Assembly (NCBI GenBank): GCA_023511455.1
Contig: JAIMBJ010000031.1
Coordinates: 1 to 41,598, forward strand
DNA length: 41,598 bases
Origin: Bacillota bacterium
GTDB lineage: Bacteria; Armatimonadota; HRBIN16
Direction: 5' to 3'
In this document: in pieces, positions 1 through 41,598 of the stretch
Layout of the letters: the number at the start of each line of letters is the position of its first letter
Position numbering within the stretch: position 1 is the stretch's first letter
Program-made: the position numbers and the translations under genes
The notes under the pieces: generated by a model
The model's input: the letters and a program-made list of their open reading frames with translations, nothing else
The model's database searches: none
Told to the model about the DNA's origin: nothing

Positions 1-311
1 GGCTGGTAGCCCTTGACAAACAACATAGACTTCAGCATGACAGTAAATCGGGTCCGCAGTCGTTGAAAAATGCATGGGCCGTCAGGTGCCCATCGCAACT
101 GCGTAAGTCCTAACCTCCTTATCCGCCTGGGTTGAGTGGACGACTCACCTGAGGTTCGCCCTCGAACCCGCCTTGGGCACCGCCACCCGGAGCGAAGTGA
201 AGGTTCTCCTTCTGGACGCCCTGTTCGTTCCCCTGCAGGAACCCCGTTTATCGGAAGAGAAACCTACAGTCGTCATCACCAGTTTGTTCAGGAGGTGAGG
301 AGAAGGCATCC
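1..311. other. Gene-free left edge and GH38 leader
   Basis: I see no convincing complete gene here. The minus strand contains AGGACTTACGCAGTTG (about 96-111), which resembles the ends of some insertion sequences, and from about position 40 an open minus-strand frame runs off the left edge. Both are weak hints of an element continuing outside the window. A diverged copy of a dispersed repeat lies at 189-208. A strong Shine-Dalgarno sequence (AGGAGGTGAGG, about 290-300) precedes the ATG at 312. Confidence 0.3.
189..208 (+). repeat. Diverged copy of GAGCGAAGTGAAG dispersed repeat
   Basis: The 13-base core GAGCGAAGTGAAG followed by GTTCTC recurs at the right end of the window (41491-41508) as GAGCGAAGTGAAG followed by AATCTC. 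The same core is familiar as an intergenic repeat in many environmental genomes (general knowledge, not searched). This copy lacks the clear inverted partner seen in the right-hand copy. Confidence 0.5.
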
Positions 312-3300
312 ATGCTGAAACATCCCGAACTGACCCTGGCGCGTGTGGAGCGTTTTATTCGAAATGAGCTCCAGCCTCGAATCTGGGCTTCGCAGGTAGC
401 AATGCAGGCGGGAGTGTACCGCCCGAGCGGCAATATCTCGCCAGGCGATGCTCCCAGACAGGTATATACTCCCGTGCAGCCGGGCTACACGTGGGGACCG
501 ATATGGAGCGATGCGTGGTTCCGGTTTACCGCGGTGGTTCCCCCGGAATGGCGCGGGCAAACGGTATGCGCCCTGATCGACTGCGGTGCGGAGGCGGTGG
601 TGTGGGTAGGCGATGACCCGAAACAGGGCATCGACGAAAACCACCGCGAGTATTTGCTGACCGATTCGGCGATTGGCGGCGAGGAGATAACCCTTTATGT
701 ACAGGCGACGGGCATGAACCCTTACGTCAGCGTGGATGCCAGACCTGTCGAGCCTCCTCCCAACCCCTTCACCTTCCGCTACGCCAATCTCGCGGTGTGG
801 GATCGGGAGATAACCGCGCTCTTTTTCGACATGCAGGTTGCTCTGGAGGTGTTGAAGGAACTGCCTGCAAACGAGCCACGCCGGGCGCAGCTGCTTTACG
901 CGCTGAACGAGGCGGTGAACGCTTTTGACCCCAGCGACCGCGGTAGCATCGCCCGTTGCCGACAGATTGTCGCGCAGACTTATAACAAACCCGCCTGCCC
1001 GTCAGCCCACCAGATTAGCGCCATCGGACACGCCCACATCGATACCGCCTGGCTGTGGCCCCTCGAGCGCACCCAGCAAAAGTGCATCCACACCTTCGCT
1101 ACGGCAGTGCGCCTGATGGAGATGTATCCCGAGTACAAGTTCATCTGCTCGCAGGCACAGCAATACGCATGGGTCAAGGAGCTGGCGCCACGGCTGTACG
1201 AGCGCATCAAGCAGAAAGTGCGCGAGGGGCAGTGGGAGGTCGCCGGCTCGATGTGGGTGGAAGCGGACTGTAACATCACCGGCGGCGAGTCGCTGGTGCG
1301 ACAGATACTGTATGGCAAGCGGTTCTGGATGCAGGAGTTCGGCATCGAGACCATAGACCTTTGGCTGCCCGATGTGTTCGGCTACGCGGCTTGTCTGCCG
1401 CAAATCCTGAAGAAAGCGGGCATCCGCTACTTTATGACGCAAAAGATTAGCTGGAATCAGGTGAACAGGTTCCCGCATCACACGTTCCTGTGGCAGGGCA
1501 TTGACGGCACGCGCATCTTCACCCACTTCCCGCCCGCAGACACCTACAACGGCAACATGACACCGCGCGAGCTGATGTATCACGTGCGTAACTTCAAAGA
1601 GCACGACCGCGCCACGCGCGCGCTTTACATCTACGGTTATGGCGACGGCGGCGGCGGTCCCACTGCGCAGATGCTGGAATATGCTCGTCGCCTGCGCGAC
1701 GTGGAAGGGATGCCGCGCGTGACCCTGGAGTTCGCCCGCGAGTTCTTTGCCAAAGCGGAAGCGGAGGCAAAAGACCTGCCCGTCTGGGTGGGGGAGCTGT
1801 ATCTGGAGCTGCATCGCGGTACCTACACCACGCAGGCACGCAACAAGCGCCACAACCGCAAAAGCGAGTTCCTGCTGCGCGAGGCGGAGTTCCTTGCCTG
1901 CGTGCGTCCCGATGGATTGCGAAACTACCCCGCTCCGCAGCTGGAGCGCGCCTGGAAACTGGTGCTGACGAACCAGTTCCACGACATCATCCCGGGCTCG
2001 TCGGTGAACGAGGTGTATCGCGACTCCGAGCGCGACTACGCAGAAGTCAGAGCAATCGGCGAACGCATCGTGGAAGAGTCACTGCGGGCTATCGGCGAAA
2101 CGGTGAACACCCAGGGGATGCACACTCCGCTTCTGGTGGTGCGCACTCTTCCGCCTCCCTCTTCTGCCCAGCTGCTGGAGGTGCGCATTCCCGATGGGTT
2201 CACGCCGCGCTCCGCTCGCTGCGGCGAGGACGTGATGCCCGTGCAGATTGTGGAGCGAGAAGGACAGCGTTACGCCCTTCTGGAGGACGTCGGGAGCTCG
2301 GAGGAGTACTCCTTCTCCGTGTACGACCTGCGCGAAGAGGGTTGCCCCGAAGAGCCGGAAATAACTGTCTCGCCTCGTGTACTGGACAACGGCATCCTGC
2401 GGGTAGAGTTCGACGAGCATGGGCTGATGACCCGCATCTTCGACTATGAACACCGGCGCGAGGTGCTGGCTGCCGGCGAAAAGGGCAATCAGCTGCAGCT
2501 ATACGAAGACAAACCGCTCTTCTGGGATGCGTGGGACATCGACATCTTCTATCAGGAGAAAGGGCGCGTGTTGACCGAACTGGAATCGAAGGAAGTGGTG
2601 GAGGCAGGCCCCCTGCGCGGGGCGGTGCGCTTCACCCGACGGTTCGGTAACTCCTGTGTGGTGCAGACGGTGCGCCTCGCAGCGGGGAGCCGCCGCATCG
2701 ATTTCGTCACCGAAGTGGACTGGCACGAGGAGTACAAACTGCTGAAGGTGGCTTTCCCCGTCGCGGTCAACAGCCAGAGGGCTACCTATGAGATACAGTA
2801 CGGTCACGTGGAGCGACCCACCCACTATAACACCAGCTGGGACATGGCGCGCTTCGAGGTCGCCGCGCAGAAGTGGGTGGACCTCAGCGAGCATGGCTAC
2901 GGCGTCGCACTTTTGAACGACTGCAAGTACGGGCACGACGTGTTCGGCAACACGTTGCGCCTCACGTTACTGCGCGCCCCCAAAGCGCCCGACCCCGAAG
3001 CGGACATGGGGCATCACCAGTTCACCTACTCCCTGTTCCCGCACGCGGGTAGCCCGCAGGAAGGCGGCGTCATCGAGGAGGCGTACTGGCTGAATAACCC
3101 GCCGCGCACGCTGCTACTACCTGCAGGCAAATCGGCAGGGCAGGATACCGAAGGCAAGTTCTTCTGGGTGGACCGCGACGGGGTGATTATCGAGGCAGTC
3201 AAGAAGGCGGAGGACGAGGAGGCGATAGTGGTTCGGCTGTACGAGGCGTACCACTCGCGGGGCGAGGTGACCGTAACCACCAGCCTGCCCGTTCGAGAGG

Positions 3301-3410
3301 CGGTGCTATGCGACCTGCTGGAGCGCGACCTCCAGCCGCTGCCGCTGGAGAACGGCTCGTTCACCGTACAGATACGGCCCTTTGAGGTGGTGACCGTCAA
3401 GCTGCGGTAA
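312..3410 (+). CDS. Alpha-mannosidase, GH38 family
   Basis: This is a retaining alpha-mannosidase of 1032 residues, a usual length for GH38. The metal-binding motif HAHID lies at residues 240-244, in the context GHAHIDTAWLWP. The family nucleophile Asp is D354 in WLPDVFGY. Further GH38 landmarks are EADCNITGGESLVRQ near residue 318 and NQFHDIIPGSS near residue 555, the latter in the central helical region. The C-terminal third is the beta-sandwich region. No signal peptide is visible, so it probably acts in the cytosol on imported mannosides or trimmed N-glycan fragments. The start is supported by a strong Shine-Dalgarno sequence. The next glycosidase begins 72 bases downstream on the same strand, suggesting an operon. 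Confidence 0.93.
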   Translation: MLKHPELTLARVERFIRNELQPRIWASQVAMQAGVYRPSGNISPGDAPRQVYTPVQPGYTWGPIWSDAWFRFTAVVPPEWRGQTVCALIDCGAEAVVWVGDDPKQGIDENHREYLLTDSAIGGEEITLYVQATGMNPYVSVDARPVEPPPNPFTFRYANLAVWDREITALFFDMQVALEVLKELPANEPRRAQLLYALNEAVNAFDPSDRGSIARCRQIVAQTYNKPACPSAHQISAIGHAHIDTAWLWPLERTQQKCIHTFATAVRLMEMYPEYKFICSQAQQYAWVKELAPRLYERIKQKVREGQWEVAGSMWVEADCNITGGESLVRQILYGKRFWMQEFGIETIDLWLPDVFGYAACLPQILKKAGIRYFMTQKISWNQVNRFPHHTFLWQGIDGTRIFTHFPPADTYNGNMTPRELMYHVRNFKEHDRATRALYIYGYGDGGGGPTAQMLEYARRLRDVEGMPRVTLEFAREFFAKAEAEAKDLPVWVGELYLELHRGTYTTQARNKRHNRKSEFLLREAEFLACVRPDGLRNYPAPQLERAWKLVLTNQFHDIIPGSSVNEVYRDSERDYAEVRAIGERIVEESLRAIGETVNTQGMHTPLLVVRTLPPPSSAQLLEVRIPDGFTPRSARCGEDVMPVQIVEREGQRYALLEDVGSSEEYSFSVYDLREEGCPEEPEITVSPRVLDNGILRVEFDEHGLMTRIFDYEHRREVLAAGEKGNQLQLYEDKPLFWDAWDIDIFYQEKGRVLTELESKEVVEAGPLRGAVRFTRRFGNSCVVQTVRLAAGSRRIDFVTEVDWHEEYKLLKVAFPVAVNSQRATYEIQYGHVERPTHYNTSWDMARFEVAAQKWVDLSEHGYGVALLNDCKYGHDVFGNTLRLTLLRAPKAPDPEADMGHHQFTYSLFPHAGSPQEGGVIEEAYWLNNPPRTLLLPAGKSAGQDTEGKFFWVDRDGVIIEAVKKAEDEEAIVVRLYEAYHSRGEVTVTTSLPVREAVLCDLLERDLQPLPLENGSFTVQIRPFEVVTVKLR

Positions 3411-3482
3411 AACAAGCCGCAAACATTCTGCGACGTGCGTCTTCAGGCGGACGTCGCCACATCACAATCAGGAGGAAAACAC

Positions 3483-5582
3483 ATGGCTAAGAGGTCGCAA
3501 GAGGCTCCGTTCGTGCGGTGGAGCCGACGAACGGGCGAGCTCATGCTGGGAAACGCGGCTCTGCAGCTGCATATTCGCACTCGCGATGGGTTGAACCCCT
3601 GCCGTCTGGTGCAGCGCCGAACTGGCCGCGTGTACGCCGACGGCGATTACTGCTACGTCAGTCCCGATACTCCGTTGCCCCCAATTCAAGAGCCTCCGCA
3701 GATAGGGCAGCTGGAGGACGGAACCTATCGCGTGACCCTTCGCGCCCGCATCGATACCTTGCTGGTGGAACACGCCTTTCGGGCGACAGCCTCGGCGCTG
3801 GAGGAGCAGTTGACGGTGACGAACGCAGGGGAGCAACCGCTCGACCTGCGTGATGCCGTTTTTGGCTTCACCAGAAACCTGCTGGAAGGTGAATCTCTGT
3901 GCGCGGACTTGCAGGGCAGTCGCTTTTACCCCATCCCATACCGCAGGGAGCCGTTCAACGGTCAATTTCTGGACATGACAGCGGACGATCTGCTGTCGCG
4001 ACAGGGTGGCTTCTACTTCTGGTCGTTTGACATGGTGCCGCAGCTTATCCTCACCGTCGCCTTCGGGTCAGAGGCATGGGCATGGGTGGACGCGGACGCA
4101 GAACACGCCCTCCTCATCGCCAAGCACAACCCCGACGCGATGGAGTGGTCTCTGCTGCAGCCGTTCCAGCGCGAAGGCAAAACTTATCTGCGTTTCGGTG
4201 GGGCGGGGTTATGGAAACTGGGTGACCCCGAACCCGTTGCACAACTCGACCCATGGCAGAGCTTCCGCTTTGGGGTGACCCGCTTCGTCGCGTGCGAAGG
4301 CGGCTGGAAGGGCGCGTTCTACGTGTTTCGCGAGTGGACGGAAACGCTGGGGCATCGATTTCCCGCAAACTACGACCCGCCCGTGCACTGGAACGAACTC
4401 TACGACAACCCGCTGTGGTGGGGACCTGACACCCCCGAGCGACGGCAGGAGGTCTATCAGCTGTCCGATATGGAGGCGGAAGCGGAGAAAGCCGCCGAAA
4501 TAGGCTGCGAGGCGCTGTATCTGGACCCGGGCTGGGATACTCTGTTTGCCTCCTCGGTATGGGCGGAAGACCGGCTGGGCACACAGCGGGATTTCGTCAG
4601 ATGGCTGGAGGAGCGTTACGGTATGCGCCTGGCGTTGCACAATCCACTGGCAGCGTGGTGCGACATCAACGGCTACCCGATGGAGGCGCGTCGGAAGGAC
4701 AAGGATGGTCAGGTTCTACCTGCCCTGTGTAGTGCATCGCCCGCCTATCTTCAGACAAAAGCAGAACGCCTGGTGCAGCTGTGCCGGGACGGGGCTTCGT
4801 TCCTGATGTACGACGGAGCGATGTTCACGGGCGAGTGCTACGACGAGTCGCACGGGCATTCCCTGCCCCTCACTCGTCATGAGCACTGTATGGCGATATT
4901 GCAACTCTTGCAGGCAGTCAAGCGTGAGTTTCCGCAGGTACTGATTGAATTACACGACCCAGTAGTCGGCGGTTCGATGATACGGTATGCACCCACCTAC
5001 TTCTTACATGCCCTGCCCGGTTCGTCCGACGAACTCTGGGGCTACGAGTACATGTGGGAAACGATGGATGACCTGCGCAGCGGGCGGTCGTTGAGCCTGT
5101 ATTACGTCAATCTCGCCTATTCCATCCCGATTTACCTGCATATCGACCTGCGTAAGGATAACGAACACGCGCTGGTGTTCTGGTGGTATGCCAGCACCTG
5201 CAGGCACCTGGGCGTGGGGGGCAAACACCCGGACCCGAAGGTTTGGGAAGCGCACAAGCGAGCCATGCAGACATACCGTTCGCTGAAGCCGTTCTACACG
5301 CGGGGCACCTTTTATGGTATCGACGAAACCGTTCACGCGCATACCCTGTGGAGTAAAAACCTCCCTGCACAGGGCACGGTTGCCGTGTTGAACGTCTTCA
5401 ACCTCGCCGAGACCGAGGTGGAGCGAGAGATTCGGTTTCACCTGAGCGATATCGGCTTGCCGGAAGGGCTTTCTGTGCGTGCGACGGACGCGCCGTGTCA
5501 TCAGCGGGACGCACAGATTACCCTGTGGGCGCGCCTGCCAGCGTTGGGGCACCAGTTGATAAGCCTGGAGGTCAGCGAGTAG
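3483..5582 (+). CDS. GH36/clan-D-like glycoside hydrolase (alpha-galactosidase-like)
   Basis: 699 residues from the ATG at 3483, which follows AGGAGG at 3471-3476. A GTG at 3435 is in frame, but the extension looks non-coding. The N-terminal 280 or so residues are a beta-sandwich. A (beta/alpha)8 barrel follows, with LYLDPGWD near residue 342 and FLMYDGAMF, whose Asp (D444) is in the position of the clan GH-D nucleophile. A GGSMIRYAPTYF segment and a short C-terminal beta domain complete it. No signal peptide is seen, so it is probably cytosolic. The layout fits GH36-type alpha-galactosidases or related families, but the exact substrate cannot be read from the sequence. It follows the GH38 gene and probably helps dismantle the same glycan. 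Confidence 0.7.
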   Translation: MAKRSQEAPFVRWSRRTGELMLGNAALQLHIRTRDGLNPCRLVQRRTGRVYADGDYCYVSPDTPLPPIQEPPQIGQLEDGTYRVTLRARIDTLLVEHAFRATASALEEQLTVTNAGEQPLDLRDAVFGFTRNLLEGESLCADLQGSRFYPIPYRREPFNGQFLDMTADDLLSRQGGFYFWSFDMVPQLILTVAFGSEAWAWVDADAEHALLIAKHNPDAMEWSLLQPFQREGKTYLRFGGAGLWKLGDPEPVAQLDPWQSFRFGVTRFVACEGGWKGAFYVFREWTETLGHRFPANYDPPVHWNELYDNPLWWGPDTPERRQEVYQLSDMEAEAEKAAEIGCEALYLDPGWDTLFASSVWAEDRLGTQRDFVRWLEERYGMRLALHNPLAAWCDINGYPMEARRKDKDGQVLPALCSASPAYLQTKAERLVQLCRDGASFLMYDGAMFTGECYDESHGHSLPLTRHEHCMAILQLLQAVKREFPQVLIELHDPVVGGSMIRYAPTYFLHALPGSSDELWGYEYMWETMDDLRSGRSLSLYYVNLAYSIPIYLHIDLRKDNEHALVFWWYASTCRHLGVGGKHPDPKVWEAHKRAMQTYRSLKPFYTRGTFYGIDETVHAHTLWSKNLPAQGTVAVLNVFNLAETEVEREIRFHLSDIGLPEGLSVRATDAPCHQRDAQITLWARLPALGHQLISLEVSE

Positions 5583-5616
5583 TCACGGGGCATTTGTTTG
5601 CAGTATGGGCAGGTAC

Positions 5617-5646
5617 TTGCAACCAATGCGCTGTTGCTGTTATAAT
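5617..5646 (+). promoter_or_regulatory. Sigma-A-type promoter upstream of flgM
   Basis: TTGCAA (5617-5622) and a perfect TATAAT (5641-5646) are separated by 18 bases. Transcription would start near 5653 and read through the downstream sigma-28-like promoter and the riboswitch into flgM. Confidence 0.6.
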
Positions 5647-5687
5647 GCGCTCGAAAAAAAAAGTGCGAAAATTTTCGGCGGCAACCC

Positions 5688-5715
5688 TAAAGTTTTCCTG
5701 AAGGTTTGCCGATAA
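5688..5715 (+). promoter_or_regulatory. Sigma-28 (FliA/SigD) type promoter for flgM
   Basis: TAAAGTTT (5688-5695) and GCCGATAA (5708-5715) match the known flagellar sigma-28 consensus (TAAAGTTT, 11-base spacer, GCCGATAA) at every base, with a 12-base spacer. Counted from TAAA, the spacer is 16 bases, within the range known for SigD promoters. The expected start is near 5722, just ahead of the aptamer. Its position upstream of the sigma-28 inhibitor gene agrees with the usual feedback logic. Confidence 0.75.
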
Positions 5716-5732
5716 TCCGATTGACAGGCGGA

Positions 5733-5824
5733 TCCGATAAAGGCAAACCCACAGAAATGTGGGGGCGCAAAGCTATGGGGTCTAAGTCCCGACGAGGGTC
5801 GGGATATGATCGCCCGGCTGCCGA
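5733..5824 (+). ncRNA. Cyclic di-GMP-I (GEMM-I) riboswitch
   Basis: The order of conserved elements matches the c-di-GMP-I aptamer: GGCAAACC (5742-5749); a hairpin CCCACA-GAAA-TGTGGG with a GAAA tetraloop; GGCGCAAAGC; then TCTAAG and TATGA flanking a second perfect hairpin (TCCCGAC, GAGG loop, GTCGGGA), forming a tetraloop-receptor-like internal loop; and closing GGCTGCC, which pairs back to GGCA. It lies about 60 bases upstream of the flgM start codon. Confidence 0.88.
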
Positions 5825-5827
5825 AGT

Positions 5828-5878
5828 TCTGCCCAACGACACGGCGCATCTTCGCAGGGCGTCGTCGTAGGAGGCAGG
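5828..5878 (+). promoter_or_regulatory. Possible Shine-Dalgarno-masking hairpin (riboswitch expression platform)
   Basis: TCTGCC (5828-5833) can pair with GGCAGG (5873-5878), which overlaps the flgM Shine-Dalgarno sequence (5869-5878). Inside it, ACGAC (5836-5840) can pair with GTCGT (5864-5868 or 5861-5865). The aptamer strand GGCTGCC (about 5816-5822) can also reach GGCAG. No poly-U terminator is seen between aptamer and gene, so translational control is more likely. This is inference from base pairing by eye. Confidence 0.35.
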
Positions 5879-5884
5879 ATTGCT

Positions 5885-6196
5885 ATGAAAATCTCGCTGG
5901 ACGAGTACAGCCGGGTGTTGCAGTTAAGCCGCACGGGCAGGGTGGGGGAGGCAGTGGTGTCTGCCCCGCCATCGGTCGACGCTCAACGGGACGTACCTCC
6001 CGCCGCTGTGGTGGAGCTGTCTCCGCGCGCCCAGGAAATCCGGCAGATTAAGTTTCTTCTGGATGACATCCCGGACGTGCGCGAGGAGATGGTGCAGGAG
6101 CTTCGCCAGAAGATTGAAGCGGGAGAGTACCACGTCTCGGCTGCGGAGATTGCGGACCTTATCGTTCGTCGCACGGTCGCGGACAACGTGCGGTAG
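5885..6196 (+). CDS. flgM: Anti-sigma-28 factor FlgM
   Basis: 103 residues, the usual size for FlgM. The N-terminus (MKISLDEYSRVLQ) is followed by a low-complexity stretch. The C-terminal half has the FlgM signature: VELSPRAQEI, then helices with DDIPDVREEMV, LRQKIEAGEY and AAEIADLIV, the region that binds flagellar sigma-28. FlgM holds sigma-28 inactive in the cytoplasm until it is exported through a finished hook-basal body. The ATG follows AGGAGGCAGG at 5869-5878. The gene stands alone, bounded upstream by tandem promoters and a c-di-GMP riboswitch and downstream by a strong terminator, so in this bacterium sigma-28 activity appears directly tied to the second messenger. No other flagellar gene is in the window. 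Confidence 0.88.
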   Translation: MKISLDEYSRVLQLSRTGRVGEAVVSAPPSVDAQRDVPPAAVVELSPRAQEIRQIKFLLDDIPDVREEMVQELRQKIEAGEYHVSAAEIADLIVRRTVADNVR

Positions 6197-6254
6197 TCTG
6201 CACCCCGGACCACCCCGATATGGGTGAGCCGTTTTTTCGGATCAGGAGCCTGGT

Positions 6255-6292
6255 AAGCGGGGGCGTAGTGGTACGCCCCCGCTTATGCTTTT
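6255..6292. terminator. Bidirectional intrinsic terminator
   Basis: A perfect 13-bp stem AAGCGGGGGCGTA with loop GTGG and its complement (6255-6284) is followed on the plus strand by ATGCTTTTA. It lies between convergent flgM and the flavoprotein gene and can serve both strands, although a clear U-run exists only on the plus strand. Confidence 0.75.
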
Positions 6293-7289
6293 ATATCATC
6301 CGCTTGTAGGAACCGAGTACCTTGACGTAGTTAGCGCGTTCGAACGCGGCGGGTTCGGCTACCTTCTGGTGGCTGACACTGCCAATCATCTGCTGGACGG
6401 AGGAATATTCGTGTTCCTCCATCCACATCTGCATCTCCTGCAGAATCTGCCCGACGCGCTCTACTCCGTTCTCTAACAGCTCGGAAGCCATCATCGTCAC
6501 TTTCGCGCCCGCCATCAGTCCCTTCAACACATCCTCATAAGTGTGGACGCCGGTGGTAATCGCCAGATCGGCGGGCACTCGCCCGTAGAGGATAGCCACC
6601 CAGCGCAACGGCAGACGCAGCTCGTCCGAGTCGCTGAGCACCAGATGGGGCACAGCTTCCAGATTCTCGATATCGATATCCGGCTGGTAGAAGCGGTTGA
6701 ACAGCACCAGCGCGTTGGCGCCCGCTTCCGCCAGCTGTTTTGCCATATTTGGGATGGAGCTGAAGAAGGGCCCTATCTTCACCGCCAGAGGGATTTTCAC
6801 TTCCTGGCGTATCGCTTTGACCACGTCGGTGGTCAGCTGCTCGACAGCGGCACCGGTCATCTCCGGGTTTGTAGGCAGGTAGTACACGTTCAGTTCCAGC
6901 GCATCTGCTCCCGCCTCCTCAATCATCCTGGCGTATTTCACCCATCCACCTGAAGAGACACCATTCAGACTGCCGATGACGGGAATGTCCACCGATTCCT
7001 TCGCTTTGCGGATGAGATTGAGGTACTCGTCGGGTCCCACGTTGTAATCGCCCAGGTCGGGGAAGTAGCTAAGCGCTTCGGCGTAGCTGTCGGTGCCGTG
7101 TGTCAGGAAGTAATCGAGCGCGAGGCTCTCGGTGGTGATTTGCTCTTCAAATAGCGAGTGCATCACTACTGCGCCGATGCCCGCCTCCGCCATCCTGCAA
7201 ACGCCTTCCACTTTGTACGACAGCGGCGACGAAGAGGCAACCAGCGGGTTTCGCAGATTCAAACCCATGTACGTTGTGCTCAAATCCAT
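6291..7289 (-). CDS. Dihydroorotate dehydrogenase-like flavoprotein
   Basis: 332 residues of the PyrD/PreA-type FMN-binding TIM barrel. Landmarks are the N-terminal [26 protein letters not shown] near residue 105, [12 protein letters not shown] near residue 135, [11 protein letters not shown] near residue 172 and a C-terminal phosphate-binding segment [19 protein letters not shown]. Related proteins are often encoded beside pyruvate:ferredoxin oxidoreductase, as here, where PFOR ends 75 bases upstream. The true substrate is unknown, and biosynthetic dihydroorotate oxidation should not be assumed. AGGAGG precedes the start. A hairpin lies in the gap between the two genes. Confidence 0.82.
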
Positions 7290-7334
7290 GGCTATAGTCC
7301 TCCTGAAATCTCTATTCCGTCACAGATGGGGAAG

Positions 7335-7356
7335 GGGGTTGGCAAGTGCCAACCCC
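7335..7356 (-). other. Intercistronic hairpin between PFOR and the flavoprotein gene
   Basis: GGGGTTGGC and GCCAACCCC form a perfect 9-bp stem with a 4-base loop in the 75-base gap. On the transcribed (minus) strand no U-run follows, so it is more likely an mRNA stability or partial attenuation element than a full terminator. Confidence 0.45.
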
Positions 7357-7364
7357 GGCATTTT

Positions 7365-10300
7365 CTACTTTGTGCCTTCGGCGTTTTTGCCTGCCAGCAT
7401 GCGGTAGAAGCGCCACCGCTCCTCGATCACCTGCTGCGCCTGCTGCAGCAACCGCTCGGCAGCTTCGGGATTGGACTGCATCAGGATGCGGTAACGCCCT
7501 TCCTTGGAGGCGTACTCCTTGAACGGAATGGTCGGTCCGCTCGAGTCGAGCTGGAACGGGTTCTCGCCCTGTGCTGCCAGCAGCGGGTTGTAGCGATAGA
7601 GCGGCCAGTAGCCGGAATCTACCGCCAGCTTCTGCTGGACGTGTCCCTTGCTCATGTCGATGCCGTGTGCGATACAGTGGCTGTAGGCGATGATGATGGA
7701 GGGCCCAGGATATGCCTCCGCTTCCTGGAACGCCTTCAGCGTCTGCAGCTCGTTCGCGCCCATCGCCACCTGTGCGATGTAGATGTTCCTGTAGTGCGTC
7801 AGCATCATGCCCAGGTCTTTCTTGGCGGTGGGCTTGCCCCCCGCGGCGAAGCGGGCAACCGCTCCCATCGGCGTGGACTTGGACGCCTGTCCGCCCGTGT
7901 TCGAGTACACTTCGGTGTCCAGCACGAGCACGTTGAGGTCCTCCCCGCTGGCAAGGACATGCTCCAGTCCGCCATAGCCGATGTCGTACGCCCACCCATC
8001 GCCACCGATAATCCAGACGCTCTTGCGCACCAGCATATCGGCAACGGCGAGCAGGTCGCGCACTTTCGGCTCGCTTTTGCCTGCCAGCTTCTCCTTCAGC
8101 TTCGCCACACGTTCGCGTTGCGCGTAAATGCCCGCCTCATCCGACTGGTCGGCGTTGAGCAGAGCGTTGACCAGTTCGTCATCGGCAATCACGGGTCGCA
8201 GCTCCTCCAGCAGCTGGCGCGCGTAGGCGTTCTGGCGGTTGATCGCCAGCCTCATACCCAGCCCAAACTCGGCGGTGTCCTCAAACAGAGAGTTGTTCCA
8301 GGTGGGACCTCTGCCCTCGCTGTCGGTGGTGTACGGAGTCGTGGGCAGGTTACCGCCGTAGATGCTGGAGCAACCCGTGGCGTTGGCAATGTAGAGCCGG
8401 TCGCCATACAACTGGGTGAGCAAGCGCACATACGGGGTTTCGCCACACCCTGTGCAACCGCCGTTGAACTCGAACAACGGGCGCAGCAGCTGCACGTTCT
8501 TGATGTTATTGAATCGCAGGCTGTCGTGCTTCGGCACATCGGGAAGGCTCAGGAAGAACTCCCAGTTCGCGCGCTCCTGTTCCCGCAGCGGGATTTGGGG
8601 ACGCATGTTGAGCGCCTTGCGCGAACTGTCGCTCTTGTCCTTCGCCGGACAGACCTCCACGCACAGCTGGCATCCCGTACAGTCTTCCACAGCGACCTGA
8701 ATGGTGAACATTTTATCGGGCAGCTCACGCCACTTGGCGGGGGCCGCCTTGAAGGTCGCCGGGGCGTTCGCCAGCAGTTCTTTATCGTATACCTTTGCGC
8801 GGATGGTGGCGTGCGGACAGAGGTATACGCACTTGCCGCACTGAATGCACAGGTCGGGTTCCCAGACGGGCACTTCCAGTGCGATGTTGCGCTTCTCCCA
8901 CATCGCGGTGCCTGTGGGATACGTGCCATCCACCGGGAACGCGCTCACCCGCAACAGGTCGCCTCGCCCTGCCATCAGCTCTGCCGTCACGCGCTTGACA
9001 AAATCCGGCGCGTGGTCGGGAACCACTGGCGGGCGGTCAAAGGTGCTGGTGACCTGCCCGGGTACTTTCACTTCGAACAGGTTCTCGAGCGCGGCATCGA
9101 CCGCGGCGAAGTTCTGCTGCACCACAGCCTCTCCACGTCGCCCGTAGGTCTTGCGGATGGCTTCCTTAATCTTGGCGATGGCTTCATCGCGCGGAAGCAC
9201 ACCGCTGATGGCGAAGAAGCAGGTCTGCATGATGGTGTTGATGCGCACACCCAGTCCCACCCGCTTCGCGACGTCGTATGCGTTGATGACGTAGAACTTC
9301 AGCTTCTTGTCGATAATCTGCTGTTGCACCGAACGCGGCAGATGGTCCCAGACCTCTTCGGGACCGTACGGGCTGTTGAGGAGGAACGTCGCACCTTCAT
9401 CTGCCATCTCCAGCACGTTGTAGCGCTCGAGGAAGTGGAACTGGTGGCACGCCACGAAGTTCGCCCGCTGAATCAGGTAAGTGCCCAGAATGGGGCGCGG
9501 ACCGAAACGCAGGTGCGATACCGTAACCGCTCCCGACTTCTTGGAGTCGTACACGAAGTAACCCTGCGCCCAGTTGGGTGTCTCCTCACCGATAATCTTG
9601 ACAGAGTTCTTGTTTGCGCCGACGGTTCCGTCTGCACCCAGTCCCCAGAACACCGCACGCACCACATCGGGCGCCTCGGTGCTGAAGTTGGGGTCGACAT
9701 CGAGGCTGGTGTGCGTGACGTCGTCGATAATGCCCACGGTGAAGTGGTTCTTGGGCGTTTCCTTCGCCAGTTCATCGTAGACGGCTTTGACCATCGCCGG
9801 CGTGAACTCTTTGGAGGACAGCCCATATCGCCCGCCGATGACGCGCGGCACGCGCTCGAAGGGCAAGGTTCCTTCCATCATTGCCTCGCCCAGCGCGGTG
9901 ACCACGTCCTGATACAGCGGTTCGCCCAGCGCGCCCGGTTCCTTCGTGCGGTCCAGCGCGGCGATAGCCCGGACGGTGGGCGGCAGGGCTTTCATGAAGT
10001 GCTCGCGCGAGAACGGGCGATACAGGCGCACCTTGATCAAGCCTGCCTTCTCGCCTTTCTCCACCAGCACGCGCACCGTTTCTTCAGCGGTGCCGCAGCC
10101 CGATCCCATCATGACGATGACGTACTCGGCGTCGGGCGCACCCACGTAATCGAAGAGGTGATACTCCCTGCCCACAATGCTGGCGAACTTGTTCATTGCC
10201 TTCTCCACGATGCCCGGCGTCGCGGCGTAGAAGGGGTTGATGCGCTCGCGCGACTGGAAGAAGGCATCGGGGTTCTGGGCGGTGCCGCGGATGATAGGAC

Positions 10301-10934
10301 GGTCGGGGCTCATTGCCCGCTCACGGTGGGCGCGCACCAGGTCGTTGTCTATCATGGCGCGCATGTCGTCTTCCGTAATCTGCTCGATCTTGCGCACTTC
10401 GTGTGAGGTGCGGAAGCCGTCGAAGATGTGCAGGAAGGGCACGCGCGCCTCCAGAGTCGCCGCCTGGGCAATGAGCGCGAAGTCCATCACTTCCTGCGGG
10501 TCGTTGGAGAAGAGCATCGCCCAGCCGGTGGAACGGCACGCCATCACGTCGCTGTGGTCACCGAAGATGGAGAGCGCATGTGTGGCGACCGTTCGCGCGG
10601 CGATGTGGAACACCGTGCTGGTGAGCTCGCCCGCGATTTTGAACATGTTGGGAATCATCAACAGCAGTCCCTGCGCGGAGGTGAAGGTGGTCGTCAATGC
10701 GCCCGCCTGCAACGCTCCGTGCACGGCACCTGCTGCCCCCGCTTCCGATTGCATCTCGACGACCTGCGGTACAGTGCCCCACACGTTGGGGATGCCTTTC
10801 GCTGCCCACTCGTCGCTCAGTTCGCCCATGGGGGAAGAGGGGGTGATGGGGTAAATCGCAATCACTTCGTTGGTGCGGTAAGCGGTATATGCCGCTGCTT
10901 CGTTACCGTCTAGCGTAATATACGAACGTGCCAT
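7365..10934 (-). CDS. nifJ: Pyruvate:ferredoxin (flavodoxin) oxidoreductase
   Basis: 1189 residues from the ATG at 10934, the standard length of the single-chain enzyme. It converts pyruvate and CoA to acetyl-CoA and CO2 while reducing ferredoxin. Visible in order are the N-terminal pyrimidine-binding domain (DGNEAAAYTAYRTNEV, YPITPSSPMGE), the central transketolase-like domains, two 4Fe-4S motifs (CIQCGKCVYLCP near residue 695 and CTGCQLCVEVCP near 748), the GCTGCGET cluster region near 824, and the ThDP-binding segment (GGDGWAYDIGYGGLEH near 975 with VYSNTGGQASKSTP after it). The frame stays open upstream to 11645, but that extension does not look like protein. An AAAGGGA Shine-Dalgarno sequence lies before the chosen ATG. 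The enzyme indicates anaerobic or microaerobic metabolism. Confidence 0.95.
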   Translation of the reverse strand: MARSYITLDGNEAAAYTAYRTNEVIAIYPITPSSPMGELSDEWAAKGIPNVWGTVPQVVEMQSEAGAAGAVHGALQAGALTTTFTSAQGLLLMIPNMFKIAGELTSTVFHIAARTVATHALSIFGDHSDVMACRSTGWAMLFSNDPQEVMDFALIAQAATLEARVPFLHIFDGFRTSHEVRKIEQITEDDMRAMIDNDLVRAHRERAMSPDRPIIRGTAQNPDAFFQSRERINPFYAATPGIVEKAMNKFASIVGREYHLFDYVGAPDAEYVIVMMGSGCGTAEETVRVLVEKGEKAGLIKVRLYRPFSREHFMKALPPTVRAIAALDRTKEPGALGEPLYQDVVTALGEAMMEGTLPFERVPRVIGGRYGLSSKEFTPAMVKAVYDELAKETPKNHFTVGIIDDVTHTSLDVDPNFSTEAPDVVRAVFWGLGADGTVGANKNSVKIIGEETPNWAQGYFVYDSKKSGAVTVSHLRFGPRPILGTYLIQRANFVACHQFHFLERYNVLEMADEGATFLLNSPYGPEEVWDHLPRSVQQQIIDKKLKFYVINAYDVAKRVGLGVRINTIMQTCFFAISGVLPRDEAIAKIKEAIRKTYGRRGEAVVQQNFAAVDAALENLFEVKVPGQVTSTFDRPPVVPDHAPDFVKRVTAELMAGRGDLLRVSAFPVDGTYPTGTAMWEKRNIALEVPVWEPDLCIQCGKCVYLCPHATIRAKVYDKELLANAPATFKAAPAKWRELPDKMFTIQVAVEDCTGCQLCVEVCPAKDKSDSSRKALNMRPQIPLREQERANWEFFLSLPDVPKHDSLRFNNIKNVQLLRPLFEFNGGCTGCGETPYVRLLTQLYGDRLYIANATGCSSIYGGNLPTTPYTTDSEGRGPTWNNSLFEDTAEFGLGMRLAINRQNAYARQLLEELRPVIADDELVNALLNADQSDEAGIYAQRERVAKLKEKLAGKSEPKVRDLLAVADMLVRKSVWIIGGDGWAYDIGYGGLEHVLASGEDLNVLVLDTEVYSNTGGQASKSTPMGAVARFAAGGKPTAKKDLGMMLTHYRNIYIAQVAMGANELQTLKAFQEAEAYPGPSIIIAYSHCIAHGIDMSKGHVQQKLAVDSGYWPLYRYNPLLAAQGENPFQLDSSGPTIPFKEYASKEGRYRILMQSNPEAAERLLQQAQQVIEERWRFYRMLAGKNAEGTK

Positions 10935-11237
10935 CGTCGTATCCCTTTCTGTGTAGCGTTGTCCGTTGCACACCAGGACAGGTGCGTGTTTCAGGGGGGT
11001 GACACGTAACCTGCCTGATTCCGTGCGTCGCTGTGATTCAGTTGCTTCAACCAATATAGTACACCAACTTCTCCCATTTGAAAAGGGTACAAGGTGATTT
11101 TTGCAATCATCATAGCCTAAGCAACCACTCTGTCTGGAAAAAAGCAGGCTGTCAGGCGGATGTGGGCGATAACCAGACGTCCAACAGGAGTATTTCCAAC
11201 ACTCCAAGAACTTGTAACTTCGGGAAGGGGAGTTCAG
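10935..11237. other. Divergent intergenic region, PFOR / ABC importer A
   Basis: These 303 bases carry the promoters for leftward nifJ and rightward importer A. An AT-rich patch near 11050-11095 includes TACTATATT on the minus strand as a candidate -10, but I cannot assign a confident -35. In the binding-protein frame, sequence is open from 11121 (TAA at 11118-11120), yet it encodes no hydrophobic segment. No RNA gene was recognised. Confidence 0.5.
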
Positions 11238-12665
11238 ATGCCTGTGCAGGCAGCCACCATATTTCTTGCCACCGTCAGCGGCAACTATCGCGAGGGCTTT
11301 CACCGCCTCGCACGGGAATATGAACGCGCCCACCCCGGCGTGCGGGTGAAGGTGCAGGTGATGCCCGTGAACGGCTACGAGACCTGGCTGCGCACGCAAA
11401 TCCCCGGCGCGGGCGACAAAGCCCCCGACCTCTTCAACGCCAACTTTGCCTGGGGAATGTACGAGAAGGGATTGCTGGTGAACCTGGCGCCCTACCTGCA
11501 ACGGCGCAATCCCTACACGGGCAAGGCGTGGATAGAAACTCTGAACCCGCAGTTTATCGAGAAGTTTAAAACCGCAGGCGGCGTCTCGTTCGTCACCGTC
11601 GACTTCGTGGAGATCGGTTTCTACTACAACGCAACCCTCTTCCACAAGCTGGGGTTACAGCCTCCCCGCACATGGGAGGAGATGCTGACTCTGGCGGAGC
11701 GCATCCGTGCGGCGGGCTACCTGCCGTTTGCCGTGCCGGGCAACGCCGATTCCTACTGGTCGGGCACGGTGGGCTGGATTGTGCGCTTTTTCACCGATGC
11801 CTACACGCGCCACTGGGTGCCTCTGGTGATGTCGCGCCCGGGCGACTGGGACTATGACCCCACGCGCAACGCCAGCTTCCGCCTGAACCTGAGCGACCCG
11901 TATAACGACTCGCTGGTCATTGTCAACGGCGAGCGGTTGCTGGACGCGGTGCGCAGGCGCATCATCCGTTTTGATAGCGAGCGTTTCGCCGAGCTGTACG
12001 CGCACATCAAGACGTTCTCGCGCTACTGGCAGAGGGGTTTTCACGGTGCGAACTCGGTGACCGCGTACAATCTGTTCCTGACGGGGCGCGCCGCCATCCT
12101 GCTGGAAGGCTCGTGGCTCATCGGCGATTTGATGCAGGACATGGCAGACCTGCCGCCTCGGGCGCGTTTTGACTGGGGCATCTTCGCGGTGCCTCCGCTC
12201 ACCGCCTCGCGCTTCCGGGTGCCTCCGTTCCGCGGCGTGGGCGGACCGGGGCTGGTGCTGGGCGTGGTGAAAAAGAACCCACAACAGACGCAGCGCGTGA
12301 TAGACTTCCTGATGTTCCTGACCAGTCCACAGGGCGCACAGATACTGGTGGATGAAGCGGTACGAAACCGCCGCCCTCTCAGCGGCCCGATGCTCATCCC
12401 CGGCGTCAAAATGCCGCCTGAACTGCAACGATACTATCGCCCCTTCGAGGGTAGAGGTTTCGAGAAGCTCTCTTTCCGCGGGCTGATGGACGAGCAGGAG
12501 TCCGTGTGGCAGTGGACGGTGTGGGCGCAGCGATACATGGAAGGGCGCATCTCCCTGCGGGAGTTTCTGAACCGCTATCAGCGACTGATGGAAGAGGCGG
12601 TGCCGCGCGTGATTGCCATGCAGAAACTGGACATGAATCCCCGTACGAAGGACACACCCTCATGA
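11238..12665 (+). CDS. ABC importer A: family 1 extracellular solute-binding protein, apparently without signal peptide
   Basis: 475 residues from the ATG at 11238, preceded by GGAAGGGGAG. The fold signature is that of CUT1 sugar-binding proteins: FHRLAREYERAHPGVRVKVQ, APDLFNANFAWGMYEKGLLVNLAPYL, FYYNATLFHKLGLQPPRTWEEML, LFLTGRAAILLEGSW and DFLMFLTSPQGAQIL. Such proteins bind oligosaccharides outside the membrane and deliver them to two permeases. The next gene starts within the stop codon (ATGA). The oddity is the N-terminus, MPVQAATIFLATVSGNY, which begins directly in the first beta strand with no signal peptide or lipobox. The 26-codon in-frame extension to 11160 does not supply one either. 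It may be a truncated gene, a frameshift or a misread start. Confidence 0.8.
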   Translation: MPVQAATIFLATVSGNYREGFHRLAREYERAHPGVRVKVQVMPVNGYETWLRTQIPGAGDKAPDLFNANFAWGMYEKGLLVNLAPYLQRRNPYTGKAWIETLNPQFIEKFKTAGGVSFVTVDFVEIGFYYNATLFHKLGLQPPRTWEEMLTLAERIRAAGYLPFAVPGNADSYWSGTVGWIVRFFTDAYTRHWVPLVMSRPGDWDYDPTRNASFRLNLSDPYNDSLVIVNGERLLDAVRRRIIRFDSERFAELYAHIKTFSRYWQRGFHGANSVTAYNLFLTGRAAILLEGSWLIGDLMQDMADLPPRARFDWGIFAVPPLTASRFRVPPFRGVGGPGLVLGVVKKNPQQTQRVIDFLMFLTSPQGAQILVDEAVRNRRPLSGPMLIPGVKMPPELQRYYRPFEGRGFEKLSFRGLMDEQESVWQWTVWAQRYMEGRISLREFLNRYQRLMEEAVPRVIAMQKLDMNPRTKDTPS

Positions 12666-13549
12666 GCCGACGACGCACTTCTATCGTGGTCATTGCGCTG
12701 ATGCTCGCGCCGACGCTGGTGTTGCTCGCGCTGTTTAACTACTATCCGGCGGTGCTGGGTTTGTCGCGTGCCTTCACGCGGTGGGAGACTGGTGAGGAAC
12801 CGCAGTGGATTGGTCTGGGTAACTTCGTGGCGATGTGGCATGACGAGTTCCTGCGCCTCAGCCTGCGCAACCTGCTTATCCTGCTGGTGGCGAACGTGTT
12901 GAAAACGCTCACCATGCCCCTGCTGGTGGCGGAACTGCTGATGAGCCTGCGCTCGCCGCGCTGGCAGTATATCTTGCGCACCGCCTTCATCCTGCCGATG
13001 GTGGTGCCCGGCATGGTCACGATGTTGCTGTGGAGCTTCATTTATGATGGCAGTGTCGGCCTGCTGAATCAGATACTGGAGACGTTGGGCATGGGCGGGC
13101 TGACCCGTTCGTGGCTGGGCGATTCGGGCACCGCGCTGTGGGCGATTATCGGCATTGGCTTTCCTTGGGCGGGCGGGCTGGCGCTGCTCATCTATCTCGC
13201 TGGTCTGAACGCCATCTCGGGCGACGTATGGGATTCCTGCCAGGTGGATGGGGTGATGGGCTTGCGACGGGTCTGGTATGTGGACCTGCCGCTGCTGTTG
13301 CCGCAGGTGCGTCTGCTGGTGATTCTGACCCTCATCGGCACGTTGCAGGACTTCGGCAGCATCCTGATTCTCACTGGCGGCGGTCCTGGACTGGCAACGC
13401 ACGTACCCGCACTCCATATGTACTTTCAGGCTTTTCGCTTCGGGCACATGGGCTATGCCGCCGCCATCGGACTGACGCTGTTCGTGGCGATTTTCACACT
13501 GTCCCTGCTGAATCTGCTCTGGGGCAGGAGGCTGGAGAAACAGATATGA
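12662..13549 (+). CDS. ABC importer A: sugar permease 1 (MalF/UgpA type)
   Basis: 295 residues from the ATG at 12662, overlapping the stop of the binding-protein gene (ATGA). About six membrane helices are visible, starting with VVIALMLAPTLVLLALFNYYP. The cytoplasmic coupling loop is DSCQVDGVMGLRRVWYVDLP, where the usual EAA triplet is replaced by DSC while the DG and terminal P are kept. The segment LILTGGGPG is typical of this subunit. It forms half of the membrane channel of a CUT1 importer. The frame is open further upstream but only as an overlap with the preceding gene. Confidence 0.88.
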   Translation: MSRRRTSIVVIALMLAPTLVLLALFNYYPAVLGLSRAFTRWETGEEPQWIGLGNFVAMWHDEFLRLSLRNLLILLVANVLKTLTMPLLVAELLMSLRSPRWQYILRTAFILPMVVPGMVTMLLWSFIYDGSVGLLNQILETLGMGGLTRSWLGDSGTALWAIIGIGFPWAGGLALLIYLAGLNAISGDVWDSCQVDGVMGLRRVWYVDLPLLLPQVRLLVILTLIGTLQDFGSILILTGGGPGLATHVPALHMYFQAFRFGHMGYAAAIGLTLFVAIFTLSLLNLLWGRRLEKQI

Positions 13550-14379
13550 CGAAGAGACGACGAAAGGTGCGTTTGGCGGAGGTGCTGGCGGCGGTGGTGC
13601 TGATGGTGCTGCTGGCGCTATCGCTGCTGCCGTTTGTGATGATGCTGTTGCTCTCGCTGAAGACCAACGCCGACATCTTCACGCGCTTCTGGGGGCTGCC
13701 GCAGCCTGCCCGCTGGGATTTCTACCGCGAGGCGGCGGTTGCGCTGAAAGGCTACCTGCTCAACACGCTCATCATCGTTGTGGTAGTGGTTCCAGGTGTC
13801 CTGCTGCTGAGTTCGCTATCGGGCTACGCGCTGGCACGGCTCCATTTTCGTGGACGCGATGCGGTCTTCGCGCTGATCCTTGCGCTGCTGGTGGTGCCGG
13901 GTATCCTGACCCTAATACCCACCTACGCCCTGGTGCAGGGTATGGGACTGCTCAACACGCGCTGGGCGTTAATCCTGCCCTATCTGGCGGGCGGACAGGT
14001 GCTGGGCGTGGTGCTGTGCCGAACCTTTTTCGCGAGCCTGCCCGACGAGCTGTTTGAAGCCATGCGGCTGGACGGCGCGGGCGATTTGCAGATTTACCGT
14101 TACCTTGTCCTGCCGCTCTCGCTGCCCACGCTGGCGACCATCGCCATCATGAGCACGCTGGGCATCTACAACGACTACATCTGGCCCCTCGTGACCATCA
14201 GCGATAGCAGCCTGCAGACCTTCACGGTGGGTGTCACGCGCTTCGCGGGCGAGTTCAATCTGGACTACGGACCCACACTGGCGGGCTACGTGATTGGTAG
14301 CCTGCCGCTCATCGTGCTGTTTGCGGTGGGGATGCGCGCCTTCGTGCAGGGGGTCACCAGCGGCGCCCTGAAGGCATGA
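13546..14379 (+). CDS. ABC importer A: sugar permease 2 (MalG/UgpE type)
   Basis: 277 residues. The ATG at 13546 overlaps the previous stop, with GGCAGGAGG about 15 bases upstream. The first helix is EVLAAVVLMVLLALSLLPFVMMLLLSL in two parts, and the short extracytoplasmic loop is typical of MalG-type subunits. The coupling loop EAMRLDGAGDLQIYRYLVLP matches the EAA consensus well. It pairs with the preceding permease. No ATPase gene follows, so a shared MsmX/UgpC-like ATPase elsewhere is likely. Confidence 0.9.
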   Translation: MTKRRRKVRLAEVLAAVVLMVLLALSLLPFVMMLLLSLKTNADIFTRFWGLPQPARWDFYREAAVALKGYLLNTLIIVVVVVPGVLLLSSLSGYALARLHFRGRDAVFALILALLVVPGILTLIPTYALVQGMGLLNTRWALILPYLAGGQVLGVVLCRTFFASLPDELFEAMRLDGAGDLQIYRYLVLPLSLPTLATIAIMSTLGIYNDYIWPLVTISDSSLQTFTVGVTRFAGEFNLDYGPTLAGYVIGSLPLIVLFAVGMRAFVQGVTSGALKA

Positions 14380-14553
14380 GGGTTGCCAAGACAAGGACCT
14401 TTCCTTTATATGGTTAAAAGTTACGCAGTTGAAGGACTTTTCGGAATTGTGCGATGTAGAACGGCATCCGTTTATTTTATGCGCCTGATCGGCGTCTATG
14501 GAATGTATCACCCTCAAATCGTTTTAATCTCACTGAGACTGATGCATTTTCGG

Positions 14554-16209
14554 TTAACGATGAAGCATTTTTCTGCCGGGTACATAGCGCGCGCCGCGCC
14601 CTTTGCCTTCTTTTTCCAGGAATCCATACTCGGAGAGACTTTGTAGCAAGCGACAGGCTCGGATCCTCGACACGCCCAATACCCTTCGAACATCCTCATT
14701 TTTGACAAAGCCTTTTTCCTGCAAAATCGGCTCAATAGACACAAACTCAGGCGGCTTCTCAAGCGCGACCATTTGGGCTTTAGTAACGAGCTCGTAGACA
14801 CGTCCTTGCGGCTTGGTGAGTCGAACGATACCCTTGCGGATGAGGTCTTTGATATCCTTGCTGGCAGTATAGACGTCCACGCCGACGAGCTTTTGATAGG
14901 CTCGGCTGGTGAACTGGTCTCCATGTTCGTGCGCATAAGCGAGCAATCGGGTTTGGTTGCGGCTCAGCCCTGCGCCCTCGAATTGCCGGAGCCAACGCAT
15001 GGTTTCGGGGCGGTACACCGGCGTATTGCGCAAGGTGACCACGAACCGTCCACCCTCCAGCCGAAATTCGGGCGGGTGCAGCCCCTGTCCCTCCATCACT
15101 TCAAACATTCTCGGAATACCCTCGCCCAGCTCCCGCATGTAACCAAATGCGGTGAGGACCCGTACGATGCGGGGATTGCGAGAGGCGTGAACTCGTTCCC
15201 GATTCCTCAGCCGATCGATGGTGGCTGGCTCGACCAGTTCGCCTGGGCTCCAGACCTCCATGCGGTCATCAAAGAGGTGCACTTCGATGCCGAGGCCCTG
15301 AAGGCGGTAATCTCGGTGCGCTACCGCGTTGACAATTGCCTCCTGCCAGGCGAAGGAAGGATAAACGAGTCGTTCCTCGAAAAAGAGGTCTACGAGCTGT
15401 TGTCGCTCGGGGATATACGCCCGAATAGTGCGGTGCGCTTCCTCAACCAACCGAACCAGCGGGGCTTCCATCCGAATGCGCTTGGTAATGTTCAGGTCAG
15501 CACCCGTGCGGCGTTCCGTGCCATCCCAACGAATGAATTCGATTCCACAACGGGGATGTCAGTGGATGGGGTCTTTCGCGAACAGCAGCACCGCTGCGAG
15601 GGTAAGGCGCAGCTGAGCGGCTGTTTTTTCTGCCAATTTGAAATGAACAAGGGTGTCCTCCACAGACAGAGTCAGCCCACTCTTGTGCGCCAGTTCCAGC
15701 AGGAGGTCGGTTTCTAGGTCGGCAAGGGTGGCGTCAGAAAGAAACTGTACTTCCGTGGCGCGTTGCAGGCGCGATTGCTTCATCGCCTCGATATCCCCTG
15801 CTGGGAAAGGCAGGCTTTGCTCACCCACCCGTAGGAGATACCGCCCATCGGTGAGTTGGTGCACCTCCACGCTCCAATCGGTCTCGAAAACCCAAACGCG
15901 CTGTCCTTCCAGAGTAACTTGCTCGAAACGAAAGTTCAGTTGCGGGCGGACAAGGTGGTGGAGTTGCAAAAAGATGGCATCCCGATCATACCTATCCGGA
16001 ACGCCAGAGACCGTTCCGTCATCCTCTATGCCGAGCGCGACGGTTCCGCCGTCAGCGTTGGCCATCGCCACCAGGGCTTCTGCAACAGCGCGCACCACCT
16101 CTTTGATGGGGCAGGGACGAGGGGGTATTCCGCTTCGCTCATAGAAGCTCTTGCGCTCCAGGAACTGCCCTTCGGATTGCGTCTTTAGCCAGGTCCAGTC
16201 CTTCGCCAT
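14554..16209 (-). pseudogene. AlbA_2 / HATPase_c_4 regulator broken by one in-frame TGA
   Basis: Read as one gene this gives about 551 residues. The N-terminal part carries the Schlafen AlbA_2 DNA-binding domain (EGQFLERKSFYE, ALVAMANADGGTVALGIEDDG). The second half carries an HATPase_c_4 domain (WQEAIVNAVAHRDY, IEVHLFDDRMEVWSPGELV, RNPRIVRVLTAFGYMRELGEGIPRM) and a C-terminal winged helix (EKGFVKNEDVRRVLGVSRIR). A single TGA at 15559-15561 interrupts the frame between LFAKDPIH and HPRCGIEFIRWDG, where relatives generally carry an aromatic residue. A TGG to TGA change is the simplest explanation. The start ATG at 16209 is preferred over a GTG at 16251. A re-initiated C-terminal piece (ATG at 15471) would lack the DNA-binding part. 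Confidence 0.78.
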
Positions 16210-16306
16210 CTCAGGTTTCCATTTGCGCCGTCTGACAATGCCTCTAACCACCGCGCCTGATCGGACAGCTCGCGCATGGGGTTTTTATGAGAAGACAGTG
16301 TTGCAC

Positions 16307-16335
16307 TTGGTTCTCCCCATGTCAGCTTCTACAAT
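16307..16335 (+). promoter_or_regulatory. Promoter of the transposase remnant
   Basis: TTGGTT (16307-16312) and TACAAT (16330-16335) are separated by 17 bases. Forty-five bases downstream lies a start codon with AAGAGGAG ahead of it (16361-16368), so the expression signals of a former gene are intact although the reading frame is not. Confidence 0.45.
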
Positions 16336-16379
16336 GATAAGACAGAGATAGAAGCCAGTCAAGAGGAGCGGTGCAGCAA

Positions 16380-16490
16380 ATGAACCCACCCAAATGCGAT
16401 GATTGAGACGACATCCACTTCCTCATTGCCGCCCAGATGGATTGCACTGGTTTGCCGAATGCGGAGAAGGCTCCCGTATGTCCAGCCGCC
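16380..16490 (+). pseudogene. 5-prime remnant of an insertion-sequence transposase
   Basis: From the ATG at 16380 the frame reads MNPPKCDD, a TGA (16404-16406), then DDIHFLIAAQ in the same frame. This matches the N-terminus I remember for a transposase group beginning like MNPPKCDDLDYIHFLIAAQ. Similarity fades after about 16440 and the rest of the element is absent, since the methyltransferase gene occupies the opposite strand from 16491. A Shine-Dalgarno sequence and promoter remain upstream. The identification rests on recollection of a short N-terminal motif, so it is only moderately secure. Confidence 0.42.
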
Positions 16491-17756
16491 CTATGCAACT
16501 ACTGGCACTCGTTGCAGCATCGCCAAGGTCAAATGCGGCACGAAATCGCGATATAGCGCCCGCACATACCGCTGCACCGCTTCACCGTTCAGATACTCCG
16601 TGACGGCACGCAGGTCTATGCCATCGACCTTCGGTATCAGATGGAACTCTTCGCGCCAGGGGTAGCATCGCTCGTCCAGTGCAGCCACCACGCGCGTGCC
16701 TTTGGTATGCGCCACTACCAGATGAGGGAAGCCATAGAAGTCCCGCAAATCCATCGCGTGCTTGAGAGGCATCCAGTAACCCGAATAACAGGTGTTATAG
16801 TCGATCCAGCCTGCGTGCAGGTTCCTGCCTGTCAGGATGGGCACGTCTCCTGCAAGGGGCTGCTGACGCACCAGCGGGTGACGACGCACCTCGGGACTGC
16901 GAGCGGCAAAGCGGATGGTGAAAACTTCCCCGAGTGGTACGCCTTCCTGCTCCATCTCCAGCCATTCCGCGCTTTCAAAGCGGATGATTTCCCCCGAATA
17001 GAGGCTCTTGCGCAGGGCGAGGTGCGCCATACCATCATATAGTTCCAGACCCTGCGCCCCTTTTTGCAGCACCATCACCACCACGCTCACATTGCGTTTC
17101 GGAAACGCCTTGCCCAGATAGTAAACGCGCAGCCCGCCTTGTTCTGCAAGGAAGGCGCGAAGCCGCTTGAAATCATCCAGCACCAGCCAGCTGGCGGGAA
17201 CCACGAACACCAGTCTGCCATCGGGGGCGAGCAGCCGAGTGGCATGCTCGATGAATGCGCCATAAATGTTGAACTTGCCACGCCAGGTGGTGCATCGTTG
17301 TCGGTAGGCGCCTTTGCGTTCGCGCAGCGGGTGGATGGGGTAATGGCTCTCGTCACCGATGATGCCGTAGGGCGGGTTGCCGATGATGATATCGAAGCAA
17401 TCCGAAGGCTCCCACAACAGGAAATCCGCTTCCACAAAGGTGGCAGTGGGCAGGCGTTGCTTCGCCAGCGCGAGTCGTTCCGCGTTGATCTCCACGCCGA
17501 CCAGTTCGTGGTGTGTTCCGTAGCGGTTGGCGAACTCGGTCAGGAAAGGGGCATCGGCACAGGCAGGCTCCAGCACTCGACATCGTTCGCGCGAAGGCTG
17601 TGCGAGGTGCACCATAAACTCCACCAGCTCGCGGGGCGTATACACCACGCCCAGTGCCCTGTCCGATACGTTGCGCACGTCTGTGGAGGACGTGCCTGGT
17701 GTCTGCAGATAGAGGTTTGGTTGCTGGGAACCCCATTTTAGCATAAGCGTTAACAT
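16491..17756 (-). CDS. TaqI-type N6-adenine DNA methyltransferase (orphan)
   Basis: 421 residues from the ATG at 17756 (another ATG lies at 17744). The AdoMet-binding motif is RVLEPACADAPFLTEF, near residue 60. The catalytic motif NPPY is at residues 127-130 (GNPPYGIIGDESHYP). Motif VADFLLWEP-like sequence and WRGKFNIYGAFIEHATRLL follow. The C-terminal specificity region (FTIRFAARSPEVRRHP, ILTGRNLHAGWIDYN, VVAHTKGTRVVA, LYRDFVPHLTLAML) resembles M.TaqI closely as I recall it, so recognition of TCGA is a reasonable prediction. No endonuclease gene is adjacent on either side, so it is an orphan or a remnant of a restriction-modification system. It ends somewhat earlier than M.TaqI, just where the transposase remnant begins. 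The frame continues upstream to 18326 but that part is antisense to the deacetylase. Confidence 0.85.
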   Translation of the reverse strand: MLTLMLKWGSQQPNLYLQTPGTSSTDVRNVSDRALGVVYTPRELVEFMVHLAQPSRERCRVLEPACADAPFLTEFANRYGTHHELVGVEINAERLALAKQRLPTATFVEADFLLWEPSDCFDIIIGNPPYGIIGDESHYPIHPLRERKGAYRQRCTTWRGKFNIYGAFIEHATRLLAPDGRLVFVVPASWLVLDDFKRLRAFLAEQGGLRVYYLGKAFPKRNVSVVVMVLQKGAQGLELYDGMAHLALRKSLYSGEIIRFESAEWLEMEQEGVPLGEVFTIRFAARSPEVRRHPLVRQQPLAGDVPILTGRNLHAGWIDYNTCYSGYWMPLKHAMDLRDFYGFPHLVVAHTKGTRVVAALDERCYPWREEFHLIPKVDGIDLRAVTEYLNGEAVQRYVRALYRDFVPHLTLAMLQRVPVVA

Positions 17757-17885
17757 ACTTATTTTGCCGCATCCCACCGTTGTTCCTGCGAGCCAAGTAT
17801 GCGTGATACAGGAGGATGTCGCCGTGATCGGAGCGAATTGATTAACCGAATAATCGCGAGGAGAATCTCTTCGAGGGTGGTAACC

Positions 17886-18692
17886 GTGCTTGAGGGGACA
17901 AACGACACGTCTTGCATCCGCCTGATTGTGCGTGGGGATGACATGGGCTCGTGTCATGCGGCAAACGAGGCGTGCATCCGCTGTTATCGCGACGGCATCC
18001 TGCGCAGTGTGGAGGTGATGGTTCCCGCCCCGTGGTACCCGGAGGCGGTGCAGATGCTGAGGGAACATCCAGAGCTGGACGTGGGCGTGCATCTGACGTT
18101 GACCAGCGAGTGGGAAGCCTGCAAGTGGGGACCGGTGACGCACGCTCCCAGCCTGTGTGACCGGCGCGGGCGCTTCCTGCCAATGACCAGCCAGCGTCCC
18201 GATTTCCCGCCGGGCACGGGCTTTCTGGAGAGTGGTTATCGTCTGGACGAGGTAGAAGCCGAGCTGCGGGCGCAAATCGAAATCGCGCTGGACGACATTC
18301 CGCAGGTTTCCCATCTTTCCAGCCACATGGGCACGCCAGTGGCAGCTCCAGATCTCCGGGCGTTGACCGAGAGGCTGTCGCGAGAGTACGGGCTACCACT
18401 GGAGCACGAAGGGGTACAATTCACCGCGGGTCTCGGCGGGCAGGAAGCCAGTGCAGAACGAAAGGAAGCCATCCTGCTGGAGATTCTGGACCGTCTGACG
18501 CCGGGCACGTGGCTGCTGGTAGACCATCCGGGGCTGGATACACCGGAGATGTGTGCGCTGGGACATATCGGTTACGAGCACGTGGCGGAAGAGCGGGCGG
18601 CGGTTACAGCCGCCTTTACCAGCCCGCGAGTGGTTCAGCGCATCCGCGAACGCGGTATTCAGTTAATCAGTTATCGGCACCTTTATCGCTGA
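17886..18692 (+). CDS. ChbG/YdjC-family carbohydrate deacetylase
   Basis: 268 residues from a GTG at 17886, with GAGGGTGG upstream. The in-frame sequence from 17799 is not convincing protein and no nearer ATG exists except inside the active-site motif. The metal-binding motif is IVRGDDMGSCHAANEAC near residue 14. Further family signatures are LDVGVHLTLTSEW, SHLSSHMGT and LVDHPG near residue 215. Family members remove acetyl groups from acetylated amino sugars such as diacetylchitobiose. It is divergent from the methyltransferase gene, and only 15 bases separate it from ABC importer B, suggesting that the transporter brings in an N-acetylated or otherwise acylated saccharide (inference). Confidence 0.82.
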   Translation: MLEGTNDTSCIRLIVRGDDMGSCHAANEACIRCYRDGILRSVEVMVPAPWYPEAVQMLREHPELDVGVHLTLTSEWEACKWGPVTHAPSLCDRRGRFLPMTSQRPDFPPGTGFLESGYRLDEVEAELRAQIEIALDDIPQVSHLSSHMGTPVAAPDLRALTERLSREYGLPLEHEGVQFTAGLGGQEASAERKEAILLEILDRLTPGTWLLVDHPGLDTPEMCALGHIGYEHVAEERAAVTAAFTSPRVVQRIRERGIQLISYRHLYR

Positions 18693-18707
18693 GGTGGTGT
18701 TGGGCAG

Positions 18708-21482
18708 ATGCGGTCGCGTGGTTTCTCGTGGAAGCTTTTGACTACCCTCTGGGTGCTAATATTGTTCATCGCAGATAGCGGGGCACAGAAACAGGAGATT
18801 GTCACCATTCGTCTGGCGAACATCCCGCTACGCAGCGCAACCGGCGTACAGAACAAGGCAGAACTGGCGGTTTTTGACGCCTTTTTCAAGAAGTATCCCC
18901 ACTACCGCTTCGAGCGGGTAACAGGGCTTGCCTTGCCCGAAGGGTTGGCGGAAGCGCAGCAGATGATGGCGTTTGCCGCTGACCGTGCGCCCGATGTCTT
19001 TGACCTGAGCATCCGACAGGTGCAGAACTACATCCGGCAGGGCTTACTGTATCCCGTCGACGACCTTATCCGCGAGCATCGCAAGCGCAACCCCGAGTGG
19101 AAGCCCCCTTCGCTGGGGTTGACCGAGCATCACTACGATGCGGCGCGCGGTCCCGATGGCAGGCTGTACGCCGTGGTGAGCGATTACTGGATACTCGGGC
19201 TGTGGTATCGGCGCGACCTGTTCGAGGAGGCAGGCATCGTGCCGCCGCGTCCCCCGAAGGACTGGCAGGAGTACTTCGAATTCGCGCAACGGCTGACCGA
19301 CCCCGAGAAGCACGTGAAAGGCGCGCGCTTCCAGACGGGGCAATACGGTACCGCGTTGCGCACGGGCTACACCGCAGGATACATCTTCACCAACTTCGTG
19401 TATCAGGCGGGCGGCGACATGACGCTGCAGGAGCGCACCTGCCCCTACGATGGCACCGTCAACGAGTTCAAGCAGGAAGACAAGCAGTGTTTGTGCCGCA
19501 AATGTGGACGCAGTCTCGCCAACCAGCCGGTGCGCTGGAAGGTGGCTTACGGGCGCGAGCCGGGGCAACGTGCCCTGCGCTTCTACAAGAAGCTGCGCTG
19601 GACGGAGTGGACACGCTGTCCCGATTGCAAAACGCCCAACAACCTGCCCGTCGCTGTCTGCCCGAAGTGCAAAGAAGAGAACCCCATTCGCTCACCAGTC
19701 GAACGCATCAGCTGTCGCGTCTGTGGCACGGTGATACCGGTGAAGCCGGAGCAAACCCGCTTCCACTGCAAGCAGTGCGGACGCGACCTGCGCGGGCAAC
19801 CCGTGTATGTGGGCGTGGCGCGCGTAGGGGGCGACCCGGTGGAGATGTTCCTGCGGGGCGAAATCGCCATGATGCTGGACCATATCAACCCGCAGGTGAT
19901 TGACCAGGTATTGACACAGGGGGGCTTGCGTCCTGACCAGATTGGGCTGGGTCCTCCGCCCAGCGCAGGAGAGGGTGGTGTACGCGCCGCACTCACAGGG
20001 GGACGCGCATGGGTCATCAGCGCGCGCGCCGCACGCGACCCGAAGGTGCTACAGGCGGCGTGGGACTATCTCGTCTTCCGCTGCAGCGAGGAGGCGCAGC
20101 GTATTATCACGGAGGTGTATGTCAAGAACGGCTACCCGCATCTCATCCGCCCGCAGATGCTGAAAAAGTTCGGCTTCACGGAGGAGTATGAGGACTACGA
20201 GCCGACCTTCCGTCGGGCGATGGAGGAGGCACCGAAATACGGGCGCATCCAGCCGCACGATCCCTACTACCAGCATGTGGAGGGACACGAACTGGCGGTG
20301 CCCATCGATACCATTCTCTACGACGGCGGACAGTATAAAGACCCTGCGAAGGTCATCCAGACCAGCATGAACGAGGTGAACGAGAAACTGTATCGGGTGG
20401 TGCCGCCAGAAGTAGAGCGACGACGCAACACGCTGGGTACTATCATCTTCTTGCTGGTGGCGCCGCTGGTGGTGTACGGTTTCGTGTGGGCGATGCGCGA
20501 GCAATCCGCAGTACATGGCAGTACGCTGACGACTCAGGCAACGCACGTGGTAGGCGCGGGAGCGAAACGCCGCTACACCACCATGCTGGCATGGTCGCTG
20601 ATGTTGCCCGCTTTGCTGACGGTGCTGTTATGGCAGTACCTGCCTCTGATTCGCGGCACGCTGATGGCGTTTTACGACTACAAGCTGTACGGCAACAGCC
20701 CGTTTGTGGGTCTGGCAAACTTCATCGAGGTGATGACCAGCCCCGACTTCTGGAACTCCGTGCGGGCGACGGTGCTATATGTGGTGTTGAATCTGGCTAT
20801 CGGCTTCGTCGCGCCGATTTTTCTGGCATTGCTGCTGCACGAGGTGCCGCGCGGCAAAATCCTGTTCCGCGTCATCTTTTACCTGCCAGCAGTCACGACA
20901 GGGCTGGTCATCATGTTCCTGTGGAAGATGTTCTACGACCCCACGCCCTACGGCTTTTTGAACCGCATCGCGATGCCCGTGCTTCATGCGCTGGGGCTGG
21001 TCTCGCCGGACGTGAAGTACATCGACTGGTTGCATACGCCCGGCCTGGCGATGCTGTGCGTGGTGATTCCCGGCGTGTGGGCGGGGGCAGGACCGGGCAG
21101 TCTCATCTACCTGGCGGCACTGAAAACCGTACCGGAGGACCTTTACGAAGCCATCGCGGTGGACGGGGGCACCTTCTGGCATAAGATGTGGTATATTATG
21201 TTCCCGTCGCTCAAGCCGCTCATCATGATCAACTTCATCGGCGCGTTCATCGGCAGCTTCCACGCCATGCAAAACGTGTTCGTGATGACGGGGGGCGGTC
21301 CCGCCAACTCCACGATGGTGCTGGGCATCCACATCTGGACGAACGCCTTCCTGTATCTGCGCTTCGGCTACGCCACCGCGATGGCGTGGGTGCTGGGATC
21401 GGTGCTGATTGGTTTCACCATCCTGCAGCTGCGTATCCTCAAGCGCGTGGAGTTCCGCGCGGCGCATGCGGTGGAGGGATGA
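18708..21482 (+). CDS. ABC importer B: solute-binding protein with zinc-ribbon-like inserts fused to sugar permease 1
   Basis: 924 residues. A signal sequence (residues 1-26, ending DSGAQ) leads into a family 1 solute-binding domain (APDVFDLSIRQVQNYIRQGLLYPVDDL; WYRRDLFEEAGIVPPRPPKDWQEY). The domain is interrupted by Cys clusters: C245, C261, C263, C266; C304/C307 with C318/C321; C336/C339 with C354/C357. The helix QRALRFYKKL near residue 290 lies between the first cluster and the others. The binding fold resumes with PVEMFLRGEIAMMLDH. One extra helix near 567-587 (TIIFLLVAPLVVYGFVWAM) is followed by a basic linker and then a complete MalF-like permease with coupling loop EAIAVDGGTFWHKMWYIMFP. 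The extra helix puts the permease N-terminus in the cytoplasm, so the topology is consistent with a working fusion. No frameshift is needed. Confidence 0.85.
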   Translation: MRSRGFSWKLLTTLWVLILFIADSGAQKQEIVTIRLANIPLRSATGVQNKAELAVFDAFFKKYPHYRFERVTGLALPEGLAEAQQMMAFAADRAPDVFDLSIRQVQNYIRQGLLYPVDDLIREHRKRNPEWKPPSLGLTEHHYDAARGPDGRLYAVVSDYWILGLWYRRDLFEEAGIVPPRPPKDWQEYFEFAQRLTDPEKHVKGARFQTGQYGTALRTGYTAGYIFTNFVYQAGGDMTLQERTCPYDGTVNEFKQEDKQCLCRKCGRSLANQPVRWKVAYGREPGQRALRFYKKLRWTEWTRCPDCKTPNNLPVAVCPKCKEENPIRSPVERISCRVCGTVIPVKPEQTRFHCKQCGRDLRGQPVYVGVARVGGDPVEMFLRGEIAMMLDHINPQVIDQVLTQGGLRPDQIGLGPPPSAGEGGVRAALTGGRAWVISARAARDPKVLQAAWDYLVFRCSEEAQRIITEVYVKNGYPHLIRPQMLKKFGFTEEYEDYEPTFRRAMEEAPKYGRIQPHDPYYQHVEGHELAVPIDTILYDGGQYKDPAKVIQTSMNEVNEKLYRVVPPEVERRRNTLGTIIFLLVAPLVVYGFVWAMREQSAVHGSTLTTQATHVVGAGAKRRYTTMLAWSLMLPALLTVLLWQYLPLIRGTLMAFYDYKLYGNSPFVGLANFIEVMTSPDFWNSVRATVLYVVLNLAIGFVAPIFLALLLHEVPRGKILFRVIFYLPAVTTGLVIMFLWKMFYDPTPYGFLNRIAMPVLHALGLVSPDVKYIDWLHTPGLAMLCVVIPGVWAGAGPGSLIYLAALKTVPEDLYEAIAVDGGTFWHKMWYIMFPSLKPLIMINFIGAFIGSFHAMQNVFVMTGGGPANSTMVLGIHIWTNAFLYLRFGYATAMAWVLGSVLIGFTILQLRILKRVEFRAAHAVEG

Positions 21483-21485
21483 GCG

Positions 21486-23318
21486 ATGGCGCTGTTCGGT
21501 CCCTGCGAGCAACGCACGCTGACCGCCCGGGTGGTATACGCCTTCATCTACACCGTGCTCATTGTGGGCGCGGTGACGATGATTTATCCCTTCTTGCTGA
21601 TGGTGGGTGCGTCCCTTACCTCCGACACCGACTTCGACGACTGGCGCGTCATCCCCGCCTACCTGCGCGACGATACCGCCCTCTTCCGCAAGTGGATGAA
21701 CGACCGCTACGGCGCGGACTTCAACATCGCCCGACGCATCCATCGGCTGGACATCACCAGCTTTCGCTTCCTGGAGAAAATCCCCGACTACCGCGTCCAC
21801 GACCCCAAAGTGGTGCAGCGCGTGGAAGACTGGTTAGAGTGCGTGAAAACTCTGCCCGACGAGTGGGTGCGCGCGCATTTCATCGACGACCGACGCACCC
21901 GCCTGACCAATCAACGCTATGCCCGCTGGCTGATGCAGAAGTTTAATCACGACATCGATGCCTTCAACCGCCAGTACGACACCAGCTATACCAGCTTCAC
22001 CGAGGTCGCGCCGTTTGAGTACGACCTGACGCACAAATCGCGCAAGGAGACCGCCCCCCTGCGCGAACTGTATCTGGAGTTTCGCCATACCCTGCCTGCG
22101 CACGACCTGATGGCGATTCTGGCGACCGATGCCTTCCTGGCGTGGGTGGAGCGGCACATCGGCGGGGTGAACGAGCTGAACGCGCTGCTGGGCACTCGCT
22201 ACCAGTCGCTCCACGAGGTGCTGTTTCCGAGTGAGCGTCCTGAAGACCCACGATGGCGCGCCCTGTGGGACCGCTATGTGCGGGAGCGGTTTCCTCTGCT
22301 CTTCGTGCGCGTGGAAGGGAACTGGGATGCGCAATGGCAGCAGTTCTTGCGCGAACGCCACCCGCAGCGTCCGTACCTTGCCCAGAGCCGATTCCCTGCC
22401 ACCCTACCGCAGGACGACCTGTACTTTGCCGACTGGGTGCTGTTCACCGATGCCGTCGTTCCCGCCGAAGCCAAGCGTCTCATCACCGTCGAGGGGTTGT
22501 GGCGCGAATGGCTGCGTCAAAAATACGGCACGTTGCAGGCGGTGAACGCCGCGCACGGCACGCGGTGGCAGAGCTGGGAGGAGATTTACCCGCCCCGCGC
22601 CGAGACAGACGTACTCACCTTCTGGCGCAACAAAGACGAGATTCGGCGCGAGTTCCTGACGCGCAACTATCGACTGGTGCTGGACTACATCCTCTTTCAC
22701 GGGCGCGCCCTGTGGAACACCTTCGTGCTGGTGCTGTTGACGGTGCTGGGGCAGCTCACCGTGCAGCCGCTGGCGGCGTACGGGCTATCGCGTTTCAACC
22801 TGCCCTATGCGCACAAGGTGCTTCTCTTCCTGCTGGCGACGATGGCGTTCCCCGCCGAAGTGGCGATGATACCTAACTTCCTGCTGATTAAAGAGCTGGG
22901 CTTGCTGAACACCTACTGGGCACTGGTGTTGCCCGGTCTGGCAAGCGGCATGGGCATCTTCTTGCTGAAAGGTTACTTCGACAGCCTGCCGCGGGAGCTT
23001 TACGAAGCGGCCATGCTGGACGGCGCGGGCGAACTGCGCATGTTCTGGAACATCACCGTGCCGCTGGCGATGCCCATCTTGGCGGTGATAGCGTTGGGTG
23101 CCTTCACGTCCGCTTATGGGGGGTTCATGTGGGCGTTCCTGGTGGTGCAGAAGCCCGAGATGTGGACGATGATGGTCTTCCTGTGGCAGCTGGGGCGCGA
23201 CAGCTACCCCTGGGTCTGGATGGCGAGTCTGGTTATTGCCGCGCTGCCCACGCTGCTGGTGTTCATCTTCGCCCAGAAGATTATCCTGCGCGGCATCATC
23301 GTGCCCACGATGAAGTAG
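21486..23318 (+). CDS. ABC importer B: sugar permease 2 with large repeat-containing ectodomain
   Basis: 610 residues, about twice the usual MalG-type length. After the first helix (residues 17-40) comes about 360 residues of soluble sequence before the second helix (near 407, TFVLVLLTVLGQLTVQPLAAYG). The rest is an ordinary MalG-type permease with coupling loop EAAMLDGAGELRMFWNITVP. The inserted ectodomain contains at least four copies of a loose motif: W, three to five residues, Y/F/I, G or N, then N, a GT- or DT-like pair, an aromatic, S, and E-V/I before P. Copies begin near residues 66, 144, 215 and 338; the last reads WLRQKYGTLQAVNAAHGTRW. The gene starts 3 bases after the fusion gene. 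No ATPase gene follows. Confidence 0.87.
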   Translation: MALFGPCEQRTLTARVVYAFIYTVLIVGAVTMIYPFLLMVGASLTSDTDFDDWRVIPAYLRDDTALFRKWMNDRYGADFNIARRIHRLDITSFRFLEKIPDYRVHDPKVVQRVEDWLECVKTLPDEWVRAHFIDDRRTRLTNQRYARWLMQKFNHDIDAFNRQYDTSYTSFTEVAPFEYDLTHKSRKETAPLRELYLEFRHTLPAHDLMAILATDAFLAWVERHIGGVNELNALLGTRYQSLHEVLFPSERPEDPRWRALWDRYVRERFPLLFVRVEGNWDAQWQQFLRERHPQRPYLAQSRFPATLPQDDLYFADWVLFTDAVVPAEAKRLITVEGLWREWLRQKYGTLQAVNAAHGTRWQSWEEIYPPRAETDVLTFWRNKDEIRREFLTRNYRLVLDYILFHGRALWNTFVLVLLTVLGQLTVQPLAAYGLSRFNLPYAHKVLLFLLATMAFPAEVAMIPNFLLIKELGLLNTYWALVLPGLASGMGIFLLKGYFDSLPRELYEAAMLDGAGELRMFWNITVPLAMPILAVIALGAFTSAYGGFMWAFLVVQKPEMWTMMVFLWQLGRDSYPWVWMASLVIAALPTLLVFIFAQKIILRGIIVPTMK

Positions 23319-23381
23319 GGGCGGAGACAGGAGAACTGGCGGCGCGGACGGAATCTCGCTTTCCAGAAGGAGGCAGCGACA

Positions 23382-24314
23382 ATGGGCAATCGTCAACAGG
23401 TTTTTACCGTGACAGGCAGCGTATCGCCAGAGAAACTCGGCGTCGTTCTGCCGCACGAGCATGTTCTGGTGGACTTTATCGGCGCGGACAGGGTGAGCCG
23501 GTCACGCTACGACCCTGAAGAGGTATACCGCGTCGCGCTGCCCTACCTGCAAAGGCTTCGACAGGCGGGTTGTCGCACGCTGGCAGAGTGTACACCTGCC
23601 TATCTGGGGCGTGACCCCAGGCTGCTGCAACGCCTCAGCCGTGCCAGCGGTCTGTACATCCTTACCAACACGGGCTGGTACGGCGCGGCAAATGACAAAT
23701 ATCTGCCTGCCCGCGCGTACTCCCTCACCGCCGAACAAATCGCCGCCGAATGGATTGCCGAAGCGCAAAAAGGCATTGAGGGCACAGGAATCCGCCCGGG
23801 TTTCATCAAGATTGGCGTAGACCCCGAACCGTCGGAGGTGGATATGCGCCTGCTGGAGGCGGCGGCGCTGGCCCATCGCAAAACGGGATTGACCATCGCC
23901 TCGCACACGGGACCGGGCGCGGCAGCACGCAAGCAGATCGAGCGTCTGGAGCAGGTGGGGGTGCGCCCATCCGCATTCATCTGGGTTCACGCGCAGATGG
24001 AGGGCGATAAATCCATCCATGTTTGGGCAGCAGAGCGCGGTGCGTGGGTGGAGTTCGACGGGGTGTCTCCTGAAACGGTGGAGCAGCACGTGGAGCTTAT
24101 CCTGCACCTGCGTCAGAAGGGCTTGCTGAGCCGGGTGCTGGTGTCGCACGACGCGGGCTGGTATCAGGTGGGTGAGCCGAATGGAGGCACGTTTCGCGAG
24201 TATACCACGTTGTGGACGCACCTGATACCCGCGCTGCGCAAAGCGGGCTTCTCCGATGGGGAGATAGAGCAACTGACGGCAAAGAACCCGCAGAGGGCAT
24301 TTGCGGGAGGATAG
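23382..24314 (+). CDS. Phosphotriesterase-family metal-dependent hydrolase
   Basis: 310 residues of the amidohydrolase superfamily, phosphotriesterase-like branch. All metal ligands of the binuclear site are visible: H25 and H27 (LPHEH), carbamylated-lysine candidate K143 (FIKIGV), H175 (ASHTG), H203 (WVHAQ) and D257 (VSHDAGW). Family members are lactonases, phosphotriesterases or of unknown role, so substrate cannot be stated. In this carbohydrate setting a sugar lactone or sugar phosphate ester is plausible (inference). No signal peptide is seen. A strong Shine-Dalgarno sequence (AGAAGGAGG) precedes the ATG, 63 bases after ABC importer B, so it probably belongs to the same transcript. Confidence 0.86.
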   Translation: MGNRQQVFTVTGSVSPEKLGVVLPHEHVLVDFIGADRVSRSRYDPEEVYRVALPYLQRLRQAGCRTLAECTPAYLGRDPRLLQRLSRASGLYILTNTGWYGAANDKYLPARAYSLTAEQIAAEWIAEAQKGIEGTGIRPGFIKIGVDPEPSEVDMRLLEAAALAHRKTGLTIASHTGPGAAARKQIERLEQVGVRPSAFIWVHAQMEGDKSIHVWAAERGAWVEFDGVSPETVEQHVELILHLRQKGLLSRVLVSHDAGWYQVGEPNGGTFREYTTLWTHLIPALRKAGFSDGEIEQLTAKNPQRAFAGG

Positions 24315-24319
24315 GAGCG

Positions 24320-24343
24320 GGGCACAGATACATCTGTATGCCC
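24320..24343 (+). other. Small hairpin upstream of the sialidase-like gene
   Basis: GGGCA and CAGA pair with TCTG and TGCCC around a TACA loop, with a 2-base bulge, within the 122-base gap after the phosphotriesterase gene. No U-run follows, so it is an imperfect attenuator or mRNA element at best. Confidence 0.3.
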
Positions 24344-24436
24344 GGCGCAGGGAGGGAAAGACAATGTGGCGAACACGGCTTTAATACCCGTCGGTCTCTT
24401 TGTCGTGGTTGACGATACTCATGGGAGGGACAAACG

Positions 24437-25636
24437 ATGCGAGCAGGGGGTGTACTGATGTTGTTGCTGACGCTGGTTCTACCTGCCGGAGCGCAGAAGC
24501 CGTTTTACGAGTCGCAGCAGCTTTTCCCGCCGGAGCGCTGGCATAACCACGGTTCCTGTATTGTGGAGCTGCCCAACGGCGACCTGCTGGTGTGCTGGTA
24601 TAACGGCTCGGGCGAGCGTACGGCGGATGACGTGAAGGTTGAGGGGATGCGCAAACGCAGAGGCGTAGCGAAGTGGAGCGAACGGTTCCTGATGGCGGAT
24701 ACCATCGGCTTCCCCGATTGCAACCCGTGCATGTTCGTGGACCCGCAGGGCAGGCTGTGGCTGATGTGGATTGCGGTGATTGCCAACCAGTGGCACACAT
24801 CGTTGCTACGCTACCAGATTTCGGAACGACCGGGTAGCACGGGCGCGCCGCGCTGGACGCACAGCGACATCCTCATCCTCAAACCGGGCGAGGAGTTCGC
24901 TGAAATGGTGGCAAAGCAGTGCGATGAGGACGAGAAACGCATCGACCAGATACTGCCTCCCGAACGCAGACAGGAGGGGCTGGCGTATCTCGCCGAGCGA
25001 CGCAAAAACGCCGCAGACAAATACTTCCATCGCATGGGCTGGATGACGCGCGTGCATCCCTTCGTGCTGGACAACAAGCGCATCATCGTGCCTCTCTACT
25101 CCGATGGCTTTGACTTCTCCATCATGGCGATCAGCGATGATGGCGGCAGGACGTGGCAGGCGAGCCGCCCCCTCATCAGCTTTGGTGGAGTGCAGCCCAG
25201 CCTCGTGCAGAAACGTGACGGCACACTGGTCGCCTACATGCGCGACAACGGACCGCCCCCGAAACGGGTGCTGCGCAGTGAGTCGCGCGACGGCGGCATC
25301 ACATGGTCACCGGTGGTGGATGACGATATCCCGAACCCGGGTTCCGGGCTGGAAGTGATTCGCCTGCAGAACGGGCACTGGGCAATGGTATGTAACGACA
25401 CCGAGCAGGGACGCCATCGCCTCGCGGTGCTCATCTCGGATGATGAGGGCAGGACGTGGAAGTGGAAGCGGTATCTGGAGAACGACCCGCCGGGCACAGG
25501 TTCCTATTCCTATCCTTCCATCATTCAGGCTAAGGACGGCACGTTGCACGTCACCTACAGCTGGAGCCAGCCGGGCAAAGGCTCGTGTATTAAATATGCC
25601 CACTTCAACGAGCAATGGGTGCTTCAGGGGGATTGA
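24437..25636 (+). CDS. Secreted sialidase-like (BNR/Asp-box) beta-propeller protein
   Basis: 399 residues with a typical signal peptide (MRAGGVLMLLLTLVLPAGAQ). The exo-alpha-sialidase-type six-bladed propeller is marked by Asp boxes SDDGGRTW, SRDGGITW and SDDEGRTW, and by repeated phrases such as VELPNGDLLVCWYNGSGE, NPCMFVDPQGRLWLMW and PSIIQAKDGTLHVTYSWS. Many proteins of this group in environmental bacteria are annotated as sialidases, but some act on other sugars or are lyases, so activity is uncertain. The start follows GGGAGGGACAAACG. The next gene begins at the base after its stop codon, which suggests translational coupling. Confidence 0.8.
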   Translation: MRAGGVLMLLLTLVLPAGAQKPFYESQQLFPPERWHNHGSCIVELPNGDLLVCWYNGSGERTADDVKVEGMRKRRGVAKWSERFLMADTIGFPDCNPCMFVDPQGRLWLMWIAVIANQWHTSLLRYQISERPGSTGAPRWTHSDILILKPGEEFAEMVAKQCDEDEKRIDQILPPERRQEGLAYLAERRKNAADKYFHRMGWMTRVHPFVLDNKRIIVPLYSDGFDFSIMAISDDGGRTWQASRPLISFGGVQPSLVQKRDGTLVAYMRDNGPPPKRVLRSESRDGGITWSPVVDDDIPNPGSGLEVIRLQNGHWAMVCNDTEQGRHRLAVLISDDEGRTWKWKRYLENDPPGTGSYSYPSIIQAKDGTLHVTYSWSQPGKGSCIKYAHFNEQWVLQGD

Positions 25637-26713
25637 ATGGCAAAAGGAACCACCTACAATCACGAGCGCATCGAGTTTGTGGATGCCCGCACGGGCGTGC
25701 GCCTGATGCAGGTGACCAGCTTCCCCACCATGAGCATGGCGCTGCCCTATTTCGGCAGGAACTTCACCGGCGATTCGAAGACTTTCATCTTCGTTTCCCA
25801 GCGTGAGGCACGCCGGGATGCGCCGTCGGACCTGTTCCGCGTGGACACAGACGGCACAAACCTGACCCAGCTCACTGAGTGCGAAGGTGCGGCGGGGTTT
25901 GTCATGTCGCCGCAAGACGACTGTGTGTACTTTCACCGGCAGGCAACACTGTGGAGGGTGGATATCCACACCTTTCGCGAAGAGGAAATCGCTGTGCCGC
26001 ATGGTGTGGCGAGTATGGGAGCGGGCGCCATTTCACCGGACGGCGTTTACTACTTCGCCCAGGTAACCACTGCACACGATACCGGCGGCATCCTGCGCAT
26101 TCGCACGGACGGCTCCGAAGCCACCCTCATTGCCGAAGGAGAACGGGGAGGCTTCGCCATGCACTCCGTCAGCCCGGGCGGTGAGGGTATACTGCTCTGG
26201 CAGATGCGCGAGGGCAAAAAGACGTGGTTGCTTCTCGATCATGACGGCAACGAGCGGGGTGTATATACCAGCAGCTACGACTTCGCACATTGCACGTTCC
26301 TGGGGAGTACGGAGCGCGTACAGGGATGCGCCCTTCCGCCGGACCGTGCGCTGGTGCAAATCGGGCTGGGCGAAGAAAAGCCAACCCCCATCGCGCAGGG
26401 GGTGTATTTCTGGCACTCCGCCTCGACGCTGGACGGCGAGTGGATTGTCTCCGATACCAACTGGCCCGATGAGGGACTGCAACTGGTGCATGTGCCCACC
26501 GGGCGCTATCGCCCGCTGTGCTACCCGCGCAGCTCTCAGGGGCATCCGCAGTGGACGCATCCGCACCCGCAGTTCAGCCCCGATGGGCGCGTGGTGCTGT
26601 TCAACTCAGACCGGACGGGCATCTGCCAGATATATCTGGCGTTCATTCCTGATGACCTGCGTGAGCGCGTACGAACCGGTCAACTCAGTGTGCAGGAGAG
26701 GCGCGTGTGGTAA
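25637..26713 (+). CDS. Oligogalacturonate lyase-like (PL22-type) beta-propeller
   Basis: 358 residues, starting MAKGTTYNHERIEF like known oligogalacturonide lyases, and without a signal peptide, as expected for these cytosolic enzymes. A seven-bladed propeller is suggested by WD40-like phrases (LFRVDTDGTNLTQLT, AISPDGVYYFAQ, PQFSPDGRVVLFNSDRTG). The known metal site pattern Q-x-x-H-x-H is present as Q305, H308, H310, with H260 as a further ligand candidate and H218 (YDFAHCTF) as a catalytic-base candidate. Oligogalacturonide lyases cleave unsaturated digalacturonate from pectin, giving keto-uronates. It overlaps the start of the TctC-TctB gene by 7 bases, so the lyase and a carboxylate transporter appear co-expressed. 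Confidence 0.75.
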   Translation: MAKGTTYNHERIEFVDARTGVRLMQVTSFPTMSMALPYFGRNFTGDSKTFIFVSQREARRDAPSDLFRVDTDGTNLTQLTECEGAAGFVMSPQDDCVYFHRQATLWRVDIHTFREEEIAVPHGVASMGAGAISPDGVYYFAQVTTAHDTGGILRIRTDGSEATLIAEGERGGFAMHSVSPGGEGILLWQMREGKKTWLLLDHDGNERGVYTSSYDFAHCTFLGSTERVQGCALPPDRALVQIGLGEEKPTPIAQGVYFWHSASTLDGEWIVSDTNWPDEGLQLVHVPTGRYRPLCYPRSSQGHPQWTHPHPQFSPDGRVVLFNSDRTGICQIYLAFIPDDLRERVRTGQLSVQERRVW

Positions 26714-28011
26714 TCTGGCGTTGGGGCGTATGGGTGTGCCTGATGATAGCGGCAGCAAGCCTCGGGGGCTGCCGTCCGCGTGAGGAGTCATTCCCTTCGC
26801 GAGCCATCACGATTATCTGTCCGCCTGCTCCCGGTGGACTGTCCGATACGCTCACGCGCGCGCTGGCAGCAGCGGCGCAGGAAGAGTTCGGGGTGCCCGT
26901 AGTGGTGGAAAACAAGCCGGGTGGCGCGAACGCCGTGGGGCTGAACTATGGCGCACATGCCGAACCCGACGGCTACACAGTGACCTATGTGGTGGCGGAG
27001 CTGGCAATCCTGCCGCATCTCGGCCTCAGCTCCATCTCGCCCGATGACTTCGACCTGCTGGCGCGTACCAACTACAATCCAGCCGCAGTCACTGTGCGTG
27101 CCGATTCGGGATGGCGCAGCCTGCGAGACCTGCTCCGCGATGCCGAATCCCGTCCCGAAGCGATTCGGGCAGGCAACTCGGGAACCGGCTCCATCTGGCA
27201 TCTGGCGGCGGTGGCGCTGCAGGAGACCGGACGGGTGAAGTTCAAGCACGTTCCTTTCGGTGGGGCAGCGCCCGCCGTACAGGCGTTGCTGGGGGGACAC
27301 GTGGATGTGGTGTGCGTGAGCCCCACGGAGGTGCAGTCGCAGGTGCAGGCGGGCAAGCTGCGGATGTTAGCCCTGCTCAGCAAACAGCGCGACTCGATGT
27401 TTCCCGATGTGCCCGCCGCGCCCGAGCTGGGCTACGCCATAGATATCGGTGCGTGGGGCGGGCTGGCATTGCCGAAGGGAGTGCCGCCAGAGCGTCGGCA
27501 GCGGCTGCTGGAAGGCTTCCGGAAAGCCTTCGAGACGCCCCGGTTTCGCCAGTTGATGCAGGAGCGCGGCGTGCGGCTCGCGTGGCTGGAAGGAGAGGCG
27601 TTTCGGCAGTTCGTGCAGGAGCAGAGCGCGCTCAATCGGGCTCTGATAGCCTCGATGGGCGTCCACCTCACGCGCGGGGATGTCGGTTATCTCTATTTTC
27701 CTGCGCTGCTGGCGGTTCTGGCGGTGTTGTTAACGGGGGGACTTCTGATCAACCGACGAGTGCGCGCCCAAACCGGCTCCACCCTGTCGCTTCCCGACCT
27801 GCGCCGTCCGTTCCGGATTGGGCTGCTGGTCCTGTTATTCCTGCTGGTGTTGCCGTGGGTGGGGTTTTTGCCAGCGAGCATCCTGTTTCTGCTGGCAGGT
27901 AGCTACTCCATCGCTCGTCCACGGCTCTGGACGGCGTTGGTCTATGCAGTCGTCGCTGGTACGGGCATCTGGTGGCTGTTTGCCCGCGTGCTGGGGGTGG
28001 CACTGCCATGA
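26707..28011 (+). CDS. TctC-TctB fusion: lipoprotein substrate receptor plus small membrane subunit of a TTT transporter
   Basis: 434 residues from a GTG at 26707, with AGGAG 8 bases upstream. The lipoprotein signal ends SLGGC (lipobox, Cys22). Residues about 28-320 are a TctC/Bug-type binding domain: PSRAITIICPPAPGGLSDTL, VVVENKPGGANAVGLNYGA, AGNSGTGSIWHLAA, VQALLGGHVDVV. From about residue 328 four membrane helices follow (YLYFPALLAVLAVLLTGGLL; LLVLLFLLVLPWVGFLPASI; a TctB-like end), ending before TctA. TctB and TctC are normally separate proteins, so this single chain joins receptor to membrane subunit. The stop overlaps the TctA start (ATGA). Known substrates of the family are carboxylates, and the neighbouring uronate lyase suggests a sugar acid here (inference). 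Confidence 0.85.
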   Translation: MVIWRWGVWVCLMIAAASLGGCRPREESFPSRAITIICPPAPGGLSDTLTRALAAAAQEEFGVPVVVENKPGGANAVGLNYGAHAEPDGYTVTYVVAELAILPHLGLSSISPDDFDLLARTNYNPAAVTVRADSGWRSLRDLLRDAESRPEAIRAGNSGTGSIWHLAAVALQETGRVKFKHVPFGGAAPAVQALLGGHVDVVCVSPTEVQSQVQAGKLRMLALLSKQRDSMFPDVPAAPELGYAIDIGAWGGLALPKGVPPERRQRLLEGFRKAFETPRFRQLMQERGVRLAWLEGEAFRQFVQEQSALNRALIASMGVHLTRGDVGYLYFPALLAVLAVLLTGGLLINRRVRAQTGSTLSLPDLRRPFRIGLLVLLFLLVLPWVGFLPASILFLLAGSYSIARPRLWTALVYAVVAGTGIWWLFARVLGVALP

Positions 28012-29519
28012 CGGAAGCGCTGCGCGAGCTGATGACCGGGAATACCCTGTGGCTGATGCTGCTGGGCGTGGTGGCGGGTATCGTGATTGGTGCGCTGCCG
28101 GGGTTGACCGCAACGATGGGGGTGGCCTTGCTGGTTCCGTTCACCTTCTGGCTGCCGACTTTGCCTGCACTCATGGTGTTGCTGGGGGTGTATGTGGGGG
28201 CGATGTACGGCGGCGCGATACCGGCGGTGCTGATACGCACACCGGGTACCCCTGCTGCCGCCGCTACCAGTCTGGACGGCTATCCGATGGCGCAGGCAGG
28301 CAACGCAGGGCTGGCAATCGGCATCTCGTGCATCACGGGAGTAGTCGGCGGGGTTTTCAGCACGCTGGTGCTGATGGTTGCTGCCCCGCAGGTGGCGCGC
28401 TTCGCGCTGAAGTTCGGACCTGCGGAGTACTTTGCGCTGGCGGTGTTCGGGCTGAGCGTTATCGCCAGCCTGTCAGAGCGTTCCCTGCTGAAGGGGGCGT
28501 TGATGGGCGTCTGCGGGCTGTTGCTGGCGACGATTGGCATGGACCCCATCACCGCTGTACCCCGCTTCACCTTTGGCATGACGCCGTTGCTGGAGGGGCT
28601 TGCGCTGATTCCAGTGCTGGTGGGAGTGTTCGCACTGGGCGAAGTGCTGTATCAGAGCAGTTTACCGGAACCCGACCGCAGCCTGTTCCGCCGGATTGGG
28701 CGGGTGTTGCCGTCTCGCAGCGACTACCGGCGAATCACCGCGCCCACTCTCCTTGCCAGCGTGACGGGCACTTTCATCGGTGCGCTGCCGGGCGTGGGCG
28801 GAGACGTGGCGGCGTTTGTGGCCTATGACCAGGCGAAAAAGGTGTCGCGCCGTCCCGAGGAGTTCGGCAGGGGTTCCGTAGAGGGGCTTGCCGCCGCCGA
28901 GTGCGCGAACAACTCGGTAACCGGCGGTGCGATGATCCCGATGCTGACGCTGGGCATACCAGGCGATGCGGTAACGGCGGTGATTCTGGGTGCGATGGTC
29001 ATGCATGGGGTGCGCCCCGGACCCGACCTTTTCGAGAAGCAGTCGCACCTGCTGGCAGCCATCTTCATCGGGCTTTTGGTGGCAAACCTGCTGGTGTTGC
29101 CAATCGGTTTGGCAGGGGCGAAGCTGTTCGCGCAGACGGTTCGCGCCCCGCGGCAATACCTGTTCCCGCTCATTGTGTTGCTGTGCGTGGTGGGCAGCTA
29201 CGCCATCAACAACAGCCTGTTCGACGTCGGGGTGATGTTTGTCTTCGGTTTCATCGGATGGGCGTTGCGGCAGTGGGGCTTCCCGATTGCGCCGCTGGTG
29301 CTGGGGCTCATCCTGGGCAGGATGACCGAAGAGAACCTGCGCCGCGCGCTGATACTCTCAGGGGGAAGCTGGCGCATCTTTGTCGAACATCCCATTGCGG
29401 CAACCTTGCTGGCGCTGGCGATAGCATCCGTCGCCCTTTCGTGGTGGCAAAGCCGTCGTGCGACGAAGACAGGGGGGTCAAGCGATGAGCAACAGAACGG
29501 CGCTCGTGGTTCAACCTGA
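28008..29519 (+). CDS. tctA: Tripartite tricarboxylate transporter, large membrane subunit TctA
   Basis: 503 residues, normal TctA length, with about twelve membrane helices. Signature segments include GALPGLTATMGVALLVPFTF, YVGAMYGGAIPAVLIRTPGT near residue 60, GALPGVGGDVAAFVAYDQAKK near 260, AAECANNSVTGGAMIPMLTL near 300 and GVMFVFGFIGWALRQWGFP near 400. It forms the translocation pore, driven by ion gradients, with TctB and TctC supplied by the fused gene just upstream. The ATG at 28008 overlaps the previous stop. Its 3-prime end overlaps the next gene by 35 bases. Confidence 0.92.
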   Translation: MTEALRELMTGNTLWLMLLGVVAGIVIGALPGLTATMGVALLVPFTFWLPTLPALMVLLGVYVGAMYGGAIPAVLIRTPGTPAAAATSLDGYPMAQAGNAGLAIGISCITGVVGGVFSTLVLMVAAPQVARFALKFGPAEYFALAVFGLSVIASLSERSLLKGALMGVCGLLLATIGMDPITAVPRFTFGMTPLLEGLALIPVLVGVFALGEVLYQSSLPEPDRSLFRRIGRVLPSRSDYRRITAPTLLASVTGTFIGALPGVGGDVAAFVAYDQAKKVSRRPEEFGRGSVEGLAAAECANNSVTGGAMIPMLTLGIPGDAVTAVILGAMVMHGVRPGPDLFEKQSHLLAAIFIGLLVANLLVLPIGLAGAKLFAQTVRAPRQYLFPLIVLLCVVGSYAINNSLFDVGVMFVFGFIGWALRQWGFPIAPLVLGLILGRMTEENLRRALILSGGSWRIFVEHPIAATLLALAIASVALSWWQSRRATKTGGSSDEQQNGARGST

Positions 29520-32500
29520 TGCACCGATTCTGAATCTGGACGAAATCGGGCTATACACCGTCGGCTATGCCTATCGCGGCGGGCAGGAACAGCTGTTCCC
29601 ACCCGGCTGGAGCAGCTACTTCGAAGAGAAAACGGGTGTCGCCTGCCAGCCTGCCGGGCTGGTCAACGGCAAACAGGCGTTTCTGCTGCACTGCCCGTGG
29701 CGCGGGGGCACCGGCGTAGCCTTCCAGACCTTCACCATCCGCCTACCGCGTGCCAGAAACGCCTTCCTGCGCGGCTTCACTGCCATGCGGCCCGGCACCG
29801 TAGAACGGTCCGACGGGGTGACGTTCCGCATTTTTGTCAACGGCAAGAAGGTGCTGGAAGAACATCGGACTGACGCACAGTGGAAGCCCTTCCGAATCGA
29901 CCTTTCGCCCTATCTCGGGCAGACGGTGACGCTGCGCTTCGAGACCGACCCTGGTCCGAAAGATGACCCTTCGTGGGACTTCTCTCTGTGGGCGGAGCGG
30001 GAGCTGGTACTGGAAGGCTACCAACCAGTGCAGAAAGCCCGACCTGCGCCACCACCGCTGAAACTGCAGACCCTGACTTCCGTGCCCAACGGCACGATTG
30101 CCCCGCGCAGCGCGTTTGCCCACCGAACCAGCCTGCAGGTGCGTGACGATACCGCCATCTTCCGCTATCAAGGCGACGATGGGGTGCTGGAGTATCGCTG
30201 GCGCAAGCCCCGCCCCGATGACCCCAACCCCTTCGGCGAGTGGACGCTGCGGGCGCAGATGAAGGGCGACTCGCCCGTAGAAGTGCCACTGGCGACCACC
30301 GCTACTCTCGAGTTCGTGATGGACGGCTTGCCCATCGGCGCGCAGTGGGAACGGAAGGGCGATACCATCGTGTGCGCCCGCCGCTACCGCGAAGGGCGCG
30401 CAGGGGTTACTCTGCGCATCACCGCCAAACTGTTCCACAAAAGCCTGGTGCTGGAGCTAGAGGCAGACCGACCGGGTATCCGTTTGCTGGATGCCGGAGG
30501 CTGGGGGCCCGTGATGCGTCGCAGACAGGTGGTCACGCCGTACTACAGCGGACAGGTCTTCTACCTGCCTGCCGAAAACCTGTTCGTCAACGCCATTCTT
30601 GACTGGACGCACAGCCACGCCACCGCCCACGACGGCTTGCGCGCGCAATACAACGCCCTGACCGACGGCAGTCGCAACGCGCTGCGCGAGCGAGTGGTCT
30701 TCACCGCGGCGTGGCACATGGCGGAAGTGCTACCGAACATTCCCAACCCGCCTTCCCCCTTCCTGAAGCAGGTAGGCGACCGAATCGTACTGGACATCTG
30801 GGGAGGGCAATTTGTGGACATCGCACGCGGCTTCGAGCAACTTGCCGCACACGGCATCACCAGGTGCGTCGCGCTGATCCACGTGTGGCAGCGCAGCGGC
30901 TACGACAACGCCCTGCCCATGCATTTCCCCGCGAATGCCGAGTTGGGCGGCGACGAAGGCATGAAGGTACTGGTGCAGACCGGCGTGAATCTGGGCTACT
31001 ACGTCGCCTTGCACGAGAACTATGTGGACTACTACCCCAACTACGACCACTTCGATGAGGACGACATCGCGCTCGACTCGGAGGGAAAACGGCAGCTGGC
31101 GTGGTTTAACCCCGGCACGAAGATACAGTCCTTTGCCGTGAAACCCAACGCTATTCTGCGCCTTGCCGCCACCCAATCGCCCGAAATCCACCGCCGCTAC
31201 GGCACGAACGCCTGCTTTTTAGATGTGCATTCGGCGGTACCGCCGTGGTTCCACGTGGACATGCGCGCGGAGGAGGATGGCGCGGGCATGTTCCAGCGGG
31301 TGTGGGACGTGCATCGCGCGTTGTGGCAGTATGCACGCAAAACGCACGGCGGCCCCGTCTTCGGTGAGGGCAACAACCACTGGTACTGGAGCGGGTGCCT
31401 GGACGGTGTGGAAGCGCAGTTCGGCACCGGCTGGGGCTGGGGACAGGGTCTGCACGCGCCGCTGGCGGTGGAGTTCGACCTGCTGAAGATACATCCGCTG
31501 CAGTGCAATCACGGCATGGGTTACTATGAACGGTGGTGGAGCGATGCGAAATGGGGTAGCGTGCCACCGATGGTGGTTTTGGACCAGTACCGGATGCAGG
31601 AGGTGGCGTATGGGCACGCGGGCTTTCTCGGCAGCGCAGTGTGGAACCTTATCCCCTATGCCTGGCTAGAGCATCACTTGCTGACGCCCGTCATGGCGCG
31701 TTACGCCACCGCGAGGCCCATCAGCATCGAGTATCACGTCGGCGGCAAATGGGTGGACAGCACCGCCGCGGCGAAGGCAGGCAACTGGCAGCGGGTGCGC
31801 GTGCGCTACGACAGCGGACTAACAGTGGTGGCAAACAGCGCACCAGAACCCCTGCGCGTCGGAGCCATCACCCTGCCCCGTTTCGGCTGGCTGGCGACGG
31901 GAGCGGGAGTGACCGCCTACACCGCGCTGCGGCAGGGAGTGGTGGTGGACTACGCGGAGACCGCCGAAAGCCTGCTCGTGAATGCCCGCAACGCCGCGCA
32001 CTGGAACCTGACGGGGCTGAAGCGAATCCGACCAGAGGTGGCACAGTTTACGCAGGCGGGCGAGCGCACCTTCCGCGTCACCTACCGCTGGCAGGTGAAC
32101 GACACACTGGACAGGGATTACTTCTGCTTCGTACACTTCAGCCAGCTGCCGCCAGAACCGTGGGACGAGGGCATCAAGTTCCAGCAGGACCATGCCCTGC
32201 CCAAACCCACCAGTCAGTGGCGGCGTGGGGAAGAGGTCATTGACGGCGAGTACACCGTCACCATTCCCGAAAACATCCCCGATGGCGACTATCAGTGGAC
32301 CATCGGCCTGTATACGCCGGGCGGAGGGCGCGTGAATCTGGAGGGTGAGGTAGACCGCCACGGACGCAACCTGCTGGGGGTGCTGCAGGTGCGAGATAAC
32401 GGCAGAACCATCCGCTTCGTGCCAGAGCAAAGCACGGGTGAGCAACGGCTGGCGCTGTACCGCAGCCATCTGAACGAGGCAGGCAAGGCGGTGGATTTCG

Positions 32501-32730
32501 GCGCGGTGCGCACCAACGGCAGCGTGCTGGTTCGCAGGCGCGGGCGCGGCTGGGAGCTGCTGGCTTACCCACGGGAGGGCGGCTTTGTGGTAGACCTGAA
32601 CGTCTCTCGCTTCCCGATGCCTGCACAGGTGCGGTGCGTGGGCGGGGCTGCGCCTGCGATACAGCCAGTACGTCAGGGCAGCTGGTGGCGGTTGCGCCTG
32701 AACGGGGCAAGAGCGTATCATTGGGAATAA
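29485..32730 (+). CDS. Large glycoside hydrolase-like protein (GH101/DUF5696-like)
   Basis: 1081 residues from the ATG at 29485, with AGGGGGG upstream and overlapping the tctA 3-prime end. No signal peptide. Residues about 20-180 look like a jelly-roll carbohydrate-binding domain (KPFRIDLSPYLGQTVTLRFE). Residues about 240-400 form a second beta domain. From about 430 a TIM-barrel region includes ARGFEQLAAHGITRCVALIHVW, GTNACFLDVHSAVPPWFHVD with D580 as nucleophile candidate, and GPVFGEGNNHWYWSG with E628 as acid/base candidate. Beta domains follow, including a segment with DGDYQWTIGLY. The general order resembles endo-alpha-N-acetylgalactosaminidase-like or DUF5696 proteins, but I do not recognise a specific family. 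Confidence 0.55.
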   Translation: MSNRTALVVQPDAPILNLDEIGLYTVGYAYRGGQEQLFPPGWSSYFEEKTGVACQPAGLVNGKQAFLLHCPWRGGTGVAFQTFTIRLPRARNAFLRGFTAMRPGTVERSDGVTFRIFVNGKKVLEEHRTDAQWKPFRIDLSPYLGQTVTLRFETDPGPKDDPSWDFSLWAERELVLEGYQPVQKARPAPPPLKLQTLTSVPNGTIAPRSAFAHRTSLQVRDDTAIFRYQGDDGVLEYRWRKPRPDDPNPFGEWTLRAQMKGDSPVEVPLATTATLEFVMDGLPIGAQWERKGDTIVCARRYREGRAGVTLRITAKLFHKSLVLELEADRPGIRLLDAGGWGPVMRRRQVVTPYYSGQVFYLPAENLFVNAILDWTHSHATAHDGLRAQYNALTDGSRNALRERVVFTAAWHMAEVLPNIPNPPSPFLKQVGDRIVLDIWGGQFVDIARGFEQLAAHGITRCVALIHVWQRSGYDNALPMHFPANAELGGDEGMKVLVQTGVNLGYYVALHENYVDYYPNYDHFDEDDIALDSEGKRQLAWFNPGTKIQSFAVKPNAILRLAATQSPEIHRRYGTNACFLDVHSAVPPWFHVDMRAEEDGAGMFQRVWDVHRALWQYARKTHGGPVFGEGNNHWYWSGCLDGVEAQFGTGWGWGQGLHAPLAVEFDLLKIHPLQCNHGMGYYERWWSDAKWGSVPPMVVLDQYRMQEVAYGHAGFLGSAVWNLIPYAWLEHHLLTPVMARYATARPISIEYHVGGKWVDSTAAAKAGNWQRVRVRYDSGLTVVANSAPEPLRVGAITLPRFGWLATGAGVTAYTALRQGVVVDYAETAESLLVNARNAAHWNLTGLKRIRPEVAQFTQAGERTFRVTYRWQVNDTLDRDYFCFVHFSQLPPEPWDEGIKFQQDHALPKPTSQWRRGEEVIDGEYTVTIPENIPDGDYQWTIGLYTPGGGRVNLEGEVDRHGRNLLGVLQVRDNGRTIRFVPEQSTGEQRLALYRSHLNEAGKAVDFGAVRTNGSVLVRRRGRGWELLAYPREGGFVVDLNVSRFPMPAQVRCVGGAAPAIQPVRQGSWWRLRLNGARAYHWE

Positions 32731-32746
32731 TGAGGAAGGGGCAATC

Positions 32747-33055
32747 GTGTCTATGGACAGGTTCCGGTATCTTCGTCAGCACGTCGTGCCGCTACTTAAG
32801 CCTTACGCCCGACGAATCGCCGTTTTTGGGTCGTTTGCGCGGGGGGACGACACGGAAAGTAGCGACGTCGATATCCGCGTGGAGTTGAAGCCGTTAGAAC
32901 AACGTCCCCCTTTGGGGCTTCGCTGGTTCGCTTTGGAGGAAGAGCTTAGCCAGCGAATTGGTAGAAGAGTGGAGTTGGTTAGTATGAAAGCCCTTAGCCC
33001 CCACATTCGCCCCTACGTGAAGGAGGACGAGGTAGTGCTTTATGAAGAGGGATGA
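32747..33055 (+). CDS. MNT-type minimal nucleotidyltransferase, without HEPN partner
   Basis: 102 residues from a GTG at 32747 (6 bases after GGAAGGGG; an ATG at 32753 is an alternative). The polymerase-beta-like signature GSFARGDDTESSDVDI is complete, with the two Asp metal ligands, and RVELVSMKAL fits the third strand. MNT proteins usually pair with an adjacent HEPN RNase as MntA/HepT toxin-antitoxin modules, where MNT modifies HEPN by AMPylation. Here both neighbours are large glycosidase-like genes and no HEPN gene is seen, so it is solitary or its partner lies elsewhere. It lies tightly between the two genes and is probably co-transcribed. Confidence 0.83.
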   Translation: MSMDRFRYLRQHVVPLLKPYARRIAVFGSFARGDDTESSDVDIRVELKPLEQRPPLGLRWFALEEELSQRIGRRVELVSMKALSPHIRPYVKEDEVVLYEEG

Positions 33056-33082
33056 GCGGTCACACGCGCAGAGGAGGTGCGC

Positions 33083-36000
33083 ATGGACAGATTCGATATC
33101 TCACCATTCGCTTTGCCGAACTGCGAACCGGGAGAGTATCGCTTCGAGGAGCCGCGCGACATCCAGCAGTTGCGTGTGCGCTTTCGCGGGCAGATACCTG
33201 AGGTTCTCCACGTCTACTACCTGCGAAAGACCTGGCCGCAGGTGCGCATAGAATATGCCCGTGATATGGACAATCCCTGCGCCTTCGGCTGGACGCCCAT
33301 CGATGACCACTTCAACACCCAGTGGCAGCAGGCAGCGATACAGGTACATCCAGAAAGCCCCCGCACGGCACGGATTACCTTCAAGGGGCTGAGCGCAGAG
33401 TTTCCAGACGTGCAGGACTACGATGTGACCTTCCGGCGCACACTGGGTCTCAAGATCGAAGCGCCCGACCCAAAGCAGATTGTTTCTGTCAACATCTACA
33501 CCACTTCTCGCCCGGTCACCAGCCATCTGCGAGTGGAACTGAATGCCGGCAAGCCAACGCCCGGACATCGCATTCGGCTAAGTACCTACAACGCTTCTCT
33601 CGTTCGATCCGTTCATGCGCCGCGCGGAGTGCGCCCAGTCCACTGGACGCTGGAGCTGCTGCCAGAAGCAGAGCGGTCGTTCGAACTGTATGTGGCACAC
33701 CTGCAACCAGCGCACCGCTACTGCGGGGACGAGGGGCATCTCACCTTCTCGCTGGACGACGATGTGTTCACCATCTCCCTGCAGAGCCTGGTGGAGGAAG
33801 GTCCCATCTGGTACGCGGAAAAGGGCATTTACATCACCTTCGCCAGCGACCCCACGCGCTTTGCCGATTACCAGAAGCGCATCGAAGGCGCGAAGACGCT
33901 GAACCAGCGAGTGAAGGAGCATCGCGAGCAGACCTACGCAGGCGCGTACTACGGACAGCCCCGTCCCCATGTGGTCAGCTACAATCTGGGGTGCAAGCAC
34001 AACCGGCAGCGGTTCTGGCTGGAAGCCAACGGCGACTTGGTGCTGCACAAATGGAACGTCACCAGCATCCCCGGCAAGGACACGGCACGCTTCCTGTGCG
34101 ATGGCAACGCGCGTTTCTTCTTCGGGCTGGAGCGCAAGGCCATAATAGCCCGCTACACCGACCCCCCACCCGTGCTGGCATACAACATTCGCGCCCGCGA
34201 CGGGGATATCGCTATCGAACAGAAGAGCTTCGCCGCGCCGTTAGAGCGCCCCATCTTCGATAAGTCTCTGGCGAGCGATGACACCATCGTGGCTATGGTA
34301 CGGTTTCGCTTCGTGAATCAGGGCGACGCGCCGGCGGTGGCGGAACTACCCGTTGCCTACTCGCACCAGTCGCGCAAGTCCTACAACGCTTACGGCAGTA
34401 ACGGGCTTCAGGATGACTACCTGATACCTCGCAGCGAACAGGATGCGCTGTTTGTGGAAGGCAGTCACATCCTTTCGGAGTGGAACGGTCAAAAGGTGAT
34501 GCGTGCCCGCTGGGAAGGCACCATGCAGCCGGAAGTGCGAGCGAAACAGGTCGTTTTCCGTCAACCGCTGCAACCCGGCGAGGCGTGCGAGCTGCTGCTG
34601 AAGATACCCTACATCGCGATTGACCAGCCACAGGAACTGCATGCGTTGCAGAACCTGGACCTCGACCAGTGCTATCGCGAGGTGACCGCCTTCTGGCGAG
34701 AGCAGGCGAGGCAGGGAGCGCAACTGCAGTGCCCCGAACCGCACCTGACGGCCCTGCACGCCGCGCACCTGAACCATGTGTTGATTACCGACACCGCCAT
34801 GCCCGACGGCAGCGGGCTGATTAATACATCGGTAGGAACTTCCACCTACGGCAACTTCACCAACGAGGCGTGCATGGTTACGCACGAACTCGACCAGCGC
34901 GGCTTGCACGAGGAGGCGCGCAGGCGTATCGAGCTGTGGATAAAGTATCAGGGCACTGCCCCGCAACCGGGAAACTTCACCGACTATGAGGGGATGTACT
35001 TCGGAGCAGGCGGCTACGAGTGCGGAGCATACAATCAGCATCACGGCTGGGCGTTGTGGTGTATCGGGATGCATTACTTCCTGACCGGCGATGCGGAGTG
35101 GCTGCAACGGGTTGCGCCATCGCTGATTGCGGGTTGCGATTGGGTATTCCGCCAGCGACGCAATACCATGCGCCCCCTGCCCCACTCGCGAGGCTGGGAA
35201 TACGGCTTCCTGCCCGCGGGGAGCCTGGAGGATGTCACCGATTTCCACTACTGGCTGTCCACCAACGCCCTGACGTGGCGTGGCGTGGATACCGCTACGA
35301 AGGCGCTGGAAGCCATCGGACATCCCGAGTCACCCCGCCTGCGCCGCGAGACTGATGCCTACCGCGCTGACCTGATTCGCGGATTCGAGACCATGCGCCA
35401 GTACGCACCGCTGGTCCGCCTGCGCGATGGAAAATGGGTTCCGCACTACCCCAGCCGGCTGTATCGGCGGGGGCGCGATGTGGGCTGGATTCGAGAGGTG
35501 CTGGAAGGTGCTGTTTACCTGTTGATTAGCGGTTTGTATGACGCTGACAGCCCGCAGGCGCAGTGGATTCTGGACGATTTTCAGGACAACCGCTATCCGC
35601 AGCCACCCTACGGCTATCTCATTCCTGATTTCGAGGCGAACTGGTTTGACCGCGCGGGGTTCTCCATCCAGCCCAATCTACTGGCGGGACTGATGCCGCA
35701 CCTGCAGCGCGACGAGCCGGAGATTGTTATCTGGATGTTCTACAACGCGTGGTGTTCGTGCTATCGGGAAGAGATTAACGCCATGATCGAACACCCGTCG
35801 CCCGTGCTGGGCTACTCCAACGCAGCGCACTTCAAGACCAGCGATGAGGCAAACGCCATCATGTGGCTGCGGGCGATGTTAGTGTATGCCGACGAGCAGG
35901 TGCTGCATTTCGGGCGCGCTATCCCACGTGAATGGTTCCGCAGCGGGAAGCCGTTCGGTACGGAGGGGGTCTGCACGCGGTTTGGCAGGGTGAGTGTACG

Positions 36001-36220
36001 GTACGAGCCTGCGGTAGAGGGCGATCGGATTACCGCCGAGGTGCGGTTGGATCTGCGTTCCACACCGCCGAAAGTGCTGGTGCGCTTCCGGCATCCGGAG
36101 GGTCTGTCGTTGAAAGCGGTGCAGGTCAACGGTGAACGGACTGAGCGGTTTGATCCCGAGCGCAACGACGCAGACATCACTGGTCTCAACGGCAGGGTGG
36201 TCGTCGAGGCGGTGTTCTAG
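33083..36220 (+). CDS. Large protein with (alpha/alpha)6 glycosidase-like domain
   Basis: 1045 residues from the ATG at 33083, 4 bases after AGAGGAGGTG. No signal peptide. Residues about 1-250 are beta-rich (QLRVRFRGQIPEVLHVYYLRKTW). A middle beta region follows. From about 555 to 960 comes a six-hairpin (alpha/alpha) toroid, seen in HLNHVLITDTAMPDGSGLIN, GNFTDYEGMYFGAGGYECGAY, QHHGWALWCIGMHYFLTGDAEWL and DWVFRQRRNTMRP. The C-terminus is a small beta domain (VLVRFRHPEGLSLKAVQVNG). The toroid type is shared by alpha-L-rhamnosidases and related families (clan GH-L and others). Glu and Asp candidates exist but I cannot assign catalytic residues. It is the last gene of the unit before ndk on the opposite strand. 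Confidence 0.55.
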   Translation: MDRFDISPFALPNCEPGEYRFEEPRDIQQLRVRFRGQIPEVLHVYYLRKTWPQVRIEYARDMDNPCAFGWTPIDDHFNTQWQQAAIQVHPESPRTARITFKGLSAEFPDVQDYDVTFRRTLGLKIEAPDPKQIVSVNIYTTSRPVTSHLRVELNAGKPTPGHRIRLSTYNASLVRSVHAPRGVRPVHWTLELLPEAERSFELYVAHLQPAHRYCGDEGHLTFSLDDDVFTISLQSLVEEGPIWYAEKGIYITFASDPTRFADYQKRIEGAKTLNQRVKEHREQTYAGAYYGQPRPHVVSYNLGCKHNRQRFWLEANGDLVLHKWNVTSIPGKDTARFLCDGNARFFFGLERKAIIARYTDPPPVLAYNIRARDGDIAIEQKSFAAPLERPIFDKSLASDDTIVAMVRFRFVNQGDAPAVAELPVAYSHQSRKSYNAYGSNGLQDDYLIPRSEQDALFVEGSHILSEWNGQKVMRARWEGTMQPEVRAKQVVFRQPLQPGEACELLLKIPYIAIDQPQELHALQNLDLDQCYREVTAFWREQARQGAQLQCPEPHLTALHAAHLNHVLITDTAMPDGSGLINTSVGTSTYGNFTNEACMVTHELDQRGLHEEARRRIELWIKYQGTAPQPGNFTDYEGMYFGAGGYECGAYNQHHGWALWCIGMHYFLTGDAEWLQRVAPSLIAGCDWVFRQRRNTMRPLPHSRGWEYGFLPAGSLEDVTDFHYWLSTNALTWRGVDTATKALEAIGHPESPRLRRETDAYRADLIRGFETMRQYAPLVRLRDGKWVPHYPSRLYRRGRDVGWIREVLEGAVYLLISGLYDADSPQAQWILDDFQDNRYPQPPYGYLIPDFEANWFDRAGFSIQPNLLAGLMPHLQRDEPEIVIWMFYNAWCSCYREEINAMIEHPSPVLGYSNAAHFKTSDEANAIMWLRAMLVYADEQVLHFGRAIPREWFRSGKPFGTEGVCTRFGRVSVRYEPAVEGDRITAEVRLDLRSTPPKVLVRFRHPEGLSLKAVQVNGERTERFDPERNDADITGLNGRVVVEAVF

Positions 36221-36242
36221 GGAAAGCAGGTATGGTTTTGGA

Positions 36243-36387
36243 GGGCAGACACGGGGTTTACGGGGCAGACACAGGGGTCTGCCCCTACGCCCGATTGATG
36301 TGATGCATCCAACCCACCCCGTAGGGGCAACCCCTTGTGGTTGCCCAATTCCTTGTGGTTGCCCACCCCTCTGTGGTCGCCCCTACG
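36243..36387. repeat. Intergenic cluster of palindromic and tandem repeats
   Basis: Between convergent genes lie: GGGCAGACAC twice (36243-36252, 36263-36272); a 9-bp hairpin GGGGCAGAC with loop ACAGGG and GTCTGCCCC (36262-36285); then three tandem units CCTTGTGGTTGCCCA-like (36333-36347, 36351-36365, 36368-36382) enclosed by inverted ends GTAGGGGC (36321-36328) and GCCCCTAC. The pattern resembles dispersed intergenic repeats in several environmental genomes. The hairpin could also help end transcription of the upstream gene. Confidence 0.6.
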
Positions 36388-36405
36388 CCCTGTCCCGCCG
36401 TGAGT

Positions 36406-36819
36406 TTACACCAGTTCATCCGGCTGGAACCACAGCGCGATCTCACTCTCGGCGGTTTCGGGCGAGTCGGAACCGTGAATGATGTTCATCTGCTTGTCGC
36501 AGGTGAAGTCGCCGCGAATCGTGCCCGGTTGCGCCTGAAGCGGGTCCAAAGCGCCCATCATCGTGCGCACCAGCGGGATGGCATTCGGTCCCTCGATGAC
36601 CATTGCCACCACCGGTCCCGATGTGATGAAGTCCACCAGTTCCGTGTAAAACGGCTTCTCGCGATGCACCGCATAGTGCTTCTCCGCCAGCTCGCGCGAC
36701 GCAACCAGCATTTTTAAGCCTGCTATCCTCAGCCCGCGCTGTTCGAAGCGACGGATACATTCACCCACAAGCCCCCGACGCACTCCGTCGGGTTTAATCA
36801 TCACAAACGTTCGCTGCAT
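36406..36819 (-). CDS. ndk: Nucleoside diphosphate kinase
   Basis: 137 residues from the ATG at 36819, which follows AAGGAGG; the longer in-frame start at 36840 has no support. The enzyme transfers the gamma phosphate between nucleoside di- and triphosphates via phosphohistidine. Signatures are [39 protein letters not shown] and the active-site [10 protein letters not shown] with H115. It is a housekeeping gene with its own orientation, convergent with the glycosidase unit and divergent from importer C. Confidence 0.97.
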
Positions 36820-36866
36820 AGTGCCTCCTTCTACCGTCACCTTGCTGAAGGAAAGTATACCTCCGG

Positions 36867-38324
36867 ATGGAGAAAAAGTTCAAAACGGATGGAGCCATGA
36901 AATACGTCTTTCTGTCAACCTTTGCAATACTGGTGTTGCTTTCTGTGGTGGCGTGGCGCATCCAGCCGGAAAACACCGCCAGAGGCAAAATCCCACTGGT
37001 GTGGGTGAGCGACGATAACCCCGCCCGCCGCGAGCAGATAGCCCTGTTCAACCGACTGCACCCGCAGTACGACCTGCGCCTGGACCCCAGCAACACGGGT
37101 ATGGAGAAGGTCATCGTGCAGTCGCTGGCAGGTGTCGGTCCCGACATCTTCGACTGCTACGACGGTTTCCAGCTCTCCGCGTATGTGCGTTCGGGCATCG
37201 CATGGGATGTGACTGACGAGCTAAAGAAGGCGGGCATCGACGTGGAGAGTGAGGTATGGAAAGCGGTGCATCCGAACATCATCCACGAGGGGCGTGTCTA
37301 CGGCTTTCCCACCAATGCCGCGGTGAACGCCACCTGGTTCCATAAAGACCTTTTCGACAGGTACGGCGTGCCTTACCCGAAAGGGCCGTGGACGTGGGAT
37401 GAGTGCGTGCAGGTCGCGAAAAAACTCACTGTGCGCGATAAGAACGGCAGACCGGTGCAGTTCGGGTTGCTGATGGACTGGTGGAACTGGTATCACTTCG
37501 TGCTGCAGTGGGGAGGCAGGCTCTACACCCCCGACGGCACGCGCTGCATCATCGACAGCCCACAGGCTATTGCCGCGGTGCAGTTCATGCAGGATTTGAT
37601 ATACAAACACAAAGTGATGCCCAGTCCGGTAGAGGAGGCGGCGATGGCGACGCAGGGCGGATGGGGGTCAGGCACCATCACGTGGTTCGGTGCGAAGAAG
37701 GGGGCGATGGCGCTGGGAGGCCGGTGGTGGCTGTGTACGCTGCGCAGCTATCAGGGGCTTCGGCTGGGCGCGGTCGAGTCGCCTCACGGTCCGTACCGCG
37801 TGTTTCGTGGCTACGGGCGCGCGTCGCTCATCAACCGCAACAGCCCCCGCCGCGAGCACGCGCTGAAGTTTCTTCTCTATCTTGCCAGCAGGGAGTACAA
37901 CGAGCTGATAAACCATCAGGCGGATGCGCTTGCGCCGGTCAAGAAATACTCCTATACCGAAAAATACCTGCACGACCCCGCTTTCCCAGAGGAAGACTTC
38001 AACGCGGTATGGCGGGATGCGATGAACTACGCGGTGCCGGACGAAATCAGTCCCTTCGTGAACGGACAGGCGGTGCAACGCATCCTGAACAAGCAGCTGG
38101 ACCTTGTCAAGAGCAACCAGAAGTCGGCAGCAGACGCCCTGCGCACCGCCGCCCGCCAGATTAACGAGGAAATCCAGAAGACACTCCAGCGTGACCCCGA
38201 GCTGCGCCGTCGCTACGAGGCACTGGTGAAAGGGAAAGAGAAGGAACCTTCGTCATTCGCTGCCAGTGGGCGTTCTCCGCAGGCGGTAACGACCGGACTC
38301 GAGGGTAACAAAAGTATTAGATAG
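36867..38324 (+). CDS. ABC importer C: membrane-anchored solute-binding protein
   Basis: 485 residues from the ATG at 36867; the ATG at 36897 is a close alternative, and neither Shine-Dalgarno sequence is ideal. An N-terminal hydrophobic helix ([18 protein letters not shown]) without lipobox suggests an uncleaved anchor or signal peptide. The mature part is a family 1 sugar-binding protein: [72 protein letters not shown] and [17 protein letters not shown]. The last 23 or so codons (38253-38324) are antisense to the 3-prime end of the DUF5615 gene and look unlike the usual family end. The two matching permease genes follow only after the inserted toxin-antitoxin pair. Confidence 0.87.
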
Positions 38325-38684
38325 TTGCTCTGTGGCGTATTTGGAAAGAAAGCGGGCAAGCTGAAGATGGATATCGCTTATCGTTTCAGGTGTTATCCTG
38401 AGCAGTATGACTCCAGCGTGTGGTCTGCGCTGCGCGAAAACGAGCTGCCCAAAGCCCTTGTCGCGGGTAATCAGGATTCGACCTGTTCGCTCGGCGTATG
38501 CTAAGAGTTCCGCGTCCGTAGCGGCGGAAAGACCAGCGTCGCGTGCCCGTACCACATCGTGCCCCCACTCCAGAAGCTGACGCACGGTTTTCTCGTAGAC
38601 GTCCTGGTCGGTCAGGAAACGGAAGATAGCGGTTCGGCTGTCACCTCCTCCGCCTTGATGACCTGCACGGCGTACTCCACGCAT
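38253..38684 (-). CDS. DUF5615 PIN-like toxin
   Basis: Up to 143 residues. The recognisable domain begins FRFLTDQDVYEKTVRQLLEWGHDVVRA (in two parts) near residue 20 and continues with LLAYAERTGRILITRDKGFG, matching the PIN-like fold, with Asp residues in FLTDQD, TDAELL and TRDKGF as metal ligands. Relatives are predicted RNases paired with DUF433 antitoxins. The only in-frame ATG (38684) adds residues that do not belong to the domain and lies 72 bases inside the DUF433 gene, while the GGAGGAGG further in points to a start near the domain but without a canonical codon. The true start is unresolved. The 3-prime end overlaps the convergent binding-protein gene by 72 bases. Confidence 0.75.
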   Translation of the reverse strand: MRGVRRAGHQGGGGDSRTAIFRFLTDQDVYEKTVRQLLEWGHDVVRARDAGLSAATDAELLAYAERTGRILITRDKGFGQLVFAQRRPHAGVILLRITPETISDIHLQLARFLSKYATEQLSNTFVTLESGRYRLRRTPTGSE

Positions 38685-38851
38685 TTGCTGACATCCTCCA
38701 CGCTGAGTTCGGGGTAATAGTCTTGGACGATTTCGCTAAAGGGGATACCTGCCCGGACAAGCTCGAGCACCGCGTAGACAGGGATTCTCGTACCTTCGAT
38801 GCATGGTTGTCCGAAGTGAACAGTCGGGTCTACCACGATTCGCCTTGCCAT
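38612..38851 (-). CDS. DUF433 antitoxin
   Basis: 79 residues, a typical DUF433 protein: ARRIVVDPTVHFGQPCIEGTRIPV at the N-terminus (in two parts), then LELVRAGIPFSEIVQDYY and VEDVSKCVEYA. The domain is a winged-helix-like fold found upstream of DUF5615 toxins, and the order here (antitoxin first, overlapping toxin) is the usual one. GGAGG at 38860-38864 precedes the ATG at 38851. A perfect TATAAT lies just upstream. The pair lies on the minus strand inside an ABC importer operon oriented the other way. Confidence 0.85.
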   Translation of the reverse strand: MARRIVVDPTVHFGQPCIEGTRIPVYAVLELVRAGIPFSEIVQDYYPELSVEDVSKCVEYAVQVIKAEEVTAEPLSSVS

Positions 38852-38870
38852 TGTTCACACCTCCGCATCT

Positions 38871-38876
38871 ATTATA
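38871..38876 (-). promoter_or_regulatory. -10 element of the DUF433/DUF5615 pair
   Basis: The minus strand reads TATAAT here. Transcription starting 6-7 bases downstream would begin almost at the GGAGG Shine-Dalgarno sequence, so the leader would be very short. The -35 region is poor, which fits a weak or autoregulated promoter. Confidence 0.45.
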
Positions 38877-38969
38877 CGGCAAACGGAATGGTCGGTGCAG
38901 TTAGCAGGGAAGGACGGGCAGGTCCCGGCGTCGAAGACTCACTACAACTTCAGTAGACAGTACATACAA

Positions 38970-39929
38970 ATGCGCACCCGAGTTCGCGACGAACGTTATA
39001 TCGCATGGCTCTTTTTGCTGCCGAACTTTCTGGGCTTCGCGATATTCACCGCGGGGCCCGTGCTGTTTTCGCTCGTGGTCAGCTTCAGCAACTGGAACCT
39101 GCAGCGCACAGTGCCCTTCCTGTGGATCGGCTTCGAAAACTACCTTGAGCTGATGCGTGACCAGCAGTTCTGGCTCTATTTCATCAACACGCTCTACCTG
39201 ATGCTGGGAATGCCGGTGGCGATTGCGGGGTCGCTGGCGCTGGCGCTCCTGCTCAGCCAGAAACTGCGCGGCATTGTCCTCTACCGCACTCTCTTTTACC
39301 TGCCCAGCATCACCAGCGGTGTCGCGCTGATGATACTCTGGAAGGCGCTGTACAACCCCGACTTTGGTCCCATCAATGCAGTCATCCACACAGTGAGCCA
39401 GACGCTGGGACTGGACGTGAAAGCGCCGCAGTGGTTGCTGTCCACTGCCAACCTGCTGGGGCTGGATGTGGAACAGGTGCGCCTCACTGCCAAACAGTTC
39501 GGACTGGGCGCACGCGACGCACTCATCATCATGGGTATCTGGATTGCTATCGGCGGTAATAACATGTTGCTCTATCTCGCCGCGCTGACCAACGTGCCGC
39601 AGGAGCTCATCGAAGCGGCGCAGCTGGACGGCGCGGGCAAGTGGTCGGTGTTTCGCAACGTCACCTGGCCGCAACTCGCACCGACCACCTTCTTCATCGT
39701 GGTGATGAGCTTCATCGGGGGGCTGCAGGGCGGCTTCGAGCAGGCGCGGGTCATGACGGGTGGCGGACCCGCAGGCACCACCACCACCCTGACCTACTAC
39801 ATCTACACCAAAGCCTTCGAAGAGTTTCAGATTGGCTACGCCTCAGCCATCTCGTGGATACTGTTTGCCATTATCTTCGTGGTCACACTCATTAACTGGA
39901 AGTTTGGCGCGAAGGAGGTCAGCTACTGA
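38970..39929 (+). CDS. ABC importer C: sugar permease 1 (MalF/UgpA type)
   Basis: 319 residues from the ATG at 38970. A GTG at 38895 is in frame, but neither start has a clear Shine-Dalgarno sequence, and the upstream 25 codons look non-coding. Six helices begin with YIAWLFLLPNFLGFAIFTAGP. The coupling loop EAAQLDGAGKWSVFRNVTWP is canonical, and VMTGGGPAG is the usual segment before the last helix. An insertion of about 30 residues (around LLGLDVEQVRLTAKQFGLG) lies in the third extracytoplasmic loop. It pairs with the next permease and probably with the binding protein at 36867-38324 beyond the toxin-antitoxin insertion. Confidence 0.88.
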   Translation: MRTRVRDERYIAWLFLLPNFLGFAIFTAGPVLFSLVVSFSNWNLQRTVPFLWIGFENYLELMRDQQFWLYFINTLYLMLGMPVAIAGSLALALLLSQKLRGIVLYRTLFYLPSITSGVALMILWKALYNPDFGPINAVIHTVSQTLGLDVKAPQWLLSTANLLGLDVEQVRLTAKQFGLGARDALIIMGIWIAIGGNNMLLYLAALTNVPQELIEAAQLDGAGKWSVFRNVTWPQLAPTTFFIVVMSFIGGLQGGFEQARVMTGGGPAGTTTTLTYYIYTKAFEEFQIGYASAISWILFAIIFVVTLINWKFGAKEVSY

Positions 39930-39943
39930 TTGAGGGAGGTATG

Positions 39944-40807
39944 ATGCTGAACACAGAAGCCGTTCAAAAACCTTCGCCGCTGGCGGTGTGGTGGAATCGG
40001 GTGGGCAAGGGGATTGCCAGCCACCTGATTCTGACGCTCATCGCGCTGACCACGCTCGCGCCGTTTGTGTGGATGGTACTTGCCAGCTTCAAACCGCTGG
40101 AAGAGGTCGAGCAGATAAACCCGCTGCCCAGCGTGTGGCATCCCGAAAACTACGCGAAGGTGTTCGAGCAAATCCCCTTCGCCCGCTACTACTTCAACAG
40201 TGTGTTCATCGCGGCGTGGGTGACCTTCCTGCAGTGCCTGACGAGTGCGATGGCGGCGTACGCCTTCGCCCGCCTGCAGTGGAAAGGGCGCGATGCGGTG
40301 TTTCGGCTGTATCTCGCCACGCTGATGATCCCGGGCGTGGTGACGATGATTCCCAACTACACACTGATGGTGTGGCTGCACCTGCTGGATTCCTACGTCG
40401 GGTTGATTGTGCCTGCGGCGTTCAGCGCGTTCGGTACCTTCCTGCTAAGGCAGTTCATGCTGACCATCCCGCCCTCGCTGGACGAGGCGGCGAAGATCGA
40501 CGGCGCAACCCACTGGCAAATCTTCTGGGACATCATCATGCCCCTCTCCCGCGCGGGCTTGATCACACTGGCGATTTTCACCTTCATGGGCAACTACGGC
40601 TCGTTCTTCTGGCCGCTCATCCTGATTAAAAGCGAACACCTGCGCACCCTGCCCATCGGCATGTTGTACTTTGACACCAACTACGGCAGGCAGACCAACC
40701 TCATCATGGCGGCAAGCGTCATGAACATCATCCCGCTGGTCATCCTGTTCGTGGTGTCGCAACGGTTTCTGGTGCGGGGAGTCCAATTGGGCGCGGTGAA
40801 AGGATAG
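39944..40807 (+). CDS. ABC importer C: sugar permease 2 (MalG/UgpE type)
   Basis: 287 residues from the second of two adjacent ATG codons (39941 and 39944); GAGGGAGG at 39932-39939 gives the better spacing to the second. Helices begin HLILTLIALTTLAPFVWMVL. The coupling loop EAAKIDGATHWQIFWDIIMP matches the family, and QRFLVRGVQLGAVKG is the classic C-terminus. It follows permease 1 by 14 bases. The ATPase for this importer is not in the window. Confidence 0.92.
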   Translation: MLNTEAVQKPSPLAVWWNRVGKGIASHLILTLIALTTLAPFVWMVLASFKPLEEVEQINPLPSVWHPENYAKVFEQIPFARYYFNSVFIAAWVTFLQCLTSAMAAYAFARLQWKGRDAVFRLYLATLMIPGVVTMIPNYTLMVWLHLLDSYVGLIVPAAFSAFGTFLLRQFMLTIPPSLDEAAKIDGATHWQIFWDIIMPLSRAGLITLAIFTFMGNYGSFFWPLILIKSEHLRTLPIGMLYFDTNYGRQTNLIMAASVMNIIPLVILFVVSQRFLVRGVQLGAVKG

Positions 40808-40813
40808 CCTGAT

Positions 40814-41365
40814 ATGGAAGGTAACCCCTGGCGTACACTCAGCTCTACGCCTGTCTACGACAACCCGTGGATTTCGGTGACGGAGCATCGGGTCATCAAG
40901 CCTTCCGGTGGAGAAGGCATCTACGGGGTGGTGCACTTCAAGAACCGCGCTATCGGCGTGTTACCACTGGACGGGGAGGGCTGTACCTGGCTGGTGGGTC
41001 AATATCGCTACACGCTCAACAGCTATTCATGGGAAATCCCCGAAGGCGGTGGCAGGCTGGACGAGGAACCGTTAGCGGCGGCGCAGCGCGAGCTGAAGGA
41101 AGAAACGGGCATGGAGGCGGACGAGTGGCGCGAAATCCTGCGGATGCACCTGTCGAACTCCGTGACAGACGAACTGGCGATTGTGTACCTGGCGCGTGGG
41201 CTGCGCATGGGCATGGCGCAACCGGAGGATACCGAGCAGCTGCAGGTGCGTCGGGTGCCTTTCGAGGAGGCGTACCGCATGGTGTGCACAGGCGAAATCA
41301 CCGACGCTATCAGCGTGGCGGCAATCCTGCGCGCTCAGCTCATGCTACAGAATGGAGACCTTTAG
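40814..41365 (+). CDS. NUDIX hydrolase (ADP-ribose pyrophosphatase-like)
   Basis: 183 residues, starting 6 bases after the permease stop. The NUDIX box is complete: GGGRLDEEPLAAAQRELKEE followed by TGM, matching G-x5-E-x7-REUxEExGU. The N-terminal beta sheet (TPVYDNPWISVTEHRVIKPS) and the position of the box resemble ADP-ribose or nucleotide-sugar pyrophosphatases of the NudF type. The reaction would be cleavage of a nucleoside diphosphate linked to a sugar-like moiety. Position in a sugar-import operon fits nucleotide-sugar turnover, but this is inference. Confidence 0.88.
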   Translation: MEGNPWRTLSSTPVYDNPWISVTEHRVIKPSGGEGIYGVVHFKNRAIGVLPLDGEGCTWLVGQYRYTLNSYSWEIPEGGGRLDEEPLAAAQRELKEETGMEADEWREILRMHLSNSVTDELAIVYLARGLRMGMAQPEDTEQLQVRRVPFEEAYRMVCTGEITDAISVAAILRAQLMLQNGDL

Positions 41366-41481
41366 CAGGTAACCGCTTTGCTTCGGTGGCGTCGTTCCTG
41401 CGCGTGAGGGTGATCGAGAAATGGTAGGAGTCAGGCAATTGCTATAGTCTTGCAGAGTTGGCGACACAAAGCGACATCATC

Positions 41482-41552
41482 TGTCATTCTGAGCGAAGTG
41501 AAGAATCTCTTTTGAGGCGCCGAGATGCTTCGCTTGCGCTCTGTTAGTATAG
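41482..41552 (+). repeat. Dispersed palindromic repeat (GAGCGAAGTGAAG type)
   Basis: TGTCATTCTGAGCGAAGTG leads into AAGAATCTC and, after an 11-base spacer, an imperfect inverted partner GAGATGCTTCGCTTGCGCTC-like. The arms could form a hairpin. The core matches the left-edge copy at 189-208. The rest of 41366-41598 shows no gene. Confidence 0.55.
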
Positions 41553-41598
41553 ACGTGGGAAAGAGAACATGATACACTCTTTCCACACACCGCCGAGG

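Follow-up and report, generated by a model that had tools for sequence, protein, structure and literature searches.

Can a sugar receptor be built into the permease that it serves, and if so, what kind of importer results? In most binding-protein importers, free receptors are present in excess. The window, i.e., the whole stretch of 41,598 nucleotides analyzed here, stems from a hot-spring Armatimonadota bacterium and raises this question with one unbroken open reading frame of 924 residues at 18708-21482 (+). The features of this frame are as follows.

18708..21482 (+), fused receptor-permease: sugar-binding protein (SBP), extra helix and MalF-like permease (open frame; Pfam/NCBIfam; AlphaFold2 pLDDT 85)
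18795..20387 (+), extracytoplasmic sugar-binding domain with CUT1 SBP fold, residues ~30-560 (PF01547, 1e-16; Foldseek)
19425..19832 (+), zinc-ribbon-like insertions in the SBP, residues 240-375 (invariant cysteines; short paired strands in the model)
20406..20549 (+), extra transmembrane helix and start of the basic linker, residues 567-614, hydrophobic core 578-596 (hydropathy; AlphaFold2; kept in 44 aligned fusions)
20580..21446 (+), MalF/UgpA-like permease core, residues 625-913 (PF00528; UgpA/GlcT/MalF models; SugA 7cad, 2e-19)
21144..21203 (+), EAA loop of the MalF-like half, from residue 813, the expected ATPase contact (motif search, YEAIAVDGG)

Domain organization of the fused gene

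A preliminary description had read this frame as signal peptide, family 1 binding domain, extra helix, basic linker and MalF-like permease with an EAA loop, and the open frame together with the Pfam, NCBIfam and PDB searches agrees with that order. Pfam detected SBP_bac_1 at residues 57-241 (1e-16), SBP_bac_8 at 55-228 and BPD_transp_1 at 699-914 (3e-11), and with PF01547 at 1e-16 and PF13416 at 1.1e-16 the receptor is of the family 1 (SBP_bac_1/8) type. According to NCBIfam and PDB sequence searches, the permease half, from residues ~611-633 to 913, is UgpA/SugA/MalF-like, and its first helix was placed at 630-648 by hydropathy. An AlphaFold2 model built on an alignment of 44 homologues reached a pLDDT of 85 and a pTM of 0.80. 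The best PDB matches of this model in Foldseek were cycloalternan-, acarbose-, maltose- and trehalose-binding proteins (E 9e-17).

The locus carries two features of a CUT1 importer, namely a family 1 receptor and MalF- and MalG-type permeases with EAA loops (residues 813 and 506, respectively). Assignment to the amino acid (PAO) or glycine betaine (OTCN) families was not borne out for the fusion permease, whose best models are UgpA, GlcT and MalF. The permease scores fall short of the NCBIfam equivalog cut-offs, so they define the class only and not the substrate. Within the fusion, mean pairwise identity is 32% for the SBP and 52% for the permease, the faster divergence of the SBP being as expected if substrates differ.

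The fusion is conserved and widespread

Since genes for SBP, MalF and MalG are normally adjacent, a missed stop could produce just such a frame, and an assembly or sequencing error joining two neighboring genes had to be considered. Seven of nine congeners, however, carry the full-length open frame at 87-92% identity. In another (G185) the fusion is split across two contig ends at 95-97% identity, and only a weaker match was obtained in G182, a genome that is 80% complete. The separation into two genes in close relatives, which the preliminary description had named as grounds for abandoning its reading, did not occur. Across junction residues 560-625, six congeners showed 0.49 changes per codon at the third position versus 0.20 and 0.13 at the first and second, a 2.5-4-fold excess as expected of translated sequence. 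The extra helix, moreover, would be expected in neither of the two separate proteins. Fusions of the same order were also found in the isolate Oligosphaera ethanolica DSM 24202 (L082) and, as the preliminary description had suggested looking for, in closed or single-contig genomes (L058, i.e., Uphvl-Ar2, CP021424; G154; G119). With the frame conserved and the codon-position bias in place, we rule out an assembly artefact for practical purposes.

A protein search of 291 Armatimonadota genomes returned more than 100 further genomes with long fused frames. Scanning of named genomes yielded 80 loci, most of them in metagenome-assembled genomes. Almost all of these loci are fused open reading frames, and their labels include Armatimonadota, Lentisphaerota, Verrucomicrobiota, Kiritimatiellota, Planctomycetota, Cloacimonadota, Hydrogenedentota and Omnitrophota, among others. 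The initial supposition that such fusions are uncommon among CUT1 importers is not supported in that form, since the arrangement occurs very frequently both in Armatimonadota and in a number of other phyla. Two fusions resembling those of Armatimonadota lie on a contig labeled as a Methanoregulaceae archaeon (L120), which is probably misbinned; one of the two is almost identical to that of the genome G131.

An additional helix precedes the permease

The preliminary description had placed an additional membrane helix at about residues 567-587 and assigned it the task of carrying the chain from outside to inside. The helix itself is well supported; its extent was drawn too short and covers the first half only. 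Its hydrophobic core lies at 578-596 by hydropathy, and AlphaFold2 draws 567-614 as a single continuous helix that runs into the basic linker REQSAVHGSTLTTQATHVVGAGAKRRYTTMLAW. In the 44 aligned fusions, the linker beyond the helix comprises 11-38 residues with a mean net charge of +4. The N-terminal side is also slightly positive with a mean of +1.6, so the positive-inside signal is moderate. The helix was seen in every fusion checked of the three permease classes described below. Considering its occurrence in all three sampled clades, the charge of the linker and its modeling as one helix, the element is best read as the out-to-in crossing that an N-in permease needs, in agreement with the original proposal. 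That independent fusions gained the same topological element supports this topology-correcting role and amounts to a natural experiment in membrane topology.

Fusions probably arose at least twice

Phylogenetic trees of the permeases, computed with a small sample of unfused permeases, separate three fused classes: A with the fusion of the window, B with a paralogue from the same genome and others, and C. Unfused permeases fall between these classes. In the AU test, a single clade of A, B and C, and with it a single origin of all fusions, was rejected (p-AU 0.0026), whereas B and C as one clade were compatible with the data (p 0.225) and may share one origin. The trees therefore support independent fusion in at least two clades. 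Less probably, losses through gene splitting could explain the scattered classes.

The class B paralogue is a second SBP-MalF fusion on another contig of the same genome (G000:C24; L009 3501-6131, -) and lacks an adjoining MalG. An orphan MalG of 446 residues with extra N-terminal helices (G000:C5; L011 4012-5349) could be its partner. The MalG partners of other class B fusions (L155 2276-4939, L156 712-2520, L158 353-2254) carry ~5-6 added N-terminal membrane helices, an elaboration unlike the repeat loop described below.

Cysteine-rich insertions in the receptor

The receptor contains a feature missed by the preliminary description. Twelve cysteines, mostly arranged in CxxC knuckles, are located in the SBP insertions (245, 261, 263, 266, 304, 307, 318, 321, 336, 339, 354 and 357). 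All twelve are invariant in seven aligned congeners and in a Hydrogenedentota homologue of 69% identity, and the pattern suggests that the insertions bind zinc. Fewer cysteines are present at this site in L048, L049, L054, L029 and L031, and a cysteine-free stretch takes the place of the insert in L039 and L041.

A repeat domain in the MalG-like partner

Four bases past the end of the fusion begins a MalG-like gene, whose large insert had likewise been overlooked.

21486..23318 (+), MalG-like partner permease, 610 residues (PF00528; UgpE/MalG models)
21612..22709 (+), extracytoplasmic insert between TM1 and TM2 of MalG, about four tandem repeats and a leading half unit (alignment of 47 homologues; PF02449 positions 151-194; AlphaFold2)
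22710..23303 (+), MalG core helices 2-6 with EAA loop from residue 506 (hydropathy; UgpE/MalG models; motif search)

The insert of ~365 residues separates TM1 (24-42) from TM2 (from ~409). Adjacent MalG partners at 50 loci carry inserts of ~360 to 600 residues, with one outlier (L120). Within each unit, a short strand and two helices are followed by a motif like 'LN..YGT.Y.S..E' and then by a third helix. In the AlphaFold2 model (pLDDT 91, pTM 0.89) the units are all-helical apart from strands of three residues. The number of units was taken from the secondary structure of this model; an iterated HMM of the unit drifted to longer pieces including TM1, and its counts were set aside.

The profile PF02449 was matched by 25 of 47 inserts at positions 151-194 of 376 only. 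Single copies of this GH42-like segment were also detected in several glycosidase-like open reading frames of the same genome. Foldseek returned no whole-domain PDB match to the insert below E 0.7; the matches obtained concern single units and lie in GH42, GH14, GH50 and GH167 enzymes. Single repeats superpose on the GH42 structures 1kwg, 4uoq and 4uni with an rmsd of 3.5-5 over ~62-73 columns. One unit of the insert thus resembles a helical segment of GH42 beta-galactosidases and GH14 beta-amylases, whereas the TIM barrel and catalytic region of these enzymes are missing and the unit is tandemly repeated within a permease loop. A GH42 enzyme fused into MalG can be ruled out, as only one helical segment matches and no catalytic barrel is present. 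Given the confident model and the glycosidase matches of single units only, the insert is a candidate for a new repeat fold that derives from part of a glycosidase.

Co-occurrence of both genes was assessed in the 291 Armatimonadota genomes at cut-offs of E<=1e-60 for the fusion and E<=1e-15 for the insert, which were chosen after viewing the tables. Both were present in 135 genomes and neither in 139, leaving 17 discordant genomes (fusion only, 3; insert only, 14). As the genomes are related to one another, a Fisher p value computed from these counts takes no account of shared descent and is not given as a probability. When eight of the 'insert only' genomes were re-searched with profiles, four revealed a fusion or contig-edge fragments thereof (G006, G256, G221, G273). 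At most of the loci examined outside Fimbriimonadia, the repeat-loop MalG lies directly downstream of the fusion. Two single-contig Fimbriimonadaceae genomes contain both genes, but at a distance of hundreds of kb (225 kb in G154); the insert of this family is shorter with ~290 residues. As fusion and repeat-loop MalG are inherited together across many phyla, they point to a real and widespread importer type.

Relation to known transporters

A MalE-MalF fusion, said to originate from Bdellovibrio bacteriovorus, likewise combines a CUT1 SBP and a MalF-type subunit in one chain. According to the description in a citing review, on which our comparison is based, this maltose/maltodextrin importer is of the CUT1 type and transport-competent (Licht et al. 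2019, Res Microbiol 170:1-12; in PMC7756565). The earlier statement that receptor-permease fusions are not commonly known for CUT1 importers was therefore only partly right, and by the review's account, joining receptor and permease in one chain has a precedent among CUT1 importers. In that account the MalE-MalF protein is presented as a single system, whereas the fusion of the window belongs to a multi-phylum family. Substrate-binding domains are also covalently joined to the transmembrane subunit in GlnPQ (PMC8025302) and in OpuA (PMC11065425). Those permeases belong to the amino acid and glycine betaine families, respectively, and GlnP carries tandem substrate-binding domains, in contrast to the UgpA/MalF-like fusion described here.

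The E. coli systems MalFGK2-MalE and UgpAEC-UgpB share the subunit types, the EAA loops and the SBP fold with the system of the window, and a MalK-type ATPase is present in the genome; the receptor of the E. coli systems, however, is a separate protein. In the E. coli maltose permease, the large outside loop is the P2 loop of MalF, whereas in the system of the window it lies between TM1 and TM2 of MalG.

Searches of the open-access literature brought up no earlier description of this fusion family from Armatimonadota or Planctomycetes. In the mostly open-access papers searched, nothing was found either on a family spanning several phyla, on the recurrence of the helix, on a MalG with a repeat loop or on a receptor with zinc ribbons. 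Fusion and repeat-loop MalG together apparently represent a so far undescribed importer type, of which the repeat-loop MalG is the more novel half, as its repeat domain seems to reuse a piece of a glycosidase in a new fold.

Proposed mechanism and alternative explanations

We consider it likely that the two genes encode a two-protein CUT1-type importer, consisting of a tethered receptor-permease and a MalG with a repeat domain, with the ATPase encoded elsewhere. Sequence or models show the order of the domains, the helix, the partner gene with its repeat domain, the co-occurrence and the phylogeny, and from these we infer topology, ATPase pairing, sugar transport and a docking role. The signal peptide would send the SBP domain outside, the extra helix would return the chain to the inside, and the permease half would then insert N-in as normal. 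A receptor tethered for good would fix the ratio at one receptor per transporter and can reasonably be expected to act at high local concentration, as proposed initially. The repeat domain of MalG would most likely serve as a scaffold beside or over the pore, and that the tethered receptor docks there is our guess. Energy would be provided by a MalK-type ATPase encoded elsewhere and common to other importers of the genome; one match to OB_MalK was found at one profile cut-off, outside the window (G000:C22), and may pair with the fusion and MalG. More tentatively, and with slightly less than even confidence, we propose that tandem duplication of a glycosidase helical segment in the loop of MalG gave rise to the new repeat fold, that this fold co-evolved with the tethered receptor and docks or caps it, that zinc ribbons stabilize the receptor in this hot-spring genus, and that both proteins form a widespread two-protein class.

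Instead of docking the receptor, the repeat domain might act as a carbohydrate-binding module holding poly- or oligosaccharide chains near it. This rather unlikely explanation would fit the resemblance of each repeat to a GH42/GH14 segment, seen in the PF02449 matches of roughly half the inserts, in the one-copy glycosidase-like frames of the genome and in the superposition on GH42 structures; the restriction of the match to 44 profile positions without a barrel speaks against it. The low conservation of the insert fits docking or carbohydrate binding alike. The extra helix could also be a mere anchor, with the fusion as a precursor from which the receptor is later cut free, given that unfused CUT1 receptors are free or lipid-anchored. 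In the model, however, no obvious cleavage motif is seen where the helix continues into the basic linker, the same arrangement has persisted over a wide range with at least two origins, and the fused MalE-MalF protein is described as transport-competent (PMC7756565, as cited there), which renders a precursor very improbable. Slightly less probable again is an SBP part that no longer binds sugar but regulates the permease or acts as its sensor. A tether would permit signaling, and zinc-ribbon insertions are unusual in a transport receptor, but the SBP fold is intact with Foldseek matches to oligosaccharide receptors, and EAA loops are kept in both permease halves.

A tethered importer as favored here would offer, as a natural 1:1 arrangement in many phyla, a clean way to ask what a free receptor is for. 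Receptors hidden in permease genes may also be miscounted when genomes of these phyla are annotated. In the Fimbriimonas genome paper, 28 substrate-binding proteins stand against 68 permeases (PMC4072686), a gap that such fusions may explain.

Genomic neighborhood

Two genes flank the pair on the same strand.

17799..18692 (+), YdjC-like deacetylase gene (PF04794, 4e-48), ending 15 bases upstream of the fusion
23382..24314 (+), phosphotriesterase-family gene (PF02126), found downstream also in the HRbin16 congener

The YdjC-like gene is a possible operon partner of the fusion. The neighborhood, with GH38, BNR and oligogalacturonate lyase-like genes, suggests glycan use but points to no particular substrate. 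A survey of neighboring genes for 100 proteins gave no consistent substrate hint, with recA and GFO/IDH/MocA being most frequent.

Two more CUT1 systems with separate receptor and permeases are located at 11160-14379 and 36867-40807, which places fused and unfused systems within 30 kb of each other. The window harbors a second fusion of a receptor with a membrane subunit at 26707-28011 (+), where TctC (50-318) is fused to TctB (324-434) and followed by TctA, forming a tripartite tricarboxylate transporter. Beside carbohydrate genes, two open reading frames of more than 1000 residues, one with DUF5696 and one without a Pfam match, lie at 29458-36220. A TaqI/Eco57I-type DNA methylase frame at 16491-18326 (-) overlaps the YdjC-like gene by ~500 bp; its Pfam match begins at residue 223, and the true start probably lies further in.
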